The notes: a model not told the origin generated them from the sequence alone. Counted from the first letter of the stretch, positions 1 to 64,000 are shown. The stretch is DNA of 64,000 nucleotides from Verrucomicrobiia bacterium (GCA_022072455.1 JAJVHY010000005.1:62001-126000), one strand, 5' to 3'. Made by a program: numbers and translations.

Positions 1-1
1 G

Positions 2-3000
2 ATTGTCCAGGTGCTGGGGACGAATAATTTTGGCGTGGTGGGCACCAATGATGTCCGGTCGGGGATCACCCTGCAGGCCGCGATGAGCAATTCGTTGGGC
101 AGCGGCAGCATCATCGTCGGCAACGGCGCGACCCTGACGCCGACGGTGGCGTGGGGGTTGGGCACGAGCACCAGCACGATCAACACGGGCGGCTGGCTGG
201 CGGTGGATGCTGTGCAGGGAGCGCTCAGCAACGCCACGATCCAACTCAACGGCGGCACCCTGTGGCAGCGCGGGAATATTGGCTCCTTGAGCCTGACCGT
301 GGTGGATGGCGGCGCCATTCGCATCCTATCGTCCTCGGTCATCAGCAACTTCGCCAACGCCGGCAACGCCAACAGCGGCGGCACGTTTACGCACGCGAGT
401 TTGGATTTCACGGCGGCTGACACAACGCTAACCCTGGCCTCGATCATTGACGGCACCGCTGGCGGGATCCGCTATCGGTTCGACAGTGTGACCGTCACCA
501 ACAACGCGACGGTGGAGCTGGCCCGCAGCGGCAATGCCGGCTTCGGGTTGACAGTGTTGTTTTCGAACGTGACCGGCGTCGCCGGCAAGACGCTGAGTGT
601 GACCAACTCCACCGGCAACAACGCCACGCTGACCTTTGTCGGCAACAACAACACATTCAACGGCGGCGTTGAAATTCGCGCCGGCGCGACGGTGGCCAGC
701 GCGATGAGCAACGCGCTCGGCAGCGCGACGGTCTATGTCAACGGCGGCACCCTGCAGATTGCCAACCAGGACGGGCTGGGCGCCGCGGCGGTCGTGGTCA
801 GCAACGGCATCGCCATCGGCAATGTGGCAACGGTGATCTACGGTGGCGACGGCGCGACCGAGCGGTCGAGTCTGGTGACTGGGAGTGGGGCTGTCTGGAC
901 GAACATCGGGACCTTGATCATCGGCGCGGGCACGGGCCAGTCGAACAAGTTGACCGTAGCCAATGGCGGTGTCCTCTTGGCGTCGACCGCGTTGAATGTT
1001 GGCGGCGGCGCGGGCGGCAACAACCAACTCATCGTCGATGGCGGGACCGTCTGGGCGACCACTTTGCGCGCCACCAATACCGGCAACCAAGTGATTCTGA
1101 ACAGCGGCACCATCAATAGCCCCAGCACGTTCATCTCCAACAACGTTTTCACCGTCGGCGATGGCACGGGTGTCGGTGTGTTCAACACCCTTGGCGGTAC
1201 CCACAACTTCGGCAGCGGGATCATCATCGCCAGCAACTCGTTCCTCACCGGCACCGGCACGATCCTCGCCGGCGGACCGCTCGGCGTCACTCTTACCAAC
1301 GGCGGCATCCTGTCCGCTGGGCTCGGCACCACCGGCATCGGCGTGCTCACCGCCAACAACTTGAACTGGCTCAGCGGCGGCATTCTGCAAGTCGATCTGC
1401 AGAACTTCGGCGTCGCCGGCACGGACTACGATTTCCTGCGCCTGACCGGCGCACTGACCAATAGTGGCGCCGGCCTCGTGGTCAATCTGAACACCAATGG
1501 TCTCGGCTCAGCCTTCAACCCGGCAACTGATTACCAACTCTTGATCGGCTCGTTTAACACGCAATTCGGTTTCAGCGCCGGCAACTTCACGGTCAACAAC
1601 AACTTCGGCGCGAGCGGCTGGCAGGTCACGCAGATCGGCACGAACATGTATTTAACCTACTTCGGCACCGCCGCCGTGACGCCGGACTTTGTCTGGGGTT
1701 TTGGCAGCGGCAAGTGGAGCGACGGCCCGCGTTGGACCAACGGAGTCGCCCCGGCTGCCGACGGATTGAAGCTGCAATTTGGGACAAACACGCTGACCCA
1801 ATTCACCGCGACCAACACCAGCATCAGCGCGGTCAATGCGCTGGTGCTCGACGGCGGAGCCAGTGCGCCGATCACCAATTTCCTCGTCGGCAACGCCCTG
1901 ACAATCACCGGCGATGCGGCGGCCATCGTGCAACAAAACCAGGGCGCGTTTGTCATCAGCAACGCGCTGGTGTTGGCGACGAATCTGACGGTACGCGGCA
2001 ATGGCTTGGGAACCGTGACGCTGGCCAGCAACATCACCGGCACGGCCGGTCAGTTTGCCAAACAGGGGGCGTTCAATCTCGTGCTGCGTGGCTCGAACAC
2101 ATTCGTCGCCCCGGTGCTCATGGACAGCCCCGGCGGCGGGACATTGACGCTGGCTAGTTTGTACGCTCTCGGCGCCAACGCCATCACCGTCAGCAACGGC
2201 ATCGTCTTCGCGAGCACCGCCGGCACGTCCTACATCGTGGGTAACGGCTGGAACGATCAGACCGTATTGATCACCGGGGCCGCTTCCACTTGGAGTAATA
2301 CCGCCGTCTTCGCCATCGGCACCAATGCCGCCGTCAACAACGCCGTCACCATTGCCAACAACGGCAGCCTCTTCGCCAGCGCGATCAACATCGGCAACAG
2401 CACCACCGCCACCGGCAACGGCCTCATCATCAGCAATGGCGGCACCGTCCGCGGCGGCCTCATCACCGTCGGCAACAACGGTTCGACCGGCAACTATTTC
2501 AATGTGCTGGGCGGCGGCATCGCCTCCAATGGCGCGGTGACGGTTGGCGGCAACCGGTCCGGCTTCAATCGCATGACCGTGACCAACGCCACGCTCCTCA
2601 GCGGTGGCGCGGTGATCATCGGCAACGGTTCGTCGAACAACACCGCCCAAGTCCTCAGTGGCGGCTCCTGGAATATGGTGGGGCAGACACTGACCATCGG
2701 CACCGGCGCGGCGATTAGCAACGCGCTGGTCGTCAACAGCGGCGCGTTGACCAACGTCGGCGCGACGGCGATTGGCGCGACAGTGGGCACTGCCGGCAAT
2801 AGCCTGACGATCAGCAATGGCGGCCTGTTCCGCAGCACCAGTGTGACCGTCAGCGGCACCAATAACTTCTACAATGTCGGCGGCGTCGGCTCACTCAGCA
2901 CCGTCTCCAACAGCACGATCACCCTCAACGGTTTCGGCGAGCTCATGACCGTCACCAACGCCAGCCTCCGCAGCACCGTGACGATTGTTGGGAACGGCAC

Positions 3001-6000
3001 CTCCAGCAATACCGTTCGCGTTCTCGCTGGTTCGATATGGGATCTTCAGGGCAACGCGTTGAACCTCGGGGGCAATTTCGCTGGAACGGGTACCGGCAAT
3101 GTGTTTGTGGTGGACGGCGGCGGAATTGTGAACGGCGCGGTGGTGACCAATATTGGGAACACTGGCGGCGCCAGCGGGGGCGCGCCACTCGTCATCGGCG
3201 GGGCCGGTGGTAGCGACTTCCAGAGCCTGATCATCAGCAATGGCGGCGCGCTGGCGGTGACGGTGGTCGGCAACGCCGTGCGCCTTGGCGAAGGTCGGGT
3301 CGGCAACCGGGTGATCGTGGATAACGGAACATTTACATCCGTCGACTATTTGACTGTTGGGGGCGTCGGTGGGAGCAACAACTTCCTCGTGGTCACCAAT
3401 GGCGGCTATGTTCGCCTCTCCACCTTGAACGTGGGTTCGCTGGCGGGTATCGGCGCGGCGAGCAATACGGTCATCGTGGCAGGAGCCAACACGGGCGGGG
3501 CCAAGGCGATCATTGACCTCAACGGTACCGGGGCTCTCCAAATCGGCGGGACCGCGGTTTACGCCACGAACAACTGGGTGTTCATCCGGCAAGACGGAAT
3601 TATAACCAATGCTGGCGGGGGAGTTGTCATCGGCAACGTGGCTTCGGCTGCCAACAATGGTCTTGTGGTCACCAACGGTGGCGCGCTGTTCAGCGGGGCA
3701 GTGACGGTCGGCGGCAGCAATAATGCCTATATCATTGACGGCGGGTCCGTCGGTAGCGTCGTCTCCAACGGCGCGGTCACCATCAACGGCAATAACTTCA
3801 TGACCGTGACCAATGCGACGGTGCAACTGGGCGGCAACCTCGTGGTAGGCAACGGCGGTTCCAATGCAGTCGTCAACATCAACCGCGATAGCCTTGTGAA
3901 CCTGCAGAGTAATTTCCTGGCGATTCAAGGCGGCACGGTCACCTCCAACAACAGCGTGACCATCAACGCCGGTACGGTGACCAATGCCCAGTTCTCGATG
4001 GGAGCCACGGGGAATGGCGTGACCATGCGCAACAACAGTCTGATCATCACCAACGGCGGCAAGCTATTCAGCAGTGGCGGCACGATTGCCTTCAACAATT
4101 CGACCGCCGGCGCCGAGTCCAGCAGCAACGTCGTGCTGGTGACCGGCCTGGGATCCAGCTGGAATATGAACGCTGGCAGCCTCACCATTGCGTGGGACAA
4201 CAACGCCGGCAGCTCGAACAAATTGTTCTACAACACGCTGCGCATTGACGACGGCGCCGTGGTGACCAATTTCTCAACGGTGTCAGGTTCTTTCATGCTG
4301 GGGCGCACGGTGGGCAGTACCTCATCGACCAAGACATACAGCAATTACCTGATCATTGCCAACGGCGGCCAACTCTGGACGGCCGGCAACAGCTACGTGG
4401 GCACGACGTCCGGCGGCACCGGCACCAACCTTGCCAATGGCGCGACCGTGACCACCGGCGGGTTGTGGGACTTGGGCGGGAAAGTGCTGATCATCGGGCA
4501 CACGTGGAGCGGCGGTGGTTATGTAGCCAGTAACTTCTTGAGTGTCACCGACGGTGGCGTCCTCAACAACGGCAGCCTCGTCATTGGCGGCTCTGGTTTC
4601 GGCGGCAGTGGCGCGCCCGTCGCTTGGGGTAACCAATTCCTCATTTCGGGCGCGAGCACGGTGACGGTGGCCTCACTGAACATCGGCTACGCGAATATTC
4701 CCGCGGCTCAAGCCATTGGCAATAGCGCGACCATTGGCGGAGCCGGGGCTGCTCCGTATTTCTCGAATGCGACGATCACGGTCGGGTTCGGCGGCCCCAA
4801 CGCATGGAGCAACTCCTTGACCGCCACCAACTCCACCATCATCGGCGGACTCGTCGTCGGCTCCGGCGCCAACAGCAACAGCGCCACGATTTGGAGCGGC
4901 GTCAACTGGAACGCGCTGGGCAACAACGTCACTGTCGGCAGCGGCGCGGCCACCGGCAACACCGTGACGGTCAATGGCAGCGTGTTCACCAACATCAACA
5001 GCCTCACCATCGGTACGGCGGCAACCTCTGTGAATAATCAACTCGTCCTCACCAACGGCGCCCAACTCTTTGCCGCCAGCGTCAGTCTCGGCGGTGCTGT
5101 AGCGACCGACAATCGCGCGCTGGTTCTCGACGGGGCCCTGCTCGAAGCCAACACGCTGGTCACAGGCGCGGGCGCCGGCAACACCCTCAGTAACCGCAAC
5201 GCCACCTATCAGTTCACCTTGGCCTCCCCGGTCATCACCCCCAATGGGGCCGACCGAATCGCCATCACGGACGGCACGATCTCGTTCCGGGCGATCAGCA
5301 ATGCAGACGTGACCAACAACTTTGGCAACGGGGCGCTCAAGGGGATCACTTTTGCCGGGGTCAATACGTTCCAGTTAAACGCCGCCAGCAACACCACCGC
5401 CGGCCAGACCTACACCTTCCAGCAAGTCGCCGGCAACCCGTCGAACTATGTGAACCTCGCCATGGTCAATGGCCACACGGCGTACCGGGGCGGCAATCTC
5501 ACGATTGGCAGTACGGGTTCGATGTTGGTTTCCAGTACGACCGCCACGGTGACCGGTCTCTTTACCAACCAAGGGCAAACCCGGCTCGTCAGCAGCGCCG
5601 CCGCGTTTTCCAGCGGCGTGATCAATGCCGGGGTATTCTCGCTCCAAAACTCGACGCTGACCGGCGCCTTCACCAACTTGGCGACCGGCACGCTCCAAGG
5701 GGACGGGGTGGTAGTCGGCGAGGTGGTGAGCTTTGGTACCAACAGCCCGGGCTTCTCGGTTGGGACGTTGACCATCACCGGCAATCTGACCTTGGCCAGC
5801 AGTGCCGTGACGGTAATGGAGTTGACCGGCGGTGGAACGAATGACCAGTTTGTGGTGAGCGGGCTCATGACCTACGGCGGTCAGTTGATCGTGACCAACA
5901 GCACCGGATTCACCTTCGCCGCGGGCCAGACTTTCCAATTGTTTGATTTTGGCAGTCAGGTGGGGAGTTTCAGTCTGACGAACTTGCCGGATTTGACGGC

Positions 6001-6139
6001 GTTCAGTCTGACGTGGGACACGACCCAGTTGGCGGCCCAAGGTTTGTTGGTGGTGGTGCCCGAACCATCCACGCTGTTGCTGTTAGTCCTCGGTGGCGTG
6101 GGTTTGGCGGCGTTGATGCGCCGGCGCGCTCGGAGCTGA
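2..6139 (+). CDS. Giant beta-repeat surface protein with PEP-CTERM anchor (5' truncated)
   Basis: The reading frame is open from the first bases of the window, so only the last ~2,045 residues are seen and the start lies upstream. The protein is extremely rich in Gly, Asn, Thr, Ser and Ala. It is built from imperfect strand-turn units with a recurrent (N/Q)-x-L-x-(I/V)-(T/S)-N-G-G core, as in autotransporter-like passenger repeats, which predicts a long right-handed beta-helix. The C terminus is a PEP-CTERM tripartite signal: VPEPST, a Leu/Val/Gly membrane segment and a final RRRARS basic cluster. Families of this kind are exported and processed by an exosortase at the cell surface, and they are common in Verrucomicrobiota. 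The gene ends 11 bases from the convergent fucosidase gene. Ligand and exact role are unknown; adhesion or matrix function is an inference. Confidence 0.85.
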   Translation: MVQVLGTNNFGVVGTNDVRSGITLQAAMSNSLGSGSIIVGNGATLTPTVAWGLGTSTSTINTGGWLAVDAVQGALSNATIQLNGGTLWQRGNIGSLSLTVVDGGAIRILSSSVISNFANAGNANSGGTFTHASLDFTAADTTLTLASIIDGTAGGIRYRFDSVTVTNNATVELARSGNAGFGLTVLFSNVTGVAGKTLSVTNSTGNNATLTFVGNNNTFNGGVEIRAGATVASAMSNALGSATVYVNGGTLQIANQDGLGAAAVVVSNGIAIGNVATVIYGGDGATERSSLVTGSGAVWTNIGTLIIGAGTGQSNKLTVANGGVLLASTALNVGGGAGGNNQLIVDGGTVWATTLRATNTGNQVILNSGTINSPSTFISNNVFTVGDGTGVGVFNTLGGTHNFGSGIIIASNSFLTGTGTILAGGPLGVTLTNGGILSAGLGTTGIGVLTANNLNWLSGGILQVDLQNFGVAGTDYDFLRLTGALTNSGAGLVVNLNTNGLGSAFNPATDYQLLIGSFNTQFGFSAGNFTVNNNFGASGWQVTQIGTNMYLTYFGTAAVTPDFVWGFGSGKWSDGPRWTNGVAPAADGLKLQFGTNTLTQFTATNTSISAVNALVLDGGASAPITNFLVGNALTITGDAAAIVQQNQGAFVISNALVLATNLTVRGNGLGTVTLASNITGTAGQFAKQGAFNLVLRGSNTFVAPVLMDSPGGGTLTLASLYALGANAITVSNGIVFASTAGTSYIVGNGWNDQTVLITGAASTWSNTAVFAIGTNAAVNNAVTIANNGSLFASAINIGNSTTATGNGLIISNGGTVRGGLITVGNNGSTGNYFNVLGGGIASNGAVTVGGNRSGFNRMTVTNATLLSGGAVIIGNGSSNNTAQVLSGGSWNMVGQTLTIGTGAAISNALVVNSGALTNVGATAIGATVGTAGNSLTISNGGLFRSTSVTVSGTNNFYNVGGVGSLSTVSNSTITLNGFGELMTVTNASLRSTVTIVGNGTSSNTVRVLAGSIWDLQGNALNLGGNFAGTGTGNVFVVDGGGIVNGAVVTNIGNTGGASGGAPLVIGGAGGSDFQSLIISNGGALAVTVVGNAVRLGEGRVGNRVIVDNGTFTSVDYLTVGGVGGSNNFLVVTNGGYVRLSTLNVGSLAGIGAASNTVIVAGANTGGAKAIIDLNGTGALQIGGTAVYATNNWVFIRQDGIITNAGGGVVIGNVASAANNGLVVTNGGALFSGAVTVGGSNNAYIIDGGSVGSVVSNGAVTINGNNFMTVTNATVQLGGNLVVGNGGSNAVVNINRDSLVNLQSNFLAIQGGTVTSNNSVTINAGTVTNAQFSMGATGNGVTMRNNSLIITNGGKLFSSGGTIAFNNSTAGAESSSNVVLVTGLGSSWNMNAGSLTIAWDNNAGSSNKLFYNTLRIDDGAVVTNFSTVSGSFMLGRTVGSTSSTKTYSNYLIIANGGQLWTAGNSYVGTTSGGTGTNLANGATVTTGGLWDLGGKVLIIGHTWSGGGYVASNFLSVTDGGVLNNGSLVIGGSGFGGSGAPVAWGNQFLISGASTVTVASLNIGYANIPAAQAIGNSATIGGAGAAPYFSNATITVGFGGPNAWSNSLTATNSTIIGGLVVGSGANSNSATIWSGVNWNALGNNVTVGSGAATGNTVTVNGSVFTNINSLTIGTAATSVNNQLVLTNGAQLFAASVSLGGAVATDNRALVLDGALLEANTLVTGAGAGNTLSNRNATYQFTLASPVITPNGADRIAITDGTISFRAISNADVTNNFGNGALKGITFAGVNTFQLNAASNTTAGQTYTFQQVAGNPSNYVNLAMVNGHTAYRGGNLTIGSTGSMLVSSTTATVTGLFTNQGQTRLVSSAAAFSSGVINAGVFSLQNSTLTGAFTNLATGTLQGDGVVVGEVVSFGTNSPGFSVGTLTITGNLTLASSAVTVMELTGGGTNDQFVVSGLMTYGGQLIVTNSTGFTFAAGQTFQLFDFGSQVGSFSLTNLPDLTAFSLTWDTTQLAAQGLLVVVPEPSTLLLLVLGGVGLAALMRRRARS
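945..5070 (+). repeat. Degenerate strand-turn repeats in the giant surface protein
   Basis: The core L-x-(I/V)-(T/S/A)-N-G-(G/A)-x-(L/V/F) recurs near positions 945, 2416, 2800, 3223, 3380, 3655, 4033, 4343 and 5036. The copies lie at irregular intervals of about 150 to 400 bases, with weaker copies between them. They have diverged in sequence but keep the Asn-Gly-Gly turn, as expected for coils of a beta-solenoid. At DNA level the units are not identical. Confidence 0.6.
6059..6136 (+). other. PEP-CTERM sorting signal
   Basis: The last 26 residues of the surface protein start with PEPST, continue with about 14 hydrophobic residues, and end in the basic tail RRRARS. This is the classic exosortase recognition layout. 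No exosortase (EpsH/XrtA-like) gene is visible in this window. Confidence 0.85.
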
Positions 6140-6150
6140 CGGCAGTTCGG

Positions 6151-7407
6151 CTACTTGAGTTCCAAGGCAACCACGGTATCGAGTTCGTCCGGTAATTGGG
6201 CGCAGGGGAGGTGGAGGAACTCGGCGTTGGTTTTCCCGGCATTCCACGGGCGACTCATGTTGACCTCGGAGCCGTCGCTGAGGAGGCGGGCTTTGCGGAT
6301 TTTGTCTTGGAGGCCGAGCAAGGCAATCGGGCCGGCGGGTTTGTTGAAAATATGCGCGTAAAGCATGTTCCCATTACGCGTGTAGCGGCCCCACTCGGGT
6401 TTGGGCAGGTTGGCATTGCCGCAGCCGTAGATGCTGGTGCCGTTGCGGTCGAGCCACGCGCCGATGGCGGCGAGCCGGTCAATGCTTTCCGGCTGGAATT
6501 CACCCAGTGCTGTTGGGCCGACGTTGAGGAGAAGGTTGCCGCCTTTGGAAACGCATTCGACGAGCATGTGAACAATTTGCTGGGGCGATTTGAACTCGTG
6601 GTCGTCGCGGGCGTAGCCCCAATGTTTGTTCATCGTGATGCAGGCTTCCCAGACTTGCGGTTCGCCGCGCGCGTTCACGACGCCTTCGGGCGGGATGATT
6701 TGTTCGGGCGAGGCAAAATCGCCGTAGGCGGCGGCATTGCTGGGGTCTTCGTGACCGGCGACAAGCCGGTTGTCCATGATGATGTCGGACTGGAGTGACC
6801 GGGTCATTTTCACCAACTCCGCTGCGCGCCACTTCTCGCCGGCCATGTCGTCGTAACTGAAATCAAACCAGATGATGTCAATCTTGCCGTAGTTCGTGAG
6901 CAGTTCCCGGACTTGGCCGTGCATGAAGTCGAGATAGCGATTGAAGTCGCGTGGCTTCGCCTTGAAGGCCGCGTCGTCCCGCAGCGGATGCAGCCGGTCC
7001 ACGGGATAATCGGGGTGATGCCAGTCAATCAGCGAAAAGTAAAAACCCACGCGAAGGCCTTCCGCGCGAAACGCTTCGACGTATTCGCGAGCCAGATCGC
7101 GTCCACCCGGAGTGTTCGTGCATTTGTAGTCGGTGAGCTGCGTGTCGAACATGCAGAAACCTTCGTGATGTTTCGCGCCCATCACGGCGTATTTCTGACC
7201 GGCTTGCCGGGCGAGCGCGGCCCATTTCTTTGGATCGTACCGGCGCGGATTCCACTCCTCGAAAAACGGTTGATAGGCCTCGAGAGGGATTTTCTCGTAA
7301 TGGCGGACCCATTCCCCGCGGGCGGGGATCGAGTACAATCCCCAGTGAAGGAATAATCCGAACCGGGCCTGCGTAAACCAATCAGTGCGACTCGTAGCGG
7401 TAGTCAT
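6151..7407 (-). CDS. Alpha-L-fucosidase, GH29
   Basis: This 418-residue protein matches the GH29 fold from its first residues (WFTQARFGLFLHWG at about 10-23). It has the family KHHEGF motif at 79-84 and the WFDF motif at 180-183, whose Asp182 is the expected nucleophile. GH29 enzymes release alpha-linked L-fucose from glycans with retention of configuration. No signal peptide is seen, so it probably works in the cytoplasm on imported oligosaccharides. The C-terminal beta-sandwich is short compared with many family members. The general acid of GH29 is poorly conserved and I do not assign it. The gene stands alone on the minus strand; its start codon directly follows an 8-base-arm inverted repeat. 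Whether fucose or a related sugar is the substrate cannot be decided from sequence. Confidence 0.88.
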   Translation of the reverse strand: MTTATSRTDWFTQARFGLFLHWGLYSIPARGEWVRHYEKIPLEAYQPFFEEWNPRRYDPKKWAALARQAGQKYAVMGAKHHEGFCMFDTQLTDYKCTNTPGGRDLAREYVEAFRAEGLRVGFYFSLIDWHHPDYPVDRLHPLRDDAAFKAKPRDFNRYLDFMHGQVRELLTNYGKIDIIWFDFSYDDMAGEKWRAAELVKMTRSLQSDIIMDNRLVAGHEDPSNAAAYGDFASPEQIIPPEGVVNARGEPQVWEACITMNKHWGYARDDHEFKSPQQIVHMLVECVSKGGNLLLNVGPTALGEFQPESIDRLAAIGAWLDRNGTSIYGCGNANLPKPEWGRYTRNGNMLYAHIFNKPAGPIALLGLQDKIRKARLLSDGSEVNMSRPWNAGKTNAEFLHLPCAQLPDELDTVVALELK

Positions 7408-7409
7408 TA

Positions 7410-7439
7410 GGCCGGGCAGACTACTAGAAAAGCCCGGCC
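7410..7439 (-). promoter_or_regulatory. Inverted repeat at the fucosidase start
   Basis: GGCCGGGC and GCCCGGCC form perfect 8-base arms around a 14-base spacer, ending two bases before the fucosidase ATG. In the mRNA this would fold into a hairpin over the ribosome-binding region. As DNA it could be an operator in the divergent gap with the oxygenase gene. Confidence 0.5.
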
Positions 7440-7534
7440 GGTGCGCGGGATTTTCGCGCCGATAATCCGGTTTTTCCGTTGCCGTCGAAATGCTCCATCT
7501 GGCACTATCATTGCAAGCTGGAGGGTTGCAACCA

Positions 7535-9784
7535 ATGAGTCAGACCATCACGCCCGATTATAGTCTTACCGGCGTCAATGCCGCGCTCGCGGTGGAAAAA
7601 GGCCTCGCCGAAGCCGAGTGGTACACCACCCCGATCCCGAAAACGGTCCTGCGCCAGTTTCTCGAACGCCGCGACGGGCCGGCCATTCGCGACACGCTCT
7701 TGCTCATCGCGCTGCTGGTCGGCACCGGTTACGCCACGGTCGCACTCTGGGGGACGTGGTGGGCGGTCATTCCGTATTTGATTTACGCCGTGCTCTACGG
7801 GACGAGTTCGGACTCGCGCTGGCATGAATGCGGCCACGCTACCGCGTTCAAGACCGACTGGATGAACACCGTCGTCTATGAAGTGGCGTCGTTCATGGTC
7901 ATGCGCGAATCTGTCGTTTGGCGCTGGAGCCACACCCGGCATCACAGCGACACCATCATCGTGGGGCGCGATCCCGAAATCCAGATTCCACGACCGCCAG
8001 ATTTGCGTGGGCTGGTGCTGGCGCTGTTCTGCATTGGCGTTTATCGCAAATACTTTCCCAACTTGCTCCGTCATGCGCTCGGAAAAGTCACCGATGCCGA
8101 GCGCACCTTCATCCCGCCCAGCGAATTCCGGAAGGTCGCGCGGAATGCCCGGATTTGTCTCGCGATTTACGCGGCGGTGATCGCGGCGGCCATTGTCTGG
8201 CAGAGTTGGATTCCGATTTTCCTGTTTATCCTGCCGCAGTTTTTCGGGACGTGGCTGATGATTGTTCACAATACGACTCAGCATGCCGGCTTGGCCGAGA
8301 ATGTCCTCGACCACCGGCTCAACTGCCGGACCGTGTACATGAACCCGATCAGCCGGTTCATCTACTGGAACATGAACTACCACGTCGAACACCACATGTT
8401 CCCGCTCGTGCCGTACCACGCGTTGCCCAAATTGCATCAGGCCGTCCAGGCCGACTTCCCGCCGCCGTATCCTTCGATCCTCTCTGCCTGGCGCGAAATC
8501 CTCCCCACAATCCGCCGGCAAGTGAAAGATCCCGGCTACCACATCAAACGCCAGTTGCCGGCACCGCAACAACGGACGACTGATGCGCCCCGCACCTCCT
8601 CCGCCACACTGGATGCCGACGGTTGGATTGAGGTTTGCGCCGACGCTGATCTGGCCAAAGCGGATGTGCTGCGGTTCGACTACGGGCGCAAAACGTTTGC
8701 GCTCGCTCGCGACGAAGCCGGCCAGTTGTTTGCGACCGACGGCATCTGCACCCACGGCAACACGCATTTGGGCAACGGCCTCGTCATCGGCGGCCTGATC
8801 GAATGCCCCAAACACAACGGCCGGTTCAACCTCGCCGACGGCTCACCGGCGCGGGCGCCGGTCTGTCGCGGTTTGGCGACATATCCCCTCGAAAGCCGGC
8901 AAGGCCGATTGTTCCTCAACGTGCTCCGTGCCGGTGGCGTCGGCGCGCGCCAACAAAAAACTTGGCAGTTGCGCGTCGTCAGCAACCGCAGCGTCGCCAC
9001 GTTCATCCGGGAGTTGGTTTTCGAGCCGCTGGAGAAAATCGAGTTCACGCCCGGTGATTACCTGCAATTCGACATCCCGGCATACGACACTATTCGCTTC
9101 CGGGATTTCGACATTCCGGCACCCTACGCCGCCGTCTGGGAAGCCCAACACATCTTTGATCTTGTCGCGCAGAATCCCGCCCCGGGCCGGCGGAACAACT
9201 ACTCACTTGCCGGTAGTCCGCAGACCGAATCCAATCTCCGCTTCAACATCCGCATCGCCACGCCGCCGCCGGGACAAGATTGCCCGCCCGGCGTCGGCTC
9301 CGCCTACATGTTCAACCTCAAACCCGGTGACACCGTTACCGCCATCGGCCCATTCGGCGATTTCCACATCAAACCGACCCAGAAAGAAATGGTCTACATC
9401 GGCGGCGGTTCCGGTATGGCGCCGTTGCGCTCCCACATCGCGCATTTGTTTGAGAGCGCGCCGACGAAACGCCGGGTGAGTTTCTGGTACGGCGCGCGGT
9501 CCCGGCAGGAAATCTTTTACGACGATTATTTCACCGGGTTGGCCGCGAAGTTTTCGAACTTCCATTTCCATCGCGCGTTGTCCGCACCGTTGTCTGAGGA
9601 CAACTGGACCGGCCACCGTGGGTTCATTAACGAAGTGGTGCTGGAACAATATCTGAAATCCCACGCGAATATCCGGGCCGTCGAATTCTATCTCTGCGGC
9701 CCACCGCAGATGATCAAAGCCTGCCTCAAAATGCTCAATCAACTTGGCGTCGCCGACTCCCAAATCGCCTACGACGAATTTTAA
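7535..9784 (+). CDS. Desaturase/hydroxylase-Rieske-NqrF-type reductase fusion (MocDEF-like)
   Basis: The 749-residue protein is a self-contained oxygenase with three modules. Residues ~1-340 form a membrane fatty-acid-desaturase/hydroxylase domain with di-iron His boxes HECGH (97-101), HTRHH (133-137) and HVEHH (283-287), and several hydrophobic segments. Residues ~365-460 form a Rieske [2Fe-2S] domain (CTHGNTHLG, then CPKHNG). Residues ~475-749 closely resemble the FAD/NADH part of NqrF (YSLAGSP for FAD, YIGGGSGMAPLRSH and YLCGPPQM for NADH). The first two modules resemble MocD and MocE, the rhizopine O-demethylase components, so oxidative demethylation or hydroxylation is a reasonable guess. 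The start at 7535 is chosen because GGAGGG lies nine bases upstream; an in-frame upstream ATG lacks such a site. The stop overlaps that of the convergent operon by a few bases. Confidence 0.85.
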   Translation: MSQTITPDYSLTGVNAALAVEKGLAEAEWYTTPIPKTVLRQFLERRDGPAIRDTLLLIALLVGTGYATVALWGTWWAVIPYLIYAVLYGTSSDSRWHECGHATAFKTDWMNTVVYEVASFMVMRESVVWRWSHTRHHSDTIIVGRDPEIQIPRPPDLRGLVLALFCIGVYRKYFPNLLRHALGKVTDAERTFIPPSEFRKVARNARICLAIYAAVIAAAIVWQSWIPIFLFILPQFFGTWLMIVHNTTQHAGLAENVLDHRLNCRTVYMNPISRFIYWNMNYHVEHHMFPLVPYHALPKLHQAVQADFPPPYPSILSAWREILPTIRRQVKDPGYHIKRQLPAPQQRTTDAPRTSSATLDADGWIEVCADADLAKADVLRFDYGRKTFALARDEAGQLFATDGICTHGNTHLGNGLVIGGLIECPKHNGRFNLADGSPARAPVCRGLATYPLESRQGRLFLNVLRAGGVGARQQKTWQLRVVSNRSVATFIRELVFEPLEKIEFTPGDYLQFDIPAYDTIRFRDFDIPAPYAAVWEAQHIFDLVAQNPAPGRRNNYSLAGSPQTESNLRFNIRIATPPPGQDCPPGVGSAYMFNLKPGDTVTAIGPFGDFHIKPTQKEMVYIGGGSGMAPLRSHIAHLFESAPTKRRVSFWYGARSRQEIFYDDYFTGLAAKFSNFHFHRALSAPLSEDNWTGHRGFINEVVLEQYLKSHANIRAVEFYLCGPPQMIKACLKMLNQLGVADSQIAYDEF

Positions 9785-10857
9785 GCATACCGGCACTCGG
9801 CGCCAGCTTGGGCCAACGCTTTCAGGTTGGCGACTGGCGTGTGGAAGAAATGGTCGCTCGCGGAACAGATGTAGCCGCCGCCGGCGCCAAACGTCTCGAA
9901 ACACGCGCGGACTTCCGCCGTCACCTCCGCCGGTGTGCCTTCGGTCAAAATCCGTCCCTGATCAATCCCGCCGATCAACGCAACTTTGCTGCCGAGTACT
10001 TGTTTGACCCGCGCCCGATCTTGCGGCCGGATATCGCCGCCCACGCCGGTGGGGCTGAGTGTTTCACTCGCGTCGCAACCGTTCGATGGAATCCGGTCGA
10101 GGATTGCCAGCATGCCGCCGCAGGTGTGGTAGACCATCGGGAAACCATGTTCATGCAGCGCATCGGCAATCCGTTTGTCGTATGGCGCGCAAAACTCGCT
10201 GAACATCCCCGGGCTGATCACCGTCGAACTCGCCGCGCCGCCGCCATGCTCGATCAAGTCATACTTCGCTCCCGGCATCTCGCGGTGGATGTACTCCACC
10301 CGGCGCCGCGTCAGTTCGTCGAGAAACTGATGCACAAACGCCGGCTCATCCAGCGCCCACATGATGGCTTCCTGCGTCCCGACCAATTCACAAAAATCCT
10401 GCCATGGTCCCGGCTGCGCGGCATGCGCGACAAACCCGCGCACGATGCCGGCTTCACCCGTCTGGTCGTACCACCACGCCAGCCGTTTTTGATCGAGCCG
10501 CGAGTCGGGCCAGTGTTTGAGGAAAATCTCCGCGTCCCGCTGGTTTTTCAGCAGATGTTCGACGTTGTAGGTGGTGTACTCGTTGGCCGCCCACGTGTAG
10601 GTGAGTTCGCCGCTGGGGGTCGCGATGCGCACCCGGTTGCCGTCATGACTCACGCGCCAAGCCGGTGATTCCACGAGCGTTACGACATCCCACGGGGTCA
10701 CTGCCGCATCGAGGCCGGTCACGCGAAAGGCTTCAATCTGGTCAACACCACCGAGAAAATTCTTGAGGTAGTAGGCTTGCCACTGGTGAATGGTGACCGG
10801 CAGCCGGTCGGGCTTGCCCCGCCGGAGCGCGGTCAACATTCGCTCTTTGCCGGTCAT
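9781..10857 (-). CDS. Uroporphyrinogen decarboxylase-like (MtaA-type) methyltransferase
   Basis: This protein of about 358 residues starts MTGKERMLTALRRGKPDRLPV, typical of the UroD/MtaA superfamily. It has the His-x-Cys zinc-type motif in VYHTCGGM and a late CSASDHFFH segment. True HemE enzymes lack that zinc motif, so a corrinoid- or methyl-group-related transferase is more likely than haem synthesis. Such proteins are frequent in Verrucomicrobiota and mostly have unknown substrates. The ATG at 10857 overlaps the stop of the deacetylase gene (ATGA), which fixes the start and indicates translational coupling. It is the last gene of the five-gene minus-strand operon. Methyl transfer from an O-methylated sugar is inference. 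Confidence 0.75.
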   Translation of the reverse strand: MTGKERMLTALRRGKPDRLPVTIHQWQAYYLKNFLGGVDQIEAFRVTGLDAAVTPWDVVTLVESPAWRVSHDGNRVRIATPSGELTYTWAANEYTTYNVEHLLKNQRDAEIFLKHWPDSRLDQKRLAWWYDQTGEAGIVRGFVAHAAQPGPWQDFCELVGTQEAIMWALDEPAFVHQFLDELTRRRVEYIHREMPGAKYDLIEHGGGAASSTVISPGMFSEFCAPYDKRIADALHEHGFPMVYHTCGGMLAILDRIPSNGCDASETLSPTGVGGDIRPQDRARVKQVLGSKVALIGGIDQGRILTEGTPAEVTAEVRACFETFGAGGGYICSASDHFFHTPVANLKALAQAGAECRYA

Positions 10858-11618
10858 GGCTGCACCTTGACCAATCCGCCCAACTCCTTGGCCAGGATAC
10901 AATCGTGGGGGTGACCGTGCCCCTTGTGCTGCCGGAATCCTTCGGCGAACTTGACCCCGATCTCACCACCGCGGCGCCGGCTCCAATTCTGCATCGAGTG
11001 CGTGTACTCGTCCACGCCGTGATGCGCGCGCAACCACGCCCGTTGCGAGGCGTGGGCATGCAACATCTTCGTCTTCGTTTTGATGACCGAACTGATGTCC
11101 ACGTACGTCGTCGGCTGGATCAACCGGCCATAGGGATCAAGCCCTTCAATCGGGTCAGCATAATATAAATGCGGCACACCAGCATCCTTGCGCAACGGGC
11201 CGGGCACGGTGTTCGGACACGCAAACCCAAAACTCGCCGTCCGCGCGATGCGGGCCGTGATCTCGTGATCCAACAGGTAACACTCCAAGCTGTGCGTCAA
11301 CACCAGCGTCGGACTGATCTCCCGCGTCAAACTCATCGCCCGCCGCAATGTGGCTTCATCAAACGTGATGCACAAATCGCGCGATTCGAGGCAGTGATAC
11401 TGGCCGCCGATCACGGCGGCGGCTTTTGCGCCTTCCGCCCGGCGAATCCGAGCGATCGTCTCCGGCCCGAGTGTTGCCGAGCCGACATCACCGGCCGTCA
11501 TCGTCACGATGTGAATTTCCCAGCCGTGCTTCGCCAACAACACCAGCGTCCCGGCCGCGAGAAACTCGCAATCATCCGGGTGCGCCATCAAACACATCGC
11601 GACTTTGCGGGTCTTCAT
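10854..11618 (-). CDS. PIG-L (LmbE-like) family deacetylase
   Basis: The 254-residue protein begins with MKTRKVAMCLMAHPDDCEF, which contains the zinc-binding AHPDD motif of PIG-L/LmbE deacetylases. A later DHE motif (residues ~121-123) supplies the third ligand region. The family removes acetyl groups from N-acetylglucosaminyl or similar amino-sugar conjugates. An ATG at 11618 is preferred over a TTG one codon earlier. The gene sits between the isomerase (five bases upstream) and the UroD-like gene (4-base overlap). A deacetylase beside an aminotransferase suggests that an amino sugar or amino-cyclitol passes through this pathway. No signal peptide is present. Confidence 0.82.
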   Translation of the reverse strand: MKTRKVAMCLMAHPDDCEFLAAGTLVLLAKHGWEIHIVTMTAGDVGSATLGPETIARIRRAEGAKAAAVIGGQYHCLESRDLCITFDEATLRRAMSLTREISPTLVLTHSLECYLLDHEITARIARTASFGFACPNTVPGPLRKDAGVPHLYYADPIEGLDPYGRLIQPTTYVDISSVIKTKTKMLHAHASQRAWLRAHHGVDEYTHSMQNWSRRRGGEIGVKFAEGFRQHKGHGHPHDCILAKELGGLVKVQP

Positions 11619-11622
11619 CAAG

Positions 11623-12408
11623 TCACATCCCCAAATATTTCCGTGTTTCCTTCAACGACTTCACGTCATCCATCGTCGGTTGATATTCCAACCCAAACAC
11701 GCCCTTGTACCCCAGCTTCTTGATCCCGGCCAAGACGAACGGATAATTCGTCTCGCCCTTGAAGACCTCGTTGCGCCCCGGCACGCCCGCCGAGTGAAAA
11801 TGCCCGATCACATCCAGGTTGCGCTCGATGTGCTTGAGCAGATCGCCCTCCATGATTTGCATGTGATAACAATCGAACAACAACTTCAGCCGCTTCGACT
11901 TCAATCGCCGGCAAATCTCCGCGCCCTGATCGCTCGAATGCGCCCAGTAACCGGGATGGTCGTAACGTGTGTTCAGCGGTTCGAGTAACAACGTGACCCC
12001 CGCCTTCTCGGCGAGTTCCAGCGTGGGCTTCAAGCCTTCGATCACCGACTTCATCATCGCCGCGTCGGACATCCCGCGCACCTCATTGCCGGTGCAGACG
12101 ATGGTCGCTCCGATACCGGCGCGCTGATTGAAGTCGAGCGTCAGCTTCGTCCGCGCCAACCACTGCGGCCGGTTCTTCGGATTCGTCAGCCCCCCGCCGA
12201 TCGAACCATCCGGCGCCCCGATCACCGTGTTGGTGATTTTCACGCCGTACTTCTTGGCCATGACCGCCAGCGCTTCCGGCTGCCCTTTGTAGCTCATGTC
12301 CACGAACCACATCTCGACGTTCTTGAAGCCGGCGGCGGCCGCCTTCTTCAACCGTTGTTCAAACGGCAACTTGCTCAACGCCATCTCAACGCACAGTCCG
12401 AGTTCCAT
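11623..12408 (-). CDS. Hydroxypyruvate isomerase-like TIM-barrel sugar isomerase/epimerase
   Basis: The 261-residue product is a xylose-isomerase-like TIM barrel. The segments LLLEPLNTRYDHPGYW, FDCYHMQIMEGDL and GHFHSAGVPGRNE are characteristic of the Hyi subgroup, and the metal-binding Glu/Asp/His/Glu set appears intact. Members interconvert hydroxypyruvate and tartronate semialdehyde, but many relatives in carbohydrate clusters act on keto-sugars or cyclitols such as inosose. The start at MELGLCVE fits the family; upstream in-frame codons overlap the aminotransferase gene and look unrelated. The gap to the upstream stop is two bases, so it is co-transcribed with the aminotransferase and deacetylase. 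Confidence 0.8.
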   Translation of the reverse strand: MELGLCVEMALSKLPFEQRLKKAAAAGFKNVEMWFVDMSYKGQPEALAVMAKKYGVKITNTVIGAPDGSIGGGLTNPKNRPQWLARTKLTLDFNQRAGIGATIVCTGNEVRGMSDAAMMKSVIEGLKPTLELAEKAGVTLLLEPLNTRYDHPGYWAHSSDQGAEICRRLKSKRLKLLFDCYHMQIMEGDLLKHIERNLDVIGHFHSAGVPGRNEVFKGETNYPFVLAGIKKLGYKGVFGLEYQPTMDDVKSLKETRKYLGM

Positions 12409-12410
12409 GC

Positions 12411-13688
12411 TCACATCCCTCCCAAAACTTGGTTCACCGCCGTCGCAATCGCCCGGCAATCCGCCGCGCTATACTCGCAATGCGTATCAATCATGATCGC
12501 CCGGCTCAAATACTCATTGCATTGCGGGCACATGTCTTTCGTGTACTTCGGCAACTCACTCTTCTTCACGCCCGTCCACGGCAAGCCATCCGGCGCGACT
12601 GCTTTGTGCGTGAGAATATGTTCCCAATGCACATACACATGCCAATCCTTCACTTTGTGATCATAAATTCCGCCCGCCGGCACCCCCGCCTTCTGCAACG
12701 CCGGCAACGCCGCCTTCGTGCTCGCCACGTCCGGCATGAACAGAATCAAACAAATCCCGGTATCGCCCTTCGGATCCGCCACGCGCTGCAACGTCACGCC
12801 CTTCGGTAAATCCAATCCGGCAATGATCCGCGCCTTCGCCGCCCGGTAACCCGCCAAAATCTTCGGCGCTTTCCGGATCTGCGCCAGCGCCACTGCGCCC
12901 TGCAACTCGCTCATCCGGTAATTCTCGCCGCAGAACAATTCACCGCCCTTGCGTTCCGTCGCGTACCGGTCCGGCCGCCAGCACGCCGCGCAGTCGTGCC
13001 ACGATTGGGCGCGCGTCAACAACCATTGATCATTCGTCGTGACAAACCCACCCTCACCGGAGTTGAGCACCTTGTAATAATCAAAACTGAAACAGCCCAT
13101 CGTTCCGATGCTCCCGAGCATCTTTCCCTTGTACTTGCCGCCCGCCGCCTGGGCGACGTCCTCAATGACCGGGATTTTGTGTTTCTTCGCGATGCGCATG
13201 ATCTGATCCATCTGCGCCGGCATCCCGCGCATGTGAACGACGATGATCGCCTTCGTGCGTTTGGTGATGGCTTTGGCCAACGCGCGCGGATCAATCGTCA
13301 ACGTGTCGTCCACGTCCACAATCACCGGGATCGCGTTGCAAGTCCCGATTACTGCTGCCGACGCGAAGAAAGTGTAACCCGGCACGATTACTTCATCGCC
13401 AGCGCCGACACCGAGTGCGCGCAAGGCCGTGATCAGCGCCGACGTGCAGGAGTTCACCGCCAAGGCGTACTTCGTGCCGATGAACCCGGCCATCATGCAC
13501 TCCGCTTCCGCCACTTTGCTGGGACGCGGATTGTAATACCGGAACAAGTGCGGCCCTTCGATGCCCTTCGCGTTGGCGCGAATGGTTTTGGTGAGTTGCT
13601 CCTTCACCCCTTTCGGGTACTGCCAGAGGTCGAGCAATTCGATGAGTTCGTCAGTGTGAATCTTGCTGGTGTAGGGGCCGAGTTTCAT
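12411..13688 (-). CDS. DegT/DnrJ/EryC1/StrS-family PLP aminotransferase
   Basis: This 425-residue fold-type-I PLP enzyme contains the sugar-aminotransferase landmarks NSCTSAL (PLP phosphate), PGYTFFASAAV, the VIEDVAQAAGG Asp, and FSFDYYKVLNSGEGGF with the Schiff-base Lys. Family members transaminate keto-sugars or keto-cyclitols (StrS, scyllo-inosose aminotransferases) or run that reaction in reverse. A good Shine-Dalgarno, AAGGAGAAG, lies just before the ATG. It is the second gene of the operon, 15 bases after the six-hairpin gene. The N terminus carries a ~40-residue extension before the core, compared with short DegT proteins. The actual sugar is unknown. Confidence 0.88.
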   Translation of the reverse strand: MKLGPYTSKIHTDELIELLDLWQYPKGVKEQLTKTIRANAKGIEGPHLFRYYNPRPSKVAEAECMMAGFIGTKYALAVNSCTSALITALRALGVGAGDEVIVPGYTFFASAAVIGTCNAIPVIVDVDDTLTIDPRALAKAITKRTKAIIVVHMRGMPAQMDQIMRIAKKHKIPVIEDVAQAAGGKYKGKMLGSIGTMGCFSFDYYKVLNSGEGGFVTTNDQWLLTRAQSWHDCAACWRPDRYATERKGGELFCGENYRMSELQGAVALAQIRKAPKILAGYRAAKARIIAGLDLPKGVTLQRVADPKGDTGICLILFMPDVASTKAALPALQKAGVPAGGIYDHKVKDWHVYVHWEHILTHKAVAPDGLPWTGVKKSELPKYTKDMCPQCNEYLSRAIMIDTHCEYSAADCRAIATAVNQVLGGM

Positions 13689-13703
13689 AACTTCTCCTTA
13701 AGG

Positions 13704-16211
13704 TTAGAATTGTACGATAACTTTGCCATTGCCGGCAACTGTCACAGTTTCCGTCGCGGCATCGTATTGACCGCCGGTACATGCGGTCGCCTTCAAGCCG
13801 AGCGGATGCGGCAACCGGAGCGCGACCTTGCCGGGTTTCCGCGCGACTTCGTGGAATTTCACTTCGGCTTCGATGCGGCCGTCCTGCACGCGCGACCTCA
13901 CTGTCAGTGAAAACTTGCCGAAATGGCTGGCGACCTTCTCCAGCTTGATCTCCTTGCCGTGCTCCAACCACGCGCGCGGCACGCCGGTCAGCAACCGCAA
14001 CGTCGCGCCGTCTTCGAGCCAGAGCATCCACCGCGTCTGCATCAAGAACCAACCTTCTTCGTGCGTCTTGTGCGGACTTGCGCCAAAATAATGTTCCCAG
14101 AACGTGTACGTCTCCCGGTCGGCCAACGCGGAGAACTGGTTGTAGTACGTCTTGATGAACGCCGCCGCTTCGCCGCGCCGGATGTGAGCGTAGTCATGCC
14201 GGACGTAGTAGGGCTGGCTGTAGCCGGCATTCTGGAGTGTGAACAACTCGTGGTGCGACTTCAGCAGGCATTCACCCATCCACTCCTTCGCGTCGATCAC
14301 TTCCTGGATGATCAGGTAGAGCGGGCCGATCAGGGAATCCCGGCATGTCGTCGCGCCATGGGAGTTGCAGGTCGAGCCGTCCACGTGCAAGGCAGCCGGG
14401 CCACGGGCTTCGGCCCATGCCGGACAGGTTGGCGTCCAGGTGCCGTCCCCCAGCGGAATCACCGGTGACTCGGCCATCACCAACTCGATCACCTTCCGAA
14501 TGTCCGCGCGCCACGCGGCGGCTTCGCGCGCCAAGCGTTTATCGCCCAACATTTCGGCCACGCGCTGCATGCCGACGTAGGCAAAACCGTTGAGCATGAA
14601 TTGCCGGAACGGATCTTCCGGGTCGGCGCACTTGCCTTCGATCAAGCCCATCCCTTGCGGTGTCTTGTTCCGTTCGCGCCACGCCAGCAGGTACTCGCAC
14701 GCCTTGAGCAGGTTCGGTTTGACGCGGTGTAGCCATTTCTCGTCGCGCGTGTACCGGTAATGCTCGCCCATGGACCAGAGTGCGCCGCCGGTCTCCAGCA
14801 TGTAGCCACCGAAGTTCTGGATGAACCCGTTCTCGTGTTGTTTATCGAGGAAGAATTGCAGCGACCGCTCCGCCAGTTTGTGCCAGCCGACCGAATCGTA
14901 GAACTGGATGATGGGCGAACTCTCCGAGCCAATCGGGCTGTACCAACCTATCGTTGCCCCGGTCGTACCGCTGGGTTCGAGGCCGTAGGTGATCATGTCG
15001 AGATGCAGCAAGCCGGCGCGGATCATCTCGTTCACACGCTGCTCTGGCACCTGAATCGAAGCGGCAGCGGCGAGTTTTGCTTCCCAGAACGCCCGGCATT
15101 CCTGCCGGCGTTTCTCGAAATCAAACTTCGCCAGCGCCACCGCCCGGTCCTCCGCGAGAAACCGGTGCGGCATGGCGGATTCGACCACCGCCTTCTCGCC
15201 CGGCTGCAGCAAGACGGCGACCTCCTGTTGCGGCATCGGTTTGCCATTGAGGCGGTTGATGCTGAACACCTGACCGGTCTCGATCCACCCAAACCCGCGC
15301 CGCCCGTCATAGGGCCGTTGTTTGCAGTGTGTCCGCGGATACACGCTCGTCAGGAACGCGTAGTGCGGCACGGTGCCGGTGTTGACAGCCTCGACGCGGA
15401 TCAGCAGCACCGTTTCCTCTTCCCGGCCGACAGTCTCCTTTTCTTTGTTGGCCGCGACGATGACCTTGTCTTTCTCGATGTGCATGTGGCCACCACTGAG
15501 ATCGTCGGCGACCAGAAAATGAGTTCCGCGCAAAGTCTTCGTCGTCAGCGGCGATTTCTCCAACGTGCAAAACGTTGTCATGTGATAAGTGATGTCGCCG
15601 TCCCGTTGCTCGGCATGCAGGATCGGCAGCACGCCGTCTTCGAGCCGCCGGCGAATGTTGATCGAGCACGCCGCACCCCGCCCGACCATCATCCCAAACT
15701 CGACGCCTTGCGGATGCCCTTCCTGGGGCGCAATGCAGGAAGCATTCTTCGCTTGAAAATAGCCAAGATAGCCGTCACGCGGATATGAGCCGACGCGAAA
15801 GAATCGCATGTCGCGGCTCAGCCCAAGCCACGTTTCGCAGGAATCGGCACGGTTCGTAGCGGCGGCGTGGGCGAAGGTTTCCTCGGGCTCGCTGGCGATC
15901 CGGTCCAACTCGCTCTGTAAACCGCGCCCGCGGATGTCATCGGCAATCTCCTGGTACGTCCGCCTGTCGTTCGCCGGCACGACCGCCACCTTGTACTGCG
16001 GAATCCAGATTGGCCATTGGCTGCTGACATCGCGCACAAAGAACGTAAAACCGAACTGCTTCGTGCGCACAGTCACGCGGGTTGCCGGCGCGCCGGGATT
16101 AAGTTTGGCATCAAGGATTTCGACGGCCGCGCCGGCAACCTTGCCGAGCTTGCCGTCGTGGACGGTCAGATGCGGAGTTTGTGGTTCAGCGAAAACAAGG
16201 GCGATTTTCAT
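13704..16211 (-). CDS. Putative six-hairpin (alpha/alpha-toroid) glycosidase
   Basis: The 835-residue protein has an N-terminal beta-rich half (~1-370) and a helical half (~385-740) with repeated aromatic and acidic patches (GWYSPIGSESSP, NFGGYMLETGGALWSMGEHY, YYVRHDYAHIRRGEAAAF). A small beta-sandwich ends it. This order of domains is typical of GH15/65/78/95-like clans of six-hairpin glycosidases. I cannot assign a CAZy family. No signal peptide is visible with the chosen ATG at 16211, where the N terminus becomes MKIALVFAEPQTP; longer in-frame starts add Arg/Ser-rich residues that look non-coding. It heads the minus-strand operon and is divergent from the AraC genes, which may regulate it. 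Confidence 0.65.
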   Translation of the reverse strand: MKIALVFAEPQTPHLTVHDGKLGKVAGAAVEILDAKLNPGAPATRVTVRTKQFGFTFFVRDVSSQWPIWIPQYKVAVVPANDRRTYQEIADDIRGRGLQSELDRIASEPEETFAHAAATNRADSCETWLGLSRDMRFFRVGSYPRDGYLGYFQAKNASCIAPQEGHPQGVEFGMMVGRGAACSINIRRRLEDGVLPILHAEQRDGDITYHMTTFCTLEKSPLTTKTLRGTHFLVADDLSGGHMHIEKDKVIVAANKEKETVGREEETVLLIRVEAVNTGTVPHYAFLTSVYPRTHCKQRPYDGRRGFGWIETGQVFSINRLNGKPMPQQEVAVLLQPGEKAVVESAMPHRFLAEDRAVALAKFDFEKRRQECRAFWEAKLAAAASIQVPEQRVNEMIRAGLLHLDMITYGLEPSGTTGATIGWYSPIGSESSPIIQFYDSVGWHKLAERSLQFFLDKQHENGFIQNFGGYMLETGGALWSMGEHYRYTRDEKWLHRVKPNLLKACEYLLAWRERNKTPQGMGLIEGKCADPEDPFRQFMLNGFAYVGMQRVAEMLGDKRLAREAAAWRADIRKVIELVMAESPVIPLGDGTWTPTCPAWAEARGPAALHVDGSTCNSHGATTCRDSLIGPLYLIIQEVIDAKEWMGECLLKSHHELFTLQNAGYSQPYYVRHDYAHIRRGEAAAFIKTYYNQFSALADRETYTFWEHYFGASPHKTHEEGWFLMQTRWMLWLEDGATLRLLTGVPRAWLEHGKEIKLEKVASHFGKFSLTVRSRVQDGRIEAEVKFHEVARKPGKVALRLPHPLGLKATACTGGQYDAATETVTVAGNGKVIVQF

Positions 16212-16261
16212 GGAATATGTTGGACAGGCGTTTGGTTGATGGATGGATTTTGCACGCGGGG

Positions 16262-16282
16262 ACCGCGGACTGGAGCCGCGGT
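16262..16282. promoter_or_regulatory. Candidate AraC operator (inverted repeat)
   Basis: ACCGCGG and CCGCGGT flank a 7-base spacer, 51 to 71 bases before the six-hairpin glycosidase start. The left part reads CCGCGGACTGGAG, and a 12-of-13 match (CCGCGGACTGTAG) occurs in the GH42/GH43 gap at 20190. The rest of this 217-base divergent gap shows no gene. Confidence 0.4.
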
Positions 16283-16390
16283 TCCTGATGCGGCTGAGAA
16301 AAACGATATTATCATGGAATTGCAACCCTAGCGGGTTGCCGGCGGCACTGCTTTTGGTTTTCCAAGAATGTTTTGGGTTTTTGTTTGGAC

Positions 16391-16419
16391 TTGCATCCCA
16401 CCCGCCTGTGGTTCATTCA
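16391..16419 (+). promoter_or_regulatory. Predicted promoter of the first AraC gene
   Basis: TTGCAT is followed 17 bases later by CATTCA, which lies nine bases before the ATG. The block ACTTGCATCCC-N11-GTTCAT-N12-ATG is repeated exactly in spacing in front of the glycosidase remnant at 38592, which supports function. Confidence 0.4.
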
Positions 16420-16428
16420 TCCACTTCG

Positions 16429-17352
16429 ATGGCCAAAAAATCGAACTCGCGATTAACAGCGAACAACCTCGCGTGGCTGGCTGACGTCAAAGAATCACGG
16501 CACCCGCTCTCCGACATCCAACCAATTTGGGTGCGTCGCGCCATCATTCCGCATGGCCCGTCCGTGCGCCGGCCTGAGTATCATCCCTACTGTGAAATCT
16601 GCATCTATCTCTCCGGCGAAGCCATCCAGTACGCCGGCCGCTACCAATTCCGCCGCCAGCCGGGGGACGTCTTTCTGGCGGGCCCCTGTTTGCCGCACTA
16701 CGGCGTCATCACCAAGCCGCTCACCGCATTGATCGTTTATTTTCTGCCGGCCGTGCTCCTCAATCTCGACCCGCAAGGCGACGGCGCGCGGATTCTCCAC
16801 CGTTTCACCGCTCAATCCTCGAAAGACAGCCTCTGTGCGACGCCTTCCGCCGCGGTTTTCCAGCGCCTCACCACCATGCTGGAAGAGATGCTGACCGAGT
16901 TTGAAAAAGCGCGCTTCGGCAGCAAGCTCAAACTCCAAGGACTGCTCGTCCAATGCCTCGTCGAACTCCTTCGGTGGGAACAGAGTCGCCGGAGCGGCCT
17001 GGAAGAACACGGCGCCCCCGAACCGTGGGCGCCAGTCGAGCGGGCGTTGCAATATCTGCGCGAACACTTCACCGATCGCGTCTACGCCCAACAAGTTGCC
17101 GAAGCCGCCGGCGTCAGCGAATCGCAATTGCGGCGGCTCTTCCAAAAAACCCTCGGCACCTCCTGGATTCATTACCTCCAACGCTACCGGATCCATCGGG
17201 CTGCGGCCTTGCTCTTCGAACCCACGAAGACCGTCACCGAAACCGCGTTCGCCGTCGGCTTTGAAGACCTCGGCCATTTCATCACCGTCTTTCGCACCCA
17301 CATGGGCGTCTCCCCGAGTCAGTACATCAAGAACCTCGCGCGGCGCACGTAA
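16429..17352 (+). CDS. AraC-family transcriptional regulator (copy 1)
   Basis: The 307-residue protein has an N-terminal cupin-like sensing domain, including PEYHPYCEICIYLSG and PGDVFLAGP. The C terminus is an AraC/XylS double helix-turn-helix (residues ~200-305) ending TAFAVGFEDLGHFITVFRTHMGVSPSQY. The usual role is to bind a sugar and activate neighbouring carbohydrate genes. The start MAKKSNSR is preferred because upstream residues in this frame look random. A close paralogue follows after 12 bases. Their DNA-binding halves agree in about 91 % of positions over 106 residues, while the sensor halves are much less similar. Likely targets are the divergent six-hairpin operon and the GH42/GH43 pair. 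Confidence 0.88.
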   Translation: MAKKSNSRLTANNLAWLADVKESRHPLSDIQPIWVRRAIIPHGPSVRRPEYHPYCEICIYLSGEAIQYAGRYQFRRQPGDVFLAGPCLPHYGVITKPLTALIVYFLPAVLLNLDPQGDGARILHRFTAQSSKDSLCATPSAAVFQRLTTMLEEMLTEFEKARFGSKLKLQGLLVQCLVELLRWEQSRRSGLEEHGAPEPWAPVERALQYLREHFTDRVYAQQVAEAAGVSESQLRRLFQKTLGTSWIHYLQRYRIHRAAALLFEPTKTVTETAFAVGFEDLGHFITVFRTHMGVSPSQYIKNLARRT

Positions 17353-17364
17353 TTCCCCGTGGTG

Positions 17365-18279
17365 ATGAACACCGAACTCACATGGCTGGCTGACGCTGAA
17401 AAAACCGTCCGCCCTTTGAGCGAGGAACAGCCGATTTGGATTTGGCAACCGGTCAAACCCTGCGGGCCCTTCGCGCCGCGTCCGGAATATCATCCATCCT
17501 GCGAATTCAACCTCTGTCTGGCCGGCGCCGCCATCCAGTATGCCGGGCGCTTCCAATTCCACCGCCGCCCCGGCGATGTCTTTCTCGCCGGCCCTGGCCT
17601 GCCGCATTGCGCCTCCATCACCCAGCCACTCACGCTCATCGCCGCGCACTTTCTCCCTGCATCGCTCATGACCCTCGATCCCCGGGGGGACGGCGCGCGG
17701 ATTCTGCACCGCTTCACCGCCCAATCCACGCCCGCCAGCATTTGCGTTCGCCCGCCGCCCGGCGTCTTTCGGCGCCTGACAATCCTGTTTCGCAGCATGC
17801 TGGTGGAATTTACGCGCCCCCAATTCGGCAGCCAGCTCCAACTCCAAACCCTGCTCATCCAAGCCCTCGTGGAACTGCTCCGCTGGGAACAGGAGCACCC
17901 CACCGGCGTCGAACAACTCGCCGCAACCGAACCCTGGGCGCCCGTCGAACGCGCCCTCCAATACCTCCGGGAACATTTTACCGACCGCGTCTACGCCCAG
18001 CAACTGGCCGAAGCTGCCGGCGTCAGCGAATCCCAACTCCGCCGGTATTTCCAAAAAACCCTCGGCACCTCCTGGGTCCATTACCTCCAGCGCTACCGGA
18101 TCCACCGGGCCGCCGCGTTGCTCTTTGAACCGACCCGCACCATCACCGATACCGCGTTCGCCGTCGGCTTTGAAGACCTCGGCCATTTCATCAGCGTCTT
18201 CCGCGCCCACATGGGCGTCTCCCCCAGTCAGTACGTCAAGAACCTGACACAACCGCCACGCCGTACGCCGGCAATCTGA
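17365..18279 (+). CDS. AraC-family transcriptional regulator (copy 2)
   Basis: This tandem paralogue of the preceding regulator is about 304 residues long, with the same cupin-like sensor (PEYHPSCEFNLCLAG, PGDVFLAGP) and a nearly identical AraC double HTH. The first ATG at 17365 is used; two GTG codons precede it in frame. It is probably co-transcribed with copy 1. The last 44 bases overlap tail-to-tail with the convergent GH42 gene, so both stop codons lie inside the other gene. The conserved DNA-binding half and divergent sensor half suggest recognition of the same operator with different inducers. Confidence 0.87.
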   Translation: MNTELTWLADAEKTVRPLSEEQPIWIWQPVKPCGPFAPRPEYHPSCEFNLCLAGAAIQYAGRFQFHRRPGDVFLAGPGLPHCASITQPLTLIAAHFLPASLMTLDPRGDGARILHRFTAQSTPASICVRPPPGVFRRLTILFRSMLVEFTRPQFGSQLQLQTLLIQALVELLRWEQEHPTGVEQLAATEPWAPVERALQYLREHFTDRVYAQQLAEAAGVSESQLRRYFQKTLGTSWVHYLQRYRIHRAAALLFEPTRTITDTAFAVGFEDLGHFISVFRAHMGVSPSQYVKNLTQPPRRTPAI

Positions 18280-20185
18280 GCCGCTTCTTCGCCACCTTCA
18301 CCTGCACCGGCTTGGCGCGATGATTGATCACAAACGTTCGCGTGCCGCGGCGAATCACCTCCACATGCTCCGGTATTCCCTTCACTGCCGCCACTCCGGC
18401 CTTACCCAAGGCATAATCCACCAATTTCCCCACCAGCCGGTCATCCAACTTCGCCGCTGCGCTGTAAATCGCCAACCCCTTGTCGGTTTTCTTTTCCGTA
18501 ATTGCCGGCTGCCCGGCGTACGTGTCCTCCTGCACTTTCAACAACACCCGGCAATCCTGCGCCTCCAGATCACCGAGCCAGACCGCCGCCGTACCGCGCG
18601 CCAGCTTGCCGGCCAGCTTCACCGTAAATGGCGTCCGCGAGGCCGACGTTTCGTCCACGCCCACGCAACTGTGTAAATACATCCCGCCATTGATCAACAC
18701 GCCGAACAAATCTTGTAACTGGTCCGGCCCGCGGTGCCGCATGTAATTGGCATTTGCATCGCGCAGCCCCAATTGTCCCTGCGCGAAGACCACGCCACCG
18801 CCCGCGACAAACTCCTTGAGCCGTTCCGCCAACGTCGGATTGATCATCACCAGCGACGGCAACACCACCAGCCGGTACGGTGACAAATCCGCGGTCGGCG
18901 GGACCAGTGCCGTCCGCACATTCCGCCGGTAAAACTCCCGGTGCAGCGCGGTGAAATTCTTCTCGTACGGCACCAGTGTCCCGATGCCGGTGGATTGGTA
19001 CGTGAACGCCACGTCGTAATCGTGAACAAACGCCACCGCCGTCTCCGGCAGCGGCAAGTCACGCAACTTCGCGCTCTGCTCCCGCATTTCGAGAAACGCT
19101 TTCTGGATCGCCTTGTACCGATGGCCGGGCACACCGGAATGTTCCAGCATCCCTTCCAGTTCCTGCTCTTGCCCGGACAAACACGTCCGCCACCGGAACA
19201 CCACATGCGCGTCACCACCGTGCGCGAAACTGCTCCACAACCACGCCCGAAACTGGCCCGGATGCGCCGGCCGGCCGCACCCGCACATCCCGGCCCCGGT
19301 CTCTGTGACCCAATACTTCTGCCCCGGCTTGAATGACCGGAACTGCTCCATGATCATCGCGTTCACATCCATCGTGCAGATGTCGAAGTACAAATCCTTG
19401 CACGCCACATCAAGCCGGTCGAACAACTTGAAATAATCCAGCGACGTGAAAACCTCGCCGTTCAGATTCGTGGAGACGCGCCAATCCGCCCGCTGTTGCT
19501 TGAGCAGCTCCGACTGAAACAAAACGAAATCCGACAACTTCTCATTCGCAAACCGCCGTGAATCCAGTTGCCGGCTCGGGGCATGATTGGCCCGCGCCAG
19601 CCGCACCTGTTGCCAATCCGAATAGTCCACCGTCCAGAAGCCGGTCCCCCACCGTTGATTCAACTCCGCCAGTGAACCATACCGGCTCTTTAACCAGGTG
19701 CGAAACTCCTGCTGACAATTCTCGCAGTGACAAATCCCCGTCTCGATCAAGTCCGGCTCATTATCAATCTGCCACGCCACCACGTTGCGGTGCCGGGCAA
19801 ACTCCGCCGCCAGTTTTGCCACGATCCGCTTGGAAAACCGCCGGTATGTTTCCGACGTGTAGCAATAATGCCGGCGACTCCCGTGATCCAGCCGCCGGCC
19901 GTCCGCGTTCACCAACAGTGTGTCCGGATGCGCGAATGTCAACCACGCCGGCGGCGTCGGCGTCGGCGTGCAGAGCATCACCTCAATCCCGTGCTCGCCC
20001 AACGTATCGACCGCGGCGTGCAACCAGTCGAAAGTGAAAGTCCCATCCGCCGGCTCCATCCGCGCCCACGCAAACTCGCCGATGCGCGTCAGGTTGATTC
20101 CCGCCGCCCGCATCAATTTCGCGTCCGTCGCGACGCGTTCTGGCCCCCAGTATTCGGGATAATAGGCACAACCGAGATATTTCAT
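18236..20185 (-). CDS. Beta-galactosidase, GH42
   Basis: The 649-residue protein shows the full GH42 pattern. Glu143 in WQIDNEPD is the acid/base and Glu295 in YWVTETGAG is the nucleophile. The structural zinc site looks complete, with Cys108 and the C-H-C-x-x-C cluster at 152-157. The order is TIM barrel, then an alpha/beta trimerisation domain (~385-590), then a small C-terminal beta domain ending VAVVSGS. GH42 enzymes cleave terminal beta-galactosides and usually act inside the cell; no signal peptide is seen here. It is divergent from the GH43 gene with only 32 bases between the starts. Its last 44 bases overlap the end of the second AraC gene. Confidence 0.93.
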   Translation of the reverse strand: MKYLGCAYYPEYWGPERVATDAKLMRAAGINLTRIGEFAWARMEPADGTFTFDWLHAAVDTLGEHGIEVMLCTPTPTPPAWLTFAHPDTLLVNADGRRLDHGSRRHYCYTSETYRRFSKRIVAKLAAEFARHRNVVAWQIDNEPDLIETGICHCENCQQEFRTWLKSRYGSLAELNQRWGTGFWTVDYSDWQQVRLARANHAPSRQLDSRRFANEKLSDFVLFQSELLKQQRADWRVSTNLNGEVFTSLDYFKLFDRLDVACKDLYFDICTMDVNAMIMEQFRSFKPGQKYWVTETGAGMCGCGRPAHPGQFRAWLWSSFAHGGDAHVVFRWRTCLSGQEQELEGMLEHSGVPGHRYKAIQKAFLEMREQSAKLRDLPLPETAVAFVHDYDVAFTYQSTGIGTLVPYEKNFTALHREFYRRNVRTALVPPTADLSPYRLVVLPSLVMINPTLAERLKEFVAGGGVVFAQGQLGLRDANANYMRHRGPDQLQDLFGVLINGGMYLHSCVGVDETSASRTPFTVKLAGKLARGTAAVWLGDLEAQDCRVLLKVQEDTYAGQPAITEKKTDKGLAIYSAAAKLDDRLVGKLVDYALGKAGVAAVKGIPEHVEVIRRGTRTFVINHRAKPVQVKVAKKRLRLPAYGVAVVSGS

Positions 20186-20189
20186 GGTG

Positions 20190-20202
20190 CCGCGGACTGT
20201 AG
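20190..20202. promoter_or_regulatory. Candidate AraC operator in the GH42/GH43 gap
   Basis: CCGCGGACTGTAG matches 12 of 13 bases of a motif at 16263-16275 before the six-hairpin gene. It overlaps the predicted -10 of GH42 and lies between the two divergent starts, where a regulator could control both genes. Confidence 0.35.
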
Positions 20203-20225
20203 TAACCTGCGCGCATCATGGTCAA
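20196..20225 (-). promoter_or_regulatory. Predicted GH42 promoter
   Basis: TTGACC and TACAGT are separated by 18 bases on the minus strand, and the -10 ends ten bases before the ATG. The -35 lies inside the first codons of the divergent GH43 gene. Confidence 0.4.
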
Positions 20226-21162
20226 CCACACATTCCGTCCCGGCGCTGTCTGGCTCGACACTTCCGGCGAGCCAATCCACGCCCACAGCGGCGGCATGTT
20301 CTACGAGCATGGCGTGTACTATTGGTACGGCACCCACATGGGCGCAGGAAAAACCGGCAACCTCGCCGAAGTCGGCATCGTCTGTTACCGGTCCACCGAC
20401 CTCTACAACTGGGAAAACGTCGGCGTCATCTTGCCGGTCGTACGCGACATTCCCGGCCACGATCTCACCGTCGGTTGCCGGCTCGAACGGCCCAAGATTG
20501 TCTTCAACGACCGCACCCGGCAATACGTCCTGTGGTTTCACTTGGTGGAATCCGGTCACGGCCACGAATCCGCCTGGGCCGGGATTGCTGTCAGCGATTA
20601 CATCACCGGCCCCTACCGGTACCTGAAGAAAATCCACCCGGCTGGTTTCGACGTGCGCGACATGACGCTCTACAAAGATGGGGACGGGGCGGTTTATCTT
20701 TTCTACGCCGCTGGTCTGGGCGACCAACGCAACAACACGATGCACGTCGCCCGGTTGACCGACAATTATCTGGCCGCCAGTGGCGAGTACCGGGCGATCT
20801 TTCCCGACCGGTTCATGGAAGCGCCGGCGTTGTGCCGATGGAATGACACCTATTACTTGATCGCCTCCGGCTGTACGAGCTGGGATCCCAACCAGGCCCG
20901 CGCCGCCCGCGCTCCGCATCCGTTTGGCCCGTGGACAGAGACCGGTGACCCTTGCGAACCACATCCCGCCGAAGATTCACTCCTGACGTACCATTCCCAA
21001 AGCTCCTACATTTTCCCGGTTGCCAACCGCCCCGGCGCGTTCATCTTGATGGCCGACCGGTGGAATCCACAAAACCACATTGACGGCCGGCACGTCTGGC
21101 TGCCGGTGTTCATCGAGAACAACCGGCTCGTGCTGCGCTGGTACCCCGAATGGTGTTCGTGA
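20218..21162 (+). CDS. GH43-like beta-propeller glycosidase (exo-beta-1,3-galactanase type)
   Basis: The 314-residue single-domain protein begins with the segments IHAHSGGMFYEHGVYYWYG and ERPKIVFNDRTRQYVLWFH. These resemble the N-terminal blades of GH43 subfamily 24/34 enzymes, which release galactose from beta-1,3-galactan. That subfamily lacks the usual catalytic-base Asp near the N terminus, and here too that position is not an obvious Asp. Sequence gives no export signal. The neighbouring GH42 beta-galactosidase would fit removal of galactose from the same side chains. Another GH43 or GH117-like specificity remains possible. Confidence 0.72.
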   Translation: MVNHTFRPGAVWLDTSGEPIHAHSGGMFYEHGVYYWYGTHMGAGKTGNLAEVGIVCYRSTDLYNWENVGVILPVVRDIPGHDLTVGCRLERPKIVFNDRTRQYVLWFHLVESGHGHESAWAGIAVSDYITGPYRYLKKIHPAGFDVRDMTLYKDGDGAVYLFYAAGLGDQRNNTMHVARLTDNYLAASGEYRAIFPDRFMEAPALCRWNDTYYLIASGCTSWDPNQARAARAPHPFGPWTETGDPCEPHPAEDSLLTYHSQSSYIFPVANRPGAFILMADRWNPQNHIDGRHVWLPVFIENNRLVLRWYPEWCS

Positions 21163-21194
21163 TATTGGGTCGGTCCTGATATTTTCCCGTGGTC

Positions 21195-22187
21195 ATGCAC
21201 CGGATCTTAATCATCGGCACCGGTTCGATTGGCGAGCGGCACTTGCGGTGCCTGCTGGCGACGGGCCGCGTGATGGCCGGCGTTGTCGAGGTCAATCCCG
21301 CGCTGCGGCAGGACATGGCGAGCCGATATGCGGTGACAGCGTTGTTTGATTCTTTGGAAGCGGCTCTGCAGGAGGAATGGTCGGCGGCGGTGATTGCCAC
21401 GCCGGCGCCGACGCATATTCCAATGGCCCGGCAGTTGGTGGAGGCCGGAATTCATTTGTTGATTGAGAAACCGTTGGCAACGAATCTAACCGGCGTGGCG
21501 GAGTTGGCGAATTTGGTTCGCGACCGGCAACTGATGGCCGGAGTGGCGTATGTGTACCGGGCGATTCCGTGTCTGGCGGCGATGCGGGCGGCGATCGTGA
21601 GCGGCCGGTTTGGGAAGCCAGTGGAGATTGTCGCGATGGCGGGACAGAGTTTTCCGCATTACCGGCCGGCGTACCGGGAGATTTATTATCGCGACCGCGC
21701 GCAGGGAGGCGGGGCGATTCAGGATGCACTGACGCATGTGTTCAATGCCGGCGAATGGTTGGTGGGGCCGATTGAGCGGATTTGCGTGGACGCAGCGCAT
21801 CTGGCTCTGCCGGGGGTGACGGTCGAGGACACGGTGCATGCGTTGACCCGGCAAGGGGCGGTGTTGGGAGTGTATGCGTTGAATCAGCACCAGGCGCCGA
21901 ATGAGAATACGCTCACTGTCGTTTGCGAGCGGGGCACGGTGCGGTGTGAGTTGGCGGCAAATCGGTGGAGTTGGGTGACGCAACCCGGTGGAGAGTGGCA
22001 GGTGGAGACGAGCGGGCCGGTGGAACGCGACCAAAATTTTGTCCGGCAGGCGGAGGCGTTTTTGGATGCGCTCGATGGCCGGGGCGCGCCGTTGTGTTCG
22101 TTGGCGGAGGGAATCCAAACGCTCCGCGTCAATCTCGCAGCGCTGGAATCGGCCGATACTGGAAAGGGCTGGGTCGTGGTGCAATGA
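21195..22187 (+). CDS. Gfo/Idh/MocA-family oxidoreductase A
   Basis: The 330-residue protein has a Rossmann start (ILIIGTGSIGERH) and the conserved EKP signature in LLIEKPLATN, followed by the alpha/beta substrate domain. Members are NAD(P)-dependent sugar or cyclitol dehydrogenases; some run oxidation/reduction cycles on glycosides. The ATG at 21195 is used, with two in-frame codons upstream that could extend it. Its stop overlaps the next start (ATGA), so A and B are translated together. It may be co-transcribed with the GH43 gene, 32 bases upstream. The substrate is unknown. Confidence 0.85.
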   Translation: MHRILIIGTGSIGERHLRCLLATGRVMAGVVEVNPALRQDMASRYAVTALFDSLEAALQEEWSAAVIATPAPTHIPMARQLVEAGIHLLIEKPLATNLTGVAELANLVRDRQLMAGVAYVYRAIPCLAAMRAAIVSGRFGKPVEIVAMAGQSFPHYRPAYREIYYRDRAQGGGAIQDALTHVFNAGEWLVGPIERICVDAAHLALPGVTVEDTVHALTRQGAVLGVYALNQHQAPNENTLTVVCERGTVRCELAANRWSWVTQPGGEWQVETSGPVERDQNFVRQAEAFLDALDGRGAPLCSLAEGIQTLRVNLAALESADTGKGWVVVQ

Positions 22188-23137
22188 GTCAACCACTGGT
22201 GAATGATCCGGCAAACATTCGCCTGGCGATGCTCGGCATGGTCGCGGGTAATGGGCATCCGTACAGTTGGAGCGCCATCATCAATGGCCGGTACGACGCA
22301 GCCGCCATTGCCGGCGGTGGTTATCCGCAGATCAACGCATACTTGCAGGATCAGCCACTGGGGTTGCCGGGAGTGCGGGTGACGCATGTGTGGTGCGATC
22401 AGGCGACCGACGCGGAACGGGTGGCGCGGGCGGCGTTCATCCCACACGTGGTCGCGGCGCCGGACGATGTCATTGGGCAGGTGGACGCCGTGGTGATCGC
22501 GACCGATTGGGGGCATGAACATTTGGAACGGGCGCGGCCGTTCATCGAGGCGGGTGTGCCGGTGTTGATTGATAAGCCGTTGACGGACCGGGCTGATCAT
22601 CTCGCGCAGTTCGTGAAGTGGCACCGGGCCGGGCGGGCTTTTCTCTCGACGAGTTGTCTGCGGTACGCGCGCGAGTTTGCGGCGGCGCGGGCTGCGGGCG
22701 GGGAGTGGCGGTTGCTCACGATGACAACGCCGAAAAGTTGGGAGCGGTACGGCATTCATGCGCTGGAGGGCGTGTATCCGTTCTTGCGGCCGGGCGGTTG
22801 GGAATCAGTGACGAATACCGGCACGGCCACGGCAAATATCGTTCACATCCGGCATGCGGACGGTGCGGATGTGGTGTTGGCGGCGATTCAGGAACTGACC
22901 GGCGCGTTTGGGCAATTGAGTTTGTACGGCACAAACGAAACGCGGCATGTGGCGTTCCGCGATACGCTGTTTGCGTTCACGGCGCAGTTGGCGGCGTTCG
23001 TGCAATACCTCCGCACGGGCGTGTCGCCGGTGCTGTTTGCGGAAACGGTGGAATTGATGAAGATCATCATCGCCGGCAGCCGCAGCCGGACCGACGGTGG
23101 CCGGCGTGTGCCGGTGACCGAAATTTTGTGCGAGTGA
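22184..23137 (+). CDS. Gfo/Idh/MocA-family oxidoreductase B
   Basis: The 317-residue protein belongs to the same family as its neighbour but has a changed nucleotide-binding loop (LAMLGMVAGNGHPYSW rather than GxGxxG). A DKP version of the EKP motif appears in VLIDKPLTDR. The N terminus is therefore unusual and cofactor binding is less certain. Translational coupling through the ATGA overlap suggests a functional pair, perhaps a heteromer or successive steps on one sugar. The gene ends six bases from the convergent oxidoreductase gene. Confidence 0.8.
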   Translation: MSQPLVNDPANIRLAMLGMVAGNGHPYSWSAIINGRYDAAAIAGGGYPQINAYLQDQPLGLPGVRVTHVWCDQATDAERVARAAFIPHVVAAPDDVIGQVDAVVIATDWGHEHLERARPFIEAGVPVLIDKPLTDRADHLAQFVKWHRAGRAFLSTSCLRYAREFAAARAAGGEWRLLTMTTPKSWERYGIHALEGVYPFLRPGGWESVTNTGTATANIVHIRHADGADVVLAAIQELTGAFGQLSLYGTNETRHVAFRDTLFAFTAQLAAFVQYLRTGVSPVLFAETVELMKIIIAGSRSRTDGGRRVPVTEILCE

Positions 23138-23143
23138 CCGGGT

Positions 23144-25084
23144 TTACTCCAACAACCCGCGCGCCGTGATGCCCCACGCGCGACCCTGATTGGTGTGTAA
23201 CGCGAACAACAACGCGTTCTTGCCCTTCTTCCATTTCACCAAGGCGCGGAACTTGTCGGGCGCACACGGATTGGTCGAGCCGGGCTGGCAATCCACCACC
23301 TTGCCGTTCACCCAGGCTTTGATCGGGCCGTCCGACCCGTATGACAACACACCGGGGCCGGCGCGGCGCACATTGATGAAGCCGCGCACATAAATCAGCC
23401 CGTCCTTGCTCGCGCCATACCGGGGGCGGATGTCGTGGAAGTTATATTGCGTGTTGTGTTCGATCCGGGAGAATTTCACTTTCGCCGTCGGCGGTTTGAC
23501 TTGCCGGATATCCGCCGCCTTCGGCAACAGTGGGCTGGCTTCGGCTACGAGCAATGGCGCTTCGTGACCAAAAAACTTCCGGCGCAACCCGGCCACTTCG
23601 CGCTTCAACGCCGGCAGGAAACCCTTCGCCAACACTTCCTTCTCGCCGCCGACTTCGAGCATTTCGCCCAAGACCTGCGCGCCGTCAGTCCCCGGGTAAT
23701 CCTTGATGATCGCCTGCGCATCCCGGTACGCCGCGACCAATGCGGGATAATTGTCGAGCAAACGGTTGGCGACGGGGAGAAATTCTTCCGGTTTGACCAG
23801 TGCAGACTGCACTTTTCGCCAGTCGGCATACGCCCGGTACATTGGCGCGTACTTGACGACCGCTTTCATCGTGGTGCTGAATTTCGCGGCATTGTCGTTG
23901 AGCGCCGCGCCGCCGAACACGCCGCGTTTCACATCGTAGCGCTCCTGCTGCCAGTCGTCGTCGCGGTACCGGTCACGGGCGGCCTTCTTGCGGAAGTCCG
24001 GCACTTCGAGCGGCTTCCCGCCCTGCAACGAACTCCGGTACGCCTGAATACCGGGAATGGTGACGTCGCAACTGCTGTAGATGTCGAACGGCCCTTTTTC
24101 GCCGGTAAAGATTTCACGGGCGAAATAGTACAACGTCCAAAAATCGCCGCCGCCGTGGCCGGTTTGTGCGGCCAGTTCGCCGAGACCTTCCCAGCGCGGG
24201 TTGACCCGCATGACCGGCGAGGTGCCGGAAGCGCCGAGACGCAGGCGGAGGCCGTCGCCTCCGGCGTTCACGAACGCGCCGCGGGTGCCCCAGATGCGTT
24301 GATGATGGTCGTCACTGCTGGAGGCGCCCATCAGATTGCGGACGATGCCGCCGTTATTCATTTGAATGAGCGACGGGGTCATGGTGCCGTTGTCGGCGCG
24401 ACCACGCAGATAGCCGGCGAGATGCGGCTTGCCGGGAAACGCTTCAACCATTGTCGGTCGCGTGCCGGTAATCACCATGACCGGACCGAGCGAGTGCGTG
24501 CAGTAGTAGTGGAAATTGAACCAGCTCCGCCAATTGTGAACCGAGTGACCGGGCTGGATCGGCACCCCGTCAATGTAGGTGTAACAGAGCGACCGACACT
24601 CGTGGACGTATTCGTACTCGGCATACATCAGGTCGCCAAACAACCCTTCGCGCCAGCGGTTGGCCAGCCACATGTTCGCGGCGGAGAACGGATAATTCTC
24701 GGCGAGATTGTAGACCAGCCCGCGCTTCTCGACTTCCTCGACGAGTTTCACCCCTTCGGCCAGGGTGAAAAACGCGGTGACTTCCGAGAGCACGTGCTTG
24801 CCGGCTTGGAGACACTTGATCGCGTGCGGCCCGTGTGCCGGACAAAATGTGGCCAGCAATACGGCGTCAAAATCCTGCTTCAGAAATTCCTCTTCATTGG
24901 CGGTGACGAACGCCCCGGGACAGTGTTTGAGGAAATTGACCCGCATGTGTTCGTTGAAATCGCAACCCGCGACAACGTCGATGTTCAGCGCTTGGCAGGT
25001 TTTGAAAAAACTCATCCCGCGGCCCAGCCCCCAAATGCCGAGGCGGATGCGTTTATTGTGTGGAAACACTGACTTGGTTTTCAT
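23144..25084 (-). CDS. Gfo/Idh/MocA-family oxidoreductase with C-terminal carbohydrate-module-like domain
   Basis: The 646-residue protein combines a Gfo/Idh dehydrogenase (~1-400, Rossmann loop GIWGLGRGMSF) with a helical linker and a final beta domain. The beta domain spans ~530-646 and contains IKAWVNGKVV and GRAWGI. The same C-terminal module occurs in three other proteins of this window (ending near 32326, 34493 and 36600). No signal peptide is visible with the ATG at 25084. A sugar-binding module on a cytoplasmic dehydrogenase suggests that it acts on oligosaccharides rather than free sugar (inference). It lies 47 bases downstream of the GH3 gene but appears to have its own promoter. 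Confidence 0.8.
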   Translation of the reverse strand: MKTKSVFPHNKRIRLGIWGLGRGMSFFKTCQALNIDVVAGCDFNEHMRVNFLKHCPGAFVTANEEEFLKQDFDAVLLATFCPAHGPHAIKCLQAGKHVLSEVTAFFTLAEGVKLVEEVEKRGLVYNLAENYPFSAANMWLANRWREGLFGDLMYAEYEYVHECRSLCYTYIDGVPIQPGHSVHNWRSWFNFHYYCTHSLGPVMVITGTRPTMVEAFPGKPHLAGYLRGRADNGTMTPSLIQMNNGGIVRNLMGASSSDDHHQRIWGTRGAFVNAGGDGLRLRLGASGTSPVMRVNPRWEGLGELAAQTGHGGGDFWTLYYFAREIFTGEKGPFDIYSSCDVTIPGIQAYRSSLQGGKPLEVPDFRKKAARDRYRDDDWQQERYDVKRGVFGGAALNDNAAKFSTTMKAVVKYAPMYRAYADWRKVQSALVKPEEFLPVANRLLDNYPALVAAYRDAQAIIKDYPGTDGAQVLGEMLEVGGEKEVLAKGFLPALKREVAGLRRKFFGHEAPLLVAEASPLLPKAADIRQVKPPTAKVKFSRIEHNTQYNFHDIRPRYGASKDGLIYVRGFINVRRAGPGVLSYGSDGPIKAWVNGKVVDCQPGSTNPCAPDKFRALVKWKKGKNALLFALHTNQGRAWGITARGLLE

Positions 25085-25091
25085 GTCTGAT

Positions 25092-25121
25092 TCTATGGCG
25101 GCAGTTCGCCCAATCAATCAA
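25092..25121 (-). promoter_or_regulatory. Predicted promoter of the fused oxidoreductase
   Basis: TTGATT, an 18-base spacer and CATAGA(AT) lie on the minus strand, and the hexamer ends seven bases before the ATG. A leaderless or almost leaderless mRNA would result. Confidence 0.35.
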
Positions 25122-25131
25122 GAGGAATCAA

Positions 25132-27537
25132 TCATCCGAAAATCCGCACCAGGACTGACATTTTCCCAATCCACAGCGACCCCCTCAATCGCACGTCGCC
25201 CACCGAACTCCCCACGTGAATTCGGAATTCACCCGGCTCGACGCGCCACTGCCCATCCCAAAACGCAAACGCCCGGTCATCCAACCGCACTTTCACCCGG
25301 CGCGACTGGCCGGGCTTGAGCCACACTTTCACGAACCCTTTCAATTCCTTGACCGGGCGCGGCACGCTGGCTTCGACGTCTTCCACGTACACTTGCGCCA
25401 CTTCCGCGCCGGCCACTCGCCCGGTATTCTGCACCGTAAAACTCACCGTCCGCCCGGTAATCTGCAGCCCGCTGAACTTGAAGCGCGTGTACGACAACCC
25501 ATGTCCAAACGGATACAGCACCGGCAAATTCGCCCGGTAACCGATGAACACGCCTTCGTCGTAAGTCACCGTCACCGGATCCTTGCAGGGAGCCGGCCAT
25601 TCTTTGGCCAGCGTGTACGGCAGCTTGCCGGCGGGATTAATCTCCCCGAGCAACGCTTCCACAATCGCGCGGCCGCCTTCCTGACCGGGAAACCCCGCCC
25701 ACAAAATCGCCGGCACCGACGCATCGAAACGCACCGGCCCGCCGTTGTTCAAGACGACAATCGTTTTCGGATTGAGCCTGACCATCCGGTGAATCAACTC
25801 CGCCTGCCCATCCGGTAAATCCAAATTTGGCCGGTCATACGCTTCCATCTCAAACGCCCCAGACGTCCCGGCAAAAATCACAATTGCATCCGCCTGTCGC
25901 GGATCCGGTATTTCCACGTCCCCCAGATACCGCGTCGTCAACTGCACCCACGAAAACGGCGATCCCGCGCGTTTCCCGTATTCCACCCGCAGCCGGTAAG
26001 GCCGGTCCGCTTCGAGAGTCAGCAACTCATGCCGGCAGGCCTCGTGAGTCAGATCGTCGGACCAGGTTTTGAGCACGAGTTTGTCATCGAGCCAGACCTT
26101 CAGCCCGCTTTGTTCACAGGTGCCGGTCCACGCGCCGAGCCGCCACGTTCCACGGGCCGCCGGCGTGAACGTCCCGGTCCACCGCACCGAAAACTGCTGA
26201 TCGCCGGCAATCCCCGCGATTGGCCCGGCCTGCTCCCAATAAAAACTCGGCCCCGCATCCGTTCGCGTCGCAACCGGCGCGCCACTGCAATCCAGCGAAG
26301 TGAAATACTCGCCGGTCACGCTGGTCTTCAGCGGTTCATCGCGCGAGGTCACCAACTGCCCCGGCCAGAAATCAATCTCGCCCGGCCATTTCTCGTAGAG
26401 CACTTCCAGCGGCGCCGGTGCGTGAGTCGGCTTCACCGCGGACGAGCCGCCACCGCCAGACCGGAGCGTCTCGGCGTTCTCGCCGATCACGAGCAACCGG
26501 CGGGTGCGGCGCGGATTCAACGGCAAGAGACCGCCGTCGTTCTTGAGCAAGACCAAACTTTCCCGCGCCGCTTGCAAGGCGACTGGCTCGTGTCGTTTCA
26601 GCAACGCCGCACGTTTCGCCTTGTTCCACCGGCGCGGTTGCTGAATCCCCAGCGTGAACAACGCCCGCAAAACGCGGCCGATCTTTTCGTCGAGCATGGC
26701 ATGGAGGGTCGAAAGCGATGCGGGAGCGGCGTCCCAGTCGCTCCGCCATTTGTCGAGCAACGTCTCGCGGGTGAGATATTTGGGCGGCATCTCCACGTCC
26801 AATCCCGACTGAAACGTCGCCGCCGTGCTGTGAACACCTTCCCAATCCGAAAGAACAAATCCGCGAAACCCCCATTCATCCTTGAGCACGTCCTGCAACA
26901 ACCGGCGATTCTCGCAGCACCACGTCCCGTTGAGTTTGTTGTACGCCGCCATCACCGACCACACGCCGGCATCCTGCACCGCCATCTCGAATGCCCGCCA
27001 ATAAATTTCCCGGAGCGCGCGCTCCGAGACCACCGCATTGATTGTGAACCGGTGAAACTCCTGATTGTTGCAGGCAAAATGTTTTGCCGTTGCGATCACG
27101 CCTTCGCCCTGCACGCCGGCAATGAACCCGCCCGCCAACCGGCCCGCGAGATACGGGTCTTCCCCCATGTACTCAAACGCCCGCCCACACTCCGGTGTCC
27201 GCAACATGTTGAACGCCGGCCCCCAGACGCCCGCCATGCCGGTCGCGCGCGCTTCCCGGCCAATCGCCGCGCCGACCTCCCGCAGCAACTCCGGATTCCA
27301 AGTCGCCGCGAGATTGACGCCGACCGGAAACGCCGTTGCTTTTCCTTCCTCTGGTGACGGGACTGGGACAAGCTGCGCGCCGTCGCGGATTCCGGCAGGC
27401 CCGTCCCCGAGTGGCATGGCTGGCACTCCGAGCCGCGGAATCGGTTCCAGCCAGCCCTTCAGATTGCAGCGGTCCAGTTTCTCTTCGAGCGTCATGCGCG
27501 CCAGGATGCGCCGGATCCGCGATTCGATAGTGGTCAT
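25132..27537 (-). CDS. Beta-glycosidase, GH3, with PA14 insert
   Basis: The 801-residue protein follows the GH3 layout. The (beta/alpha)8 domain carries nucleophile Asp231 in FVLSDWEG and the KHF motif at 152-154. A PA14 domain is inserted in the second catalytic domain at about 405-540, and a fibronectin-III-like domain closes the protein (~690-790). This architecture is common in beta-glucosidases and beta-xylosidases. The ATG at 27537 is chosen because MTTIESRIRRILARMTLEEK is a normal GH3 start; longer in-frame extensions cross the divergent neighbour. No signal peptide is seen. Precise sugar specificity cannot be read from the sequence. Confidence 0.92.
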   Translation of the reverse strand: MTTIESRIRRILARMTLEEKLDRCNLKGWLEPIPRLGVPAMPLGDGPAGIRDGAQLVPVPSPEEGKATAFPVGVNLAATWNPELLREVGAAIGREARATGMAGVWGPAFNMLRTPECGRAFEYMGEDPYLAGRLAGGFIAGVQGEGVIATAKHFACNNQEFHRFTINAVVSERALREIYWRAFEMAVQDAGVWSVMAAYNKLNGTWCCENRRLLQDVLKDEWGFRGFVLSDWEGVHSTAATFQSGLDVEMPPKYLTRETLLDKWRSDWDAAPASLSTLHAMLDEKIGRVLRALFTLGIQQPRRWNKAKRAALLKRHEPVALQAARESLVLLKNDGGLLPLNPRRTRRLLVIGENAETLRSGGGGSSAVKPTHAPAPLEVLYEKWPGEIDFWPGQLVTSRDEPLKTSVTGEYFTSLDCSGAPVATRTDAGPSFYWEQAGPIAGIAGDQQFSVRWTGTFTPAARGTWRLGAWTGTCEQSGLKVWLDDKLVLKTWSDDLTHEACRHELLTLEADRPYRLRVEYGKRAGSPFSWVQLTTRYLGDVEIPDPRQADAIVIFAGTSGAFEMEAYDRPNLDLPDGQAELIHRMVRLNPKTIVVLNNGGPVRFDASVPAILWAGFPGQEGGRAIVEALLGEINPAGKLPYTLAKEWPAPCKDPVTVTYDEGVFIGYRANLPVLYPFGHGLSYTRFKFSGLQITGRTVSFTVQNTGRVAGAEVAQVYVEDVEASVPRPVKELKGFVKVWLKPGQSRRVKVRLDDRAFAFWDGQWRVEPGEFRIHVGSSVGDVRLRGSLWIGKMSVLVRIFG

Positions 27538-27544
27538 GCCGCCG

Positions 27545-27573
27545 TCTCTAGCAGACCAATCTCTTAGGCACAA
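27545..27573 (-). promoter_or_regulatory. Predicted GH3 promoter
   Basis: TTGTGC and TAGAGA with a 17-base spacer lie seven bases before the ATG. The -35 overlaps a CAAATT-GTTTTG-AATTTG inverted repeat at 27571-27588, shared with the divergent GH172 promoter. Confidence 0.4.
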
Positions 27574-27588
27574 ATTGTTTTGAATTTG
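27571..27588. promoter_or_regulatory. Operator-like inverted repeat between divergent promoters
   Basis: CAAATT and AATTTG flank GTTTTG. The repeat covers the predicted -35 boxes of both the GH3 (minus) and GH172 (plus) genes, so one bound protein could control both. Confidence 0.35.
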
Positions 27589-27608
27589 CGTCGGTAAACG
27601 ACTACACG
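27580..27608 (+). promoter_or_regulatory. Predicted GH172 promoter
   Basis: TTGAAT, a 17-base spacer and TACACG are followed by the ATG after eight bases, again leaving almost no leader. Confidence 0.35.
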
Positions 27609-27616
27609 ACTCCATC

Positions 27617-29320
27617 ATGATTCCGCAAATCAGTTCACTTGCCATCCTCCGCAAAAACCGCCGCACTGGCCGGGTCTCCTCGTGGGACAAAACCGGGCGC
27701 AACGCCGACTGGTGGACTCTCGCTCCCGGCGAGACCAAAGTGCTGGCGGACATCCGCGGCCCCGGCCAGATCACGCACATCTGGTTCGCGCAACCGTCGC
27801 ACTTCCGCGAAGTCCTGCTCCGCATCACGTGGGACGACGCCCACCAGCCCAGTGTGCTCTGTCCCGTCGGCGATTTTTTCGGCCTCGGCAACGGCATCGC
27901 CAACTCGTACCAGTCCGCCCTCTTCACCGCGTCGGCCAACCAAAACAACGTCCTGGGCTACGACCCTGCCACTGGCCTGAACCGCGCTTCGATGTGCGGC
28001 CTGAATTGCTACGCGCCGATGCCATTCCGAAAACGCGCGAAGATCGAACTCATCAACGAGAGCGACGCGCCGCACCAGAAATGGTTCTACATCGACTACG
28101 AGACGTTCACCGACGGCTGGGACAAGAACCTCGGCTACTTCCACGCCGAATTCCGGCGCACGAATCCGTTTGGCGGCTGGGCGCCGGAGATTCCCGTCAA
28201 CACTCCCGACGTGGACATCAACAACACCGGCCGCTTCGCTTGGAACTCCAATTACGTCATCGCCGAAACCAAAGGCCGCGGCCAATACATCGGCTGCAAC
28301 CTCAGCGTCGCCAACATCTGCGGCGGTTGGTGGGGCGAAGGCGACGACATGATCTGGGTGGATGGCTACAAATGGCCGCCCGATCTCCACGGCACCGGCA
28401 GCGAAGATTACCTCGGTCACGCCTGGGGCATGCAAGCCAATGCCCACCTCCGCAACGGCTCATCCATTTTCGAAGCGCACACCAACGGCTACCAAACCAG
28501 CTACGTCTTCCACCTCGAAAATCCCGTCTACTTCCAGCGCGAACTCAAAGTCACCATCGAAGTCGGCCACGGCAACCACCTCGGCAACGACGTCAGCAGC
28601 GTCGGCTACTGGTACGCCGCACGCCCGACCGGCGTCCTCGCCCCGCCGCCCGTCCGGCAACGCCGCCCCGTCCTCCGCGATCAATTCGGCGTCTGGCGCA
28701 ACCCACCCGAAATCCAATGTCCCGGCCCGCGCATCACGCTTCCCAAAGACGTCCACCCCGCCGGCAAGACCATCGTCCCGACCTCGCACAAGCCCGGCCA
28801 CTGGACCATCCCGGCCGGCAAGCTCACGAAAAGTCCGCGTCTTAGGGCCGGCCCGTTTGCCACGTTCCAACTCGCCCGCACTGGCGACTCGCTCGCCGTT
28901 CGCGCAACGGTTCGCGACAAACACCCGCGTCGCGGCCTGCCGAATTTCTGGGAAGGCACATCGCTCGAAGTCTTCGGCGCGATTGACGACGACAACGCCG
29001 AACCCGGCCAAGTCGTCTTCCTCCCGCCGGTCGACCGCCATGCCGGCGCGGCGCACACTTACCGGCACGCGCACGTTGTCCCCAATGCCGCCGTCTTCCC
29101 CTGGCGAACGCGGCGCGTCCGGGGTGGTTATCAATTGACCGCGTTGATCCCCTTTGCAAATCTCAACCTCGACCCGAAAGCCAAAACATTCCGCTTCGAA
29201 CTTGCCGTCAACGTCCCCCAACCCCGCGCCGCGACCCTCCGTGCCGCCGCCAGCGGCTGGCCCAACAACGCTTGGCACAGCTCCCGGCATTTCGCGCGGG
29301 TAACCACCAGGAAAACATGA
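27617..29320 (+). CDS. GH172 (DUF2961) glycosidase with C-terminal DOMON/CBM9-like domain
   Basis: Residues ~1-345 of this 567-residue protein match DUF2961, now GH172. The signature GEGDDMIWVDG (240-250) and GTGSEDY (259-265) places the two conserved acids at Glu241 and Glu263. Known GH172 members cleave alpha-fructofuranose dianhydride or act as exo-alpha-D-arabinofuranosidases. Residues ~400-567 form a second beta-rich region that resembles CBM9/DOMON-type domains. No signal peptide is present. The stop overlaps the next ATG by four bases, so the alpha/beta hydrolase is translationally coupled. Confidence 0.87.
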   Translation: MIPQISSLAILRKNRRTGRVSSWDKTGRNADWWTLAPGETKVLADIRGPGQITHIWFAQPSHFREVLLRITWDDAHQPSVLCPVGDFFGLGNGIANSYQSALFTASANQNNVLGYDPATGLNRASMCGLNCYAPMPFRKRAKIELINESDAPHQKWFYIDYETFTDGWDKNLGYFHAEFRRTNPFGGWAPEIPVNTPDVDINNTGRFAWNSNYVIAETKGRGQYIGCNLSVANICGGWWGEGDDMIWVDGYKWPPDLHGTGSEDYLGHAWGMQANAHLRNGSSIFEAHTNGYQTSYVFHLENPVYFQRELKVTIEVGHGNHLGNDVSSVGYWYAARPTGVLAPPPVRQRRPVLRDQFGVWRNPPEIQCPGPRITLPKDVHPAGKTIVPTSHKPGHWTIPAGKLTKSPRLRAGPFATFQLARTGDSLAVRATVRDKHPRRGLPNFWEGTSLEVFGAIDDDNAEPGQVVFLPPVDRHAGAAHTYRHAHVVPNAAVFPWRTRRVRGGYQLTALIPFANLNLDPKAKTFRFELAVNVPQPRAATLRAAASGWPNNAWHSSRHFARVTTRKT

Positions 29321-30093
29321 TTCACTGCATACTTTCCTTCTTGCTGCTGGCGGCAATGGAGTCCGCAATGGAAAACAATTTCAAAGCGCAATTCGACGGC
29401 ACGACACAAAAATACACGCTCTGCCTGCCGGCGGAGTTCAATGCGAACAAGGCACACGATCTACTGATCGCGTTTCACGGCCACGCGTCCGACCGGCGGC
29501 AGTACATCAAAGACAATCGCGGCGAATGCAAAGGCGCGCGCGACGTGGCGGCGAAGCATTCGATGATCTACGTCTCGCCCGATTACCGCGGCAACTCGTG
29601 GATGGGACCGGCCGCCGAGGCCGACATGGTGCAGTTGATCGGTGAACTCAAAACGAAATACAAAATCGCCCGCGTCTTCCTCGTCGGCGGCTCGATGGGC
29701 GGTACGTCGGCGCTGATCTTCACCGCGTTGCACCCGAATCTCGTGGATGGCGTCAGCAGCCAGAACGGCATCGCCGACCTGACGACGTACCGGCAGAGCT
29801 TTGCCGGCATTGATGCGGCGATTCAGGCGTCGTACGGCAAAGACACGGCGGAATACCGGAAGCGCAGCCCGGTGTTCTTCCCGGAGAAATTCACGATGCC
29901 GGTCGCGATCACCGTCGGCGAGAAAGACAATATCGTCCCGCCGGCCAGCACACTCCGGCTGGCCGAAGCGATTCAGAAGAAGGGCAACAAGAACGTGCTC
30001 GTCATCGCCCGCAAAAACGGCGGCCACGCCACGAACTACGACGACACGGTCAAGGCGCTGGAGTTCGTGATCGAGCGGGCGAAGAAGAAGTAG
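29317..30093 (+). CDS. Alpha/beta hydrolase (esterase/peptidase-like)
   Basis: The 258-residue protein has the nucleophile elbow GGSMGG (Ser126), an acid in GEKDNIVPP (Asp204) and a catalytic His in NGGHATN (His237). The oxyanion-region sequence is AFHGHA. The N terminus is hydrophobic (MIHCILSFLLLAAMES) and could be a weak signal peptide. An ester-linked substituent on the GH172 substrate is a likely target, since the two genes overlap by four bases. The gene ends one base from the convergent Cys-motif protein gene. Confidence 0.78.
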   Translation: MIHCILSFLLLAAMESAMENNFKAQFDGTTQKYTLCLPAEFNANKAHDLLIAFHGHASDRRQYIKDNRGECKGARDVAAKHSMIYVSPDYRGNSWMGPAAEADMVQLIGELKTKYKIARVFLVGGSMGGTSALIFTALHPNLVDGVSSQNGIADLTTYRQSFAGIDAAIQASYGKDTAEYRKRSPVFFPEKFTMPVAITVGEKDNIVPPASTLRLAEAIQKKGNKNVLVIARKNGGHATNYDDTVKALEFVIERAKKK

Positions 30094-30094
30094 C

Positions 30095-31366
30095 TCACGC
30101 CTCCGCCGGCAGGTCGGGCGGATTGAAATCGGCGGCCCAGGCCGGGGCGGCAAACGGCTTCGAGAAAATGTGCCGCAACGGACCGAGCCGGTAGACGTCG
30201 CGCTGGAGATGCTCAAACTCGGCGAAGAATCGCTCGGCCTGTTTCTCGCGGTCGAAAGTTTCCAGTTTGAGTTTCGCGCGCCAGTGTTCCAGCCGCCAAC
30301 CGGGCGTGGCGTTGGCCGCGAGCCGGTCAAACTCCGCCCGCGCCGCCGGTAAGTCCACTTGCCGGCGGTCGCCCCACTGCGACAACCATTCCGGCCAGCC
30401 GTCTGCCGAACCGAAATACCGGGCGGCGTACTCGCGCAGACTCGTGCCGGCCACGAGCGCCTTGTTCACGTCGTCGAACACGCCTTCGCTGTAGGCTTGG
30501 AAGCCGGTCACGCCTTGCGCGGCGAGGTCGTGCAACGTCTGCGGGATGCGACGCGGGGCGATGACCGCGCCGAACTTGGAGTAGATGTCATTGTTGTCGC
30601 GCGTGTCGCCGTAGCCGATGTGGAAGAAGGCGAGTTTGCGGCAGCCGGCCGGCACGGCGATGTCTTTGACGCGCGTGTGATTGTACTCGATGTGCAGCGT
30701 CATGCCTTTGAGCCAGCCCGGCGCTTCGCGTTCGGCCCAGTCGTTGAAGAGCGCGTGTTCCTCCGGCTTCCACCACCACGAACAAAGCCACGGCTCGAGG
30801 CCGGGATGATGTTTCTCCCCGATGGCGTGAATCTCGCGCATCAGCCGGGCGAACGTCAGAATCCATGGCCGGCACTGGTCGCAGGCGCAGCCGCCGTAGT
30901 CGTAGGCGAACGCGGTGAAGCTGTTGAGCCGAATGCCGGCGGCGGCCAGGTCGCGAAACCAGTTTTCGTAGTTGCCGAGGATCACGGCGCGCGCAGCCGG
31001 TCGGCTCGGGCAGATCAACTGCCCCATGATGCCGGGGCCGAATGTCGCGGCGTGCTCGCGCTGGAGTTGGTCGAGATAAACGTGGTTGGCGCTGATGACG
31101 AGGTCGAGTTGCAGGCCAAGCGCCTGGGCGGCGCGGAAGTTCTGCTTCTTGCGTTCAAGCAGTTCGCGGCCGAGCAACCAGTGGTCGGTGGCGTACGGGT
31201 TGGAGGTGTCGGTGGTGGTGATCCAGTCGCCATACCGGTTGAAGCCGAGGTGCTTGATCTCGGCGAGGTACGCGGCCATTTCGCGCGGCCACATCGCCTC
31301 GTAGGAATTGCCGAAGTGTGCCGGGCAGTAGCATTCGCGGATGGGGAAATTGTCAGCAATGGGCAT
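30095..31366 (-). CDS. Putative TIM-barrel glycosidase-like protein with GGCxCxxC motif
   Basis: The family of this 423-residue protein is not recognised. The sequence alternates strand and helix as in a TIM barrel (GFNRYGDWITT, LDLVISANHVYLD, LEPWLCSWWW). It carries Cys160, Cys162 and Cys165 in YGGCACDQCRPW. The same GGCxCxxCxPW motif and surrounding blocks (YSEGVFDDVNKAL) occur in the two larger GH20/GH67-like proteins of this operon, so it is a shorter relative without their N- and C-terminal domains. The three Cys could bind metal. It overlaps the upstream esterase gene by 14 bases. A hydrolytic role is inferred only from context. Confidence 0.6.
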   Translation of the reverse strand: MPIADNFPIRECYCPAHFGNSYEAMWPREMAAYLAEIKHLGFNRYGDWITTTDTSNPYATDHWLLGRELLERKKQNFRAAQALGLQLDLVISANHVYLDQLQREHAATFGPGIMGQLICPSRPAARAVILGNYENWFRDLAAAGIRLNSFTAFAYDYGGCACDQCRPWILTFARLMREIHAIGEKHHPGLEPWLCSWWWKPEEHALFNDWAEREAPGWLKGMTLHIEYNHTRVKDIAVPAGCRKLAFFHIGYGDTRDNNDIYSKFGAVIAPRRIPQTLHDLAAQGVTGFQAYSEGVFDDVNKALVAGTSLREYAARYFGSADGWPEWLSQWGDRRQVDLPAARAEFDRLAANATPGWRLEHWRAKLKLETFDREKQAERFFAEFEHLQRDVYRLGPLRHIFSKPFAAPAWAADFNPPDLPAEA

Positions 31367-32252
31367 GGATAAACTCCGCGATGTGTTGAACGGCTTGCCG
31401 GCTTTCGGGCAGACCGCGGATTTGAAAGACGTGGACTTGGCCCGGCCAGATTTCGAGCGTCACGTCCACGCCGTCGGCTTTGGCTTTCTCCGCGACGCGG
31501 ATGCTGTCGTCGCGGATCACTTCGTAGTCGCCGGCCTGAATCAGCAACGGTGGGATGCCGGTGTAATCACCGAAGACCGGTGAAATCAGCGGGTCGCGCA
31601 AGTCTTTCCCAGATGCGTAGAGTTCGACGAATTGCGGGAGGCAGCCCGGGTACATATAGAGTTCCTTGTCGGCCTGCGTCCGGATGGATTCGCTGGAACA
31701 GGTCAGATCGGCGAAGGCCGACAGCGGCATGCCGCCGTTGGGCAACGGCAATTTCCGATCGCGCATCGCGAGCAACGTCGCCAACGTCATGCCGCCGCCC
31801 GCCGAGTCGCCGGCAATGAATGTGGCCTTGGCCGGCTTTGGCCCGGTCGGTCCGTTCGTCCGCATCCACTGGTAAGCGTGGATGGAATCCTCTAGTCCCG
31901 CCGGGAACGGATGTTCCGGCGCCAGCCGGTAATCCACCGTCAGCACCGCGCATTTTGCCGCCGCCGAGATGTCGGCCGCGAACGGCAGGTAGTTCCCGCC
32001 GGAGCCGGACACGTACCCGCCGCCGTGCAGATAAAGCACTCGCACATCCGGATCCGCGCCCGGCGCCACCGCCCATTCACACGGGACGTGGTCGACTTGC
32101 GTGCGGAGGCATTGAACGGCTTTGTCGGCTGGCGTTTGGCGCGCGTTCATCCCCTCGCGCAAGCCGGCAAGATTGAACGGACTTGCCGGCGAGCCGAACT
32201 GCGGATTCTTTTTCCCTTCCAACCAGAAGGCGTGACTTTCTTTCGAGATCAT
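31353..32252 (-). CDS. HSL-family alpha/beta hydrolase (esterase)
   Basis: The 299-residue protein has the hormone-sensitive-lipase signature HGGG (76-79), the nucleophile Ser150 in GDSAGGG, the DYRLAPEHPFPA block, an acidic residue in GDYEVIRDD (~242-248) and His274. Such enzymes hydrolyse short acyl or acetyl esters, so removing acetyl groups from sugars would fit the surrounding genes. There is no export signal. It follows the GH20/GH67-like genes after a 73-base gap that contains an inverted repeat. Confidence 0.88.
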   Translation of the reverse strand: MISKESHAFWLEGKKNPQFGSPASPFNLAGLREGMNARQTPADKAVQCLRTQVDHVPCEWAVAPGADPDVRVLYLHGGGYVSGSGGNYLPFAADISAAAKCAVLTVDYRLAPEHPFPAGLEDSIHAYQWMRTNGPTGPKPAKATFIAGDSAGGGMTLATLLAMRDRKLPLPNGGMPLSAFADLTCSSESIRTQADKELYMYPGCLPQFVELYASGKDLRDPLISPVFGDYTGIPPLLIQAGDYEVIRDDSIRVAEKAKADGVDVTLEIWPGQVHVFQIRGLPESRQAVQHIAEFIHAHC

Positions 32253-32275
32253 TCAGCGTTTCCTTTTTGCGATGT

Positions 32276-32305
32276 GCCAACTTCATCGCGCCACAGCAAG
32301 TTGGC
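32276..32305 (-). other. Inverted repeat inside the glycosidase operon
   Basis: GCCAACTT and AAGTTGGC are perfect 8-base arms around 14 bases, between the second GH20/GH67-like gene and the esterase. No T-run follows on the minus strand, so it may be an mRNA processing or stability hairpin rather than a terminator. Confidence 0.4.
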
Positions 32306-32325
32306 GCGGGGAGTTTCAGGCCGGA

Positions 32326-34488
32326 TCATAGGCGGATGGGCGCACGTTGCGGAAACACCGGCTTGCCGCTCCGGTTCCGGTTGGCTGCCGGAATTTCGAA
32401 CGAGCAGAAAATCCCCCAGCCCCGGCCGGCGTCGGTGTCGAACGCGGTGACGATTTCGTGAGTGCCCTTGCCGAGTTTCAGCGCGACTTTCGAACGGAAT
32501 GGCGGCGCGGGGTTTTGCCGCTCCGGTACCGTGAGCACGGCGCGGCCGTTGACGAAGACGCGGATGCCGCCGTCGTGGCCGATGTGCAGCGTCCAGCAAC
32601 CGGCCTTGGTGACGCGGAATTTGTTGGCGAGATAGACAACGCCATCGGCCCAGTCAACTAGCGGATGAATGTTGATGAACCCCGGCGGGATTGCGGCGGC
32701 TTTGACGGTTTGCCAGCCGAGCGGGTCGGCAAGGCTTCTTGCCGGCGCAGCGGCGATTGTCTTCTGCTGGAGCTTGGAGACTCGCCACGATGAGATGAAC
32801 GGCGAACACCACTTGGATGGCTTTGGAATCGTGACCGGCGGCGTCGGCGTGGAGCGCGGCAATTGGTCGCGCAGTCGAGTCAACTCCGGGCGGCCGACCG
32901 GCGAGACCAGCCATTCGGCGTTGTCGGCGTGATAAATGCGCGTCAACTCGGCGAAGTAGCCGTCGGCAACGTTGGTCGGCTTGCCGCCGGAACGTAGCAG
33001 TTCTTCATCGAGCAACGCGCGCAGGAAAAGAATCCGCCACCGCCAAGCCGTCCGCGCTGCTGCCGGTAACTTCTTGTCCGCGCGACGCAATGCGGCGGCG
33101 TAGCGTTCGGGCTTTGTGACTTTTGGCAGCCAATAGATGGTTTCCGTCGATTGCTCCCAACCGCCGGCTTCCACGATTTCGCGTGCCTTCGCACCGGCAA
33201 TATTGTGGTCGAGGGTTTCCTCCATTGTGAAAATGGCCGTAGTGACTTCATCGGCCACGGCTGGGGAAAACTCGGCGGCGGCGTATTCGCGGACGATGGC
33301 GTGGGTGTTTTGCCGGCTGCTCCAGTTGAGTTGGAGTTGGATGACTTTGTTCAAGTCCTCGAAGATGCCTTCGGAATACGGGAAACCGCCGGCCAGCTTC
33401 GCGCCCGCGGTGTCCCAATACTTCTGCCAGTGCGCCGGGCGCGGATTCGCACCGAAGCCGCCCCACGGCCACATGCCGTTCATGCTGATTTCGGGGAAGT
33501 TAACCCCCGGCAAGCCGCCCGGCATCCCGTGTTGGAGCGGATACTCCGGGAAGCCGCCGTAGTCGTCGGCCAAGAGGTAATCGGCCCAGTCTGGTTTCTT
33601 GCCGGCAAACGCGCGGCTCAGCCCTTCCCATTCGCCCTTCACGAAATGGTCGAAGTACCACGTGGACAGCACGAGCTTCGCGTCGGGATTGCGTTGCCGG
33701 AGCAGGCGCGCCAGCGGCTCGGCGACCTTGAGAAAACCGTTCGCGCCCCACGGCGTGCACTTCGCGCACGTGCAACCGCCTTGGTCATACGGCCACATCA
33801 CGATGAAACCCGGCTGCACGCCTTCGAACGCATCGAGCATCTCCGCGCGGTCTTTGAGAATCTGTTCCAGCCCGCCCGGCTGGTTCGGGCAAATCTCGAC
33901 GTGATAATGCCCGCCCGGCTCGCGGAAGTAACCATTCTGCCCGGCCCGCCAATCTGCGCGCAGTTCGACCGGCGAATTCGCGTAGCCTTCGTTCGCCAAC
34001 AACATCAACCCCGGCCGCATCCCGACGTCCTGCGCTGTCCGCAACATCGCCCGCAACCGCGCCACCATCTTCTGCGCCTCGGGGTCGTGGATGCCGGCGT
34101 AGTGATGCATGTCGAACCACACCGTCAGTGTGTTACAGCCCCAGAGCGCCAGTTCCTCGATATACCGGCAAACCTTCTCGATGGGCGCGTCGTGGTAGAA
34201 ATTGTGGAAGTGCGAGGCGAAGTAGATCGCCCGGATCGGTTTCTCCGGCACCGAGGTCCCGCGCCATGCCGGGTCGCGCAAGAACTTTCCGGCGCCGTAG
34301 AGCAACCCTTGCTCGTCGTTGCCGATGATCTGGCCGTCCTCGATCCGGAAGCCTTCAATGCCGATGCCGGGTTGGATGGTCAATTCAATCTTGCCGGCTT
34401 GGCGGGCGTACCGCTCCAGCAGTTCGATGGTCTTGTTCACCAACGGCGTGCGCTGGGTGCTATTCGAGATTGAAATACTGAGGTTCAT
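32326..34488 (-). CDS. Putative glycosidase with GH20/GH67-type N-domain and C-terminal GWG module (copy 2)
   Basis: The 720-residue protein has three parts. Residues ~15-80 look like the small alpha/beta N-domain seen before GH20 and GH67 barrels (GNDEQGLLYGAGKFL). Residues ~85-560 are TIM-barrel-like, with NFYHDAP, WFDMHHY and the Cys motif DQGGCTCAKC (239, 241, 244). Residues ~590-705 form a beta module ending GRGWGIFCSF. No CAZy family can be assigned and catalytic residues are not certain. It is a close paralogue of the next gene, only four bases away, so the pair arose by tandem duplication. No signal peptide is visible. The Cys triad may bind zinc. Confidence 0.68.
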   Translation of the reverse strand: MNLSISISNSTQRTPLVNKTIELLERYARQAGKIELTIQPGIGIEGFRIEDGQIIGNDEQGLLYGAGKFLRDPAWRGTSVPEKPIRAIYFASHFHNFYHDAPIEKVCRYIEELALWGCNTLTVWFDMHHYAGIHDPEAQKMVARLRAMLRTAQDVGMRPGLMLLANEGYANSPVELRADWRAGQNGYFREPGGHYHVEICPNQPGGLEQILKDRAEMLDAFEGVQPGFIVMWPYDQGGCTCAKCTPWGANGFLKVAEPLARLLRQRNPDAKLVLSTWYFDHFVKGEWEGLSRAFAGKKPDWADYLLADDYGGFPEYPLQHGMPGGLPGVNFPEISMNGMWPWGGFGANPRPAHWQKYWDTAGAKLAGGFPYSEGIFEDLNKVIQLQLNWSSRQNTHAIVREYAAAEFSPAVADEVTTAIFTMEETLDHNIAGAKAREIVEAGGWEQSTETIYWLPKVTKPERYAAALRRADKKLPAAARTAWRWRILFLRALLDEELLRSGGKPTNVADGYFAELTRIYHADNAEWLVSPVGRPELTRLRDQLPRSTPTPPVTIPKPSKWCSPFISSWRVSKLQQKTIAAAPARSLADPLGWQTVKAAAIPPGFINIHPLVDWADGVVYLANKFRVTKAGCWTLHIGHDGGIRVFVNGRAVLTVPERQNPAPPFRSKVALKLGKGTHEIVTAFDTDAGRGWGIFCSFEIPAANRNRSGKPVFPQRAPIRL

Positions 34489-34492
34489 GCGT

Positions 34493-36595
34493 TCAACCTT
34501 TCTGAACTCTTTTGGGAAACACGGGACGTCTCATGCCGGTGCTGTCGAAGCAAGCGAAGATGCCCCAACCCAGGCCGTGGGAGGTGTCGAACGCGATCAC
34601 AATCTCGTGGACTCCCTTCGCAAGCCGCAACGCCACTTTCGAGCGCAAGACCGGCGCGGGATTCTGTCGCTCGGGGACGGTGAGCACCGCGCGGCCGTTG
34701 ACGAAGACGCGCACGCCGCCGTCGTGGCCGATGTGCAAGATCCAGCGCCCGGCTTTGGTGACGCGGAATTTGTTGGCGAGATAGACGATGCCGTTGGCCT
34801 CGCCGACCAACGGGTGGATGTTGACGAAGCCGGGTGGGTTTTCGCCCGCGGTCACCGGCTGCCAGCCGAGCGGGTCAGCCAGAGACTTGGCCGACGCGGC
34901 GGCGATCGTCTTGGGTTGCAGTTTGGAGGCTTGCCAGGTGGTGATGAATGGGGAACGCCACCGCGGCCGCGCCGGTATGGTGACAGGCGGCGTCACGGGA
35001 AACGGGAGTCGGTTGCGATGACGAGTCAGATCCTTCCGCCCGACCGGCGAGACAATCCATTCGGCCTGGTCGGCGTGATAGATTTGCCCAAGTTCGGCGA
35101 AGTAGCGATCACTCGCCTCCGTCGGACGACCACCGGTCCGCTGCAGTTCTTCGTCGAGCAACACCCGCAAGTAGAGGACGCGCCAACGCCATGCGGTCCG
35201 TTTCGCGGCCGGCAATTGCGCGTTCACGCGCCGCAGCGTGGCGGCGTACCGGACGGGCTTGGTGACTTTCGGTATCGAATAGATGGCGGGAGTTTCCCCG
35301 GTGAGCCTGTCCCAGCCGCCACTGGTCATGACGTCACGAATGTTGCCGTAATCGAGGTCGTGGCGGAGCGTCGTTTCCATCGTCAACATCGCTTCCACGA
35401 CGGCGTCGGCCGCGGCGGGCGAAAATTCGGCGGCGGCATATTCGCGGGCGATGTCGCGCAGTGGACGGCGGCGATCCCAACCGTGCTGGAGTTGCAGGAC
35501 CTTGTTGAGGTCTTCGTAGATGCCTTCGGAGTACGGCACCGCGGCGGCGATGCGGTGGTCGAGGCTGTCCCAGTATTGCTGCCAATGGGCGATGCGCGGG
35601 TTCGCGCCGAACGCGCCCCACGGCCACATCCCGACCATGCTGATCTCCGGGAAGCTGATGACCGGCAAGCCCCCCGGCACGCCGTGTTTCAAGGGATACT
35701 CCGGAAAACTCCCGGCATTATCCGCCAATACATAATCCACGTACGGCGGCGCGCCGTTCGCGAACGCCTTGGTCAACCGTTCCCACTCGCCGTCAATGTT
35801 CTTGTCCAAATACCACGTCACCAGCATGAACTTGGCATTGGGAAAAGATTGTTTCACCAGCGGCGCGACCATCGCGATGGTCTGCAGATAACCATGAGCG
35901 CCCCACGGCTTGCACTGCGCGCAGGTGCAGCCGCCTTGATCGTACGCACCGAGCGAGAACAGCCCGATGTTCAACCCGCGAAACGCGTCGAGCACTTCCT
36001 GCCGGTACCGACAGATCAACTCCATCCCGCCCGGTTTGTTCGGGCAAATCTCGACGCCGTACGCGCCGATGTCGCTCTTGTAGCCGTTCTCCTTCCAGCG
36101 GAAATCGGCACGCTGCTCCAACGGACTGTTGGCATACGCTTCGTTGGCCAACATCGCCAAGCCCGACTGCATCCCGACGCTTTCGGCCGTCTCCAACATC
36201 GCCCGCAACCGCTTGATCATCGCCTGCGCGGCCGGGTCGTGGATGCCGGAGTAATGGTGCATGTCGAACCAGACCATCAACAGATTGCAGCCCCACAACG
36301 CGAGCTCCTCGATATACCGGCAAACCTTCTCGATGGGCGCATCGTGGTAGAAATTGTGGAAGTGCGACGCAAAAAACACCGGCCGCAACGCGCGGTCCGG
36401 CACCGAAGTCCCGCGCCAGCTTGGGTCGCGCAGATGCTTGCCGACGCCGTACAACAAACCGCGCTCATCGTTACCGGTGATCCCGGCAGCATCAATTCGG
36501 AACCCTTCCGCGCCAATTCCGGGTTGGATGCGCAGCGCGGCCGACTGTCCACCGGGCCGGGCCAGGAGTTCGTGAGCTTTATTCAAAATTGGCAT
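34493..36595 (-). CDS. Putative glycosidase with GH20/GH67-type N-domain and C-terminal GWG module (copy 1)
   Basis: This 700-residue paralogue of the downstream gene has the same N-domain (QPGIGAEGFRIDAAGITG, GLLYGVGKHL), barrel blocks (HFHNFYHDAPIEKVCRYIEE) and Cys triad at 223, 225 and 228 in GGCTCAQC. The C-terminal module ends GLGWGIFACF. The copies agree strongly in the barrel and more loosely in the N-terminal domain. A third, truncated copy of the N-domain lies at 38592. The start MPILNKAHELL is four bases after the stop of the acetylesterase gene. Activity on a hexosamine or uronic-acid glycan is only a guess from the N-domain. Confidence 0.68.
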   Translation of the reverse strand: MPILNKAHELLARPGGQSAALRIQPGIGAEGFRIDAAGITGNDERGLLYGVGKHLRDPSWRGTSVPDRALRPVFFASHFHNFYHDAPIEKVCRYIEELALWGCNLLMVWFDMHHYSGIHDPAAQAMIKRLRAMLETAESVGMQSGLAMLANEAYANSPLEQRADFRWKENGYKSDIGAYGVEICPNKPGGMELICRYRQEVLDAFRGLNIGLFSLGAYDQGGCTCAQCKPWGAHGYLQTIAMVAPLVKQSFPNAKFMLVTWYLDKNIDGEWERLTKAFANGAPPYVDYVLADNAGSFPEYPLKHGVPGGLPVISFPEISMVGMWPWGAFGANPRIAHWQQYWDSLDHRIAAAVPYSEGIYEDLNKVLQLQHGWDRRRPLRDIAREYAAAEFSPAAADAVVEAMLTMETTLRHDLDYGNIRDVMTSGGWDRLTGETPAIYSIPKVTKPVRYAATLRRVNAQLPAAKRTAWRWRVLYLRVLLDEELQRTGGRPTEASDRYFAELGQIYHADQAEWIVSPVGRKDLTRHRNRLPFPVTPPVTIPARPRWRSPFITTWQASKLQPKTIAAASAKSLADPLGWQPVTAGENPPGFVNIHPLVGEANGIVYLANKFRVTKAGRWILHIGHDGGVRVFVNGRAVLTVPERQNPAPVLRSKVALRLAKGVHEIVIAFDTSHGLGWGIFACFDSTGMRRPVFPKRVQKG

Positions 36596-36599
36596 AGGT

Positions 36600-38323
36600 C
36601 TACTTTCGTGGTTTTGGTGATTCGGGGCCGACGCGGAGCATGAAACCCCAGCCCGTGCCGCCTCGCGCGTCGAACGCGATCACGATTTCGTTTGCGCCGC
36701 GCCGCAACGTCACGGGCACGAAACACTGGTCCGGCAGCGCGGGATTGGTCAGTTGAGAGTCACAGAACACGCGCGTGCCGTTGCACCAGATTTGCAGTGG
36801 ACTGTCCGCGCCGAGTAACAATTCCGCCGCCCGGTCGCAGGGGCTGCGCAATTCCGTCTGGAACAGATAACTACCGGTTCGCGGTGCTGTTGGCAGCGCG
36901 GGCATCACCAATTCCGGCACAGCGGGGACGGGTTTGACCGGCGCCGGTTGCCAACCGCGGCGGAGCAGTGCGCGACTATATTCGAGCGCCAGCGCATCGC
37001 CGGGCACGGGGGCCACCTGCCATTGCGTGATGAACCGCGAGCCGGCAATGGCCTTCAACGGCCACGGGCCAAAGACCGGCAGCGGCAGGTCGCGGGCATC
37101 GGTGATATTCACGTAGGGATTCGTGGCGTGGCCGTACTGCAGCGCAAATGCCCGCCACTGATCAAACTGGCTCTCGATCTCCAAGATCACACGGTTACCA
37201 TCCAACCGGGTGGCGTAGAAATCATCCAGCTTGCGCCCCTGCGGGTCCACCAGACAGAAACCGGTCGGTCGCCCCGCGGCGCGGGCGCGAGCGGCGCGCG
37301 CCGGTTGCCGAATGCCAACCCATCCGCCAGATGTGCCAACCGCCGCGCAATCCGGTGCTGTCCCGCACTGCTGAAATGCACAAAGTCGTCCAACTCCACA
37401 TCCGCCGCGCCCACCAGGCCCAAGTGAGGAATCATCTTCACCAACCGCCGTTGGGCTTCCTGCAGTTTGTTCCAGCACGCGATTGTCCGCCTCACCGGCA
37501 GAACGACGCGCCCCATCTGCGTGACCAGCCATGGTACTTTCAGCAGGCCAAAATCCCGGCGAACCGCCGCGACAAGTTCTTTCATGCGTGCCGGGTAGGC
37601 GGCGACTGCTTCGTCGTAGGCGTCGGACGAGCCTTGGTTCCAGAGGATGCCGGCGATGGGCTGGCCGAGCTTCCGATACCGGCGCAGCAGCGCACCGTAC
37701 AGCGAACTGCCGCCGAGATTCTGCAACCGGGGCGACCATTGCGCCAGTCCGCTGCCGCCCAGCGCGCACGGCACCAACGCCTGCGGCACACCCGTCCGCC
37801 GGTGCATCTCCCGCCCAAACCAGATCCCCAAGCCGACGCCTTTGTGTTCATTCTTGAGATACCGGCGCAACTCCTCCGGTCCGACGCGTTTGGTCGGATC
37901 GCAATAGGCCGCGTCCACGGCTTCTGGCAGAAAATGCAGGGGATCCCGCGCGATGTCCCATTCGTCCCGCAGATAAAACGCGCGCACCAGCGGATGTGCC
38001 GGCGGCGCCGCGTCGAGATTGCCGGCTCCGCCCATGTTGCTCTGGCCGGCCATGAACCACACATCGCCGACAAAAATCTCCGCTACCACCAACCGCTCCA
38101 CACCGATCCGAAATTCCACTCGATAAGGGCCGCCGGCCCGCAACGGGGGCAAGGTCGCGTGCCAGCGGCCCTGCCGGGCTTTGCCGCACCGGCGCCAGCC
38201 CCGCCCCACGCGGACCTCGACGGGACCAACCGTTGAAGCGGTCCCGGTAATGGTGGCGGTGCCGAACCCGCTGCGGTTCCGCTGCAACACCTGTCCCGGC
38301 AGCAACCCATGCAGAATTTTCAT
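36600..38323 (-). pseudogene. Sialate-O-acetylesterase-like (SASA) gene, frameshifted
   Basis: One frame gives about 350 residues of a SASA/SGNH esterase: VGDVWFMAGQSNM with Ser95, GILWNQGSSDA, and DDFVHFSSAGQ with Asp313 and His316. The homology then continues in another frame (GRPTGFCLVDPQGRKLDDF onwards) with a C-terminal module ending GTGWGFMLRV. The switch falls in the GC-rich tract at about 37270-37320 and needs one lost base, or two gained bases, in the window sequence. It is either a sequencing error or a real inactivating mutation; no classical slippery heptamer is seen. The intact product would be about 570 residues and deacetylate sugars. The ATG overlaps the stop of the upstream remnant (ATGA). 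Confidence 0.75.
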
Positions 38324-38592
38324 CGCTTGGAGACCAATCGCGGAAAGAGGGCGGTTGTTGATTTTGTTCGTTCGGAGCGCGGCGGCGTTTCGCAGGCGAT
38401 GGAGCGCCGGTGAGGAGGTACCCGTTCGCGCCGATACTTGCCGACGCCGTAAATCAACCTGCGGTCGTCATTACCGGTGATCTTGCCATTCGCGCTGCAA
38501 AACCCTTCCGCGCCGATGCCGGGTTGGATTTCGAGTGTGATCTTTCCCGAGTGCGACGCGAACCGCGCGAGCAACTCGCTGGCTTTGTTCAT
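38320..38592 (-). pseudogene. Truncated remnant of a GH20/GH67-like glycosidase gene
   Basis: The 90-codon frame begins MNKASELLARFASHSGKITL and continues QPGIGAEGF, then ITGNDDRRLIYGVGKY, which matches residues ~4-53 of the two full-length paralogues downstream. After that point the sequence becomes Arg/Ser-rich and unrelated, so the barrel and C-terminal module are lost. The stop still overlaps the start of the acetylesterase gene. It therefore looks like the 5' stub of a third copy, deleted internally, that still supplies the operon promoter and translational coupling. Confidence 0.72.
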
Positions 38593-38601
38593 CGCGCGGA
38601 T

Positions 38602-38630
38602 TCTATGAACGGGGTGAGCGCGGGATGCAA
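38602..38630 (-). promoter_or_regulatory. Predicted promoter of the acetylesterase/glycosidase operon
   Basis: TTGCAT, a 17-base spacer and CATAGA lie nine bases before the remnant's ATG on the minus strand. The arrangement ACTTGCATCCC-N11-GTTCAT-N12-ATG is identical to that before the first AraC gene, suggesting shared control. Confidence 0.42.
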
Positions 38631-38663
38631 GTTGGTTCTGTGTTCGCCGGCCCGGTGCTGACT

Positions 38664-40847
38664 TCAATACGGCAACGGAAACTTGCCGGTGAGGGCTTTG
38701 ACTTTTTCTTTTACGCGGGCTTGGGTCGCAGCATCGTCAGGTTTATCGAGGACTTCGTTGATCAACGCGGCGATTTGTTCCATCTCGGCTTCCTTCATCC
38801 CACGCGTCGTCATCGCGGGCGCTCCGAGGCGGATGCCGGAGGTGACGAGCGGTTTTTCGGGGTCGTAGGGGATGAGATTCTTGTTCACCGTGATGCCGGC
38901 TTTGTCGAGCGACTCTTGGGCGATTTTGCCGGTGAGTTTCTTCGGACGGAGATCCACGAGCATTACATGATTGTCGGTGCCGCCGCTGACGATGCGGAAA
39001 CCGAGCTTCGTCAACGCGCCGGCCAAGGCTTGCGCGTTCTTGACGATTTGCCGCTGGTAATCTTTGAACTCTGGTTTGAGCGCTTCGAGGAAGCAGACGG
39101 CTTTGGCGGCAATGATGTGCATGAGCGGGCCGCCTTGGATGCCGGGCAACACCCAGCGGTCAATGTCCTTGGCGTATTTGGCCCGGCAAAGAATCAGACC
39201 GGCGCGCGGACCGCGCAACGTCTTGTGCGTGGTCGTCGTGACAAAATCCGCGTAGGGCACCGGGCTGGGATGCACGCCCGCCGCCACCAGGCCGGCAATG
39301 TGCGCCATGTCCACAAACAACAACGCCCCGACGCTGTCGGCAATCTCGCGCATCCGTTTAAAGTCAATGATGCGCGGATAGGCGCTCGCGCCGGCGGTGA
39401 TCATCTTCGGCCGGCATTCCAACGCTTGTTTGGCGAGTTGGTCGTAGTCAATCGTCTCAGTGTCTTGCCGGACGCCGTAGTGGACGACTTTGTAGAACTT
39501 GCCGGAGAAATTGTAGGGCGAGCCGTGGGTGAGATGGCCGCCGTGGGCGAGTTCCATCGTCAGGATCGTGTCGCCGTGTTGCAGTTGGGAAAAATAGACG
39601 GCCATGTTCGCTTGGGAACCGGAGTGCGGCTGGACGTTGGCGTGCTCGGCGCCGAACAATTTCTTGGCGCGGTCAATCGCGAGCTGTTCGACAACATCCA
39701 CATGTTCGCAGCCGCCGTAGTAACGCTTACCGGGATAGCCTTCGGCGTATTTGTTGGTGAGTACCGTGCCGGCGGCTTCGAGAATGGCCGGGGAGACGAA
39801 ATTCTCACTCGCGATCAACTCGATGTTGTCCTGCTGGCGCTGTTTCTCGTGCTGGGTGGCGGCAAAGATTTCCGGGTCGACTTGCGCGAGCGCGGAAATT
39901 TTCTTGCCGGGGGTGGGTGCGGGGGGATGATCCATTTTTTTCACACGCCGCTCGTGGCGGCCTCCTTCAAATTCGGTTTTCAGAAACGCGGCGAGAATCG
40001 CCGCGGCTTTTTCGTTGCTCATTTCCAGCGCGGACAGAACGAGGATGTTGGCGTCGTTGTGCTCACGGCTGAGTTTGGCCCAGTGTTCGTCGTTGACCAA
40101 GGCCGCCCGCGCGCCGACGACGCGATTGGCGGCAATGCTCATGCCGATGCCACTTTTACAGATAAGCACGCCCCATGAAAAATTACCGGCGGCGATTTCC
40201 TGGGCGACAATGAACGCGTAGTCCGGGTAGTCGACGGCGTCGGTCGAGTGGGTGCCGAAATCGGTGAACTGGTAGCCGTGTTGCGCCAGCCAGTCTTTGA
40301 CGGCGTCTTTCATCCCCACCCCGCCGTGGTCGGCGGCAATGGCGACACGGGTGACTTTTTGCGGGGCCGGTGCTTCGCGTTGGACTTCGGTGCCTTTGAT
40401 GAATTCCATGATGCTGGGGATCGCCTGTTTAATCTGGTCGCGCGTCCGCCGATAGACGTCGAGCGACTGGCCAATCGGGTCGGAGACATCTTTGCCGATG
40501 ACTTCGGCGTCCTCGAATTCGCGGAGCAGGAACGTTTTCTCGGCCGCCATCGGATAGAACGCCTGGATGGTGTCTTGTTGTTGCCGGGTCATCGTGAAAA
40601 TGAAATCAGCGGCTTCGACCAAGGGGACGCGCAACGACTGGCTGACGTGGTTGGAAATATCGAGGCCGATCTCCGCCATCGCCCGCGCGGACTCCGGCGT
40701 GACCGGCTGCCCGTCGAGCGCCCCAATGCCGGCGGAGGCGATCCGGTAATTGGGATTATTTCCCAACGCCGCGCGCATGAGCTCCTCAGCCATCGGACTG
40801 CGACAGACATTACCGGTGCAGACAAACAGGATGGTTTTCATTGCCAT
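38664..40847 (-). CDS. LMW phosphatase-RpiB-serine hydroxymethyltransferase fusion
   Basis: The 727-residue protein joins three complete enzymes. Residues ~1-155 are a low-molecular-weight protein-tyrosine phosphatase with VCTGNVCRS (Cys10, Arg16) and Asp123 in SDPIG. Residues ~167-300 are ribose-5-phosphate isomerase B ([23 protein letters not shown] with Cys230). Residues ~315-727 are serine hydroxymethyltransferase with Lys542 in [14 protein letters not shown]. In Firmicutes separate genes for these three functions lie close together, so a fusion is credible. The glycine and one-carbon activity links to purD just upstream in the same operon. Start at 40847 or at the ATG 40841; the latter overlaps the previous stop as ATGA. 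Few such triple fusions are known to me. Confidence 0.9.
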
Positions 40848-41914
40848 GACAACAAAACGCGGATGCCCTTCAAGATGTCCACCGCTCGTTGCAAGACGAT
40901 GTCGCGGACAGGTTCAGACTCGCTTTCTGCGGCGGTGGCTCCGAGCGCCATCGGATTTGCGCCCAACTCGGATTCCGCCTCAAGCGTCAACCCCGGCGAT
41001 TCGATTCGTTCCCCGCGAAACGCGCGCACCAACTCGGCTTCGGAATAACCTTTCTTCTTCACGCGTGGCGCCAGACTCGCTGTCAACGTTACGTTCGTCT
41101 GCAAATTGAAGACCGCCGCATGCTCGGTCTTCGGATCAATCTTGACCATGATATCGGGAATCAGCCCGCCGGGAAACGTCGCCCCCCCGTGCGGGAAGGA
41201 AATTTTCGCTGTGGCCAACCGGAGCACGCGATCACCGGACAGCTGCACATCTTTCCACGCCACCGGCAGACCCGCCGTCGGTCCGCCAATGACAATGCCG
41301 CGCTCCTGTGCACGTAACGCGCCGACCAACACCTCCGCGCTGCCGCGTGTGTGACCATTGACGAGCAACATCAGCGGTGCGCTGCCCAACTCACTGGCCA
41401 GCGTCTGGGGGACTGCTGTGGTGCGGAAGACCTGCGGTTCACCGGTGGATTGTTTTAGCGTGAAAACAACGGTGCCCGGCTGGAGAAACCGGCTTGCGAC
41501 AGTCGCGGCGGCGGAATAATTCGTGCCGTTCGCAAATCGCAGGTCGAGGATGTAGCCGGTTACTTTCGCATCGGCGAATTTCTTCAACTCGGTGTCGAGC
41601 GCCAGTGGAGTTTCCGGCGTCACGTCGGTCAGGCGGATGTAACCGATATCCGGCTGCACCACCTCGACCCGCGCCAGTGGCTCGTCGGTCAAGGTCTTGG
41701 TCGGGATGACCACCGTTGAATTGGAGACCGCTTCCGCCGTGGACAGCAACTTCGCGCCAGCCCCGAGCATCTGCAAGATGCCGGCGGTTGACGCGTCGTT
41801 TAATTTCTTGGCGTCGAGTTCGTCCCGGTCAACATAGTGCTGCTGGAGCGCGTCCACGATCTCGTCACCGTGAACCGCGCCGACCAACAGGAGTAAACTC
41901 AGGATGTATTTCAT
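40838..41914 (-). CDS. S41 (tail-specific protease)-like protein, probably inactive
   Basis: The 358-residue secreted protein has a signal peptide ([16 protein letters not shown]) and an S41-type beta/alpha core, including [21 protein letters not shown] and VIGGPTAG. In active Ctp/Prc enzymes a Ser and a Lys form the dyad. Aligning the conserved Glu194 places Gly191 at the Ser position and Leu216 at the Lys position, so both seem to be missing, although Ser192 is one residue away. No PDZ domain is obvious. It overlaps purD (ATGA) and the fusion gene. It may bind peptides without cutting them. Confidence 0.72.
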
Positions 41915-43143
41915 TTGTATCGCGCCGCAATGTCCCGGCGATAATGCGCCCCGTCGAACTGGATCAGTTTAACTCCGGCATACGCGCGTTCCAGCGCGGC
42001 ACTGATGTTCGCGCCCAACCCGGTCACGCCGAGCACCCGGCCACCGTCTGTGACCAAGCCGGCTGTCGTCTGCTTCGTCCCAGCGTGAAACACCGCGACG
42101 TTAGCCAACTTGCCGGCTTCTTTCAACCCGGCAATCACTTGGCCGCGCGGATAACTACCGGGATAACCGCCGGCTGTCATCACCACACACACCGCCGCTT
42201 CCTTCTTCCAAGTCATCGTGAATTTGTCGAGCGTGCCGTCCGCCGTGGCGAGGCAGGCTTCGACGAGATCGAAATCCATGCGCGGCACCACGACCTGGGT
42301 CTCCGGATCGCCAAACCGGCAATTGAACTCGATAACTTTTGGGCCGGCCGGCGTCAGCATCAACCCGGCATACAACACTCCCCGGTAATCAATTCCTTCC
42401 GCCTGCAAGCCCGCCAGCGTCTTCGTGAAAATCTCCGTCGCGTCCACCGGCACGCCCATCGGCGAATACGCCCCCATCCCGCCGGTATTCGGCCCGGTAT
42501 CGCCATCGCCGACGCGTTTGTGGTCCTGCGCCGGCACCATGATTTTGAAACTCCGGCCATCCACAAATGCCATCACGCTGGCTTCTTCGCCAACGAGACA
42601 TTCTTCGATGACGACCTGCGCACCGGCCTCGCCGAAAACGCGTTTCTCCATGATGTCAGCGATCGCTTGTTCAGCTTCGGCGACGGTTTTGGCGACGATG
42701 ACGCCTTTGCCGGCGGCAAGGCCATCGGCTTTGACAACAATCGGGGCGCCGTTTTTCCGGACATAGGCGCGGGCATCGGCCGGGTTGTTGAAGATGCCGG
42801 CGGGCGCCGTCGGAACACCGTGTTTGAGCATGAAGGTTTTGGAAAAAGCTTTGCTGCCTTCGAGTCGGGCCGCCGCCTTGTTCGGTCCGAAGAGGCGCAA
42901 GCCTTTCGCCTGAAACTGGTCGGCAATACCGGCGCAGAGCGGGACCTCCGGGCCGACGACGGTCAGATCAATCTGATTGGCCGCCGCGAACGCCGGTAAG
43001 TCGGCCGGCGTGACGCATTCGGCGTGGTGGGCGATGCCGGGGTTGCCGGGGGTGCAAAAGAGTTTGGTGACGTGCCGGCTTTGGGCCAGTTTCCACACCA
43101 AGGCATGTTCGCGGCCGCCGCCGCCAATGACCAAGACTTTCAT
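41911..43143 (-). CDS. purD: Phosphoribosylamine-glycine ligase
   Basis: This 410-residue ATP-grasp enzyme begins MKVLVIGGGGREHALVWKL, the standard PurD start. It contains VVGPEVPLCAGI, VVKADGLAAGKGVIVA and the GPNTGGMGAYSP motif. It joins phosphoribosylamine with glycine in the second step of purine synthesis. The glycine could come from the hydroxymethyltransferase domain encoded two genes downstream. The ATG at 43143 is used because upstream residues do not fit. Length matches the family. It heads a three-gene minus-strand operon. Confidence 0.97.
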   Translation of the reverse strand: MKVLVIGGGGREHALVWKLAQSRHVTKLFCTPGNPGIAHHAECVTPADLPAFAAANQIDLTVVGPEVPLCAGIADQFQAKGLRLFGPNKAAARLEGSKAFSKTFMLKHGVPTAPAGIFNNPADARAYVRKNGAPIVVKADGLAAGKGVIVAKTVAEAEQAIADIMEKRVFGEAGAQVVIEECLVGEEASVMAFVDGRSFKIMVPAQDHKRVGDGDTGPNTGGMGAYSPMGVPVDATEIFTKTLAGLQAEGIDYRGVLYAGLMLTPAGPKVIEFNCRFGDPETQVVVPRMDFDLVEACLATADGTLDKFTMTWKKEAAVCVVMTAGGYPGSYPRGQVIAGLKEAGKLANVAVFHAGTKQTTAGLVTDGGRVLGVTGLGANISAALERAYAGVKLIQFDGAHYRRDIAARYK

Positions 43144-43156
43144 AACTCGCGGCGGC

Positions 43157-43186
43157 ACTCTAGGGGACACTGCCGGGAATGGTCAA
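43157..43186 (-). promoter_or_regulatory. Predicted purD promoter
   Basis: TTGACC and TAGAGT with an 18-base spacer lie on the minus strand, 13 bases before the purD ATG. It abuts the divergent ECF sigma promoter region. Confidence 0.5.
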
Positions 43187-43191
43187 AGGAA

Positions 43192-43223
43192 TTGTCGCCG
43201 CCGGTTGTCCAACCCCGTAGAAT
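43192..43223 (+). promoter_or_regulatory. Predicted promoter of the ECF sigma operon
   Basis: TTGTCG is followed after 18-20 bases by (CG)TAGAAT, seven bases before the ATG. No obvious ECF-type AAC/CGTC pair was recognised, so autoregulation is not shown. Confidence 0.35.
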
Positions 43224-43230
43224 CAAACTC

Positions 43231-43755
43231 ATGGTTACTGGGGACGAGGAGGCGGATTGGATCAAGCGGAGCCGCGACGGCGATGCCGCCGCCTTCGAAG
43301 CGCTGGTCGCCAAGTATCAACGCATGATCCACGCCCTCACCTATCGCATGACCGGCTCCATGGCCGATGCCGAAGATTTGGCGCAAGAGACATTTATTCG
43401 TGCCTACCGGCAACTGCCGAGCTACCGGGGAGCTGCGAAGTTTTCCTCGTGGCTGTATCGGATTGGCATTAACGCTTGCCTGAACTGGAAGAAAAGCCGG
43501 AACCGCCGCGAACAGGTCTACGAAGAGTTCACCCAACAAGAGACTCAACCCGACAACACGGATGAGATCACCGCCAAAATCCAGGCCGCGTTATTGCAGT
43601 TGCCGGACAAACAGCGGGCGGCCCTCATCCTGACGGTGTATGAAGAACTGAACCACGCCGAGGCGGCTCGGATCCTTGGTTGTTCGGAGACGACGGTGTC
43701 ATGGCGCATCTTCATGGCCCGCAAGAAACTGAAAGTGTGGCTGCAATGCGAATAA
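43231..43755 (+). CDS. ECF-subfamily RNA polymerase sigma factor
   Basis: The 174-residue protein has sigma region 2 (FEALVAKYQRMIHALTYR, DAEDLAQETFIRAYRQL) and sigma region 4 (HAEAARILGCSETTVSWR), the complete minimal set for an ECF sigma factor. It would direct RNA polymerase to a small regulon, probably including the envelope genes behind it. The ATG at 43231 is preferred since in-frame sequence upstream crosses the purD start. The next gene begins ten bases inside its 3' end. A typical zinc anti-sigma factor is missing; the small membrane protein at 47523 might fill this role. Confidence 0.93.
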   Translation: MVTGDEEADWIKRSRDGDAAAFEALVAKYQRMIHALTYRMTGSMADAEDLAQETFIRAYRQLPSYRGAAKFSSWLYRIGINACLNWKKSRNRREQVYEEFTQQETQPDNTDEITAKIQAALLQLPDKQRAALILTVYEELNHAEAARILGCSETTVSWRIFMARKKLKVWLQCE

Positions 43756-46700
43756 TTTGGTTGCTGGCCTTGCTGATTGCAAGCGCATGTCACGCCGGTA
43801 CGAGTGTCGCGTTCTTGGACGTGTCTGAGGGTTCACTCGCTGGCGAGTCATTAAAGCAGTGGCAGGATTGGCGGGCGTTAGTGGAGGAATGCTTGAGCCA
43901 AAACGCCGGCGTTGAGTTGATCGAACGCGCCCGACTGGATCGAATCACGGAGGAGCTCGGCCTGCGCGCGCTGGGGCAAGCTAGCGGGGAGCAGGCCATT
44001 TTCCAAGGCGGCTGGCTCGGTGCGGAACTACTGATCAGGCCGGTCGTCGGCGGAACGAAGGAAAGCCCGACACTGGCACTCCGACTCGTCAGCGTCCGCC
44101 TTGGTGAAGCGCTCGCCGAATTACCAGTTAAAAGGCCATTGCCGGCGGCGGGCATTTTCTGCCAGACGGAACTAATACCGGCGGTCACGCGAGCCCGCGC
44201 AGCGTTGCAGCGCGCTGCCCAACAAAAGACCATCGCGATCTTGTTCTTTGCAAACCGCACGCGAGAAGGGCGATTGGAATACGTGGGTGAGAAGTTACGG
44301 CGCGATCTCACTCCGGCTTTGTCGCGGACCGGCAAGTTTCATTTGTTGCGGCGCGAGGAAGCGGCGGCGGCGCGCCCGGAGACGGTGTTGGCCGCGACCG
44401 GCTGGCTGCAACCATCCGAACGCTGGCAGGCACAACACGCCGACATCCTGATTTATGGGACTTACACGGCGACACCGGATCCGAACGTCGCGGCCGATGA
44501 ACTGCCGATCCACGTTCAATATTCCATCTATTTTCGCGCCAGGGGCGGCTCCGTCAGCAACGAGTTGACGCTGACGACGGCCACTTGGAGCAACTCGGTG
44601 CAGCAGATCGCGGAGAAGATTTCAACGGACGCGCAGCGGGTGCCAGTCGGCGCGACCAATGCGTTGGCGCTGGCGCGCGTCGAAGCCGCGCGCCTCGTGG
44701 AGGAGGGCAACCGGCTGCTCAAGGCCAAGGCCGATGCGTTTGGGCGGCGCTCGGATATTCCCGAGGAATTCCTTGAAGATGCGCCGACACAAGCGGCGCG
44801 CAATTTCTTGCTGGCGACTTTCCTCGCCCCGGAGCGGGAAGCTCCCTTGCGGCATTTGGTGGCCCTGCAGCCGCACTGGAGTGTTGACCGGATTTCGTTG
44901 GGATTGGAGTACCTGAGCCGGTTTGGAGGTTTGACAAGCCCAGAAGGGCGACACATGTGTTGTCTGCTCTTTTCAGATATTACCGGCAAACTTGCGTTCC
45001 TCGGCCACGGCCTGTCGGAAACTCAGCGGGCGGAGTTTTGCCAACGTCATCAACTGCTATTGGACATTGCCAGAACGGCCTTTCTTCAGATTGTCTCACG
45101 GGTTGGGGATGCGGTTGCGTTGAAGGGAAACTGGGGGGGTGATTACCGCGCGGATTTACGGATCGAAGAAGGGATGGCACGCGACATCGCCCTAACAATT
45201 GCTTCTCTGAGCATTGTCCCGTGTCAGATGGGCGCATGGGAACTCCTCACGCAGACGGCACCGCAGTGGCTGCCCGCGGCGCGGCTGATGGCGTTTCGCG
45301 ATTACGGGCGCACAGCCACTTCGCCGGCGCAAAAGACGGAAGTCCGGCAACAATTGAAATCCTGGCTCGCGCAACGCAACAAGCCGCTGACGGAATCCGA
45401 ATTTCTCCAACTCCGCGAAATCTATCGCATCACGTTTTTGGGAGACGAACGAGCCGATCAGGAGGAAATCGAAGGCTTGCGCCGAGGCGCGGCCGGTGCG
45501 TCAACGGCGTTGCCTCCTGCTTCCTCCGCCACCGTGGTCACAACAACTCCGGCAACCGCAGTGGTTGACACGCCGGAAGTGGCGGCGCTCCGCCAGAAGC
45601 TGAACAAGGTACCGCCGACCGAAGCGGCGAACGTGATTGAGAATGAAATCCGCAAAAAATGGCACGACGCGGCGCCGCTGACCTATTTCCCTCTCTACGC
45701 TCGCGTGGCGGAACGTGCCATGGTAATCGCAACCGTCACGCGTTGGTTGGATGAACAGACGCAACGACAGCATCGTTTCAGCGTGCTTGAGTTTGGGTTG
45801 GTGCAACAAACCTATGAAACTCTTGGCGCGCCGGCTTGGTGGATCAAGCTGCAACGAGAACGACTGCGATTGGGTAAAACTCCGTGGGGCGATTGGCAGG
45901 AGACCACGCTTGGACCGCGAAGCATTGGCACCCAGACCGTGATTCACTACCCGGCGCTGCGCTTACTGATGCCGGCGATTCAGGTTACTCCGCGTGAAGT
46001 GGCGGCGGCAGAAGATTTACCGCTCTCGCCTCGAACGGAATCAGTCTACGGCCTTGCCACGAAAGTGTGGAGCGACACGGCGTCGCAGGCGTTGTTCTCG
46101 CTTGAAGCTCAATTGCAAACACGCCCCTCGGAAACATCCTTCGGCTGTCTTCTCGATTATAATGAGAGCGCGCGACGCTGGCGCAATCTGAGCGACGCGG
46201 CCGGACTTCGACACGCTCCTATCACCGCGATCCTCACACTGGGTCAACAAGTGTTTGCTGGTACGCGGGGTTCCGGGTTGTGTGTTTTTGATCTGCAGGC
46301 TGGCACAGGCCGCATCCTGACGCTGGAGGCTGGACTGCCGTCGCTGTTCGTCGCGGACTTGGCTATTGTCGGCAACCAACTCTGGATTAGTGGTGGCGAG
46401 CAGTGGCCGACACTGGCACGAATTGACTTGTCCACTTGGAAAGTGTTCACGATCCCGCTCCACGATCCGTGGGGAGAAAGCAAAGCGTTGACCCTTTGGC
46501 AAGATCGCCTGTGGTTTGGTTCGCTGCGGACATTGCGCGAAGTTGATCCGCAGTCCAGCCGGCTCGTGGCCCGCCAGCCTTCCAACCCATCCATCCCGCC
46601 GGGAGAACAGCAACACCGTTGGTACGCCTTGGATGAGAACGGACTCTTTGCCGTGAGTCAGAACTTGGCGGTGACTTCATTTGGACGTCCCAACCAGGAT

Positions 46701-47498
46701 TTCTATCGGGACGACCAGAGTCGGTTTTGCCAAGTCTGTTCCATTGCCCACGCCGGCCGGCCGATCATTGGGTCTGGCTTTGGCCATGACTTTTTCCGAT
46801 TTCAGAGCCGGTCCGATAACTGGCGCGATCAAGTCGAGGCCAATATCGCCGAGCTGCAACATTTCCGTTCGGGACAAGGTGCCGTGCCCTGGAAAAAGCA
46901 GCGCTGGGAACGCAAGGAAGACCGGCTGCTCCCTAGAACGCGCGTGCCTTCTCTCTCAACCCTCGTGCCGGACCGGGAATGGGTCTGGGCCTTGTCCGGC
47001 AAGAAGCTGTTTCTGTTTCGCCCCGGGACTCAGACTTGGCACGGCTGCGTCGAACTTCCGCAAGCGGCCAACAGCATCGCGGTCGCCGGCGACACCATCT
47101 GGCTGAGCGGCGACAAATTGCTCACTCTTGATCGGGCCGCCATCCTCCAGCATGCGCCCGCCCACGGTCTCCCGAATCAATTAACGGATGCAGACATTCA
47201 GGAGGCCATCGCCCGACTGCTACTGGGCGACCAAGGCATCCTGTACTTTGCGCTCGGCCAATTTGAACGGGCGGCAGTCTGCCTTGAGAAGGCCGTTGCG
47301 GAAGACATCACGGAGCCCGAGTACTTCCTGACACTATTTTTCATCCAATCACCGTGGGGCTTGAATCAACCCGAAAAGTGGCAACAAACTGGCGACCGAC
47401 TCAGCGAACTCTACCCAAACACTTCGTGGAGCCGCACCGTACAGGATTGGAGGGCGTATGCGACCCAAGTCACCGGTCATTCCAAGGATTTGCCATGA
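43746..47498 (+). CDS. Large exported protein with tandem CsgG-like domains, beta-propeller and TPR-like tail
   Basis: The 1,250-residue protein has a signal peptide (MRIIWLLALLIASACHAG). Two successive CsgG/TolB-N-like domains follow, at ~18-125 (VAFLDVSEG, LIERARLDRITEELGL) and ~160-290 (TIAILFFANRTREG, ADILIYGTY). A long helical middle leads to a beta-propeller at ~830-1140 (repeats such as QQVFAGTRGSGL, QLWISGGEQ, RLWFGSLRT) and a TPR-like segment (~1155-1215, ALGQFERAAVCLEKAV). CsgG-like domains usually build outer-membrane or periplasmic assemblies. The ATG overlaps the sigma gene by ten bases. It is paralogous in design to the 1,070-residue protein at 49750. The function is unknown. 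Confidence 0.72.
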   Translation: MRIIWLLALLIASACHAGTSVAFLDVSEGSLAGESLKQWQDWRALVEECLSQNAGVELIERARLDRITEELGLRALGQASGEQAIFQGGWLGAELLIRPVVGGTKESPTLALRLVSVRLGEALAELPVKRPLPAAGIFCQTELIPAVTRARAALQRAAQQKTIAILFFANRTREGRLEYVGEKLRRDLTPALSRTGKFHLLRREEAAAARPETVLAATGWLQPSERWQAQHADILIYGTYTATPDPNVAADELPIHVQYSIYFRARGGSVSNELTLTTATWSNSVQQIAEKISTDAQRVPVGATNALALARVEAARLVEEGNRLLKAKADAFGRRSDIPEEFLEDAPTQAARNFLLATFLAPEREAPLRHLVALQPHWSVDRISLGLEYLSRFGGLTSPEGRHMCCLLFSDITGKLAFLGHGLSETQRAEFCQRHQLLLDIARTAFLQIVSRVGDAVALKGNWGGDYRADLRIEEGMARDIALTIASLSIVPCQMGAWELLTQTAPQWLPAARLMAFRDYGRTATSPAQKTEVRQQLKSWLAQRNKPLTESEFLQLREIYRITFLGDERADQEEIEGLRRGAAGASTALPPASSATVVTTTPATAVVDTPEVAALRQKLNKVPPTEAANVIENEIRKKWHDAAPLTYFPLYARVAERAMVIATVTRWLDEQTQRQHRFSVLEFGLVQQTYETLGAPAWWIKLQRERLRLGKTPWGDWQETTLGPRSIGTQTVIHYPALRLLMPAIQVTPREVAAAEDLPLSPRTESVYGLATKVWSDTASQALFSLEAQLQTRPSETSFGCLLDYNESARRWRNLSDAAGLRHAPITAILTLGQQVFAGTRGSGLCVFDLQAGTGRILTLEAGLPSLFVADLAIVGNQLWISGGEQWPTLARIDLSTWKVFTIPLHDPWGESKALTLWQDRLWFGSLRTLREVDPQSSRLVARQPSNPSIPPGEQQHRWYALDENGLFAVSQNLAVTSFGRPNQDFYRDDQSRFCQVCSIAHAGRPIIGSGFGHDFFRFQSRSDNWRDQVEANIAELQHFRSGQGAVPWKKQRWERKEDRLLPRTRVPSLSTLVPDREWVWALSGKKLFLFRPGTQTWHGCVELPQAANSIAVAGDTIWLSGDKLLTLDRAAILQHAPAHGLPNQLTDADIQEAIARLLLGDQGILYFALGQFERAAVCLEKAVAEDITEPEYFLTLFFIQSPWGLNQPEKWQQTGDRLSELYPNTSWSRTVQDWRAYATQVTGHSKDLP

Positions 47499-47522
47499 TC
47501 AAGTGTCTTACCGGGTGAAACA

Positions 47523-48041
47523 ATGAAGAGTGACTTGGACAAATTGCTGAAATCAGGTCGCGTGCCGGAACGGTCACTGGGTTACTGGGAGCATTTTCCG
47601 AAGCGCGTAATCCGGCACCTCACCGCAACCGCAACCCGGGACCCGCGCCACTGGGGGGCCTGGGCCATGAGCTTGGCGGGAGCGGGAGTTTTGGCCGGGA
47701 TTTTCTTATTCCTCCCCAGTCGCCCCCCCGCGCCAACGCCAGTAGCGTATGGTCGCTTGTACCGTGAAATCACCGCGCTATTCCCGAATCAAGTCCAAGC
47801 TATCGTCGTGGATGAGCACGGAGTGAAACTTGAGCTTTCCGAAACGGCCAACGTGCCGCGCTCGCAGCCGTTGCTGGTCAACGCGTGCAACCCCGCCGGT
47901 TGCCGACATGTCATCACCTTCAGCGGCCAGCAAGTGAAGATCAACGGCGACACATGGGACGTGCTCGTCAATGGCCAGAACGAAGTCGTCGTCGCCGGTC
48001 GCTCGACGGACCGGTATCAGATCGAGGCGCGAACATTATGA
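47523..48041 (+). CDS. Single-pass membrane protein (candidate anti-sigma factor)
   Basis: The 172-residue protein has a 45-residue cytoplasmic-type N terminus, one transmembrane helix at ~47-65 (AWAMSLAGAGVLAGIFLFL) and an extracytoplasmic domain rich in Val and Asn. Its size and topology match anti-sigma factors that accompany ECF sigma genes, but no zinc HxxxCxxC motif or other known anti-sigma signature is visible. The two Cys in the outer domain (CNPAGC) could form a disulfide. It lies 24 bases after the large exported protein gene and overlaps the next gene by four bases. Anti-sigma function is inference from context. Confidence 0.6.
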   Translation: MKSDLDKLLKSGRVPERSLGYWEHFPKRVIRHLTATATRDPRHWGAWAMSLAGAGVLAGIFLFLPSRPPAPTPVAYGRLYREITALFPNQVQAIVVDEHGVKLELSETANVPRSQPLLVNACNPAGCRHVITFSGQQVKINGDTWDVLVNGQNEVVVAGRSTDRYQIEARTL

Positions 48042-48784
48042 GCCGGCTTGAAGTAATGCTGACATTCCTTCTCGTGGTTCCGGTCTTTGCTCAACTGGAA
48101 ATCGTCCCGGACGATCAACCGCAGACCGTGTTCGCCGGCAAGCCGCAGACTGTGCGGTTGGTGATTCACAACAAAGGCGACAAACAATTTGATGCAGACG
48201 TGACGACGCGATTGTTTCAAACCACGGCAGCGACAGCCGCGCCGGTTGGCGACGCGCAACCGTGGAAAACTGTCCACGTGTTACCGGGCCAGACCGTCAT
48301 CGAAACAGCCACATTCAAGTTCCCGGCGGTGCGGGCCGCGACGCGCTTCCTCGTGCAGTGGGACGAGCTTGGTCGCACGCCGGTCGTTGTTTATCCTGAC
48401 GATTTACTCAAGGGCCTGAGCAAGCTGGCCGGCGACAATCCCGTCGCGGTGTTCGATCCCGAAAACAAACTCAAGCCGGTCTTGAAACAGGCCGGCGTGA
48501 AGTACGCCGATTTTGAAATCGAAACGGAAGATTGCCGGCTCGCGCTGGTGTGGTCGGCGCGTTTGCCGGAAAACGTTTCGTTGCGCATGAAGAACGGCAT
48601 GGGGGCGGTCTGGATTCGCTCCACGAAATCACCGGTTGCCTTTGCCGTCCGGCGGGATGCCGGCATCCTCGTTACCGTCCCGCCTTCCGTGCTGACGGCG
48701 TTGACAGATTCACCGCAGTCGCAAGCCAACTTGCTCCGGTTCGCCGAACTGGCGTTACAATTACCGGACATCAATCAACCCTGA
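48038..48784 (+). CDS. Secreted hypothetical protein
   Basis: The family of this 248-residue protein is not recognised. The N terminus MSRLEVMLTFLLVVPVFA is a signal peptide. The mature part has a beta-sandwich-like first half (VFAGKPQTVRLVIHNKGDKQF, typical of Ig-like or DUF11-like folds) and a mixed second half. The ATG overlaps the preceding stop (ATGA). Its place inside the sigma/CsgG operon suggests a periplasmic partner of the CsgG-like proteins. Confidence 0.65.
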   Translation: MSRLEVMLTFLLVVPVFAQLEIVPDDQPQTVFAGKPQTVRLVIHNKGDKQFDADVTTRLFQTTAATAAPVGDAQPWKTVHVLPGQTVIETATFKFPAVRAATRFLVQWDELGRTPVVVYPDDLLKGLSKLAGDNPVAVFDPENKLKPVLKQAGVKYADFEIETEDCRLALVWSARLPENVSLRMKNGMGAVWIRSTKSPVAFAVRRDAGILVTVPPSVLTALTDSPQSQANLLRFAELALQLPDINQP

Positions 48785-48797
48785 AGAAAGGAACTCC

Positions 48798-49730
48798 ATG
48801 AAACTCGCCCTCGCTGCCTTGATTGCCTTTACCCTCCCCGCCTTTGCGGCTGACCCGCCGGCGCAGATCCTGTCGGTGGCCGTCTTCGATTTCGAATCGA
48901 AGGACGAAGCCATCCGTGACCTCGGCCCCAAAGTCGCCAGTCTGATCAACGTCAGACTCTCCGTCGACCCGAACCTGATTACCGTCGAGCGCGCGGAATT
49001 GGAGAAGCTGCTCAGCGAACAGGAACTCGGTTTATCCGGCACAGTCAACCCGGAGACCGCCGCCAAGGTCGGCCATCTCACCGGCGCTAAAATATTCGTG
49101 ACCGGGCGCGTGTTCACCGTCGGCAAGGAGACGATGGTGGTCGCGAAAGTCATCGGCACCGAGACCAGCCGGGTCTACGGCGAAGTCGTGCGTGGAGCGG
49201 CCGGGGGCGGTGCGATTGCCGACATGGCGGCGGAGATGGCCATGCGGCTCGCCAAGCTCATCCGAACCAAAGGCGACACGCTCGTCGCCAAGGTGGAAAA
49301 GGTCGACGATCGTATGGCCCGTTTGACGAAACAATATGAAGGAAAAAAATTCCCGGTCGTGTCCGTCTCGATCCCCGAGCGCCACATCGGTTCGCCGACC
49401 ATTGACCCCGCCGGTCAGACCGAAGTCAGCTTCATCCTCGAAAAACTTGGGGCGACCGTGCTCGACTCGAAAGACGCCGCTGGCAAGCGCGATGTCGAGA
49501 TTACCGGCGAAGCCTTCAGTGAATTCGGGATGCGCAAGGGCAACTTGGTGAGTTGCAAAGCCCGAGTGGAGTTGAAAGCCATCGACAACGCCACCGGCCG
49601 CGTGATCTTCATTGACCGTGAGACGACGATTGCCGTGGACCTGAGCGAACACCTCGCCGGTAAGACTGCCATTCAGCAAGCCGCCGCGAAACTCACAGAG
49701 CGGATGTTGCCGAAGCTGGTGGTCAAGTAA
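48798..49730 (+). CDS. CsgG-family secreted protein
   Basis: The 310-residue protein has a signal peptide (MKLALAALIAFTLPAFAA) and a CsgG/FlgT-like domain. It starts VAVFDFESK, continues LITVERAELEKLLSEQELGLSG and GAKIFVTGRVF, and later repeats a similar beta-alpha pattern (~190-305). A good Shine-Dalgarno (GAAAGGA) precedes the ATG. The core motif (E/A)R-x-E-(L/I)-x-x-L-L-x-E-Q is shared with both large proteins of the operon, so the three belong together. The family includes curli-secretion channel CsgG and periplasmic activators such as LpoB. No lipobox is seen, so it may be soluble in the periplasm. Confidence 0.8.
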   Translation: MKLALAALIAFTLPAFAADPPAQILSVAVFDFESKDEAIRDLGPKVASLINVRLSVDPNLITVERAELEKLLSEQELGLSGTVNPETAAKVGHLTGAKIFVTGRVFTVGKETMVVAKVIGTETSRVYGEVVRGAAGGGAIADMAAEMAMRLAKLIRTKGDTLVAKVEKVDDRMARLTKQYEGKKFPVVSVSIPERHIGSPTIDPAGQTEVSFILEKLGATVLDSKDAAGKRDVEITGEAFSEFGMRKGNLVSCKARVELKAIDNATGRVIFIDRETTIAVDLSEHLAGKTAIQQAAAKLTERMLPKLVVK

Positions 49731-49749
49731 GCCGAATGGGTTTGCACTG

Positions 49750-52700
49750 ATGAAATCAGCGATCCGAACCGGATTGGTACTTGTTGTCTGGCTGGTTGGG
49801 TTTGGCATGTCGGCGGTGTCGGCTGAGAAAATGAACACCACACGGCTGGCCATCGTCGATGTCGGGGCAAAGGAGCGCGTGCCACCCATATTCCAAGATT
49901 TACTGGTGGCCACGTTTGCCAAGCAAGCAGAGGTCGCCTTGCTGGCGCGCACGGAAATCAATCGGCTGCTTCGCGAGCAGGCGTTCGGACTTTCGTTGGG
50001 CGGTAACGACGCTGTGGCAGCCGGCCGGGTCTGGTCCGCCGACGTGTTTTTGATGTTGGAGTTAACAACGCGGACGAACGGGATTGATCAGTTGCGTGTC
50101 CGCTTGGTGGAAACGCGGCTGGGGGTAAAGCTCTGGGATGCTGTGTTCACTTTTTCACGGCAGCCTGACACGTTTCTGAAGCAAGCTGAGGCGCTGGCGC
50201 AGCACACCAGCCGCAAGCTGGCCTTTGGAGACATACGTCAGGTGACGCCAATCGCTGTGACGGCGTTTCGGAGTGAGGAATTGTCGCGGCGGTGGGATTG
50301 GCTGGCGGACGCCTTGGCCGACGGAGTGCAACTGCAGTTGAATGGGCTGCCGGGACTCGTCGTGCTTGAACGTGACCGGACGCAGCCGTTGCGAGAAGAG
50401 CGGGCGTTGACGGCTGACTTGCCGGAAGCATTGCGCGCCGCGGCGTTGTTGGTGGACGGTTCCGTCAAACTGGATCGCGCCAAAGGCACGGATCGGGTGG
50501 AGTTGCGCCTGCGATTGCGGCGTAACGTTTTCGTCATTGGTCAGACGAATGTGACCGGGTCGGTAACCGAACTTGGCGGGTTGTGCCAAGTCGCCGTCCA
50601 AGCGATCGCTGGACAGGCCGGAATCACCAAGGACATCAGCCCGATGGCCCGGGCGTCGGAAGCGGAGATGTTGGGGGCCGAAGCCGAGGTGGCGCTGATG
50701 TTGCGAGAACCGAGCCGCGCTGTGCCATTGGCCCAGGCCGCCTGCGCGCTGCAACCTGAGCAGTGGCATCACGCACTCCTGTTGCTGCGTTGTCTCGGCC
50801 AGAGTCTGCTGCAACGGCAAAGTGCTGACACGGATCACGCGGTGGCATTGGCGCGGCAGGGATTCGTGTTAGCGGAGCGATTCCTCGACCATCCCCCGGC
50901 TGGACAAGCGCAACGTGGCTACTACGGTTCGGAAACCGAGCATGAGATCAACGAGTTTCTTGGCGGGTTGCTTGCCCGCTTCGATTACCGAGTCATTGAA
51001 GACGGAATGACCAACTCAGATGGCAACATGCGCGAGGAGTATTTGGGGGTCGAGAAGGAATTTTGGCGTGTGTTTTGGCGCTGTGGTGAGGTCTTTCGTG
51101 AACGCGGCTCGCCGGCCATCGCCAACTATCTCCAACGGGGTCGCGAAGCCGGCAAGATGTGCCGGACCTCGTCCAATGCGGTTGCGCTGAGTCGGATGGT
51201 GTTGGTTGAATCGGCACGACTCTGTCGGCAGGACATGAGTCGCGTGGCGGGTTGGAGTCTATTACCGGATTTTCTCAACAGTCGGTTTGCGTGCGACGAA
51301 ACGGCCCGGCAACCTTTCGCGGCTCTCTACGAGCAGTTAACTAAGTCACCGGATTTTCTCGTGCAAGCGGTCGGCGAGTTTGGCGCTGGTGAAATGGCCA
51401 GCGCGGCCAACTGCCCCAAACTACCGCCCCAGCCAGACCGCGCCCGCGAACATTTCCTGCGGTTTGCTCAACTGCTGGCGGACAATTTTGTGGGCCACTA
51501 TGAACAAAAGTCGAAAGGTCGCAACATCGTCGAGGACCTGGCCGACCAAGCCCGGTATTATACGTTTGGTCAAACCCCTAAAGACGATGCGCGCGGGAAA
51601 CTGGAATATTATCGGCGATTGACTGAGGCGGCGTTGAAGACCGGCGATGCCAAGGTGCTCGCGAACTGGCGATCAGTGGTGGCCAGGTATGCGGCGCAGT
51701 GCGAACTCGCTGGCGAATTGTCAGCAGCAATCCGAACATGGGAGCGGGTGTTGGCCATAACCGGCCAGTGGGACTTGGAGGCAAATGCCAAGCTGGCGGA
51801 GCTGCGGAAGCGCCAGCCGATTCCGACAGCCACAACCACTGCGAAAATGTTGCCCTACCGGGCGGAGCAACTCTTGAGGGCTGACCAGGCACTGGCTAAA
51901 TTGCCGGGCGGAACCGCCCCCACGCCTGATCTGCATTTCCGGCGGCTGATCCGCCACGATGGTTGGACAGCCATCGTCTACTCGCGTGGGATTGGCAAAG
52001 GGGAACGCTATGGCGTGTTGCACCTGAATCCGTCCTTGTTGCAACCAGTTAATTTCAATGAATCAACAATTGCGGTATCGGCCCCATTCGAGTGGGGGAG
52101 TGATCAGGAAAAACTGCTTGGCTATGACCCTGAGATAGCGGTAGTGGGGAAGGAAGTGTTCTTGGGGCTGCCCGGCGGGGGGATAGTCAACCTCCGGCCG
52201 AACGGACGGGCGCGCTGGTGGACTGAAGAAACGGGATTGGCGGCGCAATACATTCGGAGCCTCGACGCGCTTGATGGTAAATTGTACGCGGCGGTTGGGC
52301 GGCTCTATGAAAATAATGGTCTGATGGTGATCGACCCGTCATCCGGCGCGTCGAAGATCTTGTATTCAACGCGTTCCAATATTGGGACAAACATCTTGGA
52401 TGGTCGACAGATTAAGTCCCTCGCTGCCATCCCAGAGAAGCACGTGCTTCTATTGAATGTTGGACGCGATAAGGACGCGCGCAACAATGCAAAGATCGTG
52501 GCTTGGGAGCCACAGAAAGATACTATTCGTGATGTGGCGGGTTTGCCGGACAGCATTTCTTACATCGACAGTGTTCGGCTGCGCCGGATAGACGACCGGA
52601 TCCTCCTCACCTCAGCTTGGGCGGGTTACCAGTTCGATCTGCGCCAAGGCGGCCCCATTCGCGCATTGCCGGTATGGGCGTTCGCGCCACGAAACACCTC

Positions 52701-52962
52701 CAAGATTAAACGCGTCAGTCCATTTGACAATTTGCGCCGACTTGCTCCGGTTGGGACTGATCTGTTTTGCACCCAAGGCCGAGAACTGCTGCATTTCCAT
52801 GAGGGCACGAACGAGCCGCAGCTCATCTTGAAGGAATGCTTCCCCGCGTCGGTTGCCGACCGAATTGTCATACGCGATCTCGTTTCAACCACCAACGGCT
52901 TGGTGTTGCTCGCAGAAGACGCTCTTTATCTCTTGCCGAGCGTTAGACCACCACAGCGGTGA
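49750..52962 (+). CDS. Second large exported CsgG-like/beta-propeller protein
   Basis: The 1,070-residue protein has a signal peptide (cleavage probably after VSA at ~25). Two CsgG/TolB-N-like domains follow: ~30-140 (RLAIVDVGAK, LLARTEINRLLREQAFGL, ADVFLMLEL) and ~175-295 (GLVVLERDRTQPL). A helical TPR-like middle (~300-670) leads to a propeller-like C terminus with repeated blades (KEVFLGLPGGG, GKLYAAVGRLY, DDRILLTSAWAG). The order parallels the protein at 43746 although sequence similarity is low. It closes the operon and is followed by a hairpin. Outer-membrane or periplasmic scaffolding is the most likely general role; no enzyme motif was found. Confidence 0.7.
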   Translation: MKSAIRTGLVLVVWLVGFGMSAVSAEKMNTTRLAIVDVGAKERVPPIFQDLLVATFAKQAEVALLARTEINRLLREQAFGLSLGGNDAVAAGRVWSADVFLMLELTTRTNGIDQLRVRLVETRLGVKLWDAVFTFSRQPDTFLKQAEALAQHTSRKLAFGDIRQVTPIAVTAFRSEELSRRWDWLADALADGVQLQLNGLPGLVVLERDRTQPLREERALTADLPEALRAAALLVDGSVKLDRAKGTDRVELRLRLRRNVFVIGQTNVTGSVTELGGLCQVAVQAIAGQAGITKDISPMARASEAEMLGAEAEVALMLREPSRAVPLAQAACALQPEQWHHALLLLRCLGQSLLQRQSADTDHAVALARQGFVLAERFLDHPPAGQAQRGYYGSETEHEINEFLGGLLARFDYRVIEDGMTNSDGNMREEYLGVEKEFWRVFWRCGEVFRERGSPAIANYLQRGREAGKMCRTSSNAVALSRMVLVESARLCRQDMSRVAGWSLLPDFLNSRFACDETARQPFAALYEQLTKSPDFLVQAVGEFGAGEMASAANCPKLPPQPDRAREHFLRFAQLLADNFVGHYEQKSKGRNIVEDLADQARYYTFGQTPKDDARGKLEYYRRLTEAALKTGDAKVLANWRSVVARYAAQCELAGELSAAIRTWERVLAITGQWDLEANAKLAELRKRQPIPTATTTAKMLPYRAEQLLRADQALAKLPGGTAPTPDLHFRRLIRHDGWTAIVYSRGIGKGERYGVLHLNPSLLQPVNFNESTIAVSAPFEWGSDQEKLLGYDPEIAVVGKEVFLGLPGGGIVNLRPNGRARWWTEETGLAAQYIRSLDALDGKLYAAVGRLYENNGLMVIDPSSGASKILYSTRSNIGTNILDGRQIKSLAAIPEKHVLLLNVGRDKDARNNAKIVAWEPQKDTIRDVAGLPDSISYIDSVRLRRIDDRILLTSAWAGYQFDLRQGGPIRALPVWAFAPRNTSKIKRVSPFDNLRRLAPVGTDLFCTQGRELLHFHEGTNEPQLILKECFPASVADRIVIRDLVSTTNGLVLLAEDALYLLPSVRPPQR

Positions 52963-52988
52963 CTCGTCAGAGTCGGGGTATCATCACT

Positions 52989-53009
52989 GGTGGGTGAAGT
53001 AAACCCACC
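52989..53009. terminator. Hairpin between convergent operons
   Basis: GGTGGGT and ACCCACC with a 7-base loop lie in the 60-base gap between the two convergent genes. No strong T-run follows, so intrinsic termination is possible but not certain. Confidence 0.45.
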
Positions 53010-53022
53010 GGCCGATAGTCAA

Positions 53023-53742
53023 CTACGGTTTCGGGCGTTCGGCTTTGAAGAGGATGTTTTTGTTGTCTTCGTCTTTGCCCTTGAATGTCCACTTGTTGGC
53101 TTTGGGGCCGACTTTGCCGATGAAGGCGGCTTGCGTGGTGCTCGTGCCGAAATTGCTGACGGTGTAAGCGGCTGCGTTGCGGTCGCTGGTCATGAGAACG
53201 GCGCCGGTCAGAGTGAACGAGCCGGTCTCACCGATTCCCGTGCCAGTCAGATCAAACCAGCCGGGCAGGTTGTTGGTGGACGGCGTGAGCACGAAAGAGA
53301 GAAGCGATTTTTTGCCCTGCAATTGGGACGAGCCAGTCCAGCTCCCGCTGAGGTCGGCAATCGCCGCGGGGGCGGGGGCTTTAAATTTTTGCGGGCCACC
53401 GGAAGTGGTGACTTTGGCAAAGAAGCCGCCGTTGCCGCGGACACTGCCTTCCAAGAGGCCGGCTTGATTGCCGCGGTCACTGAAGCTCGTGAAGCCACCC
53501 AATACACTTTCTTTGGCGCCTTCGCCCCAGGTTCCGGATGTGGTGAACGGCCCGAGGAAGTTCAGCGAAATCCCATAGCCGGTCAGCGTCAAGTCATCCA
53601 CAAAGGTCAGGAAGATGATGCCCCGGTCTTGGCCGATGATGGTAGATTGCCAAGTGACGGCGGATTCGCCGGCACTTGTGTTCACTACCGGCAGTAGACT
53701 GATTGCGGTCCCCAATACCAAATTACTAATGAAACGTCGCAT
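53023..53742 (-). CDS. Secreted hypothetical beta-rich protein
   Basis: The family of this 239-residue protein is not recognised. A signal peptide is clear (MRRFISNLVLGTAISLLPVVNTSAG). The mature protein is Gly/Ser/Thr/Phe-rich with alternating hydrophobic residues (FTLTGAVLM, WTFKGKDEDNKNILFKAE), which predicts an all-beta fold, probably two similar halves. GGAGG is located about 11 bases before the ATG. It stands between the CsgG-like operon and nrdJ and may be a single-gene unit. Confidence 0.65.
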   Translation of the reverse strand: MRRFISNLVLGTAISLLPVVNTSAGESAVTWQSTIIGQDRGIIFLTFVDDLTLTGYGISLNFLGPFTTSGTWGEGAKESVLGGFTSFSDRGNQAGLLEGSVRGNGGFFAKVTTSGGPQKFKAPAPAAIADLSGSWTGSSQLQGKKSLLSFVLTPSTNNLPGWFDLTGTGIGETGSFTLTGAVLMTSDRNAAAYTVSNFGTSTTQAAFIGKVGPKANKWTFKGKDEDNKNILFKAERPKP

Positions 53743-53808
53743 CTGTTGCTGGCCTCCATTCCAGCGAATACGTTCGTAAAAAAGCCGATTTTACCGGCGA
53801 TTGCAATC

Positions 53809-53844
53809 TCTAAAAACAACAAGCCCCGGGTTGGCCCGGGGCTT
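53809..53844 (-). terminator. Rho-independent terminator after nrdJ
   Basis: AAGCCCCGGG-TTGG-CCCGGGGCTT is a perfect 10-base-arm hairpin followed on the minus strand by a T-rich stretch (TGTTGTTTTTA). It lies 25 bases after the nrdJ stop. Confidence 0.85.
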
Positions 53845-53868
53845 GCGTGTTGTGAAGCGCTCCGTGGA

Positions 53869-56800
53869 TCAGGAGCAGCCCATGGAATTACCGCAATTCA
53901 AGCACTTGTAACAGGCGCCGTTGCGAACGGTGATTGCGCCGCAGGTGTCGCAGGTCGGGGCGTCGGTCATGAAATGCGCAACCGTCTTGCTCAACGCTTG
54001 GACACCGGTCATCGGGCGGGCCGGCGCTTCGCTGGTTTGTTCCAAGTCCTGCACGGGCCGGTTGACGACCTTTTGTTCTTGTTCGGCGACTTCCTTGAGT
54101 GGCAATTCGGTCTGGCCGGCATTGGGCGAATTGGATTCGCGATAGCCGGGGATGAATTGACACGCCAGCCAGCGGAACAAGTAGTCGGTGATGGACTTGG
54201 CGATCGGAATGTCGGCGTTCTTGGTGAAGCCGGAGGGTTCGAAGCGTTGGTGGGCGAATTTTTTGACGAGTGTTTCGAGCGGGACGCCATACTGGAACGC
54301 CATGCTGACGAGGGTGCCGATGGTGTCCATCAAGCCGCCGATGGTCGAGCCTTCTTTGGCCATTGTGATGAACAACTCGCCGGGTGCGCCATCTTCGTAG
54401 AGGCCGACGGTGATATAGCCTTCGTGGCCGGCAATATCGAATTTGTGGGTAATGGCCTGCCGCGTGTCCGGCAACCGATGCCGGGTCGGGGCCGCGGCGA
54501 GGGTGCGGAGTTCCTTGATCTCGGAGTCGAGTTCGAGGATGCGGGATTTGAGTTCGTCCACTTCTTTCGTGGAGGCGGTCGAGCGTTCGCTGGTCTTGGC
54601 CGTGTTGAGCGGTTGGGACCGCTTCGAACCGTCCCGGTAAATCGCGACGGCTTTGAGGCCGAGCTTCCAGCCCTCGATGTACGTCTGCATGATGTCTTCG
54701 ACGGTCGCTTCTTGCGGCATGTTGACCGTCTTGGAGATCGCGCCGCTGAGAAACGGTTGCGCGGCGGCCATCATCTTGAGGTGCGCCATGTAATGAATGG
54801 AGCGCTTGCCCTTGGCTGGCTTGAACGCGCAGTCGAACGCCGCCAGATGTTTTTCCTGCAAATGCGGTGCGCCTTCGATGGTATCGTTTTCGTCGATGAA
54901 TTTGATGATGTCGGCCACTTGCGCTTCGGTGTAGCCGAGTTTCTTCAAGGCCATCGGGACGGTGCGGTTGACGATCTTGAGCATCCCGCCGCCGGCGAGC
55001 AGTTTGTATTTCACGAGCGCGATGTCGGGTTCGACGCCGGTCGTATCGCAGTCCATCATGAACGCGATCGTGCCGGTAGGCGCGAGCACGGTGACTTGGG
55101 AGTTGCGATAGCCGTACCGGCGACCGAGCTCGACGGCTTCATCGCCACAGCGTTGGGCGGCTTGCCGGAGATAATCGGGGCAACTCGGGTGAATGCGTTT
55201 CACGGAATCCCGGTGCATTTCCATGACTTGAAGCATCGGTTCGCGATTCTTCTCGAAACCTTCGAAGGCGCCGATTTTTTCAGCGATGCGGGCGGATTGG
55301 ACGTACGCCTGAAGATGGATGATCGCGGTCAACGCGCCGGCAATCGCGCGACCTTCGTCGCTGTCGTACGGCAAGCCGAGCGCCATGAGCAGTGAACCGA
55401 GGTTCGCGTAGCCAAGGCCGAGTGGTCGGAACAAATGGCTGTTCAACGCGATGTCGTGCGTCGGATAGCTCGCGTTATCCACCATGATTTCCTGGGCGGT
55501 GATGAAGATTTCCGCGGCGGCTTTGTAGCGTTCGACGTCGAAGCTGCCGTCGTCGCGGAGGAACTTCATCAAGTTCAGCGACGCGAGATTACAGGCACTG
55601 TTGTCGAGGAACATGTACTCGGAGCACGGGTTGCTGGAATTGATCGGGCCGGTGGTCTTACAGGTGTGCCAGCGTTGGATCGTGTCCTCATACTGCACGC
55701 CCGGATCACCACAGGTCCACGTGCCTTCGGCGATACCTTGCATCAGTTCGCGGGCCTTATAGGTCGGGCCGGGCTTCTTCGGATCGGTGACCCAATGCGT
55801 GGTCCAATCGCGGTCTTCGAGGACGGCCTTCATGAAGTCGTCGGTCACGCGGACACTGAGATTTTCGTTCTGGAACGAGACCGAACCATACGCGTCGCCA
55901 TTGAAATCGCCGGCATAACCCGCCTCGATCAGTGCCCAAGCTTTCCGTTCTTCCTTGGGTTTGGCTTCGATGAAGTCTTTGATGTCGGGGTGCCAGATTT
56001 TCAGCGTATTCATCTTGGCGGCGCGGCGCGTCTTGCCGCCGGACTTGACCACGCTGGCGATGGAGTCATAGACGCGGAGGAACGACATCGGGCCGCTGGG
56101 CCGCCCGCCACCCGAGAGTTTTTCCCGCCGGCTGCGCAAGGTCGAGAGGTCAGTGCCGGTGCCGCTGCCATACTTGAACAGCATTGCCTCCGCGCGCGCC
56201 AGTTCCATGATGTCTTCCATGGTGTCGTCGACGGATTGGATGAAGCAGGCCGAGCACTGCGGATATTCATATTGCGTGCTGGCTTGCTTGATCTGGCCGG
56301 AGACGCGGTCGAAATAGAAGTTGCCGGGACCGCTGTGTTTGCCGATGTGATACTCGTGATGCAGGCCGCAGTTGAACCAGACCGGCGAGTTGAATGAGCC
56401 GTATTGGTTCACGCACAACCAGGTCAATTCGTCGTAGAAAACTTCCGCGTCCTTGTCGCTGGCGAAGTAGCCCTGTTGCCGGCCCCAGTCGGCAATCGTG
56501 TTGGAGACGCGATGGACAAGCTGGCGAACGCTCTGCTCACGTTCACTGGTGCCGTTTTCGCCGTAGAAATATTTCGAGACCACCACTTTCGTCGCGAGGA
56601 TGGACCAATTCTTCGGCACCTCGACGTTCTCCTGTTTGAAGATGGTCTTGCCGGCGTCATCGGTGATCTCAGCCTTGCGGCGGTCCCATTCGAGTTCGTC
56701 GAACGGTTTGACACCGGCGCGGCTGAAAACCCGGGCGACAATCAGTCCGGATTTTTTAGCGCTGGGTTTGGAGCGTTTGGTCGGACTGGGCGTGGTCGGA

Positions 56801-56880
56801 ATGTCCGCTTCCACTTCTTTTCGAGATAGCTTCGCCTTATGCACGGACAAAACTCCCGTGCCTTGCTTCAAATTGATCAC
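53869..56880 (-). CDS. nrdJ: Adenosylcobalamin-dependent ribonucleoside-diphosphate reductase (class II)
   Basis: The 1,003-residue protein reduces ribonucleotides to deoxyribonucleotides using a B12-derived radical. Visible landmarks include PQCSACFIQSVDD, the radical-region NPCSEYMFLDN with the catalytic Cys, a TGT-rich loop (KYGSGTGTDLS), and a C-terminal Cys-rich tail (CDTCGAITVRNGACYKC) that can re-reduce the active site. The start is GTG at 56880, supported by AAAGGAGG seven bases upstream. The first ~45 residues are a charged extension absent in some relatives. It appears to be a single-gene transcript with its own promoter and terminator. Confidence 0.96.
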   Translation of the reverse strand: MINLKQGTGVLSVHKAKLSRKEVEADIPTTPSPTKRSKPSAKKSGLIVARVFSRAGVKPFDELEWDRRKAEITDDAGKTIFKQENVEVPKNWSILATKVVVSKYFYGENGTSEREQSVRQLVHRVSNTIADWGRQQGYFASDKDAEVFYDELTWLCVNQYGSFNSPVWFNCGLHHEYHIGKHSGPGNFYFDRVSGQIKQASTQYEYPQCSACFIQSVDDTMEDIMELARAEAMLFKYGSGTGTDLSTLRSRREKLSGGGRPSGPMSFLRVYDSIASVVKSGGKTRRAAKMNTLKIWHPDIKDFIEAKPKEERKAWALIEAGYAGDFNGDAYGSVSFQNENLSVRVTDDFMKAVLEDRDWTTHWVTDPKKPGPTYKARELMQGIAEGTWTCGDPGVQYEDTIQRWHTCKTTGPINSSNPCSEYMFLDNSACNLASLNLMKFLRDDGSFDVERYKAAAEIFITAQEIMVDNASYPTHDIALNSHLFRPLGLGYANLGSLLMALGLPYDSDEGRAIAGALTAIIHLQAYVQSARIAEKIGAFEGFEKNREPMLQVMEMHRDSVKRIHPSCPDYLRQAAQRCGDEAVELGRRYGYRNSQVTVLAPTGTIAFMMDCDTTGVEPDIALVKYKLLAGGGMLKIVNRTVPMALKKLGYTEAQVADIIKFIDENDTIEGAPHLQEKHLAAFDCAFKPAKGKRSIHYMAHLKMMAAAQPFLSGAISKTVNMPQEATVEDIMQTYIEGWKLGLKAVAIYRDGSKRSQPLNTAKTSERSTASTKEVDELKSRILELDSEIKELRTLAAAPTRHRLPDTRQAITHKFDIAGHEGYITVGLYEDGAPGELFITMAKEGSTIGGLMDTIGTLVSMAFQYGVPLETLVKKFAHQRFEPSGFTKNADIPIAKSITDYLFRWLACQFIPGYRESNSPNAGQTELPLKEVAEQEQKVVNRPVQDLEQTSEAPARPMTGVQALSKTVAHFMTDAPTCDTCGAITVRNGACYKCLNCGNSMGCS

Positions 56881-56972
56881 AACTGCCTCCTTTGAACTCC
56901 CCGCGTCGAAATCCTAGCAATTTTGGGAAAGAGGAAACGTGCCCCCAACCCCCTCTAATAGTGACGTGCGCT

Positions 56973-57001
56973 ACTCTAAGACCCCACATATGGTGTTTCA
57001 A
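56973..57001 (-). promoter_or_regulatory. Predicted nrdJ promoter
   Basis: TTGAAA, a 17-base spacer and TAGAGT lie on the minus strand, about 90 bases before the GTG start. This leaves a leader that contains the strong Shine-Dalgarno site. Confidence 0.45.
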
Positions 57002-57018
57002 GAAAAAAACTCTCCGGC

Positions 57019-58434
57019 TCAAAACTTTTTTTCGGAACCGCGTTTTTGCAGCGGTTTTGCCACAAAATCTTTTCGCGACCGGGCGCGTAGTTCGAGCACC
57101 ACTGGGCACCCGGTGTAGCCATACACCGCGCGAATTTTGTCCGTGAGAAACCGTTCGTAGTGTTGCGTCAGGCAGCTGATTTCATTGACGAACAGCATAA
57201 ACCGCGGCGGGCGCGTGGATTTTTGAAACGCATAATAAATCTTGAAGCGCTTGCCGCCCACGTAAGGCGGCGGATACGAGTCAATCGCGCGCGCCAGCAG
57301 CCGATTCAAGGCCGGTGTCTCAATTTGCTTATCCATCTCGTTATCGATGGCCCCCACTGCCTTGAACAACTCCGTGACTCCCTTGCCAGTAAGCGCCGAC
57401 GTGAACAACACCGCGGCCCAATCCAGAAAAAACAACTCCCGGCGCAGGGCTTCGATGTATTCGTCGCGGAAATCTTTCTGGCGCTTGCCGGTAGCTTTTT
57501 GGTGGCGGGTTTTCGCGTCCATCTCGGCGGCGAGATCCCATTTGTTCACCAAAATCACGCAGGCCCGTTTGGCTTCAGCGATTTGTCCGCCGATTTTCTG
57601 GTCCTGCTTCGTCACGCCAGCCACCGCATCAAGCACCAACACCGCGACGTCGCACTCCCGGATGGAGCGTTCCGCGCGCATCAGGCCGAATTGGTCGACC
57701 GAAGTGTTGATCTTGCTGCGGTGTCGCAAGCCGGCAGTGTCCACGAGCACGTAATCCTTGCCGGCCAGCGAGAACGGCACGTCCACGGAGTCGCGCGTTG
57801 TGCCGGCGATGTCGCTGACGATGGTCCGGTCACTTTTCAGCAGGGCGTTGATCAGTGACGATTTGCCGACGTTCGGGCGACCGACAATGGCGATCTTCGT
57901 GGGCCGGGCCGTCGGGGTTGGTTCGCTGGCTGGGAAGTCAGCGGTGGCCTTTTCCAGTAGACCGTCGACGCCATGGCCGTGAATCGCTGCGATGGCAAAT
58001 GTCGCCTCGAATCCCAATTCGCTAAACTCGGTGACATCTTTGGCGCGCTGGGAGTTGTCCACTTTGTTGACCGCCAGAAAGACCGGCTTGCCGCTGCGGC
58101 GCAGTTTGCGGGCGATTTCCAGATCCAACGGCGTCACGCCGGCCGTCACATCCACGACCATTACCAAAACGGTGGCCATTTCGATGGCGACTTCCGCCTG
58201 ACGTTTTGAGGCGATGGCAATGAGGTCGCCGCCTTTTTCATCGTCCATGAAGGCAATCCCGCCGGTATCAATCACGTCGAAATGTTTGTCACGCCATGCC
58301 GCGCGGGCGCTGACCCGGTCGCGGGTCACGCCGGCTTCCTCATGGACGATGGCAATGCGCTGCCCGGCAATGCAGTTGAAGAGCGCACTCTTCCCGACAT
58401 TGGGACGACCGACGATGGCAATCACAGAATTCAC
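57019..58434 (-). CDS. der: Ribosome-biogenesis GTPase Der (EngA)
   Basis: This protein of about 471 residues has two tandem GTPase domains, each with a P-loop GRPNVGKS, a DTGG or DTAG switch II and NKxD (NKVDNS, NKWDLA). A KH-like C-terminal domain follows and ends in basic residues. Der helps assemble the 50S subunit. The GTG at 58434 is used (MNSVIAIVGRPNVGKS), because longer starts would run into thiE. It is the last gene of the pfp-thiE-der operon. Confidence 0.95.
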   Translation of the reverse strand: MNSVIAIVGRPNVGKSALFNCIAGQRIAIVHEEAGVTRDRVSARAAWRDKHFDVIDTGGIAFMDDEKGGDLIAIASKRQAEVAIEMATVLVMVVDVTAGVTPLDLEIARKLRRSGKPVFLAVNKVDNSQRAKDVTEFSELGFEATFAIAAIHGHGVDGLLEKATADFPASEPTPTARPTKIAIVGRPNVGKSSLINALLKSDRTIVSDIAGTTRDSVDVPFSLAGKDYVLVDTAGLRHRSKINTSVDQFGLMRAERSIRECDVAVLVLDAVAGVTKQDQKIGGQIAEAKRACVILVNKWDLAAEMDAKTRHQKATGKRQKDFRDEYIEALRRELFFLDWAAVLFTSALTGKGVTELFKAVGAIDNEMDKQIETPALNRLLARAIDSYPPPYVGGKRFKIYYAFQKSTRPPRFMLFVNEISCLTQHYERFLTDKIRAVYGYTGCPVVLELRARSRKDFVAKPLQKRGSEKKF

Positions 58435-58486
58435 AGAGAAACTCGCGAGGCGTGATACTAGTCGGCAGGATGACTGGCCGGGAAGA

Positions 58487-59134
58487 TTATTTTTGCGAAA
58501 CTGCCGGGCCGCCGAGTTTTTCTTTGAATTTACGTGCCGCTTGGGCGACGTCGGGGGCTTGCAGGATCGCAGAAACCACGGCGACGCGGGTCGCACCAGC
58601 GGTTTTGACCAGTTCCAAATTTTTCATGTTGATGCCGCCGATGGCAAAAAACGGCACGGCCACCTTGCCGGCCACTTGTTTCACCAGCTCCAAACCGACC
58701 GGCTTGACGTTGGGTTTGGTGCCGGTCGGGAAAACCGGGCCGACGCCGATATAACTCGCACCGTCGCGCTCGGCTTGCTGGGCTTGAGCCAGTGAATGGG
58801 TGCTGATACCGACGATTCGCATGTTTGCGAGCCGGTCCCGTGGGGTGGCCGCCCAATCTTCCTGGCCCAGATGGACGCCGTCGGCACCCGACTCGTACGC
58901 GGCATCAATGTCGTCGTTGACGATGACCGGTACGCCGGCGCGAAACGCGACGCCGATGACAGCCAATGCGAGTTCAACGCGTTGGGCGTGCGGGAGTTCT
59001 TTGGCGCGGACTTGAATGATGTCTACGCCGCCGGTCACTAAAGCCCGCGTCAACTCCGCCGGTGAACGCCCCGCGAGGTAGCCGGTGTCGATGAACCCGT
59101 ACAGCCGGCACCCTGCGATGGCGGAATGCGACAT
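58487..59134 (-). CDS. thiE: Thiamine-phosphate synthase
   Basis: The 215-residue TIM barrel contains the ThiE motifs VNDDIDAAYESGADGVHLGQED, YIGVGPVFPTGTK and FFAIGGI in short, clear blocks. The enzyme joins hydroxymethylpyrimidine pyrophosphate with thiazole phosphate to make thiamine phosphate. Its start overlaps the pfp stop (TAATG), so translation is coupled. The other thiamine genes are not in the window. Confidence 0.93.
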   Translation of the reverse strand: MSHSAIAGCRLYGFIDTGYLAGRSPAELTRALVTGGVDIIQVRAKELPHAQRVELALAVIGVAFRAGVPVIVNDDIDAAYESGADGVHLGQEDWAATPRDRLANMRIVGISTHSLAQAQQAERDGASYIGVGPVFPTGTKPNVKPVGLELVKQVAGKVAVPFFAIGGINMKNLELVKTAGATRVAVVSAILQAPDVAQAARKFKEKLGGPAVSQK

Positions 59135-60351
59135 TACGCTTTGGTGACTTTGACGGCTTTGAGCCGGCCGATCTTGGGAAGTTCACCAACGATCGGTTTG
59201 GCGTAGGCGATGAAGGCCGGTGTCACATCATTGCCGGACTTGCTGATGAACTCGTCGGGCATGTGTTTCGTTTCCTTGGCGACGTTGTGCAATTCGGTAC
59301 GTTCGATCCAAGTCTGATATTTTTTGCCGGGCTTGCGTTTGATGGCGGTGCTGCCGTTGGCAAACTGGCCGCCGGTCGCAAACTTCACCGCGGTCGCACC
59401 CGCGAGCCGGGCTTCCTTGGCGTCCACAGCGGAAACGACGCCGCAGAAGGAGCGTTGGAGGTAACCAAACGTGTCGGCGCGGACACGGCTGATTTCGGCT
59501 TTTTCTTTGATCTCTTTGGCGAGTACGTCGCCGAGCGCGCCGCTGCCGGAAAGCTGGACGTTGCCGTGGCTGTCCACTTCCTTGATGAACTTGCTAGCGA
59601 TGGCTTCGCCTTTTTCGTCGGCAATGCCTTCGCTGACGGCAATCACGCAACGTTTATATTTCGCAACCACGGCTTTGACATCGGCGACGAATTTCTCCAT
59701 CGAGAACGGACGTTCCGGCAGGTAAATCAGGTGCGGGCCGTCGTCAGGATAAATGCGCGCCAGCGCCGCCGCCGCGGTGAGGAAGCCGGCATGGCGGCCC
59801 ATGATGACATTGATTTTCACGCCGGGCAACGACCGGTTGTCGAGGTTGTCGCCCATGAACGCTTGCGCGACAAACTTCGCCGCACTGCCGAAGCCGGGTG
59901 TGTGATCGTTTTCGCGGAGGTCGTTGTCAATGGTTTTACAGATGTGGAAACATTTCATCTCGTAGCCGGATTGTTGGGCGGCTTCGTTGATGATGTGGGT
60001 CGTCTCGGCGCTGTCGTTGCCGCCAATGTAGAAGAAGTACCGGATGTTATACTTTTGGAGGACTTGGAAAACCTTGGCGCAATCCTCGGGGGTCGGCTTT
60101 TTACGAACGGAGCCGAGCGCGGAGGACGGCGTGCCGGCAACGAGTTCGAGATTGGCTTTGGTTTCCTTTCCGAGGTCGCAGAGGTTTTCTTCGAGGATTC
60201 CCTTGAGGCCGTGGAGCGAGCCGTAGATCTTCTTGATCTCTTTGTGCTTCTTGGCTTCGAGCACAGCGCCGACGAGGCTTTGATTGATGACGACGGTCGG
60301 ACCGCCACTCTGGGCGATCAGCATGTTACCAACGAGATTTTTTGCGCGCAT
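59134..60351 (-). CDS. pfp: 6-phosphofructokinase, PPi-dependent type
   Basis: The 405-residue protein has PFK motifs IAQSGGPTVVINQS, IGGNDSAETT, CKTIDNDL and MGRHAGFLTA. The Lys in KTIDND replaces the Gly of ATP-dependent enzymes (GTIDND), which indicates use of pyrophosphate and a reversible step in glycolysis. A GAAGGAG lies 13-14 bases before the ATG, somewhat far. It is followed by thiE and der in the same operon. Confidence 0.92.
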   Translation of the reverse strand: MRAKNLVGNMLIAQSGGPTVVINQSLVGAVLEAKKHKEIKKIYGSLHGLKGILEENLCDLGKETKANLELVAGTPSSALGSVRKKPTPEDCAKVFQVLQKYNIRYFFYIGGNDSAETTHIINEAAQQSGYEMKCFHICKTIDNDLRENDHTPGFGSAAKFVAQAFMGDNLDNRSLPGVKINVIMGRHAGFLTAAAALARIYPDDGPHLIYLPERPFSMEKFVADVKAVVAKYKRCVIAVSEGIADEKGEAIASKFIKEVDSHGNVQLSGSGALGDVLAKEIKEKAEISRVRADTFGYLQRSFCGVVSAVDAKEARLAGATAVKFATGGQFANGSTAIKRKPGKKYQTWIERTELHNVAKETKHMPDEFISKSGNDVTPAFIAYAKPIVGELPKIGRLKAVKVTKA

Positions 60352-60454
60352 AGATGTTTTCAGTCTCCTTCAAAACGGGGCAGCCGCGAAACTGCCAAAC
60401 ACCGTCGAAAATGAAAAGCACTATCTCTGCGAGAACGATTGGAGGGCCGTGCTC

Positions 60455-60489
60455 CGTCGCGTCGTAATACGACTGAAACCTACGCGACG
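60455..60489 (-). other. Nested inverted repeats at the accC end
   Basis: CGTCGCGT and ACGCGACG flank 19 bases across the accC stop codon. Overlapping the first arm is a second palindrome, GTCGTA-A-TACGAC (60461-60473). Two alternative hairpins are possible. No T-run follows, so this may be an attenuator or stability element before pfp rather than a simple terminator. Confidence 0.4.
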
Positions 60490-61883
60490 CGAGTCGCGGG
60501 GGCTTGAGTGTCTTTGGCCTTGGCGTCCACGATGGGCTGGGTGTTGTTCATCAAATGCTCAATGAACGCAGTGGAGTACCGGCCGCGGCGGAAGTTCGGG
60601 TCCTTCATGATGATCTTGTGCAGCGGGATCGTGGTCTTGATGCCGCGGATGATGAATTCATCGAGGGCGCGCGACATGCGATCCAACGCGGTGCGCCGGT
60701 CGCGACCGTAGCAAATGAGCTTCGCAATCATCGAATCATAGTACTGCGGGATGACGTAGCCGGAGTACGCGTGTTTATCAATGCGCACGCCATGGCCACC
60801 GGGCGCGTGGAGAAATTCGATGCGGCCGGGGCAGGGCTGGAAATTGTTGAACGGGTCTTCGGCGTTGATCCGGCATTCAATGGCGTGTTTGGTGAAAGTA
60901 ATGTCACCTTGGCCGTAACCGAGCTCTTCACCGGCGGCGATGCGGATTTGTTCCTTCACGATATCAATGCCGGTAACTTCCTCGGTGACGGGATGTTCGA
61001 CCTGAACGCGCGTGTTCATCTCGATGAAGTAGAACTCGCCCTTGTCACTCAAAAGCATTTCGATGGTGCCGGCATTGACGTAGCCAACAGCTTCGGCGGC
61101 TTTGACTGCGGCTTTGCCCATCTTTTTGCGCATGTCGGCAGTCAGGGCGGGGGAAGGCGATTCTTCGACAAGCTTCTGATGCCGGCGCTGGAGACTGCAA
61201 TCGCGTTCGCCGAGGTGGAGGACGTGGCCCTTCCGGTCGGCGAGGATCTGGAATTCGATGTGCCGGGGGTTCTCGATGTATTTCTCGATGTAAACCTGGC
61301 CATTGGAAAACGCGCGTTCGGCTTCGGCTTTGGCGGTGTGAAAACCTTTGATCAGCGCCGGGTCGTTGTGCGCGACTCGCATGCCGCGTCCGCCGCCACC
61401 ACCGGCGGCTTTGACGATGACCGGGTAGCCAATCTTGCGGGCAATCTTGAGCGCTTCCGCTTCCTTCTCAACCGGGCCATCGCTGCCGGGGACGATTGGC
61501 ACGCCGGCTTTGCGCATCGTTTCGCGGGCGGCAACTTTGTCGCCCATCGCCCGGATCGCGCTGCTGGGCGGGCCGATGAACTTGATATTGCAGTTCTCGC
61601 AAACCTCGGCGAAATGGGCGTTTTCGGACAGAAATCCGTAGCCGGGATGAATCGCTTCCACGTCCGCAACTTCCGCCGCGCTGATGATCCGGTCAATTTT
61701 GAGATAACTCTCGTTGCTCGGCGGTTTGCCGATGCAGATGGCTTCATCGGCCAGTTGGACGTGGAGACAATTCGCGTCGGCCTCCGAATAGACGGCCACA
61801 CTGCGAATGCCGAGTTCTTTGCAAGCGCGAATGACGCGGACGGCGATCTCGCCACGATTGGCTATGAGAATTTTGTCGAACAA
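60480..61883 (-). CDS. accC: Acetyl-CoA carboxylase, biotin carboxylase subunit
   Basis: This 467-residue ATP-grasp enzyme starts [20 protein letters not shown]. It includes PGYGFLSEN, the Gly-rich ATP loop [24 protein letters not shown], and [14 protein letters not shown] with catalytic Glu and Arg. It carboxylates the biotin of AccB in the first step of fatty-acid synthesis. It lies eight bases after accB. The carboxyltransferase genes are elsewhere. Confidence 0.97.
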
Positions 61884-61891
61884 GGTTGTCC

Positions 61892-62362
61892 CTACTTGAC
61901 GCGGACGGCGAAGAGTTTCTGGCCGAACTCAACCGGTTTGGCGTTTTCGACAAGACATTCAACGATCACGCCTTTGAGGTCGGCTTTGATTTCGTTCATG
62001 ACCTTCATCGCTTCGATGATGCAAACGACCGACTCGTCCTCGACGGCTTTGCCCGGCTCGGCATACGGCGGCGCGTCGGGCGCGGCCGCCCGGTAAAACG
62101 TGCCGACCATCGGGGAGGTGATGTATTTGATGTCGGTTGGCGCAGCGGCCGGAGCTGCTGGCGCGGGAGCCGGGGCGGCGGGGGTGGGAACGGGGGCGAC
62201 CGGCAAGGCAATCGGGGCCGGGGCGGCCACAGTCACCGTCGGTTGAAAACCTTCCGGTCCGCGTTTTATCCGAATCTTCAGGCCATCTTGCTCCATGGAG
62301 AACTCTGATAGGTCGTTCTCCTTCATCATGGTGATGATGGCTTTGATTTGATCCAATTCCAT
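61892..62362 (-). CDS. accB: Acetyl-CoA carboxylase, biotin carboxyl carrier protein
   Basis: The 156-residue protein has the usual N-domain ([21 protein letters not shown]), an Ala/Pro-rich linker at ~45-75 and the biotinyl domain with EAMKVMNE, where Lys120 carries biotin. It forms an operon with accC. A strong promoter with a TTGACA box lies directly upstream and overlaps an inverted repeat. Confidence 0.97.
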
Positions 62363-62376
62363 GGCTTATTCCCTAT

Positions 62377-62410
62377 GTAAAAGGGGCGGCCTTTTACTGA
62401 TTGGCCGCCC
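62377..62410 (-). terminator. Inverted repeat before accB, possible terminator of the upstream gene
   Basis: GGGCGGCC-N11-GGCCGCCC is followed on the minus strand by CCTTTTAC. It could end transcription of the O-antigen-ligase-like gene. It also covers the spacer and -10 of the predicted accB promoter, so an operator role is equally possible. Confidence 0.5.
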
Positions 62411-62419
62411 GCCTGTCAA
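62391..62419 (-). promoter_or_regulatory. Predicted accBC promoter
   Basis: TTGACA, a 17-base spacer and TAAAAG lie on the minus strand, 28 bases before the accB ATG. The -35 is a perfect consensus box. Confidence 0.5.
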
Positions 62420-62480
62420 GTATCAGCGCTGAACGCCCCGACACCGCAAAACCCGGAACACCGCTGCATCTCGTTGGTGG

Positions 62481-64000
62481 TTAGTCAGATGGACTGGCTG
62501 GGTGGCTCTCATCTGGGCGCGACTCTAGCAAAGGCGCGGCTGGTTGTCGAATGCTTTCCTTGAACCACTCCAAGTCCTCCCGGTACGCCTGCTTCGTCGG
62601 ATTCAACTCAACTGCCCGCTTCAATTCCGCCAACGTCCGACCTGTATTCTCACCGGAAGCCATCAACACCCGCGCCAACCGCCAATGAAACGAAGCCCGG
62701 TACGGATCGCACTGGATGGCAACCTCGTAGTGTTGGATCGCCTCATCAAACCGGCCCAACCGCGCCGCCAAATCGCCCGCCGCTGCCTGATACTGCGGAT
62801 TCAGCGGACTCAACTCCAGCGCCCGCCTTGATGCCGCGACGGCTGCCGGCGGATTCTCCCCCTGCAGCGTGCGGCTCTCCGCAAACGCCAACCCCGCCAA
62901 AACCGACCGGCCCTCCCACCAAATCACGACCGCCACCACGGCCACCCCCAGTGCCGCCACGGCCATCCGCGGCTGGCGCCGCGAAGTGACCGGCTCGATC
63001 TGCGGCACCTCTTTCAACCCCTGCAACACCCCTAACAATACAAACGCCGGCAACGCCACTCCCGGCACATACAAATCAAAATCCATCAACGAATGCACCG
63101 TCCACCCGGCCAGCGCCGCGCAGATCGCGATCCCGGCCGCATCCCCGTACCGTTGCCGGGCCAACTCGAAACTGTCCCGCAACGCCACCAGCCACAACAA
63201 CGCAAACACCACAAACCCCGCCACCCCTGAATCCGACCACATCTGAAGGAAATTGTTATGCACCATCTGCGCTTCCTCCGTCAGGGACGTCTTATACTTC
63301 GGGTAAATCGAACCAAACGTCCCCGGCCCCGTCCCCAACCACGGATGATCCCGCGCAATCGCAATCGCCCCCCGCCAATAATCCCCCCGCGCCGACACGC
63401 TCTCCGTCCCCAACTTGATCACCCCCGCCCGTTGCGCGACTACAAACACCGCCGCGATCGCCACCAACGCCACCACCACCCACCACGTCCGCCGCGACCC
63501 TTTCGGCACCAGACAAAACAACCCCGCCATCACCATCGCCGCAAACGAAATGAACCCGCCGCGCGACCCGGTCAACGCCAACACAAAAATCATCAACCCG
63601 CCAAACAACCCCAGCGCCACCCATTTCACCTTCGGCTCCCACCCTCGCGCCCGCACCCAAATCCACGCCAACACCGGCGCGAACGCCACCACCAAAAAAC
63701 CCGCCAACGCATTCGGATAAACCAACGTCCCAAACACCCGGTTACTCGTCAGCCGCAACCGCAGATCATCCGACAGATTCGCCCCGTACACCGCCGCGTA
63801 CTGACGGGTCTGCTCCAACCCCCCAAAATACTGCTCCAGCGAAAACACCAAAATCAAAAACGTCGCCAGCCCAAACGCCCCAAAAATCCACGAAGCCGCC
63901 GCGCCATCCCGCACGTACCAAGCCGCCGCGTAAAAAACCAACACGCACAACGCGAAATACAGCAACGTGTCGCCCGATGTCTGCGGACAAATGGATCCCG
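62481..64000 (-). CDS. O-antigen ligase/polymerase-like membrane protein with TPR tail (5' truncated by window end)
   Basis: The frame is open to the last base of the window, so the N terminus lies beyond it; about 506 residues are visible. Repeated membrane segments (e.g. FALCVLVFYAAAWYV, LATFLILVFSLEQYFGG, AFAPVLAWIWV) surround the Wzy/WaaL-type motif. That motif includes GSRGGFISF, then RDHPWLGTGPGTFGSIYP and MVHNNFLQMWSDSG, with conserved His and Arg in the outer loop. The C-terminal ~110 residues hold TPR-like repeats (LGRFDEAIQHYEVAIQCDP). The family polymerises or ligates surface polysaccharide chains. A role in capsule or exopolysaccharide export would fit PEP-CTERM surface proteins, but no other such gene is seen here. 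Confidence 0.82.
   Translation of the reverse strand, partial: GSICPQTSGDTLLYFALCVLVFYAAAWYVRDGAAASWIFGAFGLATFLILVFSLEQYFGGLEQTRQYAAVYGANLSDDLRLRLTSNRVFGTLVYPNALAGFLVVAFAPVLAWIWVRARGWEPKVKWVALGLFGGLMIFVLALTGSRGGFISFAAMVMAGLFCLVPKGSRRTWWVVVALVAIAAVFVVAQRAGVIKLGTESVSARGDYWRGAIAIARDHPWLGTGPGTFGSIYPKYKTSLTEEAQMVHNNFLQMWSDSGVAGFVVFALLWLVALRDSFELARQRYGDAAGIAICAALAGWTVHSLMDFDLYVPGVALPAFVLLGVLQGLKEVPQIEPVTSRRQPRMAVAALGVAVVAVVIWWEGRSVLAGLAFAESRTLQGENPPAAVAASRRALELSPLNPQYQAAAGDLAARLGRFDEAIQHYEVAIQCDPYRASFHWRLARVLMASGENTGRTLAELKRAVELNPTKQAYREDLEWFKESIRQPAAPLLESRPDESHPASPSD

Follow-up and report, generated by a model that had tools for sequence, protein, structure and literature searches.

The locus studied here raises the question of what kind of system would place an ECF sigma factor at the head of an operon for CsgG-like proteins, two of them giant. 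It lies in a 64,000-nucleotide stretch of the genome of a Verrucomicrobiia bacterium (4.8 Mb, 36 contigs, 95.6% complete), referred to below as the window. An earlier note, made from the sequence alone, had placed five named genes in tight order behind the ECF sigma gene. All six are present where that note had put them, forming a tight co-directional operon at positions 43231-52962 (Table 1), with successive intergenic gaps of -10, +24, -4, +13 and +19 bp; genes do overlap, at two junctions and not at "several", as had been claimed. A divergent purD-like gene (41911-43170, minus strand) lies upstream of the operon and a convergent gene downstream. By inspection, N-terminal export signals are found on all the products except the sigma factor and the membrane protein. 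None of the six proteins had a match to an anti-phage defence system in PADLOC, and the small protein had none in plasmid and phage records, so a defence role and a plasmid or phage origin were both rejected.

Table 1. Positions of the operon genes and their promoter in the window, with the evidence for each assignment.
Feature	Position	Strand	Evidence or detail
ECF-type promoter	43183..43209	+	-35 TCAAAGGAAT, -10 TGTC (TCAAAGGAATTGTCGCCGCCGGTTGTC); 21 nt before the sigma start codon
ECF sigma factor, 174 aa	43231..43755	+	Pfam Sigma70_r2, Sigma70_r4_2
Large exported protein A, 1250 aa	43746..47498	+	N-terminal profile, sub-threshold Pfam matches, C-terminal profile
One-helix membrane protein, 172 aa, probable anti-sigma factor	47523..48041	+	Gene position, conserved N-terminal motif, co-divergence
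Secreted protein, 248 aa, no known family	48038..48784	+	Adjoins the small CsgG-like gene across loci
Small exported protein, 310 aa, two CsgG/LpoB/PelC-type domains	48798..49730	+	Pfam CsgG, AlphaFold2, Foldseek
Large exported protein B, 1070 aa	49750..52962	+	AlphaFold2 (N-terminal part), Foldseek, hhalign, C-terminal profile

When the entire window was translated in six frames, the motif described earlier as common to the three CsgG-like proteins occurred exactly three times, one copy per protein (43923, 48987 and 49945). It corresponds to the CsgG signature and aligns with LERQGLQNLLNER of E. coli CsgG; in large proteins A and B its strict form is confined to the first domain. The small protein matched Pfam CsgG (PF03783) with 46.3 bits (cut-off 20.8, E 4.2e-12), the match spanning just positions 32-100 of the 210 in the profile. 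Its AlphaFold2 model, built with 46 homologues, reached a pLDDT of 90.3 and consists of two tandem alpha-beta domains. A Foldseek search of the PDB with this model retrieved pre-pore CsgG, LpoB, PelC, FlgT, LptE, TolB and GNA1162.

A curli-like export system, in which the small protein would be a CsgG channel and the large proteins its substrates or plugs, would be in keeping with the Pfam CsgG match found in all 46 aligned small proteins, with the N-terminal domain fold shared with CsgG and with the ER-x2-L-x5-E signature. However, the operon's small protein is made of two tandem domains, and its high-confidence model contains no transmembrane hairpins: the connections in domain 1 are short, and the strands of domain 2 form an ordinary sheet. 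Moreover, a simple regular expression for the lipobox matched 0 of 70 small-protein family members, and neither CsgE nor CsgF (PF10614, PF10627) had a match at E<=1 in the 95.6% complete genome. A curli channel is thus largely refuted and we regard it as hardly tenable. The operon's domains, which lack a barrel, belong to the LpoB/PelC type.

The same type of domain was found in the large proteins, each of which carries a signal peptide. In the AlphaFold2 model of large B, an N-terminal pair of domains (pLDDT mostly 70-90 over residues 30-300) matched GNA1162, TolB-N, LpoB and PelC in Foldseek at probability 1.0, with the periplasmic domain of CadC as a weak match. The small and large families were also connected by hhalign (E 5.7e-15, large B), and large A matched the two-domain N-terminal profile of the large family at E 2e-12. 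Scanned as a single protein, large A had sub-threshold Pfam matches to CsgG (16.7 bits, over its second domain), TolB_N and TPR, and large B had no Pfam CsgG match. The CsgG/TolB-N fold is therefore present in the large B model, and the two such domains attributed earlier to each large protein are borne out by structure prediction and Foldseek for B and by the profile for A; the small protein, which had not been credited with a pair, also has two. Small and large proteins consequently have duplicated domains of the CsgG/LpoB/PelC/TolB-N type in common. In large B, the two CsgG-type domains (residues ~30-160 and ~165-290) are followed by a helical solenoid (~300-716) and a beta-rich propeller region (~725-1065); in large A, two such domains (~20-290) precede a helical part, a Reg_prop-type propeller region (~800-1150) and a TPR-like C-terminus. 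LpoB, PelC, GNA1162 and FlgT share the alpha-beta fold without membrane hairpins, and FlgT also has several such domains, but the operon proteins have no close sequence match to them, are not lipoproteins and are sigma-controlled, and the large ones are fused to a solenoid and a propeller.

Scanned singly against Pfam, large B and the C-terminal region of large A revealed no propeller, so the propeller is seen only with family profiles. The C-terminal profile led by large A matched the Reg_prop propeller sensor 4A2L at E 6.9e-32 and that led by large B at E 2.9e-18, the two profiles having three sequences in common and thus not being independent. Pfam Reg_prop was matched by 8 of the 10 members of the large A-led profile, and the C-terminal regions of both proteins recur across the large family. 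Past about residue 480 the AlphaFold2 model of large B is unreliable, with pLDDT mostly below 50 in the propeller region. The helical and propeller parts that the earlier note had placed behind the CsgG domains are in agreement with these results, and a Reg_prop-type beta-propeller region in the large proteins is supported at the family level. The C-terminal modules vary among large proteins, comprising propeller, EF-hand, TPR, ankyrin and PA14 types, and exported Sel1-repeat proteins are encoded in or beside several of the loci.

TolB (Tol-Pal) has the same overall domain order, with a beta-propeller behind an N-terminal domain of this fold, and the large proteins might do TolB's job in outer-membrane constriction. 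No TolB_N match in the genome reached the cut-off of 22.4 bits, the best being large A itself at 17.8 bits, which would suit such a replacement. Nevertheless, the large proteins have two N-terminal domains and a long helical part, and their propeller matches Reg_prop sensors and not the six-bladed TolB type; the NCBIfam TolB model touches just the N-terminal part, far below its cut-off. In addition, of 388 sampled genomes of the phylum, 80 (about one in five) had a match to the small protein at E 1e-10, the weaker of these matches possibly being just general CsgG-domain proteins, and such a patchy distribution is ill-suited to a core division function. We therefore consider a TolB replacement very improbable.

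To what extent the six genes belong together was evident from their relatives. When named genomes were searched for the small protein, 40 loci were obtained, nearly all labelled Verrucomicrobiota or a group within that phylum; the exceptions, labelled Proteobacteria (L032) and only "bacterium" (L055), are both MAGs. In the order that recurs, the sigma gene is followed by those for the membrane protein, the secreted protein and the small CsgG-like protein, and this series is preceded or followed by 0 to 3 large-protein genes. Among 39 loci, many of them on truncated contigs, the sigma factor and the membrane protein were each present in 29, a large protein in 33 and the secreted protein, beside the small CsgG-like gene, in 37. 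In 20 genomes sampled across the phylum, the sigma factor was found in 13 and a large protein in 17. Given the 13 ECF homologues in the 4.8 Mb genome of the window, no more than a few per cent of genes would be expected to have a same-strand sigma gene within 12 kb. Moreover, the divergences of sigma factor, membrane protein, secreted protein and small CsgG-like protein are correlated (r = 0.79-0.89), a level reached in 0 of 999 permutations. Hence the gene order recurs in other Verrucomicrobiota, in the 40 related loci and in further genomes of the phylum, and the sigma factor, the anti-sigma-like membrane protein, the secreted protein and the small and large CsgG-domain proteins constitute a conserved unit. 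The secreted protein appears to comprise an Ig-like N-terminal part and a second part, both guessed from sequence, and had no significant Pfam or PDB match. Antisense ORFs that cluster across the loci were discarded as artefacts of long reverse-strand frames.

The one-helix membrane protein described earlier is indeed present, and can be specified further as a probable anti-sigma factor. It has a short conserved N-terminal segment, predicted to be cytoplasmic, one transmembrane helix and a periplasmic beta domain with CNPAGC, a topology that derives from hydropathy only. In nearly all the other loci holding both genes it directly follows the sigma gene; in the window and its closest relative, the gene for large A lies between them. 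Its divergence follows that of the sigma factor (r = 0.87), and 16 of 26 members carry C-x4-C in the periplasmic domain. A sister protein, encoded beside a sister sigma factor, keeps the N-terminal segment and the helix without the periplasmic domain. The 26 aligned members had no match to a known anti-sigma family or to the PDB. With a gene adjoining that of the sigma factor in related loci, one transmembrane helix and a predicted cytoplasmic N-terminus, the protein is most likely an anti-sigma factor, although no known anti-sigma domain was detected. The arrangement resembles known pairs of ECF sigma factor and membrane anti-sigma factor in having the sigma gene beside that of a one-helix protein and a self-directed promoter with AAGGA at -35 and GTC at -10, but it differs in the very short cytoplasmic segment, unmatched to known anti-sigma families, and in a regulon that consists mainly of CsgG-domain proteins.

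The sigma factor matched Pfam Sigma70_r2 (7.6e-21) and Sigma70_r4_2 (1.3e-15) within its 174 residues, having regions 2 and 4 and no region 3, as in the ECF type, and among the genome's 13 ECF homologues it scores best, with a margin of 120 bits. Eight other sigma genes of this genome were inspected and rejected as parts of the system, their surroundings being unrelated. Upstream of the sigma gene, a conserved ECF-type motif, TCAAAGGAWT-N13-YGTC (also written TCAAAGGAW-N14-YGTC), was detected in 26 of 28 loci, with the variant CCAAGGAT in some lineages. Its spacing is nearly fixed (CAAAGGA-N16-GTC), and it mostly lies 45-50 nt from the sigma start codon. A related regular expression matched 25 of the 28 loci, compared to a mean of 0.08 in shuffled sequences. 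These data favour the earlier proposal that the operon is under a dedicated sigma factor. The exact motif occurs as a single copy in the window; five further exact matches in the genome precede no related genes and were taken as chance or coding matches, so that only the operon copy looks functional in this genome.

When 12 relatives were scanned with the same pattern, 29 matches were obtained, 8 of which look like chance. Besides the sigma gene itself, the promoter precedes the gene of the secreted protein in three relatives, unlinked large CsgG-domain genes in two genomes (G442:C69; G443:C435 and C225) and, in another genome, a small CsgG-like gene with no sigma gene adjacent. A conserved ECF promoter is therefore located in front of the sigma gene and, in relatives, of other genes from the same families, some of them unlinked. 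A stricter pattern matched in just 10 of 43 genomes, several by chance, and the exact motif is absent from more distant lineages of the phylum, indicating that the motif belongs to the nearer relatives.

The sister sigma gene is preceded by this promoter too, and the genes behind it encode a T2SS ATPase, T2SSF and pseudopilin-like proteins (2 of the 12 genomes). Such a T2SSE/T2SSF/pseudopilin-like cluster would fit an accessory role in secretion or appendage assembly, in which the CsgG-domain proteins form rings or a cap supporting an outer-membrane pore or pseudopilus, in the manner of FlgT/FlgO, PelC and GNA1162, and the sigma factor couples their synthesis to assembly of the machine; the nearest folds do include ring-forming accessory proteins of the outer membrane. 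On the other hand, the conserved neighbours of the operon in related loci include no secretin, pilin or pore gene, the sister cluster was seen in just two of the 12 genomes, and the surroundings of the other ECF genes inspected in the window's genome are unrelated. This accessory role is possible, though we hold it to be unlikely.

The unlinked promoters also bear on whether the operon could be mainly a sensing device, with the large proteins as periplasmic receptors of variable input modules reporting to the anti-sigma factor. The propellers match 4A2L and 3V9F, the sensor halves of hybrid two-component systems, the C-terminal modules differ between members, and the CadC periplasmic domain was among the weak structural matches. 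But the large proteins, unlinked copies included, sit behind the same promoter as outputs, and four loci (L024, L026, L028 and L036) have the sigma factor and the membrane protein with the small CsgG-like protein only, no large protein being in view. A sensory array is accordingly rather improbable. Homology to the Reg_prop sensors is by profile and covers the C-terminal region; unlike them, the large proteins have no kinase, and their propeller is attached to exported CsgG-domain proteins.

The reading that we prefer, to which we would assign a probability of roughly one half, is that of a self-activating regulon of ECF sigma and anti-sigma factors whose products build a periplasmic scaffold, with ring-type domains displaying binding modules and a probable location on the inner side of the outer membrane. 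Ring formation at the outer membrane is established for CsgG, PelC and FlgT. The short cytoplasmic segment of the membrane protein would tether the sigma factor to the inner membrane, and the protein's periplasmic domain, often with the C-x4-C pair, may sense an envelope signal; release of the sigma factor would then switch the operon on. Through their ring-type domains the exported proteins would assemble into oligomers, on which propeller, ankyrin, TPR or Sel1 surfaces would be offered to clients, possibly in envelope maintenance or in the support of a secretion or pilus-like machine. The "envelope-stress or secretion assembly" of the earlier note is thus plausible and not more than that: its operon under a dedicated sigma factor, its tandem domains and, at the family level, its propellers are supported, and the proteins are not CsgG channels. 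More tentatively, the operon might specify a so far undescribed, phylum-wide envelope machine made of sigma/anti-sigma-controlled hetero-oligomeric periplasmic rings of tandem CsgG-type domains, the large subunits each bearing an exchangeable module, such as a propeller, ankyrin or other repeat, and the shared promoter cross-wiring a type II secretion-like apparatus.

In the open literature searched, no account was found of CsgG genes sharing an operon with an ECF sigma gene in Verrucomicrobia, and, beyond its recognisable domains, we found no described system to which the operon belongs. If the proposed scaffold is correct, a sigma regulon would be defined for a major phylum of soil and water, and its family-specific promoter would allow the regulon to be traced in nearer relatives. 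The CsgG/TolB fold would, moreover, have been put to a new use, serving in duplicate as the base on which interchangeable modules are displayed and not as a pore. Tests are possible in an isolate, as one of the 40 loci (L050) belongs to Geminisphaera colitermitum TAV2, which has the gene set.

The operon's presumed anti-sigma factor, a one-helix membrane protein, carries in its periplasmic part a C-x4-C pair that is conserved in 16 of the 26 members of alignment A7, which groups this protein with its relatives, and it is possible that the pair constitutes a redox or metal site. No TolB_N match above the curated cut-off was detected in the whole genome, where the top scorer was the large exported protein A of the operon.

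The promoter motif of the CsgG-domain operon was also present in related genomes at two clusters (L099, with two copies of the motif, and L101), each led by genes for a sister ECF sigma and a short protein resembling an anti-sigma factor; both clusters include genes for a T2SSE ATPase, T2SSF and pseudopilin-like proteins. The same motif precedes an unlinked large CsgG-domain protein with a long ankyrin array at its end (L100) and an exported ankyrin protein (L071, G443:C103).

Small CsgG-like proteins were found as tandem paralogues in a single operon at each of two further loci, six at L026 and four at L028, with no large protein in view at either; these paralogues perhaps form a hetero-oligomeric assembly.

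Coordinates of the loci in related genomes and of genes in the window
Feature	Location	Strand	Remarks
2042-codon open frame	window 11-6139	+	no Pfam match at 1e-5
764-aa fusion	window 7490-9784	+	fatty acid desaturase, Rieske [2Fe-2S] and NAD-binding reductase domains
Presumed anti-sigma factor	window 47523-48041		
Convergent gene	window 53023-53742	-	239-aa protein, likely signal peptide; no Pfam match
Sister-sigma cluster	L099:2314-7890		G435:C57
Second sister-sigma cluster	L101:763-6150		G442:C31
Large protein with ankyrin array	L100:1223-5635		
Six tandem paralogues	L026:4416-10861		
Four tandem paralogues	L028:7043-10852
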